Source of the DNA: Polytrichum commune
Lineage: Eukaryota > Streptophyta > Polytrichopsida > Polytrichales > Polytrichaceae
NCBI GenBank assembly: GCA_950295325.1
Contig: OX485805.1
Location: 2,542,501-2,606,500, forward strand
Reading direction: 5' to 3'
Length of the DNA stretch: 64,000 nucleotides
The notes under the pieces are model-generated. The model had not been told where the DNA came from. It worked only from the letters and a program-made list of their open reading frames with translations, and searched no databases. Below are positions 1 through 64,000 of this stretch, piece after piece (the stretch's first letter is position 1; each line of letters opens with the position of its first letter). The position numbers and the translations under genes were made by a program.

Positions 1-1035
1 AAACGGATTTGGGGGGTGTGGAAGCTCAAAACTTTCCCTTTGCTTTTATCATTGTTTCTCGGGTTTTCCTCATCAAACTTAAATAACCTAAAAGAGAACG
101 CGACCATGCATAACATTCTTCAGCATCAACAAAACTCTTCATTTTTCCGAAACAAGGTTCCATTCGAAAATTGTAGGAACCATGTTCCTCTCCACCCAAA
201 TTTAGCACAAGTGGAAGAGGATGTTCACATCTCAAGCGATTTTTCATGAATAATGTGTTTGGGATTTATGGGGCCCATGAACATCCCACCAATATGTTAT
301 ATATAACTATGCGAGTCTAAGAAAATATAAAATGTTCACGAAAATATTCAACGGTTTATCATCGTGGGCACAATATGGAAAGATTAATCGATACATGAGT
401 GATGGTAAATGCTTTAGGCAACATTGAAACATGTTTTTGGCAAGGAAAAAGTGGCAAAATAAAATTACTATATTTAATCTATCAAAAAAATCCTAAAATA
501 TACTCTATAATGGGATCTTGCAAACCTAGTAGGGAGTGATCTATACATGAGGATCATGTATACCAAATTTAACTAGGTTCATGACAACCCACTTTGATGA
601 GGATTTTGTGATGTTTTCAAATCCAAAACCCTAACCCAAACAACCATATATTATCCCACTCAACGCTTTGCTAGAAATCTGAGGGTCATTTGGGTCACTT
701 TTCATGATCATATAATGTCCAAATGATATGGAATGTGCATGTGTGTTCATTCTCATCATTGTCCTTTAGATCCATGAACGGGGAGAATCCACCACTTGTT
801 ACACATGAACCGGTTGAGATTGAGAAACAACTGGTTAAAGTTCATCAAGACTTCAAGAATATTACCGATCATTATAGAGGAATCTAGAGAATATATCTCA
901 AATTAATAAAAGAATTTTCGAAAGATTGTAACGTGTAACTTGTTGTGACTTGGCAACACTAGGGTCTCGACCGATTATGCTCCAAAAATCTTCTTGGACC
1001 AAAACTCTCCTTGGACAACTGCATCAAATATCTAA
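1..1035. other. Intergenic, no gene recognised
   Basis: AT-rich sequence without a convincing gene. A minus-strand open frame at 26-247 has no family I recognise and no ATG-to-splice structure that I can support. The segment 783-1020 belongs to a dispersed repeat that recurs at about 2080-2275, 36900-37100 and 39490-39660. Confidence 0.5.
783..1020 (+). repeat. Dispersed repeat family A, copy 1
   Basis: This segment is recognisably the same sequence as 39490-39660 in the same orientation, and as 2080-2275 and 36900-37100 in the reverse orientation. Shared landmarks include an 'aaccggt' block, 'gaggaatct' and a 'ctagggtcttgacc'-like block. The copies are diverged and I see no coding capacity or clear terminal repeats. 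The family probably derives from a transposable element, but its class is not visible. Confidence 0.6.
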
Positions 1036-1382
1036 GGGCCACTTCACACACGAGCCAAGAGCCCTGACCATGAAATTGTGAGAGCCCAAAAGAAAGCATC
1101 CAAAGCCCATCCCAAGACACCTCCAAAATCATGTAGTGTGGTCACGGATCCTCAAGTGTAGTGTGAAGTCGTATGTGACCGGGTCCTGAACCAAATGTTA
1201 TTTCAATGAATTTCTATTCATGCAGATCCTCACACATGATAAAATAGGATAAATGAACGGGTGTGAGCATTCGGAGTGCCATGGTTTCCCGGTTTTGTGT
1301 TAGGCCTACCTCCAAAAGATGGTTTTTGGAAAATAGTCCAAGTGACCATGAAACATGATCCATTCGATGCCATGTAGAAATC
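1036..1382 (-). mobile_element. Truncated MITE, GGGCCACTTCACACAC family
   Basis: The segment starts with a terminal sequence GGGCCACTTCACACACGAGC and matches, in reverse orientation, the right three quarters of the element at 27244-27744. Shared internal landmarks include the 'ggcctaacacaaaac' and 'catcgaatggatcatgtttc' blocks. The other terminus is missing, so this copy looks truncated. Confidence 0.6.
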
Positions 1383-2571
1383 AATTTTGTAATCAAATTT
1401 TGTCATAGATGATTGAGATTTGGATGAAAATCACCTAGCAAGTGATAGTAATTGTAACATTATCAATATGTAATGCTCAAAAATATTTGCAAGGAATAGC
1501 AAATAATGTTGGCTTTATATTTAGTGTTAGTGACAACACACATGTGGTTTACAATTAGTATTGAGCAAGACTACTAGAGTTGGTGACAATAAATACAATA
1601 TCTAGTGTAGTGTTACTTGCTAAGATGCACCCAAACATTGCAGGGGTCACTGAGTCAACCAATTACCTCAAGTTTCGGAGTATCAAGAGGGTTGGTGATT
1701 CTAAGAGGAGATTAAATCAATGGGCCATCAAAATGCCATGGTTCATTTGGGTAGGCACTAAGGGCTTGTGACCTCCAAAAACTTTGGGCTATAGTCCATG
1801 AAATTCTCTATGCTCTCATTCAAAAAGTAGGGCACCATGGTCATTTAAGAGCCATGGCCTAATGCCTCTAATGTAAACATGCCCTTAGTTGAATATGGTT
1901 TCAAATAAGTGCATCCTCTATGTGAAATTGACCCCTGGAACATTATTGAGGATATAGACCAACTTCTTTGTACTTAGTCTTGCAATTTCATGTTAATCCA
2001 CATTCTTTGCATTGACTTAGGAAAATCTTAAATATAATGTGAACCCCTTCTACTTTTAGAATCATGCAATGAACTCTCCAATGTTCGGAAGATTCTTGGG
2101 CAAAATCAATTGAGACCCTAGTCTTTCCAAATCCAACCGGTCACATGTTGTGATCTTTTGGTTTTGTTTTATCAATTGGAGGTATATTTGATAGATTCCT
2201 CTAAAATTATTTATAATATTCTTAAAGTCTTGAACTTCAACCAATTATTTCTCAAACTCAACTAGTTCATCTGTAACTACACTAAATATGATATTTAGTA
2301 TTTGATGCATTAAATACGAACATCTACACTAAATGTCAATAACTCTATGAAATTAAGTAACCTTAAATATAAATTCAAACACTAATTATCAACTATGGTA
2401 ATATGTGGAAGTTGCATGTTTGAATTTAAGGTTAATAAGGATATGAAAAAAATAATTATGATAAAAGGAGTATTCCAACATATCTTCTAGCATAACTTCT
2501 AACATCAATTGTCAAGAAATTGAAAATTAAGGTTGAGCAAGGTAGGGTGGTAATAACACTAAATATCATAT
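1383..2571. other. Intergenic with repeat family A copy 2
   Basis: No gene seen. Positions 2080-2275 are a reverse-orientation copy of dispersed repeat family A. The rest is AT-rich sequence with the word 'ctaaat' recurring around 'aaatatcatatttagtgta'. Confidence 0.5.
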
Positions 2572-3024
2572 TTAGTGTAGTGGTTGGTTTTCCCCATTTA
2601 TTGGAACTACATATTCCTTTGGTAACATGAATTCACAGAAGTGCAAACTCAATTTCATGATTTTCCAAACCAATTGAACATGCCTCTCTACTAACCATTG
2701 AATGTGCTCATCTTGTAAAATTAGATAATGAACATCACCTCTGTGTTTGGGCTCATAATTGATCATTTTCTTCAAAAGCTTTGGTTATGCTCCTAATAGT
2801 CTTGTAAGGATAACTATAACACTTGTGTCAACATAAAATAAGCCCTCATTAAAAACAAAATTTATGATTCTTAATTGAAGTGCATCATCTACGCAATTAT
2901 ATCTACACAAGTGACTAGGCATAGCTATAGTAAGCCCCCACAAATTCAATGATTTTGGAGGAGCTGACTCAAGTAATATAGACTGAAAATAACTATGCGT
3001 TTGTAATGGAACCAACAAATTCAT
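2572..3024 (-). other. Possible coding remnant, unrecognised
   Basis: Two consecutive minus-strand open frames (2785-3024, then 2572-2775) lie about 10 bp apart and have amino-acid composition more protein-like than the surrounding frames. An example is the stretch with LYVDTSVIVILTRLL near 2830-2870. I do not recognise a family. They could be the remains of a decayed gene or transposon, or chance. Confidence 0.2.
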
Positions 3025-3039
3025 AATTTTTGGTCACTT

Positions 3040-4463
3040 ACAATAAGGCCCCTTTCAAATTCTATGATTATCTAGGGGATGACTCAAGTGATCTAAATAT
3101 ATCATAGAGTGATCAAATTGAATAAATCAGATTCATAGATTGTAGGTAATCATAGAATTTGTTGATTTATTCACTCTGATTTATTCACTCTAGATGATTC
3201 AAGTGATCTGAATAAATCATGAGTTCAATGGATTACCTACAATCTATGAATATGAACAAACTCTACAAATCTGAATGAAATGTGTGTATCAAAGTTTTTG
3301 GACATAGAGAATGCAGAGAGAAAACATAACATACAATACCATTACATCATGTTGAGTCATGCAAAAGAGGCCTTGAGGCAAGTAACAATTACAAAACCTT
3401 GTAAGAGAACCTGAACGTGCTAGAGAATTGAATCAACACACTAGAGAACTAGAATTATGTGGGTACACAAATTCACTTCCAAATCGATTCTACTATTAGA
3501 CCTAGTACGAAGGCTCTCACCAACAACCAGAAGTTACAAAACAAGAAGACCAAGATTGCAACACAAGTTGAGACTACAAGACTGCTTGGTTAGGAAAATT
3601 CATGAGATTGGTTTGAAAGATTCATGAAGTTGCTAGAGATGAAGATCCACTATCATGAAATTAAGATGTGCCACATGTCAAGATGGTTTAGAAGAATCAT
3701 GAAGTAATTTAAAAGATTTATGAAATTGGTAGAACACTCCAGTAACATGAGTTGGAAGGTTCGTGAAGTAGTTCGGAACCTTCATGAATTTGACTTTGCA
3801 CTTCTGTAAAGTCATCTTCCCAAAGGAGTAATCTTGTGTAGAGCAAGGATTCTACTATATTCTCAACATTGTGTATGGTAAATAAAACTAACTGTACAAA
3901 TTAGGAATTGAGAGCAGTTAATACTCCATTCACATGCACTCCAACACTCTTTCTTGAGAAGGTAATATACATGAGAATTAAACAGTTGAATTCTTGGTGG
4001 TGGAAATGATTTCACTCACGTGCAGGGGACGTTATTAAATTACCTGCAAACGAGTGTTCAAAACTCCCCAACCAGGCCAACTTACAACCTTGAAAGCTTC
4101 TTCAGTTGTTGCAAAGTGATGTAGAACTTAGCTCGACCAGTTTTTGAACCGATGACCAGGTTGAGACATGCTGACTATGCTAGACATTTGCACTTGTGCA
4201 AACAAACCATGAAAGCACATCAAAGTTTCAAGTGGATGCTGGCAACTTTGATGAATGGATTCATATACCGGTAGTTTACAGTAATAAACAGATTATCCAT
4301 GATTCATTATACCTGCTTCAAGACGACAAAAACCCAACCTAGACACAGGTCTGATCGCTTAAATAAGCCAGATTGGTCATGTAAATAACAAAAATTAGAC
4401 AACCATAATTGTGTGGGCTTTGAGAAACATGGATCAAAATCAATCAGATGCAACTCAAATGAA
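3040..4463. other. Region downstream of the SUVR5-like gene
   Basis: A short foldback lies at about 3126-3255: the block around 'cagattcatagattgtaggt' returns inverted near 3231-3255. No gene seen. The right part will include the 3' UTR of the SUVR5-like gene, which reads leftward and has its stop at 4464-4466. Confidence 0.45.
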
Positions 4464-7400
4464 TTAGTAAAGCCTGCCACGGCATGTAGGGGCATGGCAG
4501 TGACAAGGAAAACCCTTTCCAGGGAGCAGTTTATACCTATAGTTGTAAGAAAGCTCCTCCCCCATAGCAATCTACACAAACGGAAAAACAAATCAGTTCA
4601 TGTCAACCACCTTAACTAAAATACTAAGTAATGCCATGCTTTAGCAATCGTAGTAAGTAATGAAGTGGAGAACATGCCATTATGAAATGTTGAAGAATAA
4701 TGTCATCAGAAATACATTCTACAAATGAGGTAAAGGCTGTTTCCATGTTTCCAAGTTGTCAAAACAGCCCAAATAACAGAAACTCACAACAGCTGTTGTA
4801 ACTTACATCTCGTTTGGCAAAAAAGCCTATGTGTGCCAGCTGACAGTCCATACTTTCAACGAGCACCTCATAATTGATCAAATTAGGTTCACAGCTGCAA
4901 TTTACCATCAGCACCCAATTTAGCAATTAGAACCACCATACACATTCTCATATCCAAGAATGTCCCCATATTTATATTTATACTAACTTGTACTCTTTGC
5001 AATTGTTGATTGACTTGAAAAGTCCATTAAAACTTGATAAAAGATGCTTGATGATCACTTTGCATGGTCTCTCCAGTTACTTTCTGTAATACTATTTTTC
5101 AAAAAAAGTTCACCTCATGTCCTGTCTATACTGATCAGTTTTCCTCATTGCTTTGCACGAGGCATCCTAGTCTACTGTACCTCACTTCAATATTTGTGTA
5201 GAGGTTAATGGAACCTTATGGCAGGACACCGGTGTTTCAAATAAATCGGAGCCTCCTTAATGATTGGTTTTGTGGTTGTAAGTGATCGAAAATAGAAACC
5301 AACTTTGAACATCAGGGCATATACAGGACGTCAAGATAATCTCAACGCCGCTTTGATCGCCTTCAACTGACCATTTTTGACATCAACACGGGCTTTAGGG
5401 TTTAACTGGTGTATTATGGGACACCAGGTCCCGCCATAAGGTTCAATATGTAAATATGGACTATTTGATAAGGTATTGAAGACTAGTTTATGTTCAATGA
5501 CAGGACAGGGGTATAGAATATTAGTTGAAACAGAGCTCTGCAATACACTCAAATAAACATAATTGTACCTGTGATTGATGAAGCGAGCAACGTTTCCATA
5601 TCTGGTTGCATCAATGACAAATGGCTTTGATTTTCTTCGTCCATTAGTGACATCCAAATGTGCATCAATGTTGTACAAAAAGCTGCAGCCTACTTGATCG
5701 TATCTGCAGAGTAATCATCTGTCAAGAATCTCCAGGTACAACTGCTCCAGATAAATATGCTACATGCAATATAAACTTTGTAATCGAGAAGCTTTGAAAC
5801 TACAAGCATTTTACTTCATTCATCTCAAATGCGATGGCAATGCATGCATGGAGATGATCCTCCTCAGCCACACTACTTATGATACCAACACAACACAGAA
5901 AAAAAGTCAAGATATCAATATCAAGCAATTTACTAGCCCAAGGTGAGAAACAATGGTTCAATTATTGCTTAATCTAAAATACCCAGTCATGTGTTTCATC
6001 AGATTTAGCTGAGGATAGATACAAAATAATCCAAGTTTTCATGGATGTGGTTTATACTGCACAGAGAAAACCTTGCAATACATTCAAGGAGCATCACCTC
6101 TCCCCCCTTCTATTTGCTTCAGAATCATTGAGGACTTCTCCAATATACTCGCAGACGAAAGTACCACATGGAATGAATTCTGCAGCCCGCACAGCCCAAC
6201 CCTGCACAGACCAGGCCCCTCACAAAATTGAACATTTCTAGGAGCATCTTGTAACCAAACGCACACCAACCCTGACCTTGACTGAACAAAAGTACCTGTC
6301 AAGTGGAAGGCACTGAAACAAGAGTTTAGCTGTGAAATAACCTTGTGCCGGGTCTTAAAAACTTCAAGCTTCACACGAACCCCCTTCTGTACAACTCGGT
6401 TTGGGCACCAATCTTTACAATGACAACTTGAATTGCACTCATAGACCATATATCCCACCTGCCAACACTCATATCCATACAAATTCAGTTGTAGATATCA
6501 TCACAAAGAATGTCATCTTCTACTAACCTGTGCTAGATGCTTGCCAAGCATCCACCTTTTCATGCTACCCCCTAGTCATAAACACAGAACAAGTTGGAAT
6601 CATACTCACATCAAGAATGATGCGTCCATTACTGTCATAAGGAAACTGGCCTCGAATAGAATCTCCATTCACAGTGCAGGCTTCAGAATTGTCAGTATCA
6701 AACATTGACACGTGATCACATGTGGATGCTGAGCACTCCTCTCCATTGCAGGAGCATCCAACTTGCGAGCTCTGTCAACAATATTTGCACGGTTCAGTAA
6801 CTAAGCAGAATGCCAAACATGCCTACGTGCAAAAAAATTGTACTTTTCAGGAACAAACACTGGAAAATTTTCAAAACTTCAACCTGAAGTGAAAGAGATA
6901 GAAACTTGTCTCCTGAGGCTCCAAGACAAACCTTTGTGTCAAGACCCAATGATGGATCTAGCAGCCGTTGAGTAATATATACAAAGTTATCCCAGGGTTG
7001 ACTGTCCCCTTGGACTGCCAAGCTGCCAGCTCCAACGCACAATTGGCAAGTGCATGGGTCCAATGCATGGTCAATTACACAAGCAATAGGTACTCTTTCC
7101 AGGCCTTTACTCAAGTCATCAGAGAGGACTATGCGTTTCACTAAGTTGCTCTTGCTTGTAGATGTTAGGTTCAACACACCCACCACACATTTCTTGATAT
7201 CATCTGCGCATACAATGTGCAAAAATCTAAGCAGCGCAGGGACATTATGCTCTCAAGATTCACTTCCACACAAATATTGGATTCTCCCATGCTTAGTAGA
7301 TCCCCTGTATTGTTCTCAATTCCATAGTTGCAATCTATTCAACCCAACCCATGGAACATAAACGATGAACCACTTCAGACTAGAAGAGCCATGATGATAA

Positions 7401-10400
7401 AAAACTTAATATTGGTAGTTACTATGAATCGGTGAATGAAAGACTACCATTTTCCAACCATCCTAGTAATGTGCAGAAAAATCCAGACAAGGATGAGAGG
7501 TCTTCAAATACAAATGGTCAATTGTCCGACAAAAGTTAGGCACAGCCAATACAAAAGTTCCCATAAACAGTTGAGAATACTCTATCCTACACTCAGGTTG
7601 GTTCTAAAAATTGTTAAGGTTTGAAATGTTGAAAATTTGGAGAAAAATTGACAGGATTGTTGCTGAATAGTGTGAACTACTTTACTACTACATTGTCCAA
7701 AATCCTTGAAAATCAAGACTTGGAAAAAAGAAAAAAGAAAATCTTGCATCCATACAGGAATGGGAAAGTGGTAGTAGAAAATCAGGAATTGTTATATGCG
7801 ATTGGACTGACAACTGAAAACATCTCTAGTAGAAGAAATGAATATGCAGCTTGAAATCCTCATGTATTTAACATTAGATCTAGAATATCATCATCAGATG
7901 AAAATCCTCATTGTTGAAATCCTCAAATACATCAACATTACATATACTATCAAGTAACTCCAAAGTTCAACTATTTTACAATTTATCCTCAGTATGTTGC
8001 AACAATAACATGTACATGGAATCCCTAATCCTGCAAAAATTTTGAGGACAAGAGATTATAGAGTTGCAAACTAACAGAGTCAGCATAATTTTTGTCAAGG
8101 AGATGTGAACATGGAATACATTTTGCTGAAACATCTTGCTGCCACTATGCCTAATTTTAAAATAAAAAATCACGTGCCTAAATTGAAAGTGGCGTAAAAA
8201 TGATTATTTTCAACAAATGGGTGTTCAGACCGACCTTAAGGCACAGTGATTGGAGACAGCAGAGGGAAAACTGTAGAAACCCATCCAAGAGGAATCCAAA
8301 AAACATGACCACTCAGATTCTCAAATGACCTCTATGATGGGTTTCTTCAGGTTTGGATCTGCGGAACTTGCATACAAATAGACTAACATCTACTACATAC
8401 AAACTGACATCATCTGGCCCTGACCACGGAATATTGTACATGGATTTTCTCTATAGCTCAGAGAGTATGTGATTTAGTCCTGACACTAAGACATGGAATG
8501 ATATAGGAAAGAAACCTCTTTAACTATTTAATTAAATCTGACTCCCTAGGGAATAACCTTGTGTTCTTTTTCCAGAATACAACATGTAGTATGTATTTGA
8601 GAAAAAGAAAGTAGAGAGATTTCTTCTTGAATTCTTCTTGTCTCATTGAATTGCAATCCTCAGCTTCATACTCTTTAAATTCTCCTCCACGCACTCAGCA
8701 TCATCCTACGCCCTACTCTGGAGTTTTTTTGGCAACTGCATATTGATTTCAGCTGCCCAAAAATGGATGATTCCAAAACATTAGCAGTTCTTCCATGGCA
8801 GGACTTTGACTCTCACCCTCTAAAGCTAGGAAGTCCTAAACAATATGTAATGTCCTAGGATGACAACACAAAAGAAGAACAACCTACAGCACTGGAAGAA
8901 AGTGGTAGCTTGCAGTGCTGACAAGGACGAAGGCTAATGGAGCAAATCTTCTATAAATCTCCAGAAGACCACAAATAAAACCACTTCACCAAGCAAATCT
9001 CAGGAGATGACACTACGATCAATTCTTTCTTGGAAGCTTGATAACCATACCCCATACAATGGTATGCAACAATTTACAGTTTAAACCATTGACATGGCAA
9101 CCATGAGTTGCTGCAACTATCTTGCACTTTTGGTAGACCTTAACACAAGGTTGAGATCAGGCCCTTCAAGTAATCTCTGATCTTTACCACATACTCTTTG
9201 AGCTATGGAGAATCACATACCATAGAGGCTTAATGGAGAGTATGTCCATAGTGATTTAAGAGGCATAGTTCATGAACAATGGTCACACATTAATCTATAT
9301 CATGAATCAACAATTGAAGTTGGATTTGATTTCACTAAGCTTGCCCATGAGGAACCAAACATTTGAGGGAAACAGATTTGGTAGGTCTGTTGCCATGCTT
9401 AGATGTGGAAGACTACCATTTAGGAAGATTGAGAAGCAGGTCAAAATGGAGACAAATATGCATCCCTCTATTCATAAACGATAGCTGACATGAAACAAAA
9501 TTGATTGCACACCCAAAAAAAGTACCTGCATATGGTTTTGTGAATTGTCCTGTAAATCCATCCAAGTCCACTTCCATACTTGGTACTGCATCATCGGGTT
9601 CACCAAAGGCCTTGCAGCCATCAGGGCACACATACTTTTCCTGGTGCCATCGTATCTCAACTTTTGCTTCACTGCAAAGATGTGCAGCCTGCACAAATAC
9701 CCTTGGCTGCAGGTCTACAAACCTTTTCCCAAGTTCATTAAAGAGCCAATCCTTGCAGCAAGCACTGCGACCCACCTCTAACAACTCCTTGCTGTTTGGA
9801 GGACGCTTTAGCTTCTCACTTTGCAATGGTATAAGTATTCCATCTTTGGAAAGAGTAAAGATCCCTGTCTGGCACTCTCCATGGCTGTTGGTTATGAATG
9901 CTTGTTTTAGAGCTGAATGCTCAGCTTGGTGATGTCGACCCAAGTCTGGTAAGAAAGGAAACTGCAAGCCACAAAACCGACACTTGTGATTATTTGAAGA
10001 AGGCATTTCACCATCCCCTGCAAGTCTTGCAAGCCTTCTTGCTCTTTCTGCCTTCCTGTCACGCTTACGAGGAGGCCTCTTTCTTGTCTTATGCTCCTCT
10101 AAAACTTGCTTAACAGCTCTCATACGTTGCAGAATTGCTTCTGCCCCCCCTGATTGTCTTTTCATCGGAACTATCCTCCCCCTGGTTCCATTCTTTGCTT
10201 TGGTTCTTGCACGGTATCTCCATTTTTTGCCCTTTCCTTCCTTGTCAGTTACTTCTCCCTTGCCAACAGCAGGCGCAGACCACTCAACCCCATATTCCTG
10301 TTTCACTTTCTTCCGCCGCCCTCGCATCTTGCCAGTGGTAGGATACTTGCCTCTTGCCTCTTGTGCAATTTGACTTCTGTGATCAGCTTGATGATGACGT

Positions 10401-13400
10401 CCAAGATCTGGCAGCAGGCGAAACTTCATACCACAGTACCGACAAGTGTACTTTAGAGGAACATCAACCCCATTTGTGCCAACCATTTTAATATCTTCTT
10501 CAGTACCATCAGGCTCCATGGTGCCCCCATTTCTCTTCACACCAGAATGTTGCAGTTGCTGCTCCTTATGGAAAGCATTTTTGTGGTTTTGAAGTTCCCA
10601 GAGTGAGCTGAAAACCTCATGACAAAAACAGCACATTTGGCCCTCATGCGACAGAAGGGCAACATTGACTCGGGTGGCAAAATCAGGGCTGCTCCATTGA
10701 CCATGATGTTGATCCTCAACATGCTGCCATAAATGATCAAAGTCTCTGCATTCTTTATCACACATGAGGCACACTGACCACCCTGGACATGACATTGGTA
10801 CGGTTGGATGTGCAGCCCTCCAGTGTCTTACTACACCAAGTTTGGTTCTGAATATCTCGCCGTTTTTACCACAAATACGACATAGTATACATTTTTCAAA
10901 TAGATGTGCCTCTCGCTTGTGTTGCTCCTTCCAATGCTTTCCAAGGATAGATTGCTGTTCAAATTTCTCATTGCATAAACAACAGATCAAGCCAAAATCC
11001 ATACTACCTTCAGCAGTCTCCAACTGTAAGCAAACACACCAATATTGTCAGTTGAAATCAAAAAAGCTTTTAAAAGAAGAACGTCTTGTAAAACACATCA
11101 ATGTACTGACATAGTTAGCTGCTTTGAAATGAACGCTCCTGTCACAAGAATGATAGGTCAACCTGAGATGAAGACACTGCAGACTGTGAAGCACAATTTG
11201 AGGCACTTGGCTCCATCTCCAACTCCAGCTTTAGAGGAGTAGCGGTATGCAAAGCAGGCATGGTGCTAGATGATATACTGTTCCAATTAAGAATAGAGCT
11301 CTTATTGTAGACTGACCCCTCTTCTAATACCATCTTGCGCAATTTCTCTCTCTCTGCCACAAGTATCTTCAACAGCATCTCTCCAGATGGCGAGTCCTTC
11401 ACTGCCTCTTCAACTACAAAGTCTAACATCTTAGTGCAGTTTGCACTTTCAGTCATTCCTGAGACAAAGTACACCAACACAACATCATGCATCCTAATTG
11501 CAAACAATAATGTCAAACTCACTAAGAGAAACTAACAAAAGAGAATGTCGATTGCTGAAAGACCATAGGTGCAATGCTAACTCAGATTCAGACAGAATAC
11601 AAAGGTCATCCAGCCTGGCAATCTGAAAGAACTCTGATCATGGAATTCAACAAGACAGGTGACCACCCAACAACACGCCTGTCAATATTCACTTAGGGCT
11701 GCTTCACACGGCGTCCTAAAGTGAGTTTGCTTCACAAAGGTCCTCGGAGCACAGTCCCAAGAATGCCCGTGGTTGTCTACATGGCAACTCTTTTCAAGTC
11801 AACCTTTTGAGACTCCTCAGGAAGAAAATCCCAAAAAATTGCCCACAATTTTTTCCTTAAACTCCATACTTGGAAACTCAATCTCGTCCACTCGATAAAA
11901 GTTCCTCTTTATGACTTAGGACCTAGCATTGGAGTTGGAGCTTGAAACTTATGCTTGGAACTTCAGGCTTCACATCAAAAAACCAAGAAGTAAAGGGGAC
12001 AAAAAGCAGATGAAGGTAAGTTACGAAGGCAACATTGGACTTTGCAGAGATGAGGCTTTGTAAATAGTTTCAGAACTCTGACCCTTGGATATGGCAACCC
12101 AAGAACCCTTCCTATATCTAACTTTATGTTGGATGGTTTTTGTATGTTTCTCGAGACTGATAGCTGTTAGGCATGGGACGCCATGTGAAGCGGCTCTCAG
12201 TTGGCAAGAGGACTTGAACAAGAGAATATTCAGAAGCCAACAGACTATAGTGTAACCATCACATTCTGGTAGAAAAATAGACAGACCTTTGGTGGAAGAC
12301 AGGCTTGCATTCATGTACTTGCAGAGTAGATCTCGTGCTCTAGCAAAGCTTTTCCTATCCTTCAAGCTTAGGTCAGCCACAAGCTTGCTCAGATTCTTGT
12401 CATCAACAGGGCCTTCACCAGGCCCACTAGTCCCAATGCTGCCACTAAAAACTGCAGTTGAAGTCTTTGAATGCTTTTCACAATATTCAGAACCAGCCTT
12501 AGCCCGGTGTGTACATTGTCCATCAGCACGACGTATCCGGCCAATGCACCGGCCACCCACTGCAGTTCTATATTGGTCATGTTGCTCAGTTTTCACCACC
12601 GATGCTCCATCCATGAGTGAAGAAGTAGAAGAGCCTCCTCCTGCTTGACTCGAGTTCTTTACACTGTTGCCTGGGCCATCCGACAGCTTGTGTGCTCGTT
12701 GTGTGGCCTGCGCAGTAACACCATTGCATCGCAAATGCTTTGCCGTCACTTTCTCATTATCTCCTTCCAACTCGAATTGTTTGTCAGAGAAAACCTCAGA
12801 ATCTTCAGGCTTAGGCACACGGTAATCAGCTGCCTTTTCAGCATGCATTTCACAGTAATAGGTTCCCTCACGGACAGAATTTGCACAACGGCGATTCTCT
12901 ACCCAATATCTTGCCATGCACAAATGACTAGGCTCCACATCAGGATCACAAACTGGAGGGATTTCTGCCAAACCCTGGTGTTTCTCACAATATATCCCTC
13001 TCCATGCCTGTCGTGGGCATCGTCTCTTCCTACTTTTGAGATATGCTGAGCAGCCCCAAGCATCTGACTTAAACTTCCATTTCCAAGTCTTTGAAGCAGA
13101 GTTCAAGGGAGCATCTTGGGATAGTTTAGAGCCACAGCCCTGGTCCTTGTCCATTCCTGATGCTAACAGTTTGGTTTCAAGGGCGTAATCAACTGCAATC
13201 TCTTTTTGTGAAGCATCCACAGGAAAAACTAGTGTTTGAGAACAAAGAGAGACAAGATTCGCTGCAGCTGGAGAATGTTCCTGTGCTCAGAACCACACTC
13301 TAGAGCTTCAGCTACTGTAATTCGGACCAGTATTTAGTAGTGTATATATAATAATTATACTTAATTAGAAAATGACGTGAAATCCTTTTAGTAAACAATA

Positions 13401-16400
13401 GACAAGGTAATTATAATCTCAATAAGTGATGGGAGCTGAAGGTGGCGATATCATATTAATTGTGGTCTGCACGATTATTTGATTTCATTTAATTATGAGG
13501 ATCAGGGTCAAGCTGCACAGAAATGATCGGGTGCAAACTATAGCCGTAGATGACCAGAGAAGGAGCTTCATCAGAGAACTTGTCCACTGTGAGGCCTGTT
13601 GGAGGATATACATTTATTGGGAGAGATACTCTGGGCAATCACTTACCTCCTTGGGCTTCTTGAAACCATCTGCCTTGCGACCACGCTTTTGTGCAGAGCT
13701 CCCCTCTTTGTCTGACTTAATAGGTAGTGATGAAGTGGAGGCGTGCGCAGGGGTATTAGATGGCACAGGGCTGTCATCTTCAAAATTTGTCACCTCATCA
13801 AAGGCAGCACCTTTCCAGTTTGTCCAACCAGGGTCAAGCACAGGTTGCAGAGGAGCTTCCCACAGTTTTGCTGCTTCATCCCATAATATAATCCTTATCG
13901 CCTCCTGTACATGTCACAATTTAGCAAACACCCTGGTCTATCAAAAATTTAACTTAGAACTTGGAAAGCCCATCTCATTCATGCTATTGAACGCACGAGT
14001 CTCACATTGGGTCTTATTCAAAAGATAAATCTGGACAAAACAACAAGCACATGACAAGCATACTACCATCTGGTTTCCATTGTATGCATTTAACCATCTA
14101 TAAACCCTAATGCTTGCCCTCGGATTATTAAGAAAAATGGTGCATAACAAGCAAAACTTGCAGATGCAAGAACTGTACTTAAGACATTTTTCAGTTTTAA
14201 CATTTTAAGAGTGTGACAGATGCAAGAAACCACACCCAACCTGTCCCACTGGTGCCAAGAAAGGCCAAAGCCACACTGGTACCACATGAGTAATGACTGT
14301 TTAAAAGTTTTGTGATGTTGAAGGATAATACTCTAATTACGATCATTTAAGAGGAAAAATATTATATAGTGGAATGACCATTGAAGGATACGAAAGAAAA
14401 GATCCCAAGTCTCATTGTAGCAAGTAATGCACAACCCTAGAATATATAGAAATCCACCCTTCTTGGGCTTGAAATGCATGACTAGACTACTACAGTCGTG
14501 CATTTACATATCGACAGCCTTAGCTTTAGCTTTCTTAAATGCAGAAAATAGTGCCCTCTTATAGCTTCAGAAGAGTGTTAGTGGAAATCTCTTAAATGAC
14601 CACACCTTTGTAAGTTTCTCAATGCTTGCTGCAGTTTCAGCTTTCATGCATTCTTCAATCCATAAGTTCATACGCTTCTCAATCCAAGATTGCCGTACAT
14701 AAGCAGGTTCAACTACCTGCAAAGTCATCAAAGCAGTTAACCCTTGTCAGTTGGAGAGATCATATACGCACTGATATGATACTCATGCTCAACAATACGA
14801 TGCTGTCCACGAACAAGAGGTGTCATTTAATTGAGGTCCAGAAGGCATGGTAGAAGAGAATCTTTCTTCAACATGCACCTCAGCAAAATTTGTAACTCTC
14901 AATGTTCCAAAATGACCTCACATGTGTACGGAAATGGACAAGATTATATGGCCTCTTGGAAAATGGTCACATACATGACAAACCTTGACAGACAAATGTA
15001 GTACCCCCCGTGGATCACGATAGTAAGAAGATCATCAAACCATTTGCAGCACTCCACCTATTGACACTAGACACAACATGCATAGCTACCTCTTTGTGTA
15101 AGTATTGACATGAATTATCTGCTACAATTTAGCTCCAGAGGAGTCTACATGCGAGTGTAGAGGAAAACCAGTCACTTACAGCCTGGATGCGAACCAACAA
15201 GGATCCCAACTCTGAGTACTTTGATGCCTCAATGGCCTCCTTGGCAAACTCCTTCCAGAGACTCACCATACGTGCTCTTTCTACCACACCCTGTTGAAAG
15301 TATTCAGCATCACAATTGAGAGCCTTCGTTGCAGAAGGAAATAACACTAGGAAGATATCTCAAATTGGAAATGGAGTCATTCAAAGTTTTATTAAGGTTC
15401 ACTTTTAGCCTGAACAATATAAGAATCGCATAAAAATCCTTCATAGTTAAGCAGTTGAAAAGTTCAGAAGCTCACCATGATGTGGAGTCGATCACTGATA
15501 TCAAGCATTTCCCAACCCAATGTCAAAAACATGCGCCGTCTTGGTGCCTCTGTGTCTGTCACCAATTTACGCCATTCATTATGTGTTCCTGACAAGAGTG
15601 GCTCAGGAGCTTCAGTTATGGAGCAGACGTTTTGAGCATCGACCCAGATGTAAGCTCGGGTGCTGACCAGATACACAGGAATGTACTCCTTTTTACCATA
15701 AGTTGGCATGGCCTTCACTGTTGCTGCCTTACAGTCCTGCACCAGAACCTTAATGCCTGCTTGCCATTTACCCCTCCACTGCAACCAACCAACCAACCAT
15801 CCAAAAACTGACATTATCAGGTCGCCAGAAAGCTATGGAGCCATACAACACAATTTAAATGCCACCACAATCCACACTTAAAAATAAGATCAAAGGCTCA
15901 GAGCACACTTGCCTTATTGAAGCTACAATCCACTCTAGAGGACACAACATGTATGAATGTGCAGCTCCAAACCACTATAGTACAAATCTTAATAAATTAG
16001 CTTGCAGAAATAATCTCTGAATCCTAATCAACCTTTTCTAATACCAAGTGAGTACCAGTACCACAGCAGAATCTGCAGGATCTCTTTCAAAAATATCTGA
16101 AATTAATTGTGAGATAGAATAGGATCAAGACATGTTTAATTGTCAATAGAAAGTCATGACGCATCAAAAACAGAATTAAAGACAAATCCGATAGACTATT
16201 AGCTATTAAATTCACCAGTAGTCTAATTCATATTGCTCTAAGCACACAGTCAGAATATAATGTTTTTGCTGGACATATTCATGGCACCTAATAACATTTA
16301 CAGTTGCAATTGAATCAACTTCAACTGCAACCTGACTCCAGATACCATGGAAGCTTTGTGATCTGCTCCATTCCTAATGGTTAGGACATCTCTGTATGCA

Positions 16401-18106
16401 ATCGGGTCTTGATATTTTCTGTACAAAGTTTGGGAGGACCGGTTTCGTGCTGCTGATATCGCAATACAAAATCATACTCTGTACAAGGTTTGAATTCACA
16501 GCTGAGGTGGGTGGCCGTGATCTGATACTTCACCAACAGCCAAGCAACACCAATAAAATAAAATGACGTGAATAATGCCTTCTTATAGTTCTTATTTTAA
16601 AATATTTATCAAGTTCCAGCCAGATGACTGTTAAGGGGGGTAATAAAAATTTCCATAGGAACATGTTAGGCTGTAAGATAGTTGCACCTACCCTACATTA
16701 TTTACAGCATGAAACATGTGGAAATATGTTACAGCACTCACTTGACTACTATTTTGCAGCTTGCTTGTGCCTGTGATCCTTCGGACCAAGAAGGTGGACA
16801 AAATATCCCCACATGAACTTTAACTTATTTTTGCTGGATTTTCAACAATCAGTCTGGTCTCCAATGAATCATATGATCCCTAAGGGTTTAAGGAGGATTC
16901 CATTAATACATCCATCTTTAAGGGGTAATGGATTTGAGGAAAAATGAGACCCAAGATTTTTAGAAGTAAGAAGGTGAACTGCAGTTTACGCCAGAGACAA
17001 CTCTCGTCAAAAGGTTGCCATCACTTATGAAGAAGCAGCCAAGGGTTTAACACATTACTCCCAAAATTTTGAATCGTGACAAGTGAAAAGCAAGACGACA
17101 ATGATGCCTATTGCTTCAATGCGAGATAGTGGTTCATTGTTCCAAACTAAACCCTTATTGCCATGCTTATAAAATGGACCATGAATGGAAAATGCATGAC
17201 ATATTTAAATATAAATCGGACACACATAATCCTCCAATCACGTTCTTCAAAGAGGAAATAAACACAGAAGTGGAAGTGAGGGTTATATAAACCCTCAGTA
17301 AATAGCATTGCCAACACCTTCTAAAGTCGGAATGCCAGGATTTCAGGGCAATATATGATAGATACCTTCAACCACAAAGCCTGTCCACTTCCAGAATGTT
17401 CTGCACTAGCGACGTGCTCCTTGCCCAGCACATTACTTTCAAGCGAACTTGGAATAGGTTCACTGGTCGTTGAGTTCTCAAATCCAACCACATGTACATT
17501 CATTGGCGCCACATCTTCAAGTGAACTTGGGATAGGATTAATGTTTGCAGAGTTTACAAATCCAACCCCATGCACATTCACCGGCGCACCATCATCAACC
17601 CCACTTGGGATAAGTCCCCTGGTTGTAGAGTTCTCAAACTCAGCCCCATGTTCCTTGACTGGCGCATAATCCTCAAGCATCATACTTGGAAGAGCATGAT
17701 GTCCGATGATTGTGGAGTTCTCAAATCCAATAGCATTATCCTCTGGAGCAGTAGTCTCAACAACAACCGGATTATCGGGCATTATTTTGCCTGACTCAAT
17801 CCCGTTCCCCACGCTTACTACTACACGTTCTTCGCTATTGTGATGATTAACTCCATTTGGATCCGGAAGAATAAGGTCCACACCACCACACTCCTCCAAG
17901 GATTGTCGTTCACCGTCATTATCATCCTTGAAAGCAGTAGCGCCTTGAAAGAACGCAAAGTCCTCGGTTACGGGAAGATCGAAATTCTCTTGCAAATGCT
18001 CATCTAAGTTGTGCTCAAATGCCATCAATTCCTCTTGTTCCTCCACAGTAAAGTTCGATTCCCCTCCCGCCTCCGGGAGGTCGAACAAAAGCTTCAGCAA
18101 AGACAT
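4464..18106 (-). CDS. SUVR5: SUVR5-like C2H2 zinc-finger SET-domain histone lysine methyltransferase
   Basis: Nuclear chromatin repressor of the SUVR5 type, expected to methylate histone H3 and to bind DNA through zinc fingers. My model has 15 exons: 18106-17366, 15778-15476, 15290-15180, 14716-14606, 13904-13647, 13280-12287, 11458-11163, 11023-9526, 7203-6932, 6771-6610, 6458-6342, 6201-6098, 5703-5569, 4894-4807, 4571-4464. All introns are GT-AG and phases agree, giving 1,765 aa. The protein starts at ATG 18106 with an acidic N-terminus carrying about four imperfect repeats around GFENST (residues ~125-235). Three Cys/His clusters ending in YCEKH or YCEMH follow in exon 6. Six C2H2-like fingers lie in exon 8 (residues ~950-1310) with a very basic linker. 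Cys-rich pre-SET sequence is in exons 9-11. SET signatures are [15 protein letters not shown] and, unusually, LSYNY instead of LTYDY. Post-[11 protein letters not shown] closes the protein. Family call is firm; exact ends of exons 3 and 6 are less certain. Confidence 0.9.
11696..12196. mobile_element. MITE inside intron 6 of the SUVR5-like gene
   Basis: About 500 bp bounded by imperfect inverted termini: GGGCTGCTTCACACGGCGTCC-type sequence on the left and its near reverse complement at 12176-12196. Flanking trinucleotides are TTA (left) and TCA (right), close to the TWA duplication of PIF/Harbinger elements. Termini resemble those at 1036 and 27244 (GRGCYGCTTCACAC). It lies wholly in the intron between exon 6 (ends 12287) and exon 7 (starts 11458), so coding is not interrupted. 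Confidence 0.6.
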
Positions 18107-18640
18107 CTTAACCTTGTCACTTGTCCTCCCCGCCTATACTTCCAAACTGCCCTATCTTAATCTCAATATCAATCTCAATCGCGTTCTCCACAACGTCGCA
18201 GATCCCACACGGAGCTCCCCACTGCTCCCATCCTCCTCTCCCACTCCAAACCCTAATTTCCGCAAACCTCCGACCGCAAAACCCCGCACACGCTTCCTGG
18301 TACCAAACCTTGACCAAAAGGTGCGGGAAAAGCGACGATAAGATGTGCCATTGCGGTGCCGGCTCGTGGAACGCGGTTCTCGCAAGCTCCGGGTGTACGT
18401 GCCTCGCAGGCAGCAAACCCTAGGGAGAGGGGGAGCTGAGCTCAGGTGGGAGTGGCGCGATGGCGATGGCGAAGGCGATCTGACGCGGCTGCGCGGGGGG
18501 GCCACCAGCCTGGGAGGGAAGGGAGGGCGAGAGAGGAGAGGAATGGCGGGCTCCAAGTTTCGCCAGCCGCGTTTGGGTTTCGCCACGCCCAGAGATCCGG
18601 TGTGGCAGGGTTGCAGGGGGTTTCGCCACGAACATTCGGG
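18107..18640 (-). promoter_or_regulatory. GC-rich 5' flank of the SUVR5-like gene
   Basis: Immediately upstream of the start codon the sequence becomes GC- and CpG-rich, especially 18360-18640, against an AT-rich background. This fits a 5' UTR and CpG-rich promoter of a housekeeping-type gene. No clear TATA box was picked out. Open frames crossing this stretch on both strands look like composition artefacts. Confidence 0.45.
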
Positions 18641-20340
18641 AATCGCCCCTCGCTTATGTTCAAGAACGCCTTCAAGAATGATCATGGGGGACACCTTACC
18701 ACTTATTCTAATTTTATCGCTCTTAGGCTCCTAGAGCCCTACAAATGGGGTTCAAATGGGATTTATGGAGAGAAGATGTGTGGTGGCTCTCCTTATATGA
18801 TTGTTTTTAAACGATGGGGGTCTTCGAAACTCAAGTAATAGGCTAGCTCATTTAGGGCACGTTTTCACGTGTCAAGTAGCGAGAACCATTAGATGACAAA
18901 ATTTGACCTCCTCGTTCACATGGAAATGTGCTGACATTTATATGAAGAGATTCAGTGTAGCAGGAATGTATGGGGTTTTTTACAAACACTTGGGAATCAC
19001 CCTTCACTCGTGTTCAAGAACACCTTCAAGAATGATCATGGGGACATGTTACCACTTGTTATTATTTCATCGGTCCTAGGTTCCCAGTTCCTTTCAAATG
19101 GGATTTATGGAGAAGATGTGTGATGACCCCCATTTGATGGTCATTTTAAAATGATGGGGGTCCTTGAAATAAATTATATATTAAAAAAACTAAACTAAAC
19201 TAAACTAACTATTTTAGGGCACGTTTCCATGTGTCAGTTAGTGAGACAAAGTTGACCCCCCTCATTCACATGAAAGCGTGCAGGGTTGCATGGGGTTTGA
19301 CACAAACATTTGGGAATCATCCCCGTGCTTATGCTCAAGAACTCCTCCAAAAAATGATCATGGGGACACTTACAATTTATTATTATTTCAACATTCATCG
19401 GTTTCTAGTTCCTTTCAAATGGGAATTATGGAGAAGATGTGTGGTGGGCCTCATTCAAGTGCCATTATTTGAATGATGGGGTACTTCAAACTCATTAAGC
19501 AATGAGGTACCCTATGCTTAATTTTTGCATTTCAATTGTACATCGTCTAACTTTCTTGGGGCACACTTTCACCTACTAGCCATTTGATCTTCAAATTTCC
19601 CTTTCATACCGCTAGATGACACAAAGTTGACTCCCCCCCCCCCCTATTCGACACATTCAAACCTTTGCCTCTCCCAAAGATAACGGTGTGGTTGAGTTGC
19701 AATCAGTTTCACCACAAACATTCATGACTTGCCCCTCACTTATATTCAACAAAAAAATCTCCAAGAATGATGGGAGACATCTTTCCACTTATTATTATTT
19801 CATCAATCCTAGGTTTCTAGCTCCTTCGATTGGGATTCATGGACAAAGTTGATGGTGACCCCCATTCGAGGGTTGTCTTAAAATGATGGGGGTGTGGGCC
19901 CAACATGGAAGTGTTATTAGGTTTTACCTAAAGATATCTAGTGTGGCAAAGTTACAAAGCTCATCATGAACTATCAAGAATCACCCCCATTTATATTTAA
20001 TAACACCTTCAAGAATAAGGGGACACACCACTTATTATTCATTCATCATTCGTAGGTTCCTAGATCTTTCAAATGGGTTTTATGGACAAGGTGGGTGGTG
20101 GAGCCCATTTGAGGGTCATTTCTTAAATGATGACGTGGGGGTCCAAACTCAAGGAGCAATGTGCCTAACTTTGTTATGGCACACTTCCATGTGCTCACCA
20201 AGTTGGTGAAAACCACTACATCTTTTGCACGTAGTTCCATTTCATCGTTCTCGATGCTTTCAAATGGGATATATGAATGGGATGGGTGGGGGTTCCAGTT
20301 GAGGAACATAAAAATTGAAGGGGGTGCAAACCCATAAACT
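18630..20340 (+). repeat. Five-copy degenerate tandem repeat, 310-450 bp spacing
   Basis: Copies begin near 18630, 18976, 19284, 19703 and 19950. Each carries in order an 'acattygggaatc' block, 'ttcaagaatgatcatgggga', 'ccacttattattatttcatc', 'cctttcaaatgggattta', 'gaagatgtgtggtg' and 'aaatgatgggggt'. Copies are diverged but collinear and all in the same orientation. The first abuts the GC-rich 5' flank of the SUVR5-like gene. No coding capacity is conserved between copies. Confidence 0.75.
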
Positions 20341-20880
20341 CAATTAACTTTCATGAAGCATATTGTGGTCTGAAGCACCAACAAGGCATTGTGCCTTATG
20401 ACTCCCCCTCTCCCCTCCCCTCCCCTCCCCTCTTCAACATGACGTTATTACGTAGTGTGCATATTTAAACTTAATACGAGTCTCCTGACACTAGGTTGGG
20501 ACATCCCATGGTCATGTTCTTAGGGCCCGAATGAATGAACACAAATCACTTAATAATATTATGCTCCGACTTAAATGCATGTTTGACCAATTCTCTTGGC
20601 TTCACTTCTTGTTTTCACATTTTTTTCACCTTGAATTTCAGCAAACATGTATTATACATGTTTTTGTACATGCTTGTGAAGCATGTTGTGGATATTCAAG
20701 CATTGTTTTTGTGAGAAAAATGAGAGAAATTTGCAATTTTGAGCTTGGTTTATGGGAGTATGGGGCATAGAGATAGGAGCATATGGAGTCAAGAACGATG
20801 TACATTTTTGTAGACCATTTTTGTTGGGTTTGTGAATGAAAAACTAATTAGGAAGTCAACTTGGATGAATTACATTACAT
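20341..20880. other. Intergenic with a C-rich microsatellite
   Basis: A (CCCCT)n-like run lies at about 20404-20432. No gene recognised. The plus-strand frame at 20531-20770 has no recognisable family. Confidence 0.4.
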
Positions 20881-21780
20881 TTAGATTTTGTGTGGAAGGT
20901 TAAGCATGTATTTGAAAAGAAAAGAAAAATCATTTTAGGAGTACTTTGCCAGTGCAAGAGAGGTTAGCAATGTCATTGCATTGATTGGGTAACAGGGATG
21001 GAATGTAAAGTATAACAAACATATAGTTCATAAGAGCACATTGTCAAAAATAATAAGGAAATTTTGTAGAGTTACTAGAAAGCCTTTGTAACCAGTTTTT
21101 TACATATTTCAAGTGAATCACATTTTGTGGTTTTAGCTCCAAGATTTGAGCAGTTGCATGACATATCTCACATTATGTGAGTAATACATGGATCACATAT
21201 TCATGTTTTAGCTCCAGTAGGCGGCAAAGAAGATTATTACTACAGAAAAAAAAAATATTCGACAAGTTTACATGGAATTGTTGGACTATATTGTATGTTA
21301 TGGGATTATGAATTCAGATGAGCCGAAAATCTTCACGATTGGGTTGTTTTCAAGCTACAAGGATCGGACATGCATGTATAAAAGGAAAATTCTACCCATA
21401 TAAACTTTTAAGAGACGTCATACATCCAGTGAGGCCTTGGATGTGTTGTCCATTTAAAGGTGGAAATGTTGCATTATCCGGAAATGAAGCATATTGGAAT
21501 TTTATCCAATCTTCAACTAGAATGTGTATGGAAAGGGCATTTGGGGTTTTAAAAGGTGGATGGAGGTTAATAATGAAGTGATTCAAAATATCATTATAAA
21601 ATACGTCCGATATTGTAGCAAGATGTATAGTATTATATAATTTGTATATTGCAAAAAAATGAAGGGATTGAAGATTAAGGGATCGTTGAAGCAAAATATA
21701 AATTAGCTAGAAGAGTTAGTGAGGGAGAAATATGAGATGGCAGTGAATTGTGGGGGAAAAAAATTAAAATTATTGAACTC
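20881..21780 (+). pseudogene. Decayed PIF/Harbinger-type DDE transposase
   Basis: Pieces of a DDE_Tnp_4/Harbinger transposase are spread over several frames. Around 20950-21000 there is an EVSNVIALIG-like piece. Near 21150-21290 a HGSHIHVLAPVGGKEDYYYRKK-like arrangement resembles the DGTHI...YYNRKG catalytic block. At 21440-21570 is the most intact piece, including LSGNEAYWNFIQSSTRMC followed by MERAFGVLKGGW, the classic ERAFGVLKGRW signature. Multiple stops and frameshifts separate them, so no active protein is expected. The identification rests on remembered family motifs. Confidence 0.65.
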
Positions 21781-22218
21781 AAAACAAGAATTCTAGCTAG
21801 GAAAGATACTCCAATTGCACATGAAATAATTGACCAAAAAATTTTATTGAAAGAAAAAGAGAAGGCAAATGACCCTCTCCGTAAAGCCACAGTGATGCAT
21901 AATTTATTGGCATAATGTTTGTGACAATACAAACTACGAAATAAATCATGCACATTAGAAACAAACAATGACAATGAGATTGATATAATAAAATAATAAG
22001 TATAATTCATATAGGAGAGTAATAATTTTTTTGTCTATGTTCTTTGGGAAATTTATATATTTTTAAAAATAATGCAAAATTATCAATAACATGTTCTAAA
22101 ATATTTTCAATCTCCTTTGAATTCTTTTTCTTCTTTGTGGTCCAACAATTATTAGGTTGTAATTGTAGTTGTTTGACATGATATAGACATAGGTGAAATA
22201 ACATCTTCTTCCAATGAT

Positions 22219-23340
22219 TATATCAAACTTGCTTACATTCATACTTATAATGATTCGTTATGATATTAAGTTAATCAAGTAATTTTATTTGTTGCATATG
22301 TTACAATCATCGTGAGTATCCAATGCAAGGTGTGATGGATGTGCACATCGCCGGAAATAGCTCATTTTCATACGGATAATGGCGATATGAGGTGAAGGTT
22401 CATGCACCATGGAAGAGACACAACCCAATTAGTAATGCAATGAAGGATGTTCCATGTTCCATGTCACATGGAACCTTGTACGGCAAGTATTGAGGCACAT
22501 TTGCTTACACTCATGTTTACAACGGCTCATTACGAGGTTAAATTAATCAAATAATCTTATTTTTTATATATGTTACACTCACAATCGTTATGGGTACCCA
22601 ATGCAAAATGCAATGGATGTGCACACTATAGGAAATGTTTCCTTTCCATATGGATGACCACGCTATGAGGAAAAAGATAAAGGTTCATGAGTCATGAAAG
22701 AAACACAACCCAATTATTAGTGCAATTAGGGGTGTTCCATGCTACCAACTATGGTGGGGGGTCCTTGGACCTTATTGTATGGGTACCTCAAAGCCCTTTG
22801 GGGGGATTTTATGTCCGGTATCCTCAAGGCACTAGTGGCTAGCCATGAACTAGTATAGCGTGTCACTATAGTGCCCATCCCGAGAGGGGTTAGTAGTCTT
22901 GCACCACTGGTATTATGCCCTGAGGGTTTAATGCCAAGGGTGGGTCGAACGGGCATTCCAATCACGTTGATCACATGGTCAGCGGTTCTTCTCTTCTCTT
23001 CTCTCTGTTCCATGCTACATGGAACCTTATACGACAAATATTGAGGCACATTTGCTTACACTTATGCCTACAACAACTTGTGATAGAGCTAAATCAATCA
23101 AATGATCTTATTTGTTACATATGTTACACCCACAATCGTTATGGATGTCCAATACAAAGTGTGATGGATGTGCACACCACTAGAAGGGATCATTTCCACG
23201 TGGATGATGGCGCTATGAAGAGAAGGAGAAGGTTTATGAGCCATGGAGAAAATCCAACCCAATTATTAATGCAAGAAGGGGTGCTCTATACCACATGGAA
23301 TCTTGTACAACAAGTATTGAGGCACATGGATTGCATGGTC
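22219..23340 (+). repeat. Three-copy tandem repeat, about 270 bp unit
   Basis: Units start near 22230, 22505 and 23050. Each begins with 'ttgcttacactcatrcytac' and contains 'gatcttatttgttacatatgttac', 'gtgatggatgtgcac' and 'aacccaattattaatgcaa', ending in 'ggaaccttgtacgrcaagtattgaggcac'. The second unit is interrupted by a 262-bp insertion at 22745-23006. Confidence 0.75.
22745..23006 (-). mobile_element. SINE-like insertion with 12-bp target-site duplication
   Basis: 262 bp inserted into the second unit of the surrounding tandem repeat and flanked by a perfect 12-bp duplication GTTCCATGCTAC (22733-22744 and 23007-23018). Read on the minus strand, it has near its start a Pol III box-B-like CGTTCGACCCACC and a weaker box-A-like stretch upstream. 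A related fragment lies at 23943-24022. Insertion with duplication is directly visible; the tRNA-derived SINE label is inferred. Confidence 0.6.
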
Positions 23341-25035
23341 ACGTAGATCTTGTATTTTGGGAAATTGAGTAGAATCCTAATGAATCATTTTTCCTTTTAT
23401 TGGGTTTGCTATAATTAATGATGTTTCTTATTCCAAGATACATATGTTCCGCTTTGCAAATCGTATATATACGATGATGGAAGATCTACACAAATCATCG
23501 TCCTTTTAAGGGTTGATTACAAACAAGGGCAACCTAATCTCAACCAATGAGTATCATAGTCTAGAGCAATTTCAAAGAATATCACAATATAATATGTATA
23601 ATCTTCTTATGAGGATCTAAGAATTAGTGCACGATGCTTGCATAAAAGCCAAAGTAATATAGTGGAAGTTTGATTCTAAGTGCACGGGAGGGAGTTTGGG
23701 ATCACTAGGTCCAATCTCTTTGGAAATTAGAAAATTCAAGCACTTGAGGCCTCCTTTGTATTGTAGCTCTGCAACAAAATAGCATGCACTATCTAGGAGC
23801 CAAAAACAAATAATTTTTCTTGCTTGGAGAATATTCTATTTAGCTATAATGATGAAGTGAGCGTAAATGATGCAAAACCCGACACAAGAAGGTGATGATT
23901 TTTTTTTCTCACCCCTCCCATTTTACTAATTGTTAGTGGTTCAATAGCTATTATGGTGGGTCGAACGGGCGTTTCAATCATGTTGATCCCGTAAGGACTA
24001 GCGTTTTTTTCTTCTTCAATAGCTATTGAGAATGAGACATGACACATATCGAAGGTAAAGTGTACTTTAACAACGGTGAACACATAACACTTAGTATAGA
24101 GAATGCCTAATATCTAATGTTGTTTGCCACTACAAAGTATACAAGCTTGTGAATCTACAATCTACCATACATCAAGGTTTCTCATACCACATCATCTTCA
24201 ATACAAGTAACTTACCTTAGACTACCACAAAACCTTGGTCTCGAACCCATGTACCTATTTCAAGTCAATAAGAATCCAAGAGCTCCTCTCATGGTCTTTC
24301 ATTCACGACCTTATCCCATCTTTATTTTTGGGACCCTCTAAATGTAAATGCAAAATATCCCTAACAATAAATAAAACTTCTTCCATATGGTAACTTTTGG
24401 AAAACTTGATTCTCACAAACCACCTAGGGTAAGGTTGGTGACAAATCACACAACAATGCATAGTTCTAAAGAAAATACAAATTGAAGTAAATATGTTGGG
24501 GTTCCCAACATTTAAGGTTTGTTGTGTCCACTATCCAAGATAGATATCAAAGGAATCTAACATTTTCAAAATAGATGTAAATATTGGCAAACTTGTGCAT
24601 GTGCTATGGTCCCACTATAGTAGCTCCCTTCATGTTCGGTTTATCTCAAGCGTGAAATCAACTTGGTTTCATTTATACCTTATAGTTATAATTACCTCAT
24701 ATTAACATATATCAAATCGTTGATGAAAATATAAACCTCTTGTTTTATGTTAATTGTGTGTAATCAACTGATTAAAAGCAACTATATCATTTTCAAAACA
24801 TATATTCAATATCATCATTTCGATCCATACAAAGCATGTTGTAAACACGGACGAAGCAATTTTGCTTTGGATTTGGGTTATTCACACCGAGTGTTTCTCA
24901 ATAATTGAGCTTTAACATACACTTATATGATACAAGTCCATAGGGCAACATAGATGCAACATGATGTATTTGACATTCCCAAAATTAACAAGTTTACCAC
25001 GGATCGCAAACATGTTCTTTCCATGTCCAACATAT
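23341..25035. other. Intergenic, no gene recognised
   Basis: Apart from the SINE-like fragment at 23943-24022, I see no gene or clear repeat in this AT-rich stretch. Frames present are short and family-less. Confidence 0.4.
23943..24022 (-). mobile_element. Fragment related to the SINE-like element at 22745
   Basis: On the minus strand this stretch repeats the head of the 22745-23006 insertion: AACGCTAGTCCTTACGGGAT, then a TCAACATGATT block, then CGCCCGTTCGACCCACC. The putative box A (TAGTCCTTACGG) and box B (GTTCGACCC) are better preserved here. The downstream body is not recognisable. Confidence 0.5.
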
Positions 25036-25437
25036 TAGCTATTGTCACATGACAACAAAGAAGACAACCAAATCAAGGCTTTCAATTTATATTTAGAAAG
25101 TAAAACAAGTTTCAAAAACTCTTACATCATTTTAACTCCTTGTTACAACACAAGATTTTAAATGAGCATACTATAAGCTCGAGTTGTTACACGATAAGGG
25201 TTCTCACACCCCCCCCCCAACCCGTGTACCACATCTTAGCTATTGTCACATGACAACAAAGAAGACGACCAAATCAAGGCTTTCAATTCATATTTAGAAA
25301 TTAAAACAACTTTCATAAACTCTCACATCATTTAAACTCCTTGTTACAACACAAGATTTTAAAGGAGCATACTAGAAGCTTGAGTTGTTACACAATAAGG
25401 GTTCTCACCCCCCACCCCCACCCGTGTACCACATTTA
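25036..25437 (+). repeat. Two-copy tandem duplication, about 201 bp unit
   Basis: The unit beginning 'tagctattgtcacatgacaa' at 25036 is repeated almost exactly from 25237. Both units end with a poly-C run followed by 'cccgtgtaccacat'. High identity suggests a recent duplication. Confidence 0.85.
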
Positions 25438-26040
25438 ACTTGGAGAGAACCTTATGTCTAAAGGGTGTCTAAAGTGTTCCTACACCTGGACCCCTCCCAC
25501 CAAACTTGAAGGTTGGCCTCATGGTAATGAATTAAGATCCTCCCATCGGGTGACAACCCTCTAAGTAGATGATTGCTCCTAAACAACTAATAAACCTTAA
25601 ACGAGCATCCAATGAACAGATACATTAGCATGTTACTTAGCCTAAGAAACCAAGGGCAAACTTCCATGTGCTAGCCGTTCTAGTGAAGCAAAGTAGACTT
25701 TACTTATGTCGTCGAAGCTTTGGCAAGTATCTCCAACATCTCGATGGCCAAGATACTTCCATGTGGAGTAGGAAGGGCAACATACAGGAGAGTGAATTTG
25801 TCATAACATGAATTTGTTGTCAAACATGCAAGTTGGAATGTGGCCATCATTGCATTTCTTCATTTTGATTATTACATGACGTGATTTATCGAGCTTTATA
25901 TTTTGAGATGAATGTATGATCGAGTCTAGGAAAATGGACTAAAATCCACAAAACATGAAAAACTTGGACAAGGTTTGAAGAATAAGCTCAACGTGTTATG
26001 TGATATAAGACAATCTTATGTCCACTCTAACATGTTTATG
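25438..26040. other. Intergenic, no gene recognised
   Basis: No coding or repeat signal that I can support. Confidence 0.4.
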
Positions 26041-26530
26041 TAGAGTAGCCTCCCGCCTAAGTATGCAACTTGAACATGGGAGGATTGTGCATACTTAGCC
26101 GGTAGGTGCGCACTTTAGGGTTTAGGGTTCCTAATCGCTTGATTCAGCTGCAATGTCGAAGAAACCGAACGGGAAACGCCTCAATGAGTCCCAACGATGA
26201 TGATATTCTTACCTCTCAAGCGTCAAGTTCAGGTTTAGGAAACACCGTTGTATTTAAGGGATTCGAGTCACTTTATAAGCAAGTGGTTGATATAGATGAT
26301 CAATTGCTCTGCTCCGAAGTTCGAGAAGAGGCTAAGGAAACATTTGACGATCTTAGAAAGTTGTTTGAATCGTTTCAAATTAAAGTAAGGTCCGGCATGT
26401 CACCTTGAAAGCCAAATGCAAGAATCTTCAAAACTTGCGCCAAACGACAATCCATGACATGTTGAACTAAATAAATCTGAACCCTATTTTTTCGGGAAAA
26501 TAATGCGTACTTAGGCGGGAGGCTACTGTA
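26041..26530 (+). mobile_element. Internally deleted pogo/Tigger-like transposon
   Basis: Bounded by TA dinucleotides (26041-26042 and 26529-26530) and near-perfect inverted termini of about 25 bp containing GTAGCCTCCCGCCTAAGTA. The centre keeps two scraps of coding sequence. Near 26153 an ATG opens MSKKPNGKRLNESQR, resembling the start of a CENP-B/pogo N-terminal domain. At about 26195-26408 another frame resembles a transposase C-terminal tail ending before a stop. The middle is missing, as in non-autonomous deletion derivatives. Termini and TA sites are seen; the superfamily call is from motif knowledge. Confidence 0.65.
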
Positions 26531-27243
26531 TATCAAAATTTTATGTTCAAATGGAAGTCCATTTATGGGTTACAAAATGGAGAGACAATCAAGTCATCCT
26601 CCTCGAAGCTCAACTTTCTCTTTAGTTGTGCCAACTCCAAATTATTATATAATGAGAAAAATCGGCTCACACTTCCATGTGGAAAGAGGTCCAAGTTTTG
26701 TCATCTAGTGGATTTTGCCCATTTCGCCAACACATAAAAGTTTACTTTGATAAAAGGTTGTTGGCCAAACTGATGCAATTTGATTCACAATGTAATGTTA
26801 CATGACAACCTTGACGAATACTAGAATACATATTACTTGTAATATGTTATTACATTCATATTTTAACACAAATTGTTGTAGAGAATTGAACATCTAACCA
26901 TAAGTGACAATGATTATCAAACTTATTGAAATGTTGTTGAACATCATAGTGTATGCATCGATCCAATCAAAAGAACGCAAATGATAGATGATTTAGCTTT
27001 AAAGGGGGTCATGACCTGCTATAAATGGCAACTTAAATTTCACCTTAAACATCATTGCATGATATTACCATCAGGCCTGTATAGATTGAGAGCTAAATCC
27101 CTTACAATAACCCACACGTCCAAGATATGCATTTGCAAATCTAAGTGATTGGTAAATGGGATGATGAATATTATTCAAAATCATAAATGAAGAATATGCA
27201 TGAAGTCTTCTTGGCCTCATTTGCATGTTAGTGTAAAGTCTAA
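26531..27243. other. Intergenic, no gene recognised
   Basis: AT-rich sequence without recognisable genes or repeats. Confidence 0.4.
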
Positions 27244-27744
27244 GAGCCGCTTCACACACGAGACTGAGAGCCCGTGACCATTACACTTCAAGCACTCTCA
27301 TTGGTGGAAAAGGCGGAGCCGGTCCAAGTTCGCTACTTCACACTGCGCTTGAGGGACCAACAGAGTATGTGAATGCAAGATGCATGTAAAGTGTACATGG
27401 ACTCCTACACGGCATCGAATGGATCATGTTTCATGGTCACTTGGACTACTTTCAAAAACCGTCTTTTGGGGGTAGGCCTAACACAAAACCAAGAGACCAT
27501 GGCACTCCAAACGCTCACAACCATTGGTTTAAACTATTTTATCATGTGTGAGGACCCACTTGAATAAAAATTCATTGAAATAGCATTTGGTCGAGGGTCC
27601 GCTCACATATGACTTCACATTACACTTGAGGGTCCATGACCACACTACATAATCTTGAAGGTGTCTTGGGACGGCCTTTGGACACTTCCTTTTGGGCTCT
27701 CACAATATCATGGTCACGGCTCTTGGCTCGTGTGTGAAGTGACC
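27244..27744 (+). mobile_element. MITE, GAGCCGCTTCACACAC family, full length
   Basis: About 500 bp with inverted termini: GAGCCGCTTCACACACGAG at the left and, at 27712-27744, the inverse of GGTCACTTCACACACGAGCC. Internal sequence matches the truncated inverted copy at 1036-1382, and the termini resemble the element in the SUVR5-like intron at 11696-12196. No coding capacity. Confidence 0.65.
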
Positions 27745-27955
27745 ATGAGTCAATCACACATAAAATTGCCGCTAACTAATTCATTTTTTTTTGAAATGTT
27801 AATCTAAAGGCCAAACCAAAAAAATTCCATGGAAACACTTGGTAAGATATCGAATTGTGCTGATCGCAAATGAAGGATAAGTGGGCTTGTTCTTTAAGTG
27901 TGATAATAAGATATGGGAAGGTTGATGTTGTCCGTGAAACTTTGCACGGGACTTA

Positions 27956-28473
27956 GGGCGGGTTTAGACTTGGAGTCAGGGCTCAAAAATGGGTTGGGGT
28001 GCAAGAAATCCACTCTTCTCATTGGTAGAGAGGCTAGGACTCGCCTCTTCAAGTTTACACCATGAGTTGGGGCCAATTAACAAATAAAATATTTTATTCA
28101 TCATGAAAATGGCCTCAAGCCTTGGAAAAGAGAGCTCCCAACCTTGTGGACTCTTTCCCTCTAGTTGAGGCCATTGTCAGAGCTTTTATTTGCTTGTAGT
28201 AGTTTATTTTTTGAGCACTGAATAGGAGGGGAGAAATTCTAAATTTATTATACTTTAATCATTATCCATAGAATAGTTCATTGAGGTGGATAACCCTCTC
28301 ATAATTGCAGCCTCCAAATGGCCCCAACCCCACCTAAATAGGTTTACACATGAAAGCAATGAATGGAGTCAGGTTACTTTCTTATTAATGGCCTTGGGGG
28401 CCCATTTGCATGCCACATGGGACATATTGGCCTTCGTTCACCAATGGCCCTGGCCCCAAGTCTAAACATGCCC
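27956..28473. mobile_element. Harbinger-type MITE with TTA target-site duplication
   Basis: 518 bp bounded by TTA on both sides (27953-27955 and 28474-28476). The imperfect termini are GGGCGGGTTTAGACTTGG at the left and the inverse of GGGCATGTTTAGACTTGG at the right. A TTA duplication is typical of PIF/Harbinger elements. No transposase remains. Confidence 0.7.
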
Positions 28474-28476
28474 TTA

Positions 28477-29917
28477 AACCTTGAGTTCACATTTCCTCAA
28501 GAGTTAGATGATTAGATAGAGAGACAAAGGGGCTTTGCATTGGGATTGGGCACTTGAAACGTATAATTTAAGTTGCTTGGAAGTTTGACTCTCATCACAC
28601 AACCCCTACCACAATTTTCAACTAAATGTGTCTTATGCACTTCTTAGCCCATCCATTCTCTTGGGACATGTGGATTTCTCTCGGGATTTGTTGGTTGGAG
28701 ACTTAGCGCGAGTTTCATGACGAGGGCTGGATAAAGTGTGTTGGGGCACTACACTCAATATTGTGTGTTTAGTGCCACTACTTGGAGTTACCACAATGCT
28801 TTAACTCTTTTACAATCAATGTCATTTTCTACGATGTGAAGATGTTAATGTTCTATAATGTCCAAACAACTGCTTTGACCTTCGTTGGCACAAAATGAGA
28901 CACATGACAAATAGTTATAGCATTGCATAATTCCAAATAGTAAGCGATACAATATACAATGTTTTAGTTTGGTAAGTGCATAGGTAAAATAACAAGTTCT
29001 AATTATAGTGTCAGTCAATACCATACCCTGCAATTTGGAGTAACTAAGTAAATTTATTTAATCCTTACTTTCTTTCATTTTTCTTAAAAGCTTGAGTATG
29101 CATTACCACATGCATGTTGGTTGAGTCCTCCAATTTTTCATGTAACAATCACACTTCAACACTAATAAACATGTCAAACTTAAAGACCTAGCATATTGTA
29201 GGCCCTTGTTAATGATGAAGATTGGATCATTCTTCATTTCACACCATTTTTTTTAAAAAAAAATATTGATTTCAAGCATATAATATTACACAACTCCTTG
29301 GTTGCATCATGTGGGATCAAGTATCACATGAGTATAATTCTCCTTTAGTTGTGGGATTTCTTGTTTTTGTGTATTGTTTTTTGACAAACAAATGCAGATT
29401 ATCAAGTATTTTAATCACAACCTCTTTCTTGGGAAAGAGACCATCATGGACGATGTTTTGTGTAATTAGTGTGAGTTACCATTTGGAGTTATGTGTTGCT
29501 ATAACTTATGATCGACATTATCGTCTTTTACCAACTAAGTTAGATCATGTTTTGTAATGTGCATACTAATTACTTATGTTATTTGGGTGAAAAATGATAC
29601 TCTCGGTAAAATGTTATAGCAATGCGTAACTCCAAGTGATAACCCACACTAATTAGACAAACAAAGTGTATTTGCTTATGTAATACAAGACACCCCTCAA
29701 ACATAAGAAAATAACCACAACCACCCCTAGTGTAAAATGACCCTTCATGGATACTCTATGATAGGTTCATACAAATGACAACTTTACCCATAAACAATTA
29801 TGCATGTGTCTATTTTTGGCACTACCTTTGATTTTTCCTTGCACGACAATGTTAGCCTTTACTTGACCATCTCTTTTTAAATAAAGGTGACCCATGTTGC
29901 AACGAAAGTGCGGCGAC
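28477..29917. other. Intergenic, no gene recognised
   Basis: No gene seen. A short motif around 'ttatagcattgcataattcc' recurs (28915, 29613 and 39340 regions), indicating another diverged dispersed repeat. Confidence 0.4.
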
Positions 29918-30316
29918 TACCGTAGCTGTCTAGCAGCTTGGGCACCTTTTTGCCTAATAATTAGTTAAAGTGCAAAAGTAAGTCAGGCAACCTAGAAAAT
30001 AATATTCTAAATTTGGGCACATTTAAAAAGAAAATTAAAATAAGTTAGACATTCATCCAAGTCATTTTTATAATTCATGGATGGTTTTCCTGTTTTCTTC
30101 TATGGTGGCTACGATTAACCTAAACACTTCCTTTAACCAACATTCCTTACCCTAAAGTTTGTTTTTTTACTTGTATGTCAGGGTTTTTAGGCATTATTGT
30201 GATTTTAGGCACTCTTTTATTTATTTATTTTTTACACTCGATGAATTTAATTTCCCATAAATTTAGGCACCTTCAAAAATTTTGTTTTTTGCCCAAGCTG
30301 CTAGAGAGCTACGGTA
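29918..30316. mobile_element. TA-flanked terminal-inverted-repeat element
   Basis: About 395 bp between TA dinucleotides (29918-29919, 30315-30316). Termini are CCGTAGCTGTCTAGCAGC and the inverse of CCGTAGCTCTCTAGCAGC, with inverted similarity continuing through 'ttgggca'. TA duplication suggests a Tc1/mariner-class non-autonomous element. Confidence 0.7.
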
Positions 30317-31600
30317 CTAACTTGCTTAACCCCTAACTTCCACACCCAAGTTCCCTAAAATCTGCACAAAAAATGTGACCTCAATTTCAACAAGCATAGA
30401 TGAAGATCTAAAGATTTTTGGTCCAATTGTACAGATGTTTGCAGAGTTAGAGGTGATTACTCATAGTCCAAATTTTAAACAATGTAGTTTTGTTATATAG
30501 GAGATCATAATAGGAATGTCAATATTGGTCTTGAGGGGCAGTAATTTAGAAATTAAATTGGGGTTGGTTTTTTGATAGAACTTCCACTCAAATCATCTCC
30601 AAATGTTACCCTCATTCAAACAACAATATACCTACTAAAATCAACTCACAAACCTTGAAACCGTTATTTTGTGAAATTTTTAGGTAGCTTTGCAATTTGA
30701 GGTAGTGATGCCACAACTATGCACCTTCCACATGGATTTACACCCATCAACACATGTCCAACTAAAAATTCCAATAGTGGATATTTAGGATATGTTGTGT
30801 TTGAGTGTTGTGCAAAATTTCAAATCAATTGGAAATCATTGGCACATAGGATCAACAAAAAAACATGTTTAGGATATGCTACCCTTAAACTGCAGAGGTG
30901 ACAAATGCCAAGCATGCGTTCATGGACTAGTTCCAGTGTAAACCAGTTGAGAGCACACTTCCATATCCAAAAACAACTAACTTTGTTGAATCAAAATTAT
31001 CCATGTGGCATGGCATAGCAAACTTGAACATGAACAAGATGAGTAGTTGAATCAATCAAGAAACCATCTGAATTGGTGTCAAAGTGGTCAAAGAGAACTG
31101 TCCATGACCATATTATGGTCGCATAGGACATTAGGGGTTAGACCAACCATATATCAACTCAATGAGTCATGTTGCAAGATGCTGAGCTTGTGGAGGCATG
31201 CTTTGCTACAAATACAATGTGAGGATGTTCATACTCATGTGACATCACTAAATCATTTATGGTATTTAATGTTATATACACAATTTGCGAAGGGCCTAAA
31301 CTAGATGCCTAGAGGTTCAAAGTGTCACACTTGCTAATTACCAATATGATTCCATTTGTCAACCAAAGTAACTTCTTTAAGTGAAAAAATATCTACATTA
31401 TGACATTGAGAGTAGCACATTGGGATATGTTTGATGATAGTCTTGTGTTTTAGTATGAAAGGGAAAGACCATTAGTACGTTTTTATTTAGAAGACTGACT
31501 CCACTGTCAACCATAACCACAAGGCTTCACAAAAGACAAGTGTGAATGAAAACAATCGTTGTTGTGGTTGATTGCAGCAGTTACTCACAACCACAAGCAC
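30317..31600. other. Intergenic, no gene recognised
   Basis: No supported gene. Short frames at 30719-30901 and 31047-31304 have no recognisable family. Confidence 0.4.
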
Positions 31601-32710
31601 CTTAATTTGTAGTGTGAACAACCCTTGTGGTAATTAGTACACTCTAACCTCCCTAATATCACACATGTGGCAACCAAAGTGCACATGATATTAAGGAGGT
31701 ATGTAGTGTTAACATGGATGCGTGATAGTAGAGAATTGGCATAGCATGTGACATCATGGAATACCACGAAGTCAACATTGCAATAATGAAAATGATGACA
31801 AGGTGATGCATGTGAGCATGTGGTTTGAATTCTTTGGTGGATTATGTTCATGTCAAAAACCCCTAGATATGTGGGAGGGAAATGTGACAACAAGGAGGGA
31901 GATTTAAACTGAGCACATTCGTTCCGTAGGGTTTTGGGACATAAGAGAGGGAGTGACCTTAACTTGTAGTGTGAATGACCCTTGTGATAATTAGTACACT
32001 CTAATCTGCATAATATCACACATGTGGCAACCAAAGTGCACGTGATATTAAAGAGGTATGTAGTGTTAACATGGGTGTATGATAATAAAGAATTGGCATA
32101 GCATGTGACATTATGGAATAGCACAAAGTCAACATTGCAACAATGACAATGATGACAATGTGATGCATGTGAGCGTGTGGTTTGGATTCTTTTGGATTTT
32201 TTGACTTTCTTGTCGAATCTTTGCTTCGTGTTTGTCGTTAGTTCGAATCCAGCCTATAAAGCTAAATCAACAAAAAGTAAGTTGCGTCTTGGTGTTATAC
32301 CTATTATAAAGATTCGTTTAACTTGGTTGTTAAACGAGCAATAAAAGAAATTTATGGTGGATTATTCTCATGTCAAAGAGCCCTTGATATATGGGAGAGG
32401 GAGTAACCTTAATTTGTAGTGTGAACAACCCTTGTGATAATTAATACACTCTAACCTCCCTAATATCACACATGTGGCAACCAAAGTGCGCATGATATTA
32501 AAGAGGTATGTAGTGTTAACATGGATGCGTGATAATAAAGAATTGGCACAACATGTGACATTATGGAATAGCACACAATCAACATTATGATGATGAGAAT
32601 GATGACAATGTGGTGCATGCGAGCGTGTGGTTTGGATTCTTTGGTGGATTATGTTCATGTCAAAAACCCGTTGATATATGGGAGGGAAGTTTGATAACAA
32701 GGAGGGAGAT
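31601..32710 (-). repeat. Three-copy tandem repeat, about 300-450 bp unit
   Basis: Copies at about 31601-31890, 31959-32395 and 32411-32700. Each contains 'ttgtagtgtgaa', 'acactctaacctccctaatatcacac', 'gtggcaaccaaagtgc', 'gtagtgttaacatgg' and 'tgtggtttggattcttt'. Minus-strand frames through the array translate into the same peptide repeatedly, which is a by-product of the duplication rather than evidence of a gene. The second copy carries an insertion at 32191-32352. Confidence 0.75.
32191..32352 (+). mobile_element. SINE-like insertion with box B motif
   Basis: About 160 bp interrupts the second tandem copy relative to copies 1 and 3. It contains TTAGTTCGAATCCAGCC, a good match to a Pol III box B, and ends in an A-rich 'aataaaagaaat' stretch. 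A box A is not clear, and the ends are defined only by comparison with the sister copies. Confidence 0.45.
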
Positions 32711-33165
32711 TTAAACGAGGGAGTGACATTACGGAATATAGCATAGTTTGTAGGGTGTATAAATGAGCCTCTGGCTGTATAAGGCGCCCCCATGGTGGGG
32801 TCAAAGGGTGTCACGAAGCAACTTTGGTACAATCGAATTACACACGTGGCAAGCCAGCGGTCTCCCACGTGCCGAGCTGGACGATGATGTGGAAGGGGTC
32901 CTTGACGGCGCTCGCATCGGTGAGCGCTGTCGTTTGCACTGGAAAGGCATGCATGGGCATGCATAACCCGTCGAGGGCTCGGAGGATGCAAACAAGAAGT
33001 ACACGATTGTTGATGCGAAAGTGTAGTGAGTGATTGCTTGAGTGAGTGGGTTCGGAGGAGGATCTTCTGTTTGCAGCTGGGAGGTGATTCTTCAGCTCAC
33101 CGAACTGTAAGGGATCTGTTGCTAATTCACTTGCGGTTGTGTGGAGCTTCAAAGGTTCTGTGGCG

Positions 33166-36100
33166 ATGGCGAGTAGTAATGGTGGGGCATCCGGGAGTAG
33201 CTGTGTGGGGAGAGCCAGTTGTAGACTGGTGCTTCTGCTGCTCTTCTCTTTCGCAGCTTCTGGGGTGGCACTTATTACCAACACCACTGTCACGGTAAGC
33301 AAGTTCTTGGTGTTGGTATAATCAATCAAGCAGCTTCTTGGGGGAAGGGTTGGAGCTGTATCCACACTCCTCCACTCCTGGAATGTGGTACTCCTGGAAT
33401 GTGGTATGAATGTGGCACCAATTCCTGCCTTGAACGGAATGGAGAGGGATTTTATTGCGAGAGTGGGTCCAGTCCCACCATGGCTGATTTCTGATCGATG
33501 GACTTAGTTGGGGCTTAACTTAATTAGTTGTGACTATCTTTCCTAGGCTTCGAAGGTACACTGGGGAATGTTAGATCACTTCTTGTTGATCTTCTCACTA
33601 ATACCACTACTGTCAAGGTAGGTAATGTGGGGTGGTGGTGATGTGCCGGCCGACCCGGGCACCATGGCTATTTTCTGATAGATTTAGTTGTGACTATCTT
33701 TCCTAGACTTTGAGGGTGGACAGGATAAGTTTCGGTGAAGACATCATGTGATATGTCACTTTTAGTTGAGCATTTCACTAGCACCGCTACTGTCACGGTA
33801 TGTAGGGTTGATGGATGGTGGTCTTTGTTCCAAGACTGTGTATATTGTGTGGGAGGTTTCTTGGTGAAAGGAGCATGAGTTATAATTGTAGGTGTAGAAA
33901 TTATGGTATTTGAACCTACTTAAGTTTCTTAAATGAAGAAAATGGAGGTTTCAGTGATGGAGCTCATCAACAATCAATTGTGACAGGGGGCAGCTCATGG
34001 CCCGATGTGCCCGCCCAGTGCATGTCCATCGCTAATTTTCTGATGTACTTGGTTGTGACTATCTTTGATAGACTTTGAGGGTGGATAAGACAAGGTTTTC
34101 TCAAGACTTCTTGTTAGACGTGTAGTTGATTTTATCACTAGCGTACGACTGTCACGGTGAGGAGGTGGGGGTGGTGGTGGTGGTCATTTGCTGAAGTGTG
34201 TGTTTTCATGGTTTCTGCTGTTTGTATTGGTGGTTTCTTGGTGAATGGAGCATGCCGAGTATTACTAGGCTTGGAAATGGGATGTAAACCTACTTGAGTC
34301 GTGGTAAGTGGGGTCGTGGGTGGTGGTCATTAATTACATGCAGTGGGTGTTTTTTAACCCTTTAAGTATATCTGTCTACCAATCTATGTAGCCTGTTGTT
34401 GAGTGTTAGTTCATGGTTATGTCGGGGCTATGACGCTCAGATACACGAGATACACTCACAGAGGAATTTGACAAGGAGCGTCGGGGTGGTTTTGCAGGAC
34501 TGTAGCAATACGTGTGAGTCGAAGGATTGCAGTGGTAAGCTCGAATTTGATCCCTGTTGTTTCATTGTGTTCCTGTTCGGCAGCTCACCACAGGTTCTGA
34601 GGACCATGACAAACCAAGCTTGATATTTTCTTGTTTGTTTGTTTTTTAAGACAAACGAAACAAAGTTGAGTTCATTGCCAGAAAACATACAAGGCCACCA
34701 GGATCTGAAACAGAGAGCGGGGAATTCTCTAGGGGGCCATGCGGTGGAAGCACAAAACCTCAAGAAGTGTGAGCAACTTAAAGCATGGTCAGCTAAACCA
34801 ACATTAGGCGCCCTATTATTCCACATAATCTTATCAGTCGATCCATGATATAGAAGTTCTTTGCCTACCCAAAGATTGTCGAATTTCGCAATAGCATGGA
34901 CATCATCGAACATAGCCTCTCTCTTCAATTTTTAAGAGCTTTCCTTGACGCAATTCTTGCATACTCAAGCAGACCTTGCCAATTAGTCAGTTGTACTTTT
35001 CATCCCACCTGTTGCTATTGAAAGTCAGTTCATTTCTTTCAATTCAAAAGAGTGTTTGAGCAGACCTTCCTTCCTTCCTTCCTTCCTTCTAGTAACCTAT
35101 GTTTGGGTTGAGTTGAGGGATCAAAGTACTTCAAGTATCCTAAATGAGGGTTCAGACTTCCGATCCTATCCTTTACATGTACTTTAGTTGGACACACCGA
35201 CTGAAGCAAGTGTAATAGAACTAGTGCGGATGGTAGACGTAGGGCAAGCATTACCACCCACCGAACCTTCCACGCACTGATGGGCTTACTGTAGGACAAA
35301 GACATAGGCGTGCACTTTTCATGGTACATTTCTGTAAGATTTATTTGGGATAGTTCTTTGTTACACCGTCGTTGCACTGCGACTAAGTATGCAATCTTGC
35401 TTGGTACTGATGAACAACTTGCGTGATGTTGGTCGTCTACTTTGCAGACCCATTCAACCTACGGTATGGAAAGTATTGCGGCATTGGATACACCGGTTGT
35501 GCGGGCGCCGTCCCATGTGATGGCCTTGACTTGTGCTGCAAGACACATGATAACTGCATCGGGTCGAAGCTCGGTGAGTGACAACCCTGGTCTATTTCTT
35601 TCATCTTGTGAGACACTTAACAATATTGTAAAGTGCAGATTTTCAGAGCTTCACACTCGTCCACGAGTCACAAAAATCTCTTTGTAGAATTTGTTCTAAA
35701 CTGTATATGCAGAAGCTGGTCTAATCGTCAATATCATTGAGTATGATGTACAACGATTATTTAACGTGCAAAGCCTCCATGTGAATGGGGTTAACTCTCA
35801 ATACCCAAAAGTGGTCCAATGTGAATGGGACAGAGAACTCTCTAATTTGAATTAGAAACTAGAGGCATAGGGGAGCTAAAGAAGAGTAGAGTGGAGTGGA
35901 GCAAGAGGTCATTCAACTTAACCCTACACTCAAGCTATCTCTCCATACCTCTTGGTTGGGTGGTTCGTGCCAAACAAACTTCTCAAGATGCTCAAATTCT
36001 TACATATCATAAGAACAATCCTGCAAACTGCAAACAGAGTCATATGACGTAGTCTTGAAGATGTCTGGCAGTGCATTATTTGGACTCGCTTGTTTCTCTG

Positions 36101-36422
36101 CAATTATTGAGCATTCCATGATTTGAATTAGTGCTTTTTGACATTGAAAACTCACATGTGGTTTTGTGTGGCAGCAAATTACGTGAACCGGACATGCAAT
36201 GAGAATTTGAGAAATTGTGTGACAAGTTTTAAGAATTCGGGAAATGCCACATTTTCAGGTGCAAATTGCAGTGCATCTGATGTCGAGAGTGTCATCATAA
36301 CCTCCATGGATCTAGTCACTGGCACCACAAGTGCGGGCAGTCCTCCCCTAATTTTCACTGCCCAGTGGGTTGCAGTGATCGCCTTTGGTATTCAAGTCCT
36401 AGTCCTGCTCTTGAACCAGTAG
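33166..36422 (+). CDS. Secretory phospholipase A2, plant type, with hydrophobic C-terminal tail
   Basis: Predicted calcium-dependent secreted enzyme hydrolysing the sn-2 acyl bond of phospholipids. Four exons with GT-AG junctions and matching phases: 33166-33294, 34462-34534, 35448-35573, 36175-36422, giving 191 aa. Residues ~19-36 form a hydrophobic signal peptide. [10 protein letters not shown] precedes the calcium loop [13 protein letters not shown] (residues ~73-85). The active site is [14 protein letters not shown] with the His-Asp pair at 101-102. Cysteine content is typical for the family. Sequons NLT and NRT are present. The last ~18 residues ([16 protein letters not shown] then NQ) are strongly hydrophobic after a small-residue stretch, unlike the usual soluble plant enzymes. 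This may be a GPI signal or a membrane anchor. The first intron (1.17 kb) contains repeated pseudo-exon-like motifs. Start chosen at the only ATG ahead of the signal peptide in this frame. Confidence 0.85.
33277..34160 (+). repeat. Repeated donor-site-like blocks at exon 1 and in intron 1 of the phospholipase A2 gene
   Basis: The end of exon 1, a block like 'accaacaccactgtcacggta', recurs at about 33591-33617, 33776-33802 and 34134-34158. Each recurrence is followed by gta or gtg, and each is preceded by a 'gactatctttcctagacttygagggtgga'-like sequence. These look like duplicated copies of an exon edge plus upstream sequence. None needs to be spliced to make the protein described. Confidence 0.6.
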
Positions 36423-37393
36423 TTTTGCATGTCTTTAGTTGGAGACTTGCGTTTTTTGACCAGATCAGTTGCTTTGTAAGTAGTGCCTGAGTGACAACTT
36501 AGGCCCACCGCCCCTTACTGCCCTCCACAGTCCGTTACTAGACAGCATCCTCTTCCAATTTTTATTACAGATGATTACCCTGTAGGGATAAATTTGATTC
36601 TCAAACTGAAAAGGGACTCAAAGTGACAATCTTTGTGATTCATTGTAACTGCTGACTGGATGAAGCAATTTCTGATGATCTGGTCCAATGGCAAAAATCG
36701 ACTGTATGGAGTTGGAAGTGTCCACAACATGGCTGCATGCCTGATGGGACACAGGCTTACCTAAGGATTTATAATATGTAGTAGAAATTAGTCTTTGTGC
36801 ATCTCTATGATAAGTAGAGAGTCTACAATCACGATGAACTCGACTTGAAACCATTGAAGACAAATGCCTACAATGGGCATGGGTGGGCACACTGTCCACG
36901 AAGTTTTTGGGCATAGTTGGTCAAGATCCTAGTGATTCTAAATTCAACCAGTAACATATCAACATCTTCCGGTTTTGCTTTATTCATTCAAGGTATATTC
37001 TACAGATTCCTCTAAAATGATCGGTAATTCTCCTAAAGTCTCGTACTTCAACTGGTTATTTCTCAAACTCAACCTCTTCATCTGTAACTACCTGCCGGTT
37101 CTCCCTGAGCCTAGGGTGGGCGCCTGATGTGCCCCAAGAAGTCACTTGTTTCATTTATAATTAGTCAAGTTTGTGCATTTCTATGATAGATAGATAGTAC
37201 TTGCAATCATGATCAAATCGACTTGGAACCATTAGAGACAAATGCATATGGGCACCTTACCCAAGAAATCATTAGTTTAATGTAATTTTATGATTCAGAC
37301 TGGTCAGGCTCTGGAATATGCAGTATATCCAATTCTACTACCACATGATCCATAGGTCCAACCCTTTCACATAGATGGACAAGCAATGCACTA
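36423..37393. other. 3' flank and repeat family A copy 3
   Basis: Contains the likely 3' UTR of the phospholipase gene. Positions 36900-37100 are a reverse-orientation copy of dispersed repeat family A. No further gene seen. Confidence 0.5.
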
Positions 37394-38195
37394 CAGTCTA
37401 ACCTTGTTAATATGACACTCGTTTATACGACACCCTCGATATTACCAACACCAAACTTTTTAGTTCAAAACCTCCTCTTTTATACGACTACGACACTCGA
37501 TAATGTGACATTTAGAACCTCCGTTTTGTCATATTAAAGAGGTAGTTAATGTTTAAAATTCCTTCCATTTATGTTATGTACATCGGAAATACATCCATTT
37601 TCACTCGGGAAATACTTGGGAACTTTACTCACCATTGGGAACTTAATGAGAATTAGGGTTACTAGTGTGGAATGGACATGGTTAGGGTTAGGGTGGCCTC
37701 TTGCAATTTTGAACAAGACCTTGATCTTAATGTTGCTCTAGATGTAGTAGATGTGGATGATGTTGCTCCACCTACAGTAAAATTTAGTGATGCTAAACAT
37801 CATGTATCATTCTTGTCTAGTTTCTTATTAATGAACTCTTTATATTTTGGTGTTAATGAAATGATTAGTTTTCAAAAGTTAGTAGGAAATTTAGATAAGA
37901 GGACAATTGCTAACTTGAGTAGGCAACACCATAGATTTTTGGACTCCTATTTCAAGAGTTCTTGAGAATATTTGTATTTGTTTGGAGTTATAAGTTATTA
38001 TTTCATACCACCTATATTGCTTAAACTCGTTGTATATTTTTTAAGAAGCTCATATTACTTATGTTTTCGTATTTCCTCAATAATACGACAACTGTACGTC
38101 ATTTTTCATACTAATGAGAAGAGGACACCTTGATAATAAGACTTTTTTTTGTGTTTCCCAACCGTGTCATACTAAAGAGGGAGAACAATACACCG
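37394..38195 (+). mobile_element. Pogo/Tigger-like transposon relic with transposase C-terminus
   Basis: The left terminus after TA reads CAGTCTAACCTTGTTAATA and continues TGACAC. The right end before TA (38196-38197) is a diverged inverse that keeps the ATGACAC core. Repeated 'atacgacac' and 'gtcatattaaagagg' blocks are typical of pogo-type ends. The frame at 37672-37965 encodes 97 aa ending in a stop; its SFLLMNSLYFGVNE and HHRFLDSYFK parts resemble a transposase C-terminal tail. The catalytic part is absent, so this is a relic. Confidence 0.55.
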
Positions 38196-38207
38196 TACAT
38201 GATATTA

Positions 38208-38754
38208 AAGGGTTGTTTACACCATGGACCATGAAGTGATTGGTTGTTGAACTCGTTTCGGGACCACTTCAGTTTACACCAAGGAATAAATAACAAAGTG
38301 ACTATGGAGTTTGAGGTCCCCCAAAGACATATTTTAAGGCTTGCATTGTCCATGGACATGGTCCAATGGGTTTTGCCATGGGAGAGGCAGAATAGGTGCT
38401 CTAGTAGAAAAAGGCAAGGGCCCATGGCAGAGAAATATTGTTATCATAATTTTTTACGAAATTTTTTGGGACAAGAAGATTAAGACAAGAGAAAATAAAA
38501 GAATGGTCAAACTTGATTTTTTTTTTCAAAACCGTCCTTTTTGGACATATATATTTTAAAATCAACACATTCACTTTTTGGTGCATGGTCATTCCTCTTG
38601 ATCCACATTCACTTTACACCTAGTGAGGGGCCAAAGGCTTTATAAATTGATTTTTCTAAAGAAATCACACCATGAAAAAAGACCATCAAGTCAGATCATG
38701 AAAAAAGATCATCTTCCATAGTCCAACTTCATGGTCTATAGTGTAAACCGGCCG
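38208..38754. mobile_element. MITE with TTA duplication, TTTACACCATGGACCATGAAG termini
   Basis: 547 bp flanked by TTA (38205-38207, 38755-38757). The left terminus contains GGTTGTTTACACCATGGAC and the right its diverged inverse (GTCTATAGTGTAAACCGGCC). Fits PIF/Harbinger. No coding sequence. Confidence 0.65.
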
Positions 38755-38855
38755 TTAGTGTCCCTTTCTATTTGAAGTTACACAACACTACATCTTTTAT
38801 TATTATTGATGTATTTTTTAATGAAATAGAGTTTCTAATGTTTTATAATATCCCC

Positions 38856-39270
38856 CGGGGAGTGCACTTAAAGTTAAGATTAGGAATACACGTGAGTGCG
38901 TTTTAATGGCACACCCCCTACAATACTTGGCCTTAAAATAGGTTTTAAATTAAGAATTTTTAAGTGCCAAATCATTACGTATATATCTATCACTTGGTAT
39001 AAATTTCAGGACGAAAAGTTTTTAAAAAATATTTAGAAAAATGATAGAAGTTTGAACTAAAATGCGTTGTTTTTTTCTTCAAAAATCAATTTAAAATATT
39101 TACAATTGATCATTTTTTGAAATTTATACAACAAGAACTTTAGATTGTGTTTAACAACTTCATATTTTTTTTACAATTTTTAGATGATTTTTTAGTGCAT
39201 ACATAGGGGGGGGGGGGTCAAAAGTACGCACTCACGTGATTCTTAGTCTTAACTTTAAGTGCACTCCCCG
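38856..39270. mobile_element. Terminal-inverted-repeat element, CGGGGAGTGCACTTAAAG
   Basis: About 415 bp bounded by inverted copies of CGGGGAGTGCACTTAAAGTT, with similarity continuing some 50 bp inward to 'cacgtgagtgcgt'. A poly-G run lies at 39207-39218. Target-site duplication is not clear. Confidence 0.65.
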
Positions 39271-39489
39271 AGTAATACCCAAACAACCAATTTGACATTT
39301 GTTGTTAAAATATTAGATTTACAATAAATAGAAAATGTGTAGCATTGCGTAATTCCAAATACTAAGTGACACAAAAATACAATATCTTGCGTAGCCTATA
39401 TTCCAGACAAAATTTCCATCCAACCTGCTATACACTGGGCACATCTAGCTGCACAACAACACCTAATAGCACACTCTATACCAGGGCTC

Positions 39490-39660
39490 GGGGAGAAGCC
39501 CGATCAATTTAGGGGAATCTATAGAAGAATATACCCCAAATGAATAAAGCAAAACTGGAAGATTATATCAACATGTAACCGGCTGGATTTAGAATCACTA
39601 GGATCTTGACCACCTATGCCCAAAAACTTCCTGGGCACTGCTCTGTACCCATCATCCACA
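39490..39660 (+). repeat. Dispersed repeat family A, copy 4
   Basis: Same orientation as 783-1020 and inverted relative to 36900-37100; the 'ggaatctatagaagaatatacc' and 'aggatcttgaccacctatgcc' blocks are shared. Confidence 0.6.
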
Positions 39661-39761
39661 ATTGTGATTGGTGTAAGCCTTAAAAGAAACTTATCTTACC
39701 CTTGACTTCCTTGACATTCACAAAATCTGCACCATTACCACCACCCCTCCCCATTTTAATA

Positions 39762-39939
39762 CAGTAGAACCCCTCTTAATTAATGGCCTTGGGTCTGGAG
39801 ATTTTTTTTATTAATTAAGAGGGATTATTAAAAGAAAGGGGCTCTAATATTGGGCCCGGTCCCGACTTCGGACTGGAGATTTTCATTAATTCAGAGGGGT
39901 TACTAATTGAGAGGGGATTAGTGAAGAGGATTCCTACTG
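39762..39939. mobile_element. Short pogo-type MITE
   Basis: 178 bp between TA dinucleotides with termini CAGTAGAACCCCTCTTAATT and the inverse of CAGTAGGAATCCTCTTCACT. This is the usual form of plant pogo MITEs. Confidence 0.75.
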
Positions 39940-41492
39940 TACATAGAACCCCTACTCACCACCATCCTCAACATCCACCATCATATACTACCCCGAAGGA
40001 CATATCACATTCACTCGGCATGATGGTTCAATCCACAACCTACAACGTGCATTTGAAAACTAATAACTTGACATTGCTATCGCCCATGCCACCCTTCAAT
40101 TCACATGCTACAAAATTCCCCATCCTCAAAAACTTCCCATCTTTATTACCTTTGTCACACCCAATCCTCAGAGGCTGGGGCAAAACAACTTGTACACATG
40201 TACCTTGGAGGCATGGTTGTAGTCATCCAACATGGAACCAATGTATGGGTTGACTCGCCGTCCCCTCCTCGAACAACTAGTTACACACCCTGTCATGTTG
40301 CACCAACCCCTACCTCAACAATCTTTATATCAGTAAAAACACAACAAAACAATATATGCACTTGTTGCTCTCCTTGACTCCCATCCTTCCATTAGTTGCT
40401 ACACACTAATCCACAGAGGTTTTGAATATATAAAAAATCTACATGCATTTAAGTGTGGGAGCATTAATCCCCATATCTGTACACACATAAACACAATCAA
40501 TGGATCAAAGGCCATTGGGTAAGTATATCGTAATCGTGTGGGACAAACAAATAACCCCTTCATGCGTAGATGTATGAAATCTACTTTCAACATCTAAACT
40601 TGTTAGATAGTTTTGTGTTGTTTGGATGAAGTTCACATGCATTCATATCCTAGCTATATGTCATATATAAGCCAACACAATGACAATATCTAAGTCTACC
40701 ATCAAGTGATCACTTACATTAGAAGTCCATTTATTGCCCTTCTGATACCCAGGAGAGATATCCCAAACCCTTGGGATATTGGATCCTAATCTGCCCAGGC
40801 AACACTAAACACCCACCAACATTCATCCATAATTTTGTACTAAATTGTCTTGCATCCAAGTTATTTTCATTTATTTGTCATCCATCCCCTAGTCTTAATA
40901 ACAATTGTCCTAAAGTCCTACCAAACTTGTAGGATAGCCTTTTAGACCCTCCCATATACTTGAACACTATATTCGTTAAATTGAGACTTTCTCTAGTCTC
41001 AAATTAATATATGGATCAAACAACATTCCGTGTTCCGAAACTATATTGCGAACAATCTCAAATATATTATATGTTCTAATATCCCAAATCTATGGGGTGT
41101 GGACATAAGCACATATGGTAGAGCACTCAACACCAACTTCATCAACAAAAACACTTTGGGTAGAGCACTCCAAACTAGTTTCACCCAAAAAACATATAAA
41201 ATGATTTCTATTATTAGCATGGTCAATAAAATATAGACATTGCAACATACAAAGTACATGCAATAAATGCATTTTTCTTCAATGGAAAATTTAGTCCCAA
41301 ACTTAATAAAAAATGAACTTCACAACTGTATTGAAATATAGTAAATGGATATTCATCCAACCCCAAACAATATAGCATTCGCAAGTTCTACCCAAACTTT
41401 GCCCCAAGTTTGAGGAGCACACATATGAGTAATATATATTCGTCGAATTACATATTACACTATAATCATGCTAACACAATCCTACCAACTTC
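39940..41492. other. 3' flank of the DUF7869-type gene, no gene recognised
   Basis: No supported gene. The block 40970-41030 ('ctctagtctcaaattaatatatggat') is clearly related to 47980-48035, tying the right and left flanks of the unusual region together. Confidence 0.45.
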
Positions 41493-44400
41493 TCATTCAA
41501 CGTGGGTTGCTTCTTCTGCGATCCGAGCAAGGTTGTCTTTTGCAAAAGTTATGTACTTTTGAGGGATGGACACTGATCCACTATGATTTTTCCGTGGTTT
41601 CCATGCTATGAATATGGAATCTTTATCTACCCAAGATGGACCGTGCTCAGAATCCACCTTCCACCGAAAGTTAGGGTTTGTATCCCAACCTGTATAATGC
41701 CAAACAACATCTTCATTCCGTGTTGTCGGTCGGTAGTACTCTACTTGTATTTGTCGAAAATGAGGGCTGCAAGTTACAAAATTTGGTTTGGACAAAGCTC
41801 TTGCCACCCACACTGGCTTTGCATATGTCTCATCTCCAGGACGCAAAATGAGCATATAACCTTCATGACAATCCACTGCAATGCGGAAAGATGGTGGCGG
41901 ACGACTACTAGCAGGCCCCACGTAATGGTCGTCCACATCAAACTCCTCTCGAACCTCTCCATTTCCCAAAAGACTAGCCTCCGAAGCTTGTACATTGACA
42001 CGTGTTTGTGGCCAAAACCCATGCCTTAAAGTAAGGGGTGTATCTTGATGAAGGTTTGCCAAAGCGCCACGAACACGTGTCCAATATTGTATCCAACTTC
42101 CGTAACGAAGCCAACACGATCCACCAACATCCGCTACCCTCAAACTCTCCCAATATTGTATGAAGCCTGATATGCCTTTACAAATGTCCTCCAAATTCTT
42201 CATGGGTATTGGTTTGCAAGGCTTAGGCTCTCCGTCAGGCAACATCGTCCTTCCCTCCCCATCAACACGCCATACAAGGAGACCCTCCGGCGGACTCCAG
42301 TCTTGTGACGTGCACAACAACTTGTATTGCATGGCGGGGACACCATCGTCACGCACGTAGAACCGAAATTGTTGTGCCTTTGTATGTCCGATCAATCGGT
42401 GAGCTCCGCTTCGAATATACGGTTCTATAAATGCCTTGAAGTCTGGAACCTCCTCGATCATATGGGGGATGACGGGAATGTTCTCCAAATCCATGTACGA
42501 CTTCATCAACAATGGGATTGTCGGAAAATCCTCCTCGCGCAACTTCATGCTCCACTGCCCAAAAGATGCATCGATATCGTCGTGCGTGTGGCCTACCAAT
42601 AGAAAGGACACAAAAACCTCCTTGAAAATGCTTTTCGCAACCAACAACGACCAATATGCAAAAACATATCTACTTTTATTGTCCTTCGCACAATTGTCCA
42701 ATTGGACATGCAGAGTTGGGGGCAAATTCTTGGCAATCACATCTTCACTTGGTGGCTCCGGCAAGGAGTGCACGCATACATCTCTTCCATCCAAGACCGC
42801 TTCATATAGAGGTGTTGATCCCGAGTTTTCAAATAACAATCTTGATGAATAGGACGGCGGTTTCTCCAAATCACGTAAAAGCTTTGCAAATGACCCTATC
42901 GTGTGGTTTAAATCCGCCGGATACAAATCAAGAGCATAATGAGCATACTTGACATCACCATGTCCATGTGCAATCATCCCTGTAAAGCCAACCCAATGGT
43001 TTAATATTCAACTATAACACCAAAAAATTCACATGGTGTACATCTATGGCCCCAAGTACAAACCTAAAGCACAAATTTGTGTTTAGGTAATGCAATGCAA
43101 TTGTTATCGAAATCACCTGTAACCGATACAGGAAGCTTAAAAAGGCCGTCCGTGGTTTTTATTCGATTTGCAAAACATGGTGAGGCTGTTTTGGCATGGT
43201 CCATTTTGTCATGGATGATTGTAAGGACCTCCAAAGGCCTAGAGATGGACAAAGCTCTATTTGTGTAGTAATCATTACGGTATGCCTCTTGCATGTTCAC
43301 ATGCTTGAAATAGTTCATTTGATGTGCGGCATAGGACTCTGTCCCCATCGTGTGTGCATCTCGAAGGCGTTTCAACTTCTCGCATTTGGAACAACGGGCA
43401 AATTTGTCGCCTCGTCTTTTTGTGATGTATTCGCTAAAGTGAGATTTTTTTATTGCACTCAGTTTCGACAACGAAATAGGGTCCAACCCAACCTTCTCGC
43501 CAACTGCGTTTACGTCCAACAATATGTCTTTCCATTTCGTGCTTGTAGGAAGAACCTTCTCCACAACCTTTTCACCGGTTGCGAGTGTGCGTGTTTTGTG
43601 CGGCATTGCATCGGCAAGGGGGACAATGATGGTTGCCAGAGTGGCGGTTGCTTGTCTCGTTGATTCCCTTGGTTTCTTTAAGCCCGTATTCCCATGGTGA
43701 CGGGACCGGCGGCCTTCCTTGGCATACGCGGCTTGTCTATAAAATTCCGCTTTCGACACACTGTGAATGATGTACCATGCGGTACAACACACGTCTATGC
43801 TCTCAAGGGTAATGACCTTGCGACCCGCTCCGTTCACATGTATCGCCCTATGGACATCAAGTTTTTTGGTGGATCTTAGACGGAAATCTGCAAGCCACAT
43901 TTCCTCGCGGATGGCCTTCAATTTATCCCTTGGGAACAATTGGCAACAACGATGTACACAACAATCCTTTGTGGCAACTTCTCTAATGGACTCCTCACAA
44001 AGCAACCTTTGATGTTTACACTCATTTGCAGACGGAGTAGGACGTGCCAATGTATCGTACTTCCGTAGGCCTTTGCGTGGCCGAATGTTTGCTTGGAGCT
44101 CTTCTTGGATTTGGATGTGTCGTCGCTCATGCTCATGCAAATTAACCCCATCAATTGTCACATTCCTCAACGGCCACCTTCGCAACGAGAACCTATGAGT
44201 TGGATTCACTTCGGAATGTACGAGTGATTCCAATATAACAACTCCAACGTCCTCGGTGCCAAGGGGGTTTTCATCAATGCAATCTTGTGGATGTGTGTTA
44301 CAACAAATACCCTCCGCCACAGCAACTCCACTATCATTAACAAGTACTACATCCAAATTCACCCATAAAGCTCGTGAAAGCCCAGCACATTCCACAGTGG

Positions 44401-44560
44401 GGCAAGAAGGGGCAGATGGCGAAGGACTCCCCAAGTCACCTTCATCTGCATTGTCATCAAAACTATCCTCCCCAACAATGTCTAGCTCATCCCCAGACGT
44501 AGATTGGGTGTTGCCCATGTCGTCAGAGAAGGAATCCCCTCTTCCACCAACTCCCTCCAT
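41493..44560 (-). CDS. DUF7869-type transposase-like protein
   Basis: Two exons, 44560-43117 and 42979-41493, join in phase through a short GT-AG intron and give 976 aa. The start is the first ATG after a likely 3' splice site (tgtgtag) at about 44567, so a 5'-UTR intron is probable. The N-terminal ~100 residues are acidic and low-complexity. A zinc-knuckle-like CSKCEKL lies before IHDKMDHAKT (Asp at ~451 and 454). Exon 2 carries LHVQLDN (Asp ~576) and LLVGHTHDDID (~610-618). From memory, this spacing of DGMD, LDN and VGHTHxDID matches the DUF7869 family, which looks RNase-H/DDE-like and is often multicopy. A transposase origin is inference. The palindrome array starts about 180 bp upstream of the ATG. 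The reading frame is intact. Confidence 0.7.
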
Positions 44561-44736
44561 TGCGCCTACACACATGGAAAAAATGTAAGGGTCCAAAAGA
44601 ATCAAATATCGGAAAATGCAAGACACCATGATCAATGGGGACACCGAGGATGAAGACATTTCCAACACAACTACAATGTGAACTCCCAACACTGTGTGCA
44701 AGTCCAAAACAAGTTCCAGAAATTATTTTGGTGCGG

Positions 44737-45727
44737 GTTTGGGTCGACCGGCCCAAACCTCATAAGGGTCGGACTGAACCCCTAACACACTGGGGTAGGG
44801 GTTTGGGTCGACCGACCCAAACCTCACAAGGGTGCATCCACCCACACCAGGTAGGGGTTTGGGTCGGTCGACCCAAACCTGATAAGGGTCAGGAAAAAAC
44901 CCTAACACACTGGGGTAGGGGTTTGGGTCGATCGACCCAAACCTCACAAGGGTGCATCCACCCACACCAGGTAGGGGTTTGGGTCGGTCGACCCAAACCT
45001 GACAAGGGTCAGAAAAAAAAATCCTAACACACTGGGGTAGGGGTTTGGGTCGACCGACCCAAACCTCACAAGGGTACATCCACCCACACCAGGTAGGGGT
45101 TTGGGTCGGTCGACCCAAACTTGATAAGGGTCAGGAAAAAACCCTAACACACTGGGGTAGGGGTTTGGGTCGACCGACCCAAACCTCACAAGGGTGCATC
45201 CACCCACACCAGGTAGTGGTTTGGGTCGGTCGACCCAAACCTGACAAGGGTCAGAAAAAAACCCTAACACACTGGGGTAGGGGTTTGGGTCGACCGACCC
45301 AAACCTCACAAGGGTACATCCACCCACACCAGGTAGGGGTTTGGGTCAGTCGACCCAAACTTGATAAGGGTCAGGAAAAAACCCTAACACACTGGGGTAG
45401 GGGTTTGGGTCGACCGACCCAAACCTCACAAGGGTGCATCCACCCACACCAGGTAGTGGTTTGGGTCGGTCGACCCAAACCTGACAAGGGTTTGAAAGAA
45501 ACCCTAACACACTGGGGTAGGGGTTTGGGTCGACCGACCCAAACCTCACAAGGGTACATCCACCCACACCACGTAGGGGTTTGGGTCGGTCGATCCAAAC
45601 GTGATAAGGGTCAGGAAAAAACCCTAACACACTGGGGTTGGGGTTTGGGTCGACCGACCCAACCTGTTAAGGGTCAGACATAAACCCTAACACACTAGTG
45701 GACAGGTTTGGGTCGGTCGACCCAAAC
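44737..45727. repeat. 120-bp tandem array with 17 palindromes
   Basis: About eight units of roughly 120 bp. Each unit holds 'cctaacacactggggtag', a palindrome, 'ctcacaagggtgcatccaccc', a second palindrome and 'aagggtcaggaaaaaa'. The palindrome has arm GTTTGGGTCG, a two-base centre (AC, AT or GT) and the reverse complement of the arm. I count 17 palindromes, the first at 44737-44758 and the last at 45706-45727; most have perfect arms. Because 120 is a multiple of three, long frames run through both strands; these are artefacts. Confidence 0.95.
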
Positions 45728-46629
45728 CTCATAGGGTCAGACTCAAAACCCGCCAACACTAGTGTAAAGGTGAAGGTTCGCCCAAGTACACCACAAAATC
45801 CGGCGTATAATGCGGCGGATATTGCGTGGTGTGTTGAATTTGAGCTCATTGCAAAGTTCACGGTGGGCTTGCATGGTGTGGATAGGTGCTCATGAACTTG
45901 CATGCTATGGATAAGTGCTCATGAACGGCAGCATGCACGAACCTTGAAGTACAGCTCCTACTAAGAGTTCTCTCTACGAATTCGACAGCGGGAGAAGAGA
46001 AAAAAAGGACCGACTTTTGGGGGGTGCGCCCCTTTATACTATCCACCTCCGCTTCCCAGACTTAGTCATTGGATGCCTTCCCCGCCTTCTTCTCTTGCAG
46101 AGGTTATTTCAAACCTCCTGACAGAATTCCCTGTTTTCTGTTTATAGTAGAAAAATGCGCATCTATCAATGCCCCTCTGATACCCCAGCCGTCATATGAC
46201 TTAGTCTATGTTATTTAATCTATTTGTTTTGTTTTGTGTGGATATGACATACGCCATTGGGAGGAAGGGTGGCGGCCACATTAATTTTTTCAAGTATCAT
46301 CAAGGTATATTTCAACCAATATGTAGACCCAAACACAACTCCATTCAATGCTTTCAAGTGTAAACCTATTTAGATGGGGTTTGGGCCATTTGGAGGCTGC
46401 AATTATGAGAGAGTTTCCAAGGCTTGAGGCCATTGTCATGATGAATAGAATTATTTATTTGTCCCCCCTAAACCCTAAACCCTAGAACCTTGCTCTATTA
46501 TCTCGCATGCAAGAGTGGCAATGATGAACGTATGTGGACGTTGTTAAGGGGATACTAACTACCAATGTCCCTTTCTAGTTCAATCTTTTAATGTTACTTG
46601 AATCCATCCTCAAGTTCATTTCAAGTTTA
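45728..46629. other. Intergenic upstream region
   Basis: No coding gene seen. A telomere-like 'cccctaaaccctaaaccctag' is present at about 46466-46486. Confidence 0.4.
46033..46038 (-). promoter_or_regulatory. Possible TATA box of the DUF7869-type gene
   Basis: TATAAA on the minus strand in a GC-mixed context ('tataaaggggcgcacc'), about 1.5 kb upstream of the ATG. If used, the palindrome array would lie in a 5'-UTR intron ending at the acceptor near 44567. Tentative. Confidence 0.25.
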
Positions 46630-47465
46630 CTAATGTGTGAGAGCAAAACATCCAAGATTGGACCCTAAACCCTTATAACATCCACAACATGAAATACGCA
46701 TTGACTAAATACAAAACCAATTAGGATATCATGTTTAAACGTCCCATATAACATATTAACATGATCAAGATTGTATTTACTATGACCTTCCGATTAGACT
46801 CTTCTTCATATTATGCAAACAATATCTGTTATATCTTCCTCCATTATCTAATACACGTGGAGAGAACAATGAATAACAACATGATGTTGTGCTTCTCCGA
46901 TTTACTTTTACATGACATTCCATATATTAAATACATCATGAACGATGGTTTATTAGCGACTAATATGTGATTCCCTAAAGTGAGTGAAACATCCAAAGTT
47001 GGACCCCTAGCCCCTATTAACATCCACAATATTTCATGTTATGTGAATAAACACACGACCAATCAATATATCGCGTTTAAACGTCTCGAATAACAAATTA
47101 ACATAATCAACATCGTCTTCACTATAACCTTCCTATAAGACTCTTCTCACGAGTAAGACAATGTTATACATTGACATTGGATAGATTAATATGTTATAAC
47201 CCTATCTCCTAAACCCTAAACCCTAAACCCTAAACCCTAAACACCAAATGTAGTTGTGGTTCACTGATGCCCCCATATACAAACAACATCTATTTTATCT
47301 TGCGCCATCATCTAATATACATGGAAGGAACAGGGAATAACAACATGATTGCTTGAATGGCTTCATTTGATGTTGTGCTTATCCCATTTACTCTTATATC
47401 ACAATCTATATATTAAATAAATCATGAACCATGATTTATTGGCGACTATGTGATTCGTGAAAGTC
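46630..47465 (+). repeat. Degenerate tandem duplication, about 330-450 bp
   Basis: The block around 'gacccctaaccccyataacatcc', 'gtttaaacgtc' and 'accttccnatnagactcttct' at 46660-46805 recurs at 47000-47155. The block around 'ttatctaatacacgtggagagaaca' and 'atattaaatacatcatgaacgatg' at 46811-46975 recurs at 47270-47460. A telomeric repeat tract sits in the second copy. Confidence 0.65.
47212..47244 (+). repeat. Interstitial telomere-type repeats
   Basis: About four to five tandem CCCTAAA units, the plant telomere heptamer. Another short tract lies at 58651-58678. Confidence 0.9.
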
Positions 47466-49440
47466 ACGATCTAAGGGATGTACTTAAAACTTGAGCATGT
47501 TCGCATTTTCAAATAAGGATCGTGCATTTCAAAACCCTTGCAAAATGCAGTTGGGGAAGGTATTCATTTATTAGGCTCCATACTCAATTATTCTAAATTG
47601 TTCCACATGTTGGGGGGTGTGGGTAATTTTTTTTTTTCATTCAATATCGTGTGAATTGTTGGCATCATTGGTAAGGACTAAATGTGAATGGTTACATTGT
47701 TAAATATAACGCAATTATATGGTTTAAATTTTCCAACATGCTCAAACAAAAGAGAAACCAATGCCTTCAATGATTTTGGAAAATTTAGGGTATGGTGTCA
47801 TGTAAGTAGGGGATAAGTATTAGTTTAGCATAAAGTTTTGTTGTAAGAATGCGCTGGCTATATAAATGGTTAGTTTTGTAGAATAACACATTTTATGTAG
47901 CACCTTAGGGTACTCCATAGTTTTTTTGAAAAAACTAATAAGGGTTTAGAGCAGGGTCCAAAAGAACCTAAACCCTAAAATTCGCTAATTTGAGATTTTC
48001 TCTTCTCTCAAATTAATATATGGACCACAACAACATAGTGTAATGTTTAGGTCGTCCTACCTAAACCATCTTCATATGAGATCTTAATTGCGTTCTTGAT
48101 ATGAACACCCGCTTCAAAGTATTTGCATCTTACAACATTCTCCAATGTACGTGCGATTTTATCCATGTTCTTATATTTGTAACTTTCTCAAAATGCCGAA
48201 AAAATCCCAAATTAACGAATATACCGATTAAAACAAATGCAGCCTACAAAATTAGTGACTTAGCCTATAAAATTTTGAAAGTGTAGGACAAAGAGCCTAT
48301 GGACAATTTAAAAACATAGGATATCAACCTATGTGATAAAAACAATTAGGAAATTTTGCCTAAATTTTTTTTAAAAGAAAGGATTTTAGCCATTCATCCT
48401 TCTTCAAATTGGGAAATTAGTTGGCCTAAGTACATATCTTTAGGCTATATCTTGCAGGAAGAGTAGAGGTTGAATGAGAACATGGTGAGAACTTTCACCC
48501 TTAAACTCATTTGAATTTTAGCAACCTTTCATAACTTATAATCAACTCTTTAAAAAAGACTTGGTTAATCCTTGGCCTTCAAACGTGGTGAAAGGCTTAG
48601 CCAGGTTCAATTCCTGCCAAGGATCCCACTTAGTACTCAAATTTTGATTTTAAAACCTACAACATTAAAAGATATGAAGGATTTTAACCTACTAAAAATT
48701 AGTTTTGAGGCAATTGGCGAGGAACTTACAAACTCAAAAGGTTTTCAACTTACAAAAAGTTGATATTGTAGAATGCAACCTATGCTATGAGGCAAATAGC
48801 CTATGTACTCTTAAAGAGGTAGGCCCGCTAAGGGTTTAGAGTCAAGCGTTATGATTTAGGTTTTAGGGTTCCCTGTAACCCTGTTTCCGTGGGTGCCCTA
48901 ATCCTGTGGGCACCCTATTCATGCGGTTGGGGGCCAATGCCCGAGGTAAACAAAACCCCAACCGTCGCATTTCTCATTTCTTTCTTTCTCTCTCTTTCTT
49001 TCTCTCTCTCTTTCTTTCTCTCTCTCTCTCCGCGCCTCGCTTGGAAGCGCCGCCTCTCCTGAAGTGCCGCTTTCGCAAAGCGCCGCGGCGAATCAGGCTT
49101 GGTGTAGGTTAACCCTTCATTCTCCCGCGTTCATTGCTTTCTTCTGCATCTTCTTTTCCCTCCTTTCTTTTGCTCTTCAATAGAATAGCCCTTGTGCAAG
49201 CTTAGAAGTTAGGAAGAGTTTTGAAAGAAACAGAAACATACGGAGGAAGGTTTTAGAGCGTGAGAGTGAAGGAAGTTAGCAAAAGAGTGTTGAAGAGTAT
49301 TGGAAAGTGCTGAAGGAAGTTAGTAGAACATTGTGTAGTAGATAAAGCTTCGGTTTGGGAGGTCCAGGTGTTTGTACTGGAAGTTTTAGGAGTGCTTGTG
49401 AAATTCAAGAGTTCTTTAAGAGTATCAAGAGTTGTTTGAG
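47466..49440. other. 5' region upstream of the ParB-like gene
   Basis: AT-rich up to about 48840, then GC-rich with a CT microsatellite at 48978-49030, consistent with promoter and 5' UTR. A box-B-like CCAGGTTCAATTCCTGCC at about 48600-48617 looks tRNA- or SINE-derived, but no complete tRNA folds there. Confidence 0.35.
48044..48235 (+). repeat. Left member of a flanking direct repeat
   Basis: Begins with a variant palindrome (GTTTAGGTCG, centre, CTACCTAAAC) and continues through 'aacacccgcttcaaagtatttgc', 'atcttacaacattctccaatgt' and 'ctcaaaatgcc'. The same order recurs at 57548-57731 in the same orientation, roughly three quarters identical by eye. The pair brackets the ParB-like/HAD gene. 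Confidence 0.75.
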
Positions 49441-49700
49441 AGTTTTCGAAGTCGTTTGAGAGATTCAGTAGTTTTGTGAGGGATTCAGGAGTGGGTTTAG
49501 ACATTTCGAAGTCTTTTGAGAGGTTTAGTAGTTGTGTGTGAGATTCAGGAGTTGGTTTGGACATTTCGAAGGCTTTTGAGAGGTTTAGTAGTTGTGTGTG
49601 AGATTCAGGAGTTGGTTTAGACATTTCGAAGTCTTTTGAGAGATTCAGTAGTTCTGTGTGAGATTCAGGAGTTGGTTGAGAGATCCAAGAGCTATTTGAG
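49441..49700 (+). repeat. 60-bp tandem repeat in the probable 5' UTR
   Basis: Four to five units with period 60 containing 'gagattcaggagttggttt', 'gacatttcgaag' and 'cttttgagaggtttagtagtt'. The repeat makes an artefactual repetitive frame on the minus strand. It lies just upstream of a candidate 5' splice site at 49819. Confidence 0.75.
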
Positions 49701-49936
49701 AGAGTTGATACTTGTTTGAAAGTTTCTCATTGAACTTTCTCACAGTTTGTTTGATATTGAGAATTATTGGAAGAACAACCTGCTCTACTCCAAATTGTCT
49801 GCACAACATCTTTGAAAGGTATTGTGTTTTATTTTAACCAATATGTGTTTGTATATTCACGGTTTTGTAGCATACACAATGCATAAGCATTGTATATGCT
49901 AGATGCCAAGTTTTAAAAATACATTAAAATAATATT

Positions 49937-50327
49937 GTTTGGGGAGACGACCCAAACACAGCCCCTTGTTTGGGTCGCTCGACCCAAACACAAAACAAAG
50001 CATCATGTTTGGGCCGAACGACCAAAATATAACACAAAGCATCATGTTTGGGTCGAACGACCCAAACTAAGTCTTCTAATTATAAACTCATAAAGAAATC
50101 CATGATTTTTGCATCAATATAAAATTCACATCAACCCAAAATAATAATCAAGGAATGTATCAAGGAAAAGTATCAAGGAATCCTGCATGTCACAAACAAT
50201 ATAAAATGCAAATCCACCCAATAATCACAACATTCTTATTATCATTACAAATGATGCTGAAATATATAAATACACAATCCACCTAAACCTATTCATGTCG
50301 TAGATGTTTGGGTCGAACGACCGGAAC
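49937..50327 (+). repeat. Five palindromes in the proposed 5'-UTR intron
   Basis: Palindrome copies at 49937-49957 (imperfect), 49968-49989 (centre CT), 50007-50028 (imperfect), 50046-50067 (centre AA) and 50306-50327 (imperfect right arm). They fall inside a likely intron from donor 49819 (gaaag|gtattg) to acceptor 50353 (cttacag) directly before the ATG at 50354. Confidence 0.75.
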
Positions 50328-50353
50328 TAACTTTGCGCATTATTTTCTTACAG

Positions 50354-53300
50354 ATGGCTCCAAAGAAAAGACCCGGCGAAAGGTGGTTCATGCCTGCGCC
50401 GGACATGTTGTGGCAGGAGCACGAAACCCCGCAGGATGGCTCCTATTCCCCTAAGGACGGGCTTGTCCTCGCTTGGTCTATTCAAGTAGTCAAAGCCTCA
50501 ACATACAAAATGATTTTTGTTGTCAAGGTGGGAACCGTGGAGAAACACACCTGGGCGACTCTTACGGGATGGGAGGTCGCATCGGTACAGTCTCTTGGAG
50601 ACTATACTGACGTCATCCTCGAGAACTCGGCTGTGCAGAACGCGCATATGTTCATGCACCAGTTCTCCGAGCCTTTCGACGCACTCTATGCAAGAGAGTC
50701 CTGTGTCGAACCGGAAGTTATCAAGCCGGAGACAATATTTATCGATGGGAGTACATCGAATACCAAGGTCTCAAGCCGGTTCACAAAACTAAAACATGCA
50801 ATAACCGTGCTGAACAGGGGCCTGCAAAGCAAAACCAAATCACAGCAACCTGTGAGGCGGAAAGCTCCCACAGAGGAAGGAGCAGGGTCGTCAAGACCTC
50901 AATCGGTGAGGATGCCGCTACCAGTACCGGCTGACTCGCGTAGGACCACTCCCTCCCAAACACCTACGAATAGTGAGACCCCTACACCTTCTGGGAGCCG
51001 TCAAACAACTCCATCCAAGAGGGGGAGAGAGTCATCTGTGATGACTGACGAGCCAGTCTCACCGGAGTTGCGCATGCCGAAGCCCGGCGAAGAGGTGGAT
51101 GTAGGGGAGCTGCAGAAAATCGTGAACAATTTCACGACGAAATGCTCCCACTGTTTTTTTATGGGCAGGGATTTCAAGTTCGACGTGAACATCAGCCAGT
51201 GCCATCTAGCGCCACCGGAGAAGTGTGTCCGGGCAAAGGAGGACGCCTACGTTGACTGGATAATTGCGCAGATCGTTTGCGAGCAGTTTAAAGACGACAT
51301 GCAAACGATTGTAGTGATGCCACAGGGTCTCAAGAAAATGCCTACACCTGAAATGTGGCCAACAATTCAGAAGGGCGATTTTTGGCTGATAGACGGCCAA
51401 CACAACGTGGAGGCATCCAAGAAAATCCAACTCATGAATGAGTGGGACGATCCCAACAATCAGAAGGAAAAGCTGAAGGTTTGGAAGGCACTGGTGGTGT
51501 GGTCTGACGACGAGACCAAACTCAGCGACATCTCCCGGTACTTCAATATGGGAAACAAGAAGAGGGCCTACCAAGCTTCCTGGATAAGGAATATCATGGC
51601 CTCGCAGGAGGTGTGGGAGTTCTATGGTAGGCCTCCCAAGGAGAGGGAGAATGCGAAGGACAAGAATCCCAAGTGGGAGGTGAGTATTGTTTGGGTCGAC
51701 CGACCCAAACTCCTGGTGCAGTCTTGTGTTTTTTTTAGTTTGGGTCGATCGACCCAAACAACTGTTGCAGTCTTGTGTTTTTTTAGTTTGGGTCGATCGA
51801 CCCAAACAACTGTTGCAGTCTTGTGTTTTTTTTCCAGTTTGGGTCGACCGACCCAAACTCTTGTTGTAGATGTTGGTCATGATATGGTTTGGAAATCACA
51901 TGTACTTAACTAACACGCATTCAAATGTTCTGTGTTGTTCACGTGTAGGATTTCAAATACCAAATGATCAACAAATTCTCCTCCATTGATAATTCGAGCC
52001 ACAAGCAGAAGAAATACATCGACCTGAAGGGGGAGATTTACTTGATTACAACATCGGACTCAGTTTGGAGGAAGTGGAAAACCGTGTTTGAAAAGCACGA
52101 GACGGGGGATTTGATCGACCCTGACACTGACGCTTTCTTCAGCCTGGCCTCGCGCTTCAAGCAGATGAAACCTCTCGTGAGAGAGTTCTTTAGAACTCTT
52201 CAAGGGCTGTCAGAGACGGAGGTGGAAAAGGCGGCATCGCACATCCTGCACGTGGCACCCACGGCCAAGAGGTGCTGGATGCACCCGAAGATTGTCTTCG
52301 TAAAGCCCAAATCCTTCGTTCCTTCATGCTACACCATGAAGGAATGGACGGAGAACATGAAAAAGAAGACGACTATCGTGCAGGAGCTGCATAAATTGGT
52401 GCCAGAGAGGAATATTGTCGTGGACGGCGAGGTTCATGGGACTAACTGGAGAGCATTCAAAGATGAATATAAGTTCACCAGTGCCTCCATGGCGGCTCTA
52501 ATAAGGGAAGCGGGGGACGACTTCTTGCGGGCCAAGATGGTGAAGGGTGGGAAGAACCGGGTGCTTCCGGATCACACAGCGCGTGCGTTCTCGAACTTCA
52601 TCAAGGAGAAGAAGATTGTCTAGTTTGAAGGGGACGCTTATTTCAACCTTGTCACCTTCGAGCCTTTGAAAATTCAGGGCTGGCCAGGTCAAGACGCCAG
52701 AATGGCGATAAGGACGAAAGCAAGGGACCGCTTTCCTTTTGGGATGATTGATTTTAGAAATATTCCTGGAAGCTCATTTGAGGGCACGATGAGCACCCTC
52801 TTCTATGACCCCTTCTTAACTAAGTTCGTCGATTATGCAAGCCCTAAGTTCAGGGAGGTAGATATCTGGCTTTGGATAGTCGAGGATAGAAGGGCGGAGC
52901 AGGTGTACGAGCTTGTCCGGAAACTGCAACCGGAGTATGCAGTGTCCAAGTCTCACTACATCGCCGCACCGGCGGAGGGGGCTTACACGACGTTGAAGGA
53001 CAAGAAGACCAAGTTCGTCAACGTCTTGTGTTTGTACTTCGTGTACAAAGCAGAGTTGCTGAAGGTGCCAAACCACCCTATATTCCGGATGGACAAACTC
53101 TTCCAAGTTCCAGAAGGGTTGGGTGCGAACAAGTGCCTCTACGACGAGGCTAAATACGCGAACTATCCTGCAGACGAGCTGCGGATGGAATTTTACATGA
53201 GAATGATGAGGACGCTGACGAGGAGAGGGGACTGCATCTTCAACGTCTTCGGAGGCTCAAAACCTGTCTATGCTGCTATGGTAAGTGACTTTCTATAGCT

Positions 53301-56266
53301 CGTAAGCAGTTTGGGTCGATCGACCCAAACTAGGCTCTTTGCAGGTTTAGGTCGACCGACCCAAACTAGGCTCTTTGCAGGTTTGGGTCGACCGGCCCAA
53401 ACTACACATTTCACTTAGTCTTGTTTATGTGACTGCCTCGACAAATTCTAATTTCCCTATAACTTGGATTGTGTAGATGTTGGGGCTGAATATATACTCC
53501 TACATAGAGGATGGCGATCTGCCATTTTATAGGGTACAGAAATCGCTGGCGAAGAAGATGGACATCCTCGATTGGATCCCGGGTAGCTACGTCGACGAGG
53601 TTGTTCAGGGTGGCGAAAACCCTCTTGATAGGGTGAGGCGCATCAACCCGGAGGAAATGGCCATGAGGGCCACGACCCAAGTTCCCGAACCTCTGGTCGG
53701 GTTGCATCCGGGCAATCCGTCCCGCACAGAAGGTGGCGAGGTTGAGGAGGAGGAGGAGGAAGAAGAGGAACACGAGGAGGCGGAGAAGGAAGGCGACGTC
53801 GAGGAAGGGGCAACGGGCTTCACGCAACAATCCAAAGCCCCTCAACGGAAGAAGGCGATGCGGGCGGTAACCCCGCAGAGTAAGCTCGTGCCCGTCCTGA
53901 CTGTGGACGATGCACGGGACATGTACTCCAGGGACGCCACCGCGACGTTCAGGGAGAGGAGGAAGTTAAAGGGGAAGAAGCTGTATGGCGACTACTCCGT
54001 GGAGGAGACCATTGCCATAAGTAGCGAGGACGACGATGACATTGAGCTCGCCAAACGGCTAAGATCAGATCCCCCGTCCCCGACAGTGTTCGCTGGCATG
54101 GTTAGGGTGAAGCCCGAGGTCCTGACTGTGGAGGAGGTGAACGAGAAGATGAGGAGGGACGAGGAGCAGCGAGTCCGCCTGCAGAAGGCTGCCGCGGAAG
54201 AACCCTCAATGCGGAACGAGGTCGCAGAGCTGAGGGCTCTCCTGTTGGACCAGGAGCGTCAAAGGGCGATGGCCCAACCTCCGTCCCACGCCGACTTGAT
54301 ATCACAAGTGATACAAGGAATGTGGGCGCAAGGTTTGGTGGTGGCTCCCTCCAGCTCCTTCCCGCACTTGCCCCCCGGCTTCCTTCCGCAGAGCATCCCT
54401 CAGCAGCCTGTGCCGCAATCGTCTTTCAGCTTCCAACACTTGATGCGGCCCCACCAAGTTCCGTACGCGCCGGTCCAGCAAGTGGATGACCCCAACATCT
54501 GGCGCGTCTCTGGAGCCTCCTCCCCTTTGGGCCCTCCACCACTTCGGCCCCCCATAGTCATGGCGCCACCCCACCAATCGGACGACCCCAGGATGTTTGG
54601 GTCGACCGACCCAAACCCACCATCCACTGTAGTGTCCGAAGGGCCCTCTCCAGATGCAGGACAGTTTGGGTCGGGCGACCCAAACCCCGTTGCAACGCAG
54701 TCCTCCCTTGACCAACATGGGTGTCAACTAGACACGGCCATGCTAGATGTTGAAGGCCTGCAAGGGCCTGGTGATACCTCTACTCCTAACCAAATCGATG
54801 AACCCATGCATGATGCACATGCGGAGATTGGTTTAGGACAAGGGCCTGATGCCGATCGTTTGCAGGAGAAGGTTCCTGACGTCGTCGGAGAAGGCGGTGG
54901 CGAGAGAGGCGGGGCAGCGGGGACGGTGGAGGCTTCCACATCGTCGAGACATGACCAGGGCGAGGTAATACACTGAGCCCTCCCAGTTTGGGTCGACCGA
55001 CCCAAACTTCCTAGGTCACTGTCTTGTTGGCGTGGTCGTGTCCCCCTTGCTAGGAGGAAATGCACACCCCCTGCCCCCCCTGGTCTACACTTGCTCCCCC
55101 TCCCCCCAACGTGCCCCCCCGCGATCCCCTTCGTCTCCCCTGCATTCGACTACGCTCGACCTTGGCGGCGCGCAACCAATTTTGTAGATGTAGAATTAGG
55201 ATAGTGTGAATGCCCTCGTTCACCGCGTCCCCCCCCCCCCAAATCAAATTGTACATAGAGATTTGTAAAAATAAAATTATTATTTTTGGCGCCCATATGT
55301 TTGCATCCGTGTCCCAATGTATGTTGTTCCCTTGTATGTTTTTGTTGCCACCAATGGTCCAATTCTTCTTGTGTTTGCACAAAATTTCCGTTCTGCTTGA
55401 GATGGACATAGCATAACATAGTCCTCGCCGCCTTCTCTCGCTCGTCGCCGCAGGGTTCGGAGCATAGCGTCGCAGCTCCCCACCGATCCTCTCCGAGGAG
55501 TGTGGAGGACAGCGCGGTGGTCCCCCCGATTTTGCCCTCGCCACCTTCGCCTCCCAAGACCCGGTTTCTGGTGCTAGACCTCAACGGGGTCCTTGTCCAG
55601 TGCGTGCATTGTCCGAGGGTCCCCACGGTGCCTTTCTGCAAGCCCGAGGACGCCAACTACGATGGACACCCCGCGTACATCAAAAGCAAGCTAGTGTACC
55701 TCCGCCCGTCCCTTCGGCGCTTCCTACAGGTCACCCTATCCAAATGGTGGGTGATCATTTGGAGCTCCATGAAGTCCGAGAATACCCAGGCCGTCGTGGA
55801 GTTCATCTTCAAGGGACTCCAACCCCCGTGCTTGGTCCTAGGACAGGATTCTTGTAAAACATTGTACACCCCCAAGGGCAGGGTTGTGAAGAAGCCCAAC
55901 AACCCCGCCGTAAACCAATTTCTTAAGGTCTTGAAGCCAGTCGTATGGGACCAGCGTCCGACCATGGTCGGCTGTCCCTACGACGTTCGCCCCACCCGTG
56001 ACAACACGTTGATGGTGGACGACAGCGCTTCCAAAAACATTTTGAACCCGACCTCGAACTTCATAGTTTGCCCGACGTGGACGGTCGAGAAGGTCCGAGA
56101 CCGCTTTTTGTTAGACCTACTTAAGTACATTCAAACGCTCGTGGGGAGCGGACTACCCGTGCCCCGGTTCCTTAGTTGTAATCCGATAGGCGAAAGATAC
56201 ATGGATCCGAAGGACTATATGTACAGAGAGTTGTACGCTCACGCGAAATATAATAAACTCATTTGA
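50354..56266 (+). CDS. Multidomain ParB/DGQH-like, methyltransferase-like and HAD phosphatase-like fusion, with in-frame TAG
   Basis: Four exons join through in-phase (phase 0) GT-AG introns: 50354-51679, 51949-53280, 53477-54964, 55454-56266; about 1,652 codons. N-terminal ~130 residues are unrecognised, then a Pro/Ser/Thr linker. WLIDGQHNVEASK (DGQH at 347-350) after IVVMPQ resembles the ParB/DGQHR nuclease fold. Exon 2 holds LFYDPF (Asp ~729). NVFGGSKPVYAAM (FGGSK at 876-880) continues across the intron into LGLNIYSYIED. That order, catalytic-like motif then SAM-loop-like motif, matches beta-class N4/N6 DNA methyltransferases, but key glycines and the DPPY motif are degraded. Exon 3 is acidic, charged and Pro-rich. 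Exon 4, lacking its own ATG, encodes an FCP1/NLI-type HAD domain with DLNGV (Asp ~1424) and MVDDS. A TAG at 52621-52623 (codon 667) breaks exon 2. A GT...AG pair at 52540/52677 could remove it in phase. No function is claimed. Confidence 0.65.
51689..51858 (+). repeat. Four palindromes in intron 1 of the ParB-like gene
   Basis: Perfect palindromes at 51689-51710, 51738-51759, 51786-51807 and 51837-51858 with centres AC or AT, in about 48-bp tandem units that share 'aactgttgcagtcttgtgttttt'. All lie between donor 51680 and acceptor 51948. Confidence 0.95.
53309..53402 (+). repeat. Three palindromes in intron 2 of the ParB-like gene
   Basis: Copies at 53309-53330, 53344-53365 and 53381-53402, spaced about 36 bp and separated by 'taggctctttgcag'. 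They occupy about half of the 196-bp intron. Confidence 0.95.
54595..54685 (+). repeat. Two palindromes inside coding exon 3
   Basis: Palindromes at 54595-54616 (centre AC) and 54664-54685 (centre GG) are read in the same frame as FGSTDPNP and FGSGDPNP. Both keep full arms. Confidence 0.95.
54986..55007 (+). repeat. Palindrome in intron 3 of the ParB-like gene
   Basis: A perfect copy with centre AC, 22 bp after the 5' splice site at 54965. Confidence 0.95.
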
Positions 56267-56385
56267 GATACTACATGGTGTGCCATTGTGTGTGATATAT
56301 TATGCCTCAAATGTATATCGATTTTCACATGCTCCCCCCTCCCCCCTTCCCCTTGGGTTTTGTTTTGTTTCCTTTTTTGCGCCAG

Positions 56386-57192
56386 CGTTTGGAGCCCTCG
56401 ATTGAGATCGTCAGCGAATCAAACTTGGGGAGCTTCTTCTACGAGACCGTCTACGATGCCGCGTCCACCATCGACTACTCCAAGGAGCCTCTTGACGCCG
56501 GCGTCGTCGATAGCCCCCCACCCAAGCAAATCTTCCGGCGATCTCCGTCCCCGTCGCCGCTCAAGGGCATAAATCGCAAATGCGTCCGGACGTCCCCCTC
56601 TCGGCCCGGCGGCAGTAGTACACCTCAACGGCGGCTGCGGATGGACGCTCGGCCTACGAAGAGTGGCACCCTTCCTATTCCTTTGCGGGACGCATTGCCC
56701 CTCCTCGCCGACTCCGACGGGAACGCCCCCGGTGACAAGGTGAACCCCCCCCCCCCCCCAAAAACATGGTTAACCGCGCATTACAATCATCCGGCACTTA
56801 AAAAATGAACGTGTGACACGTTTGGGTCTTCCTCCCTAAACTAACACGTGTGTTCTTGCATTCACGCGTTGCAGGTTGCTCCCACCCGTAGACCTATGCG
56901 GGCTAGTGCGTCCGTCGAGTTGGAGCATTTCTACTCCATGACCAGAAATGCAAGACAGTCCACTTCATCGTATTCGAATTCTTCGTCGTATAATTCGGGC
57001 GGCCGACGGAATCCAAAATGTGTTATTGATGGCGGTCACCCCAAGAATGGCTATAGTCGCGGGGCGGAGATTTTCAGGAATGTTGAAGCAATGCGAGCAA
57101 AAGAAGCCGCAGCAAAAGAAAAAGAGGCAAAAGAAAAAAAAGCAAAAGAAAATGAAGCAAAAGAAAAAGAGGTAGTCTCCGAGGCTAGATAG
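56386..57192 (+). CDS. Additional 3' coding exons of the ParB-like/HAD locus
   Basis: Two exons (56386-56739 and 56875-57192) join in phase 0 by a GT-AG intron and encode about 224 residues. There is an acidic start with SFFYETVYDAA, an SP-rich basic middle, a Ser/Tyr/Gly-rich part and a Lys/Glu/Ala-rich coiled-coil-like tail built on KEKEAKE repeats, ending in a stop at 57190. A pyrimidine-rich tract and cag precede 56386, so this looks like an internal exon. The HAD exon stops 120 bp earlier, so a junction to it is not obvious. The exon 3 donor at 54964 is also phase 0 and could skip the HAD exon. A separate start at ATG 56302 is possible. The intron between these exons holds a degenerate palindrome ('gtttgggtcttcctccctaaac'). 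Confidence 0.45.
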
Positions 57193-57358
57193 GCCATAGT
57201 AGGCGTAGGGTTTTGGGCCATAGGCAAGAACATTTTGGGTCGCACTATCCAATGGATGTGTTGTGTTAGCATGCTATGCATTTTACATGCCACACTTTGT
57301 ATGTTTTTTTTTTGCAATAATATAAGTGTCACATGATTTCCCCTTCCATATGGTCTAA

Positions 57359-57731
57359 GGTTTGGATTGCCCTACCTAAACCATCACAAATATGAGTTTG
57401 GAATATTTTGTATGTTATTTTATATTGGTTCACATATTTCCCCTTCAATATGATCTATGGTTTGGATTGCCCTACCTAAACCATATTCATACAAGTTTTT
57501 GTGCGATAATATGAATGTTTTAAGATTTCCCCTTCAACTTGGCCTAAGGTTTGGATTGCCCACCCTAAACAATCCCAAATATTGAGTTATTAACGGGGTT
57601 CTTGTTCTAAACACCCGCTTCAAAGTGTTTGCATCTTACAACTTTCTCCAATATGTGTTCCATTTATCCTTGTTCTTATTTCTGTGAATGTCTCAAAATG
57701 CCCAAAAAGTCTCAATTTAACGAATATAGTG
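57359..57731 (+). repeat. Variant palindromes and right member of the flanking direct repeat
   Basis: Three variant palindromes of the form 'ggtttggattgccctacctaaacc' lie at about 57359, 57460 and 57546. From 57548 the sequence parallels 48044-48235 ('aacacccgcttcaaagtgtttgc', 'atcttacaactttctccaat', 'ctcaaaatgcccaaaaag'). Same orientation, about 9.5 kb apart. Confidence 0.75.
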
Positions 57732-57903
57732 TTCTTGCATCTTTTCCTTTTACAATGTACCTAGGCTAAGTATATTTTGTAAATCATTATCCCAATAAAA
57801 CCTCCTCTTGTGCACTCATGTATGTTCTCATAGGCCTAGACAAGTGCAACCCCCAAGGACCAATATATCATGTCCGTGCTCCACATTGACGTTCTTGTCT
57901 CTA

Positions 57904-60900
57904 TTAGTTTTTGTGTATTTTTAAGATAGATAGGGAGTCTGCGTCCGCGATCAAATTGACTTGAGCAAAACCTCCCGCAAGAGCTAATTGCTGCATCTCA
58001 CGTTCAGTACGCTCTCGAGCCCCATCTCTAAGGCCGATCATCATTGAGAGATCAAGACGGAAAGCCAATTTGTCATGAAGATTGTCCGGGTTGGTGATCT
58101 TAGGCAAGAGGCATTCCACTACAATCACCTTTCCTTTGGCGGGAAGAGAATTGTAGCAGTTTCTCAATAACTTGATGTTGTGGTTGTCATCCCAGTTGTG
58201 CAATATAAACTGCCAAATTTGCAATACATCATGCCCACGTGCCAACCCTGATTACAATCATTTTCTTGGAACATTTTTCAATTTGTTCAGAGACGAAGTG
58301 ATGAGCGCTATATATTACAACGTTAGAAAACTAGTGGTAAATTCGACAAGTGTTCTAAGTGGTGGGCTGAATAAGCAGTTGACTCTAGAAATGAGGATGT
58401 CATGATATACAAATGGCTTTCCTGTACATACAAACTAACCTAATGTATCTTGACTTATGACTCTTGAATAATTACCTTCAGGGGCCATTCACGATCAGGG
58501 TACTACTTTCGGGACACATGACTTAAGGACTTTGTCGCATTGATCTTGGTTTTTATCATGATTTACTATTATTTGATCAATAAATTTTACATAAACAAGT
58601 AGATAGTTCATAAGCTTTATCAAGAAAGATTTTTATTATTATTTAATAATCACCCTAAACCCTAAACCCTAAACCCTAGGCCACATCAGTGGCATTTTTT
58701 TGCTATTTAGGTGTGCATTGGTGGTCAATTATTTCTTGTTATGTATCTTGGTACCTTGGTAAAAGTGTCATGTGTCCATTCATATAAATTTTTTTGTCCA
58801 ATTCTAATACTAGACGTTCCTTTTACGTGTGGCCGTGAGTATATGTATATTTGGACATGTTTGGTGCCACATGTAAAGTTGGGCAATTGCTATTCAATAC
58901 ATATTTGGTTCTATTGGTACACACTTGAACGATGATTGTGAGGAAACAATTTGGGATCGTTTCGATTGATTCTTGTTGTCCTTTTCATTCCTTGATCCTA
59001 AGGTGAACAATGAAGACAGCGGTCCTGAATGTCCTTTAAGGAATCAAAAGGATATCTTAGATGACCCTATTCCTTCTAAATTAACTTTGTCAATGTACTT
59101 GATATGGAGTATGAAATGCAGGTATGATCCAAAATATGCTTCACAATACAAATGTAAGCATACCAAGCATGTGAAGTTATCCAAAAAAGTCCGTTTTCCG
59201 TTAGACGGCCAAAAGTAGTACCCTGATTGTGAATGGCCCCTTCATGAAGATGGTGTCACCGGAAGGAACACTTGTGAACATGTCTCCACCTAAGAACTCC
59301 ACTTCTGCCAACATTCAAGTCCTTAAATTTGAGCAATTTTATACAATGACAACCCTTGAATGACCATGAAAACTACTTTCAACCATTTTTCCACTTTGAA
59401 ACTCCACATATATAGATACACTAATATTCTTGAAGAACCTGATCTAAGGTGATAGATTATGAGTTATTAGGGGTTTCACCCAATGAATGAATTCGAACAA
59501 CTCTTGGTTGCAAGCTTGGTAATGTGGAACAAAAAAGTGCTCCGGTACACTAAAACCATAATGTTTTTAGTCAAAGGCCTAAAAATAAATGCTTTGTTAT
59601 TATTTAAATTGGATTTTGTTGTTATTATTATTATTATTATTATTATTTTCTATGATGACCTCTATTGTTGTGTTAAACACTCAAATGTAGAATATCACGT
59701 TGACATCTTCAATACATAGCATCAAAAGTGATGCTCAAAAGCAAATGGTTGAGTTTGGTTTTAGATGTAGATATCATGGCCTTAGCTATTTTGTATTCCT
59801 TGAATTCATTATCTACTTGAGGGCATCATCACAAAACTTTGTAGAAAACCAACAATTTAATGTAATATTATCATATTTTAAACAAATTCTAGACAATCAC
59901 TTATTTAATATCACCTACTTGCACACCACTTGCACCGTCTTTTGAAAAATGTAGACTTCTCTTGGATTCTTTTTTGTCATTACAAATTGCTTGGCTTTGT
60001 AAATCAGTTTGTTTTTAAAATGTCGATGATGTTTTTCTTCACAAGATTCAAAGTCAATACATAAAATTGAATCACTTTCACTTAACACTAGGCATGGATC
60101 AAGAGTTGTCCACTTTCCAGGGCTTGCACCCTCTTCACAACATTACATGAAAAGCTTCATGTGAGCCTACCCAAGCTAGTACTGACAATAATTTGCACAA
60201 AATAGGTGCACTTTGATAAGGCATTCTACAGGTGATGCAGACGCCCCGTGAGTCAAGTATTGAATCTAAAAGAAAACGACCTGGCTGTGTGACATTTGAA
60301 TAATTTAAAGGTATGTCAATAAGTTTAAGATATGTAGGCCTTATTGGGAAGAAATCTTCAATAAGATGCATACCGAATTCAAATAATGGTGCGTCGGACA
60401 ACCTTCCAAAATCTAAGCTAGAAACATTCAAAACTGTATGATTCTAGTAAAAGTAACTATTCTCAGCCCTTAGTACACAGATTTAATGCTGGACTTGAAT
60501 TAATAGATTCACACCTTGACGCGGCACACACGACGCAATCACATGAGGCAGGTCGAAATTGATGCCGTGGATGTGAGGATACCGCTCCGTGATGGCGCCC
60601 AGAGTGGATCCCAAGCCGCCTCCCACGTCCACCAACACTCTCACATCCTTGAACCCCTCGTATTTCTCCAAAATCGTATTCATACTCAACCTCGACTGGT
60701 TGAGCATCGCCTGGTTGAACAGCTCAGCTGCTTGCGCGTTCTCTTGCTTGGCTTGGTATTCCCACAAGTGCATGCCATGCGCCATCTTGAAAGGCTCATG
60801 GTCGGGCTTATTTTCAAGCACAGCCTCATGAATGTGATGATAAGTCATCCTCACAAATGGGGCATCTCGGAACACAACAATCTGCGCAAGCGATCCGGCC

Positions 60901-61298
60901 GTGTCGTTCTTCACAAAGCATTTGGAAATGGGAGTTAACCCGAACCTCCTAATCGGTTCCAGTTTATCAGTGCCATCCAAGCAAGGTGTGACCGTCTCAC
61001 TAAACACCTTGTGGCTCGCGAGGATCCGCAGCAACCTCTCCAAGTAGGCCACCTTCATGGACTTGCCTGGCATGGCAAGGTTTGCTATTTCCTGTGCGGT
61101 CATTGATAACTGTGCGCCATTGTTATTGGTTCCGGCCCTCGCGAACGCCTCGAAGACGTCCAACTTCACAAGAGCCGTGACTGCCGCAGGGATGGTGCCT
61201 CCCATGATGAGGGCCATGGCTGCTATTCTACCTTGCTCATCGTCAGAGGTAATTGAAGCTGCTATTGGACTTGACGTATGATTATTACACCCTGTCAT
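57904..61298 (-). CDS. COMT-type plant O-methyltransferase, exon 2 interrupted by a transposon
   Basis: SAM-dependent methyltransferase of the caffeic acid/flavonoid OMT family; the substrate cannot be told. Three exons: 61298-60515 (ATG at 61298), 59304-59241 plus one displaced base, and 58209-57904. Without the insertion they join in phase to 384 aa. An N-terminal dimerisation region is followed by the SAM loop LVDVGGGLGST (~222-232), the FDLPHVI block, GGDMF (~266-270), and FILHNWDD with the catalytic-type His at ~287. The protein ends with the usual GGF...ADADSLSILKI tail. A 760-bp element (58481-59240) sits in the last codon of exon 2. It moves the real 5' splice site (AAG|gtaatt, now at 58476/58475) 760 bp away, so normal mRNA is unlikely in this allele unless the element is spliced around. 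The family call is firm; functionality is doubtful. Confidence 0.85.
58481..59240. mobile_element. 760-bp TIR element inserted in the O-methyltransferase exon
   Basis: Termini GGGGCCATTCACGATCAGGG and its near-perfect inverse run about 30 bp inward (through 'tactactttcgg'). It is flanked by the direct duplication TTCA (58477-58480 and 59241-59244). A second copy in inverse orientation starts at 63687. No transposase visible, so it is non-autonomous. It also contains a telomere-like (CCCTAAA) tract at 58651-58678. Confidence 0.85.
58651..58678 (+). repeat. Interstitial telomere-type repeats
   Basis: About three to four CCCTAAA units inside the 760-bp element. Confidence 0.85.
59305..60514. 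other. Intron 1 of the O-methyltransferase gene
   Basis: About 1.2 kb. A (TTA)n microsatellite lies at 59619-59647. A 98-codon minus-strand frame at 60135-60431 has protein-like composition, but I do not recognise it and it has no splice support. Confidence 0.5.
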
Positions 61299-61574
61299 AG
61301 TGTTGTTGTGATATATACGAGGTCCCAAGTGCTATGATGTCCCAGATCTCCCAAAAATTTGCAACAATGAAGTGATGATCTTGTCTCTAGTTTATGGGCT
61401 GTTCATGCATGGTACTGTATCAAAGTTGTCGTGCTCGTTGCAAGAAAAGGGCCACATAACGAAGTGATCAATCCAGATTGTCTATACAGATGACGGAATA
61501 TCCACATACCCTATTTCAATCTGAGAGACAGCTATCTGCAAACAACTCGTTCTGTACTAGCAAATGCCGGATCG

Positions 61575-61576
<2 letters not shown>

Positions 61577-61611
<35 letters not shown>
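61577..61611 (+). repeat. CT microsatellite
   Basis: Uninterrupted run of about 17 CT units. Confidence 0.95.
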
Positions 61612-61612
<1 letters not shown>

Positions 61613-61951
61613 ATTCCTGCCCTCCGCTCTCCTCATATGTATGTAAAATATGGCGGAGGTTAGGTTCCTCCCACGAACTTTCCAGGGTAGGAATGTTCGG
61701 GCAGGGGCAGCCGCCCGTCAGATTTTTTGGACCCGACCGAAAACTGCTGCCCGCCCGCCCGACTTCGGAAAAAACTATTGTCCTTGCATTCTTGAAGGTC
61801 ACTTATCCACAAATCCCATATTGAGTGTACTCCATTTTCAAGGTCCCAAATCCAATATATATGTTCACTTCCAATGAGTAAATAAACAATTGATTGGTTT
61901 TCATTTACAAAGTGAAACTGCCAATGTTAATTAACTTGGAAGTTTAAAATA

Positions 61952-63061
61952 GGGGATCGCTATTTCCACACCTTTTTTGGCTAGATTCACACCTTTTTGC
62001 CGGTTCGGTTGCCGTGTCACTGAGGCGCTATATATGAGATTCTTCATGGTGTATCCGGACCGTTGATCCACCAAGGCCCATCCAAGGGCCTCAATGATCC
62101 TAGATGGCGGTGGGGTGGGGGGCGGGGGTGGTGCTTGCCACCAAGGCGGGGTGGGGCCGTGGGCCTCATGTCTTTTTTGGGGAGGCCGGATTTAGGGTGG
62201 TGTCGGGCCTAGTGGCTAGGCGGGCCCAGTGGCTAGGCCTACTTACTAAATAACTAGTTGGTTAGCCTTACACTACTTACTAAATGACTAGTTGTTTACC
62301 CTTACTCTACTTACTAAATGACTAGTTGGTTCCCCTTACTCTACTTACTAAATGACTAGTTGGTTACCCTTACTCTACTTACTAAATGACTAGTTGTTAG
62401 GGATGATACATAGATTATGTAATGTAGGTGACACTAAGTAGGATAGTGTAATCTTATTATATCTCAACACTTATAGGTGTCCATACCTAACTTCAAGTAC
62501 TAAGTAATAACCAACTATTATTACTATTAAGTAATAAGTAAGGGTAACCAACTAGTTATTTAGTAAGTAGAGTAAGGGTAACCAACTAGTCATTTAGTAA
62601 GTAGAGTAAGGGTAACCAACTAGTCATTTAGTAAGTAGAGTAAGGGTAACCAACTAGTCATTTAGTAAGTAGAGTAAGGATAAACAACTAGTCATTTAGT
62701 AAGTAGTGTAAGGCTAACCAACTAGTTATTTAGTAAGTAGAGTAAGGGTAACCAACTAGTTATATAATAAGTAGGCCTAACCACTGGGCCCGCCTAGCCA
62801 CTAGGCCCGACACCACCCTAAATCCGGCCTCCCCAAAAAAGACACGAGGCCCACGGCCCCACCCCGCCTTGGTGGCAAGCACCACCCCCGCCCCCCACCC
62901 CACCGCCACCTAGGATCATTGAGGCCCTTGGATGGGCCTTGGTGGATCAACGGTCCGGATACACCATGAAGAATCTCATATATAGCGCCTTAGTGACACG
63001 GCAACTGAACCGGCAAAAAGGTGTGAATCTAGCCAAAAAAGGTGTGGAAATAGCGATCCCC
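61952..63061. mobile_element. 1.1-kb foldback element with 8-bp target-site duplication
   Basis: Flanked by perfect TTAAAATA duplications (61944-61951, 63062-63069). The termini start GGGGATCGCTATTTCCACAC and stay inverted-repeat for about 300 bp. The inner part has 34-bp tandem units ('taaatgactagttggttacc' type), about four on the left (62241-62395) and about seven in inverse on the right (62520-62775), separated by some 125 bp. An 8-bp duplication is typical of hAT and some Mutator-like elements. No coding sequence. Confidence 0.85.
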
Positions 63062-63081
63062 TTAAAATATTACGAAATCCT

Positions 63082-63687
63082 CATTAGCACTCAGGTTATA
63101 ATTTTTGTGACTTACAATTGAAAGGGTCTTTGTCATTCTAAAATGAAACTAAAAGTAACAATTTTTTTTAATATTTAATATTTTTTAGTTAATACCTTCT
63201 ATTATCACAAAGTTTTCATACACATTTAAACTAGTAAAGTGTGATTGAATGCAACTAAGTCTAATTTTTTTTATTAATCATGATTAATTCTAATTAAGCC
63301 CAATTAAATAAGAAAGAGTGCTAATAAAAATAATTAAGCCTAATTAATTATAAATTTTACTTACTGGAATTAATCATGATTTAATAGAATTATAGAATTA
63401 ACTCCAGTAAATATAATTTATAAATTAATTAGGCTTAATTATTCTGGTAAGAATATTTTCTGATTCAATTCGGCTTCATTAGGATTAATCAGAATTAATT
63501 AGACTTAGTTACATTCAATCACATTTAATTAATTTAAATGCATATGAATACTTTGTGAAAGTAGAAGTTATTAACTAGACTATAATTTTTAACATATAAA
63601 AAACAAATCACTAATTTTAGTTTCATTTTAGAATGACAAAGTCCCTTTCAATGGTAAGTCACAAAAATTATAACCTCAGTGCTAATG
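63082..63687. mobile_element. 606-bp AT-rich inverted-repeat element
   Basis: Sequence starting CATTAGCACTCAGGTTATAA returns inverted, ending at 63687 (TTATAACCTCAGTGCTAATG), with the inverted similarity extending nearly to the centre. Internal AT-rich 'aattaagcctaattaatt' blocks are palindromic themselves. Target duplication is unclear. It directly abuts the next element. Confidence 0.75.
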
Positions 63688-64000
63688 GGGCCATTCACGG
63701 TTAGGGTACTACTTTTGGCCGTCTAACGGAAAACGGACTTTTTGGGATAACTTCACATGCTTGGTATGCTTACATTTGTATTGTGAAGCATATTTTGGAT
63801 CATACCTGCATTTCATACTCCATATCGAGTACACTAACAAAGTTAATTTAGAAGGAATAGGGTCATCTAAGATATCCTTTTGATTCCTTAAAGGACATTC
63901 AGGACCGCTGTCTTAATTGTTCACCTTAAGATCAAGGAATGAAAAGGACAACAAGAATCAATCGGAACGATCCCAAATTTTTTCCTCACACTCATCGTTC
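63687..64000. mobile_element. Second copy of the 760-bp TIR element, cut by the window end
   Basis: Starts GGGGCCATTCACGGTTAGGG and matches, in inverse, 58930-59240 of the element in the O-methyltransferase gene with few differences. It runs off the window. Confidence 0.85.

Follow-up and report, generated by a model that had tools for sequence, protein, structure and literature searches.

In Polytrichum commune, a 22-bp palindrome, GTTTGGGTCG-NN-CGACCCAAAC, is carried by two unrelated types of transposon and, in our tentative reading, is a DNA recognition site with two-fold symmetry that the transposons keep and multiply for their own benefit. A symmetric protein-binding site fits best because the arms are near-invariant within unrelated spacers, because the palindromes hold their places both in introns and within a coding exon, and because the two-base centre avoids pyrimidine-purine combinations. 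The presence of the same word in an unrelated transposon type suggests, more specifically, a landing site for a transposon protein that recognizes or protects its own element. The initial annotation had proposed a symmetric protein-binding or recombination site, or a hairpin, rather than a satellite; it is the binding site that we retain, and a recombination site was rejected, as nothing was seen in its favor.

Palindrome copies in the window

A scan of the whole stretch of DNA that was analyzed (64,000 nucleotides; here, the window) identified 32 palindrome copies with at most 3 mismatches at positions 44737 to 55007, including 23 exact ones, in agreement with an earlier count of 32 copies, some imperfect, between 44.7 and 55.0 kb. 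Dinucleotide-preserving shuffles of the window (n = 100) contained a mean of 0.00 palindromes, with a largest number of 0. At the same threshold, no palindrome was found in the window outside positions 44737 to 55007; at 4 to 5 mismatches, degenerate relatives exist. Inside the transposon described below, these relatives are located at 41154, 56820, 57233, 57360, 57460, and 57549, the last three lying close to its right end (57360 to 57570), and a single one with 4 mismatches was found outside it in the window, at 35954. An array of 17 sites (44737 to 45727; at most 3 mismatches) lies upstream of gene A and has a 120-bp double unit in which the centers mostly alternate between AC and GT.

Arms and centers were compared in 176 copies with at most 3 mismatches from six regions. 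Seventeen of the 20 arm positions were conserved at 97% or more, and the lowest value was 159 of 176, with the mismatch limit favoring high values. The centers were AC/GT (78 copies), AA/TT (38), AG/CT (28), AT (22), TC (4), GG (3), and GC (3). The center, earlier described as free, thus varies but is restricted: none of the 176 sites had a pyrimidine-purine center (CA, TG, TA, or CG). When sites were grouped by their flanks, such a center was present in 0 of 34 clusters, which has a probability of about 6e-5 if the clusters are independent and composition is random. Substitutions within the palindromes were few, with 9 keeping and 6 breaking a pair.

The carrier transposon and its two genes

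The palindromes sit within a 16,771-bp DNA transposon (40963 to 57733). Its 28-bp terminal inverted repeat, AACACTATATTCGTTAAATTGAGACTTT, is found at 40963 to 40990 on the plus strand and at 57706 to 57733 on the minus strand, and the target-site duplication CTTG is found at 40959 to 40962 and at 57734 to 57737. Inverted ends with matching 4-bp duplications were present in all four transposon copies examined, and the duplications of the three other than the window copy are AAGT, CCTT, and TTAT. This carrier, with its inverted ends and 4-bp target duplications, had been overlooked in the initial annotation. Self-comparison also identified a nested short element (47980 to 48223; limits approximate) that resembles both transposon ends (40971 to 41026 matching 47980 to 48036, and 48074 to 48223 matching 57579 to 57728) and contains a degenerate palindrome, one of the 32, with 3 mismatches (48045 to 48066).

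The transposon has a DUF7869 gene (gene A) on one strand and a long accessory gene (gene B) on the other. Gene A, on the minus strand, consists of exon 1 (43117 to 44560), an open frame with splice signals assigned by eye, and exon 2 (41493 to 42979), which contains DUF7869 (Pfam PF25273; E = 2.4e-39). The spliced translation is 977 amino acids long without an internal stop, and exon 2 is the C-terminal half of a putative transposase, with the motifs LHVQLDN and GHTHDDID recognized by eye. No paper among those searched names DUF7869.

Gene B, on the plus strand, is preceded by a probable 5'-UTR intron (49819 to 50353; splice sites, assigned by eye, AAAG/GTATTG for the donor and TTACAG/ATGG for the acceptor) with palindromes at 49968, 50007 (imperfect), 50046, and 50306 (imperfect). 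Exon 1 (50354 to 51679) contains the sequence GDFWLIDGQHNVEASKK, which by eye resembles a ParB-like domain; the homologous segment of transposon copy c616 gave as its sole PHROG match phrog_1033, "ParB-like partition protein," a weak match (E = 0.31) over the same motif (DGQH), and gene B had no ParB match in Pfam or NCBIfam. Intron 1 (51680 to 51948) carries palindromes at 51689, 51738, 51786, and 51837. Exon 2 (51949 to 53280) has an in-frame stop at 52621 in the window copy, and its C-terminal part may, by eye, be methyltransferase-like; profile searches of gene B (Pfam, NCBIfam, and PHROG) gave no methyltransferase match. Intron 2 (53281 to 53476) carries palindromes at 53309, 53345, and 53381, and exon 3 (53477 to 54964) has two exact palindromes in frame within its coding sequence (54595 to 54616 and 54664 to 54685; FGSTDPN and FGSGDPN). 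Intron 3 (54965 to 55453) contains the palindrome at 54986 to 55007. Exon 4 (55454 to 56266) encodes an NIF (FCP1/SCP-like phosphatase) domain (PF03031; FLVLDLNGVL), detected with an E value of 2.3e-13 on the frame at 55502 to 56266; it was the only domain of gene B above its Pfam cutoff. The gene B core had no match in a PDB sequence search or in phage tblastn, and a single-sequence AlphaFold prediction of exon 1 was set aside (mean pLDDT, 36). Gene B is broken in 4/4 copies examined, by the exon 2 stop in the window, by exon 1 stops in c1180 and c2115, and by an exon 3 frame shift in c616.

Between the window and c616, the most diverged copy, the palindromes stayed in place while spacers close to them were replaced. 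With the palindromes removed, intron 1 scored 0.725 against a shuffle mean of 0.725 (n = 10) and intron 2 scored 0.759 against 0.739 in shuffles, on a coarse alignment measure by which exons score 0.78 to 0.80 against 0.72 to 0.73. The palindromes themselves were kept in both introns (4/4 and 3/3, respectively), and the two in exon 3 kept all 20 arm bases within a stretch that is 76% identical. Spacers were partly retained in the upstream array (0.83 versus 0.75) and in intron 3 (0.79 versus 0.70). Array size upstream of gene A was 17 in both copies compared, with different periods, and upstream of gene B it was 4 versus 13.

Genome-wide spread and a second carrier

The palindrome had been described as confined to one 10-kb region, which is true of the window but not of the P. 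commune genome, where 9,231 exact copies were found. Searches of viral_contigs and genome_contigs gave no exact match. Among the matches listed (100 places, given by position as far as C1:2,159,887), all lie inside the spans of five mobile elements, namely, the window transposon in three copies and an unrelated MULE-like element in two; 98 of these assignments are firm, and the other 2 places are in a piece that only the repeat links to its element. Neither an even spread nor one common satellite was thus seen among the 100 matches listed on C1:1-2.16 Mb. A simple satellite was rejected, since the repeat units differ between copies and between element types and the arrays lie in elements.

The second transposon type, also overlooked in the initial annotation, is represented by the MULE-like element at C1:2151944-2164288, which in this one copy has a target-site duplication of about 9 bp, AGTTGGCAT, on both sides. 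Its inverted ends differ from those of the window transposon, and no gene A homologue was found in it. A SWIM match fell below the cutoff (E = 0.075), and no transposase domain was matched. Its palindromes lie between two coding blocks of a minus-strand gene, an interval taken to be an intron, as well as upstream of its own accessory gene. The accessory protein matched the phrog_67 DNA methyltransferase (E = 6.2e-7) and, below the cutoff, Pfam N6_N4_Mtase (E = 3.6e-5; 24.3 bits versus a cutoff of 26.7), and the 5 phage records matched by tblastn were all DNA methylases (E = 0.08 to 0.2). A PDB sequence search with its C-terminal part gave a single match, which was irrelevant (E = 1.3). No similarity between the accessory proteins of the two elements was detected by tblastn at 1e-3, by hhalign (probability, 0.1 on a scale of 0 to 100), or by Smith-Waterman comparison (235 and 147 of 500 shuffles scored as well). 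Only the 22-bp word is common to both element types.

Possible readers of the palindrome

For a recognition site of this kind, a dimeric element-encoded protein would bind both arms and would read the center only through DNA shape. The bound protein would mark or shield the chromatin of the element and would keep element genes active despite host silencing, the role that VANC has in VANDAL. The accessory protein, perhaps a ParB/methyltransferase-like one, would be the likeliest reader in view of the methyltransferase match by profile search in the MULE-like element, the weak ParB-like motif and NIF domain in the window transposon, and the ParB-methyltransferase precedents in print. Given that the two accessory proteins have no detectable similarity, their shared specificity is unexplained unless by convergence or by a third protein as the reader.

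This dissimilarity, together with the broken gene B, gives some weight to a host DNA-binding protein that would read the palindrome; arrays would then have evolved in both transposon types to attract this protein, be it for expression, for opening chromatin, or for targeting. The site is common to two unrelated element types for which no shared protein was detected, and the sites remain in 4/4 copies examined in which gene B is broken. However, sites in host genes would then be expected too, whereas all 100 exact places among the matches listed are in element spans, and host regulators seldom have a near-invariant site as long as 20 bp; we consider a host factor unlikely. An RNA element, with hairpins acting in the transcript in splicing, export, or small RNAs, is less probable still. 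By the gene model, 14 of the 32 sites are in transcribed parts of gene B (12 in introns, including four in the probable UTR intron, and 2 in a coding exon), which keeps such a role in consideration; several sites (51689, 53309, and 54986) closely follow splice donors, and the folding energy of intron 1 is -99.2 kcal/mol (z = -7.3). Strong folding is, however, expected of tandem palindromes by construction, a four-base loop gives no reason for avoiding pyrimidine-purine centers, and the pair-keeping substitutions (9 versus 6) are in no clear excess.

Nor do we find it probable, to a slightly lower degree again, that the palindromes are sites of the transposase and an internal extension of subterminal repeats. 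Degenerate relatives do occur 184 to 373 bp from the right end and, in one case, 191 bp from the left end, and one palindrome (48045) lies in the nested short element, whose ends are similar, but none of the 32 copies comes within 2.7 kb of a transposon end, and the MULE-like element has the same site with different inverted ends and without a gene A homologue. Least credible of all, and very improbable, is a selfish satellite that has no selected function and expanded through slippage at a hairpin-prone word: array period and copy number vary between transposon copies, as this would predict, yet the 22-bp word alone is common to both element types, its center is restricted, and it is kept where the intron 1 spacers are lost and in the coding exon.

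Among known systems, VANDAL elements have a Mutator-type transposase and are not known to have inverted ends. The window transposon is not filed as a VANDAL because of its 28-bp inverted ends, 4-bp duplications, and DUF7869, and its likeness to VANC targets is one of layout. In the Arabidopsis VANDAL study, VANC21 motifs form tandem arrays within VANB/VANC introns and upstream of VANA, and the motif is a 9-base sequence, YAGTATTAY, which is arrayed in a single orientation and is enriched in one family (PMC5735166). As with those VANC targets, a short motif of a multi-gene DNA transposon is arrayed here both within introns and ahead of the transposase gene, in fast-changing arrays and with the motif rare in other elements (PMC5735166); unlike VANC21, it is a 22-bp palindrome with a variable two-base center, shared by two element types.

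More speculatively, and with a rather low probability, the arrangement could be a eukaryotic parS-like self-recognition system in which ParB/methyltransferase-like transposon proteins would bind a single 22-bp palindrome with a restricted center, adopted by two unrelated superfamilies within one plant genome. One binder would be a fusion with an FCP1-type phosphatase domain, which could act on RNA polymerase II at introns and promoters of the element itself. Bacterial ParB binds palindromic, often clustered parS sites and spreads along DNA. The present site differs from parS in sequence and in length, a partition function is not implied, and the ParB domain call is weak. Among the matches listed for the arm word GTTTGGGTCG in the literature, all papers were unrelated by title. 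Sola1 elements have a 4-bp target-site duplication with inverted ends, as do 4/4 window-transposon copies examined; for the transposase itself, Pfam matched DUF7869 only. In the account of Sola1-1_Ec32, a giant transposon of Ectocarpus, a ParB-methyltransferase gene lies on the strand opposite the transposase (PMC12477816). Accessory proteins of this type have been reported for Sola1 and algal transposons. The window transposon is likewise a DNA transposon of large size, and its long accessory gene opposite the transposase strand has putative ParB-like (weak here) and methyltransferase-like (by eye) features; it differs in that gene B ends in an NIF phosphatase domain and in that its ParB/methyltransferase assignment is weak. 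The main text of the Sola1-1_Ec32 paper does not contain the string "palindrom" (PMC12477816).

In the passages that discuss them, ParB-methyltransferase accessory genes of giant transposons are presented as encoding possible self-marking proteins, with no target named. A near-invariant 22-bp site with 9,231 copies, concentrated in its carriers among the matches listed, would offer this idea a testable DNA target. As the site is common to two unrelated transposon types, self-recognition could be a common good between transposons or could be hijacked by one from another.

The palindrome in the window and its carrier transposon

The palindrome GTTTGGGTCG-NN-CGACCCAAAC was described in the initial annotation as 32 copies between 44.7 and 55.0 kb and none elsewhere in the window (G000:C3:2542501-2606500). 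A search of the whole window recovered 32 matches at ≤3 mismatches, 23 of them exact, all within 44737-55007. Comparison of the window with three further copies on contig C1 (c616, c1180, and c2115) placed the limits of the carrier transposon at 40963-57733. All four copies open with AACACTATATTCGTTAAATTGAGACTTT and close with its inverse, which in c1180 has three mismatches. They measure 16,771, 18,084, 18,616, and 16,952 bp, and each sits between matching duplications of 4 bp (CTTG, AAGT, CCTT, and TTAT). Degenerate relatives of the palindrome at 41154, 56820, and 57360-57570, several of them close to the transposon ends, are possibly ancestral subterminal repeats.

Gene A, on the minus strand, has a spliced product of 977 amino acids without internal stops that contains a DUF7869 domain (E value, 2.4e-39), and its motifs, read by eye, suggest a DDE/D-type transposase. 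Gene B was modeled on the plus strand with exons at 50354-51679, 51949-53280, 53477-54964, and 55454-56266, the last of which encodes an NIF phosphatase domain (E value, 2.3e-13). The usual first motif of NIF/FCP1-like phosphatases is DxDxT, and since that of gene B is DLNGV, the enzyme may be altered or dead. No unbroken gene B was found among the four copies: the window gene has a stop at 52621, c1180 and c2115 have one stop each in exon 1, and c616 has a frame shift in exon 3, with exons 1 and 2 open. These copies may therefore rely on products supplied elsewhere.

According to gene models drawn by eye, 17 window sites form an array upstream of gene A, and the others lie in the probable 5'-UTR intron (4 sites), intron 1 (4), intron 2 (3), exon 3 (2), and intron 3 (1) of gene B and in a nested short element (1). 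The c616 sites occupy the same compartments (17 upstream of gene A, 13 in the UTR intron, and 4, 3, 2, and 1 in intron 1, intron 2, exon 3, and intron 3, respectively), and the gene B products are 80% identical across 1,355 residues. With the palindromes taken out, spacer alignment scores for the window and c616, set against 10 shuffles per region, were 0.725 versus 0.725 (intron 1), 0.759 versus 0.739 (intron 2), 0.80 versus 0.81 (UTR region), 0.79 versus 0.70 (intron 3), and 0.83 versus 0.75 (upstream array), a coarse measure, as exons reach 0.78 to 0.80 versus 0.72 to 0.73. In blastn, intron 2 was joined and intron 1 was not. Both exon 3 palindromes keep all 20 arm bases in the two copies, within a stretch that is 76% identical (355/467). 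A variant near-palindrome, GTTTGGGGAGACGACCCAAAC (49937-49957), just inside the probable UTR intron, is also kept in the diverged c616 copy.

Neighboring genes encode a three-repeat C2H2 zinc finger (E value, 4.5e-25), an O-methyltransferase (7.3e-25), and a WRC match (1e-4, under its cutoff), and CCCTAAA runs are present; together, these features indicate a plant, probably one of the land plants. Inverted arms of 314 bp (58927-59240 and 63687-64000; 96% identical, about 4.4 kb apart) enclose a piece of an O-methyltransferase gene (60483-61328), perhaps as a transposon with a captured gene. Another inverted pair (61951-62399 and 62613-63062; 450 bp, 96% identical) contains 34-bp tandem repeats and has a relative about 1 kb from the transposon copy at 2.1 Mb on C1.

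Genome-wide distribution and a second carrier

Confinement to one region holds within the window and fails across the 407.8-Mb genome, where the suggested arm-N2-arm search found 9,231 exact sites; the palindrome read backwards gave no match in the genome. Exact matches were absent from viral_contigs and genome_contigs. The first 100 sites in order, taken as complete for C1 up to 2,159,887, all fall in five elements: three copies of the window transposon (36, 16, and 25 sites) and two of a second, MULE-like element (13 and 10 sites). Blastn blocks indicate that long insertions interrupt the 13-site copy (span C1:433656-483275), and two of its sites, at 475.3 kb, match the second element through the repeat alone.

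The other copy (C1:2151944-2164288) has inverted ends GGAGGGAAGCTATCTTATGAGC.. and GGGGAGTGCTATCTTATGAGC.. and a 9-bp duplication, AGTTGGCAT. Its minus-strand gene shows a weak SWIM match (E value, 0.075) and has a palindrome array with a 32-bp period between its coding blocks; a second array precedes the plus-strand gene. The latter contains FFIWDGNHRFFAW, ParB-like by eye and without a Pfam hit. Its C-terminal part matches a DNA methyltransferase (PHROG; E value, 6.2e-7), and in the other copy, the same gene matches Pfam N6_N4_Mtase just under the cutoff (3.6e-5). No homologues of genes A and B were detected in the element by tblastn (1e-3). Between its two genes, the MULE-like element additionally bears an array of another palindrome, CCCTGTGCGTTAACGCACAGGG, repeated every 64 bp (about C1:2157722-2158867 and about C1:461458-462024).

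Properties of the site and its putative reader

Among 176 sites (≤3 mismatches) from six regions, four of them restricted to element intervals, conservation is 97% or higher at 17 of the 20 arm positions (minimum over the arms, 159/176), values favored by the mismatch limit. The sites fall into 34 flank clusters; outside the palindrome, C is rare at position -1 (4/176) and G at position +1 (1/176). The center, described as free in the initial annotation, does take several dinucleotides (103 RY, 39 RR, and 34 YY), but the pyrimidine-purine steps CA, TG, TA, and CG are absent from all 176 sites. The simplest reading is that a dimer would bind two near-invariant half-sites across a center left uncontacted yet limited in shape.

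We tentatively regard the palindrome as a two-fold self-recognition site of transposons, with an element accessory protein as its putative reader, although this may well prove wrong. The layout is the same as that of VANC targets in VANDALs (PMC5735166). PMC12477816 describes a Sola1 transposon with a ParB-methyltransferase gene on the opposite strand, refers to cases from green and red algae (its references 50 and 51), and suggests that proteins of this kind bind the element that encodes them and modify it. The MULE-like element appears to fit this plan in its methyltransferase by profile search, and gene B fits weakly (PHROG ParB-like; E value, 0.31). A parS-like system of ParB/methyltransferase-like proteins, with one site common to two unrelated transposon superfamilies, appears rather unlikely. 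Reading by a host factor, which could explain the site common to both carriers, is similarly doubtful; it is favored by the lack of detectable similarity between gene B and the MULE-like plus-strand gene products and by the broken gene B in all four copies, the latter having raised our estimate of it and lowered those of the self-recognition and parS-like readings. Convergence could also account for the common site.

Self-recognition motif arrays and ParB-methyltransferase accessory genes are each already in print; in the available portions of open-licence papers, we found no earlier report of this palindrome or named target for ParB-methyltransferase accessory proteins. The elements multiply the site, which is therefore probably of use to them.

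Follow-up and report, generated by a model that had tools for sequence, protein, structure and literature searches.

VANDAL21 is an Arabidopsis transposon and VANC21 its sequence-specific anti-silencing protein (PMC5735166; PMC10398659). In the sections of PMC5735166 drawn on here, the VANC motifs of VANDAL21 are described as tandem repeats, variable between families, that sit upstream of VANA and inside the VANB and VANC introns. Related cases of anti-silencing, TnpA of Spm and MURA of MuDR, are named in the corresponding parts of PMC10398659. Fungal DNA transposons encoding TET/JBP proteins offer a second comparison, with an accessory gene that, according to the portions of PMC12730594 used here, is thought to counter epigenetic silencing. 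A third comparison is one of fold: the relevant part of PMC4619093 places the DGQHR, DndB and DUF262 (GmrS) proteins in a branch of the ParB/Srx fold, and gives a QR pair and FxxxN as features of the DGQHR domain.

The window analysed here, a 64,000-nucleotide stretch of the genome of the moss Polytrichum commune (contig OX485805.1), contains a DNA transposon of 16,771 bp (positions 40963–57733, termini read from the DNA). We refer to this copy as W and to other copies and families by number. W is best read as a two-gene DNA transposon of a plant genome, with a transposase-like gene on the minus strand and an accessory gene on the plus strand; a search of open-access papers returned no published description of the element. 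It resembles VANDAL21, as that element is described in the sections cited, in being a multigene DNA transposon present in many copies in a plant genome and in carrying a short non-coding motif, often in tandem and variable between families, ahead of the transposase gene and within introns of the accessory gene. It differs in its DUF7869 transposase-like gene, in its 4-bp target-site duplication and in the motif itself, which is a palindrome of 20–24 bp rather than the 9-base YAGTATTAY of VANDAL21. The accessory protein is DGQHR/HAD-like, and its analogy to VANC21 is one of layout. With the TET/JBP transposons the element shares an accessory gene, which on the reading favoured below would be anti-silencing; the enzyme is another one, and family-specific palindromes are not mentioned in the portions of PMC12730594 used here.

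The termini of W are inverted repeats that start with AACACTATATTCG. Comparison of the termini of copies places the left repeat, AACACTATATTCGTTAAATTGAGACTTT, at 40963–40990 on the plus strand and the right one at 57706–57733 on the minus strand, and a direct duplication of CTTG, read from the DNA, flanks the element at 40959–40962 and 57734–57737. The sample of termini comprised W, one family 502 copy (duplication CTAA) and ten further copies fetched. Both ends were located in eight of these ten, seven of the eight with a direct 4-bp duplication, so that a duplication of this length is present in 9 of the 10 elements with both ends found, W included; the exception is copy L019/L020, which has both ends and lacks it. 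In the two other copies the right end is absent from the fetched piece. W also contains a small nested insertion (47980–48223), derived from the element and with similar ends. The element thus carries the terminal inverted repeats and the fixed-length 4-bp duplication that are hallmarks of DNA transposons of this type. We take the Sola superfamily to be a possible home, with which the element presumably shares the 4-bp duplication and, judged by eye, DDD-like acidic motifs.

Copy number and linkage place the individual exons within this element. Exon 1 of the plus-strand gene has at least 95 close copies (95 scored of 1140 first-look candidates), of which 64 are free of stops; at least 146 copies of the HAD exon (of 1258 first-look candidates) and at least 86 of the DUF7869 exon (of 1869) were scored, all three counts being lower bounds. 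A HAD exon lies 3–16 kb downstream on the same strand in 85 of the 95 exon-1 copies, whereas 200 random placements gave 0.2 on average and never more than 2, and the transposase gene lies divergently upstream in 52 of the 95, though just 86 transposase copies were scored. The concern that the HAD exon might come from another gene is therefore answered by genomic linkage: the exon belongs with the ParB-like one. Nor is the exon set a product of chance, since its linkage and order are kept genome-wide and homologues occur in diverged families. The original prediction had seen here a plant gene in which a eukaryotic descendant of a ParB-methyltransferase had gained a HAD domain. The DGQHR-like similarity, a motif-I resemblance and the HAD match described below accord with that account, but at least 95 close copies, lying between inverted repeats with target-site duplications and tied to a transposase gene, identify a transposon gene; a single-copy host gene is ruled out on the same grounds, and we consider descent as a host gene extremely improbable. 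The DGQH part may have a distant bacterial ancestry. The prediction was right about the parts and wrong about the frame, and the interest of the locus lies more in the transposon system than in a plant gene fusion.

The transposase-like gene consists of two exons on the minus strand (44560–41493) and is divergent to the plus-strand gene. Its first exon (43117–44560) begins MEGVGGRG, contains HDKMD and is homologous in 474, 513, 502, 539 and 692; it gave no Pfam matches. The second (41493–42979, splice ends read from the DNA) matches DUF7869 (PF25273, E = 3.5e-41) and contains the motifs LDNCAKDNKSRY and HTHDDID. DUF7869 is a family without assigned function, and the open-access literature searched holds no description of it. 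In view of the copy number, of the inverted repeats and target-site duplications at the ends of the element and of three acidic motifs (HDKMD, LDNCAKDN and HTHDDID), we infer that this protein is a putative transposase of the DDD/E type.

The plus-strand gene is preceded by a leader and begins with exon 1 (50354–51679), which encodes an N-terminal region and the DGQH (ParB/DGQHR-like) region. Exon 2 (51949–53280) encodes a central region and a methyltransferase-like part, exon 3 (53477–54964) an acidic low-complexity linker and exon 4 (55454–56266) a HAD domain (NIF/FCP1-like, with DLNGV, WSS and VDDS) that ends NKLI-TGA. The phase-matched exons that had been proposed are borne out by reading of the DNA, with GT–AG introns (51680–51948, 53281–53476 and 54965–55453) and junctions in phase 0, and the motifs named for them are all present: WLIDGQHNVEASK in exon 1, LFYDPF and NVFGGSKPVYAAM in exon 2, MLGLNIYSYIED in exon 3 and LDLNGV…MVDDS in exon 4. 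Homologous GT and AG sites occur at the exon 1–2 and 2–3 junctions in 474, 513, 502 and 539 and partly in 547, the splice boundaries of 692 and 689 being approximate only. The acceptor of the HAD exon matches the phase of exon 3, and the TGA lies at the matching place in six of eight elements. The gene of W is not intact, because exon 2 contains an in-frame TAG (52621–52623) between the DGQH and LFYDPF parts; with some boundaries approximate, exon 2 is uninterrupted in four of eight elements. Downstream, a probable exon 5 (56386–56739, phase 0, from reading of the DNA) may be an alternative 3' end or a separate tail, and a probable exon 6 (56875–57192) with a terminal TAG is suggested by DNA reading and comparison of families. 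The open frames of 539 and 547 are 52% alike over exon 5, their likeness to that of W being judged by eye. Exons 5 and 6, being in phase, could supply an alternative second C-terminus. The product is best read from its sequence as a DGQH region, a possible dead methyltransferase, an acidic linker and a HAD domain.

Direct searches with the DGQH region did not give significant matches: TIGR03187 (E = 0.42), DUF6551 (0.12) and DUF1015 (0.15) were each found with one of six members, and unrelated families matched about equally (0.04 and 0.39). DUF6551 and DUF1015 belong to the ParB clan. In NCBIfam, TIGR03187 (0.42) ranked behind an unrelated family (0.04), and Pfam searches with exons 1–3 gave nothing useful, the best matches being unrelated or weak (0.11–0.39). 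With HHalign, a six-family DGQH profile matched a reference of 19 bacterial IDGQHR proteins, kept by eye from 67 frames as likely DGQHR, with a probability of 95% (5.8 to 88.8% for sub-groups of the reference), compared with 0.2% for a HAD and 6.9% for an exon 2 control profile. The references had been picked for IDGQHR, which inflates the share of the motif in the score, and shuffles that kept the motif were therefore run. Most of the six-family score came from the 18-residue motif; it was reached by 1 of 40 motif-kept shuffles against the pooled reference and by 18, 4 and 2 of 40 against three sub-groups. The profile of the diverged sister families 692 and 689 aligned over 75 columns, including an upstream RxIS segment, and scored 44.6 against the pooled reference (shuffle maximum 35.8, reached by 0 of 40). 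No motif-kept shuffle of 40 reached its score against the largest group, g1, whereas 35, 4, 25, 4, 17 and 3 of 40 did so against g2–g7.

In the six members GQH is invariant, D is present in four and the Arg of DGQHR is replaced by Asn, Ser or Thr. Judged by eye, neither the QR pair nor FxxxN is complete, R and N being invariant and Q and F lost. Compared with the DGQHR, DndB and DUF262 proteins, as described in the part of PMC4619093 cited, the element protein shares a (D/H/N)GQH after a hydrophobic stretch, an upstream Arg and a downstream Asn; it differs in the residue in place of the DGQHR Arg and in lying inside a eukaryotic transposon. The proposed ParB/DGQHR relationship of exon 1 accordingly stands as far as the 692/689 profile, matched to the pooled reference and to g1, carries it, and did not reappear with direct HMMs or with g2–g7. 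We regard this assignment as moderately supported, mainly by the diverged sister family 692/689 and by a single group among the bacterial DGQHR proteins. A helix–turn–helix or other DNA-binding domain was not identified, and a PDB profile search with the DGQH part gave unrelated matches only. Pattern-based scans of viral contigs and of bacterial and archaeal genomes found no relatives. The phage records returned by tblastn (E up to 10), of which four matched the exon 2 part and one the DGQH part, are hypothetical proteins with E values of 1 to 3 and were rejected. AlphaFold models of single sequences were uninformative (mean pLDDT 39.7 and 31.5).

The methyltransferase-like part of exon 2 fared less well than the flanking domains. 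The strongest local alignment pairs NVFGGSK with DPFxGSGT of motif I, at a score of 26.3 (maximum 21.1 in 30 shuffles) and a probability of 9.7%; NVFGGSKPVYAAM-MLG aligns to DPFxGSGTTxxAAxxLG across the exon junction, and the elements share a motif-I-like consensus, N-x-[FC]-G-[GR]-x-K. The resemblance to motif I that had been claimed is weak, and the catalytic (D/N/S)PP(Y/F/W) of beta-class N4/N6 DNA methyltransferases was found in exon 2 of none of eight elements, and this part is possibly a non-catalytic methyltransferase remnant. A PDB profile search gave unrelated matches only, among them a cytochrome trimer (7e-05) that was dismissed as an artefact, as no stretch passed alone. The HAD domain, also proposed originally, is recognised directly by the NIF profile (PF03031, E = 3.4e-13, 50 bits, cut-off 21.8). 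In common with NIF/FCP1-like phosphatases it keeps the nucleophile Asp, WSS, Lys and DDS, and D, N, WSS, K and DDS are invariant in six members. Unlike in those enzymes, the second Asp of the catalytic DxD motif is replaced by Asn, giving DxNG (DLNG or DVNG) in all six, which makes phosphatase activity doubtful. A HAD profile search of the PDB gave UBLCP1 (0.0032), with no stretch passing alone, and phmmer with the HAD exon gave no matches.

Of the further elements, 474 and 513 were chosen among the exon-1 copies for their frame length, and 502, 539, 692, 547, 689 and 975 were taken from the DUF7869 list. The gene order of W is kept in 474, 513, 502, 539, 547, 689 and 692. The plus-strand genes of 474, 513 and 502 are 71–97% identical to that of W, while 539 retains 32% in the DGQH exon and 42% in the HAD domain, and 692 has 34% in the HAD domain and 27% in the central part. 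With W queries, tblastn found only the central part (mt1) and HAD domain of 692; its DGQH exon gave no direct match to that of W and is connected to it through 689 and 547, the aligned DGQH regions of 692 and 689 being 22% and 21% identical to that of W. Palindromes and a VDGQHVEHACNIL frame are also present in family 975, but tblastn (E up to 0.01) gave no matches to the plus-gene proteins and a HAD domain was not seen. Of 11 comparisons of the plus-strand gene, seven gave dN/dS ratios (NG86); synonymous sites were saturated in the remaining four, which yielded no dS. The ratios are 0.095 and 0.063 for exon 1, 0.031 and 0.096 for the C-terminal part of exon 2 and 0.17–0.31 for the HAD domain. 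The plus-strand gene is under purifying selection, and these values (0.03–0.31) indicate that its protein is used by the element. Synonymous divergence from W is lower in the transposase exon than in exon 1, both for 474 (dS 0.075 and 0.30) and for 513 (0.060 and 0.73), which gives the elements the look of mosaics, with halves exchanged between them.

The non-coding parts of the element contain a recurrent palindrome, a feature overlooked in the original prediction. In W it is a 20-bp sequence, TTTGGGTCG-NN-CGACCCAAA, with 31 sites at up to two mismatches, including 23 perfect ones, compared with none in the shuffled sequence. Seventeen lie in a tandem array of 8.3 units of 120 bp upstream of the transposase-like gene (44735–45740). 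Four lie in the plus-gene leader (49969–50326), four in intron 1 (51690–51857), three in intron 2, two inside exon 3 (54596 and 54665) and one in intron 3 (54987). The same palindrome is common to W, 474, 513 and 502 (31, 37, 29 and 37 sites), and is identical in W and 502 despite saturated synonymous sites in exon 1. Other families have sequences of their own: TTTACGGACG-NN-CGTCCGTAAA in 539, TTTACGAACG in 547, CCCACGGGTG in 692, CCCACGGGCG in 689 and GGGTGAGGCA in 975. Five of these types (W, 539, 547, 692 and 689) are paired with a comparable plus-strand gene, some differing from one another by one base per arm; CpG is present in all five and absent from the 975 type. Among 14 further DUF7869 loci, ten have a recurrent palindrome with arms of about 10 bp and a 2-bp spacer and four do not; shuffles of these loci (20 per locus, keeping base counts only) gave no recurring arms. 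Perfect sites for three palindrome types number 9731, 1147 and 644 over the entire genome, including sequence outside such elements, with none for each reversed control.

Placement was tallied with approximate exon-3 boundaries and exon-1 starts for 547, 692 and 689 and with approximate transposase starts. Three places hold palindromes in all eight elements (the region upstream of the transposase gene, the plus-gene leader and intron 1), whereas introns 2 and 3 do so in seven each and exon 3 in six; at up to two mismatches, and with some boundaries approximate, exon 1, exon 2 and the HAD exon contain none in any of the eight. Extra sites lie 3' of the HAD exon in 692 and 689, and one in the 692 transposase gene. 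The palindrome is of fixed design, mostly non-coding in position and different in sequence between diverged families. This is a VANC-like layout, in which a motif particular to each family recurs through the non-coding parts, with some sites in coding exon 3. The spacer is more variable than the arms, whose sequence is largely fixed within a family. As inverted repeats around a short spacer, placed among other sites in introns and leader, the palindromes might also form DNA or RNA hairpins serving replication, intron structure or small RNAs, but a hairpin requires complementarity alone, not fixed arms, and the largest arrays are located outside the regions predicted to be transcribed; we consider it very improbable that the palindromes are hairpins rather than protein sites.

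An element-encoded protein probably binds the palindrome of its own family, and the transposase is one candidate. The palindromes would then be transposase sites acting as an enhancer or regulator of transposition, with some other role for the ParB-like/HAD protein. The transposase-like gene diverges between families alongside the palindromes, the largest array lies directly upstream of it, and degenerate relatives occur near both ends of W: at 41154, 191 bp from the left end, and as three copies at 57360–57570, 163–374 bp from the right end (for example GTTTGGATTGCCCTACCTAAAC), with a further one at 56820. Good sites, on the other hand, lie 2.7–3.8 kb inward from the ends in the four elements measured, kilobases away from the inverted repeats, and many palindromes sit in the leader and introns of the plus-strand gene. 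A function purely as transposase end sites is disfavoured by this distribution; because of the degenerate relatives, which lie where transposase sites might be, we rate the broader transposase-site explanation as somewhat unlikely, and not lower. Between W and 513 the palindrome is kept, at a dS of 0.06 for the transposase and 0.73 for the plus-strand gene, an observation that is neutral or slightly in favour of transposase sites. The more likely binder is the plus-gene product as a dimer. A symmetric dimer is proposed because of the palindromic design, with two half-sites in about 22 bp.

We tentatively favour, at a little short of even confidence, a plus-gene product that is an element-encoded, sequence-specific regulator, perhaps anti-silencing and analogous to VANC; the degenerate palindromes near both ends and the weaker group-wise DGQHR support hold our confidence at this level. 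A dimer would recognise the palindrome of its own family, the bound protein would keep promoters and introns clear of silencing in the manner of VANC, and the HAD part may act on transcription or chromatin partners. That binding shields the promoters and introns of the element from host silencing is conceivable by analogy, if rather doubtful. Transcriptional autoregulation, with an element protein acting as a repressor or activator unconnected with silencing marks, would also fit sites in introns and in the two regions presumed to be promoters; the sites in introns 1, 2 and 3 and exon 3 exceed what a simple promoter operator would need, and we judge this alternative unlikely. The ratio of observed to expected CpG in W is 0.76–0.97 in exons, introns, leader and the 3' part and 0.38–0.60 in the flanks. 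It is not decisive on silencing, since the main palindrome array (0.47) and the intergenic stretch (0.59) are not raised, and mild depletion would also be accounted for by young age. A more elaborate scheme, which we think quite improbable, is self-marking in the manner of ParB and parS: the DGQHR/ParB-like protein would load at the palindromes of its own element, spread along that element and keep the silencing machinery out, the dead methyltransferase part serving to read DNA and the HAD domain being an effector, and protein and palindrome would co-diverge such that each family protects only itself.

If the favoured reading holds, the same layout with a different protein in another group of transposons would suggest that anti-silencing systems have originated repeatedly. 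The five types of natural protein–palindrome pairs make recognition directly testable, and such pairs may be possible orthogonal DNA-targeting tools.

The large element (40963–57733) itself carries a 244 bp insertion at 47980–48223, the ends of which resemble both ends of the host element; this insertion is likely to be a non-autonomous derivative of the large element nested within it. Beyond the right end of the transposon, an outer inverted repeat (arms 58927–59240 and 63687–64000; 314 nt, 96% complementary) encloses an inner one (arms 61951–62396 and 62617–63062; 446 nt, 96% complementary), part of which is made up of 34 bp tandem units. These nested repeats (58927–64000) probably represent a separate foldback-type repeat lying outside the transposon. 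An open frame on the minus strand just outside the element (57904–58251) resembles an O-methyltransferase by eye.

The genome-wide search for perfect palindromes revealed a dense array of 17, spaced by ∼78 bp, at G000:C1:616089–617357. Family 975 (L045, L054 and L055), with the second-ranking DUF7869 match by score, has palindrome arrays of its own, with units of ∼60 bp, and holds a frame with VDGQHVEHACNIL. No HAD part was seen in this family, which perhaps represents an architecture without it. No recurrent palindromes were found upstream in four DUF7869 loci, L042, L043, L044 and L046 (frames 610, 588, 604 and 870), which may be decayed copies or another type.

Comparison of the window with pieces L029–L032 revealed near-identical transposase halves and diverged plus-gene halves; the elements appear to exchange modules with one another.
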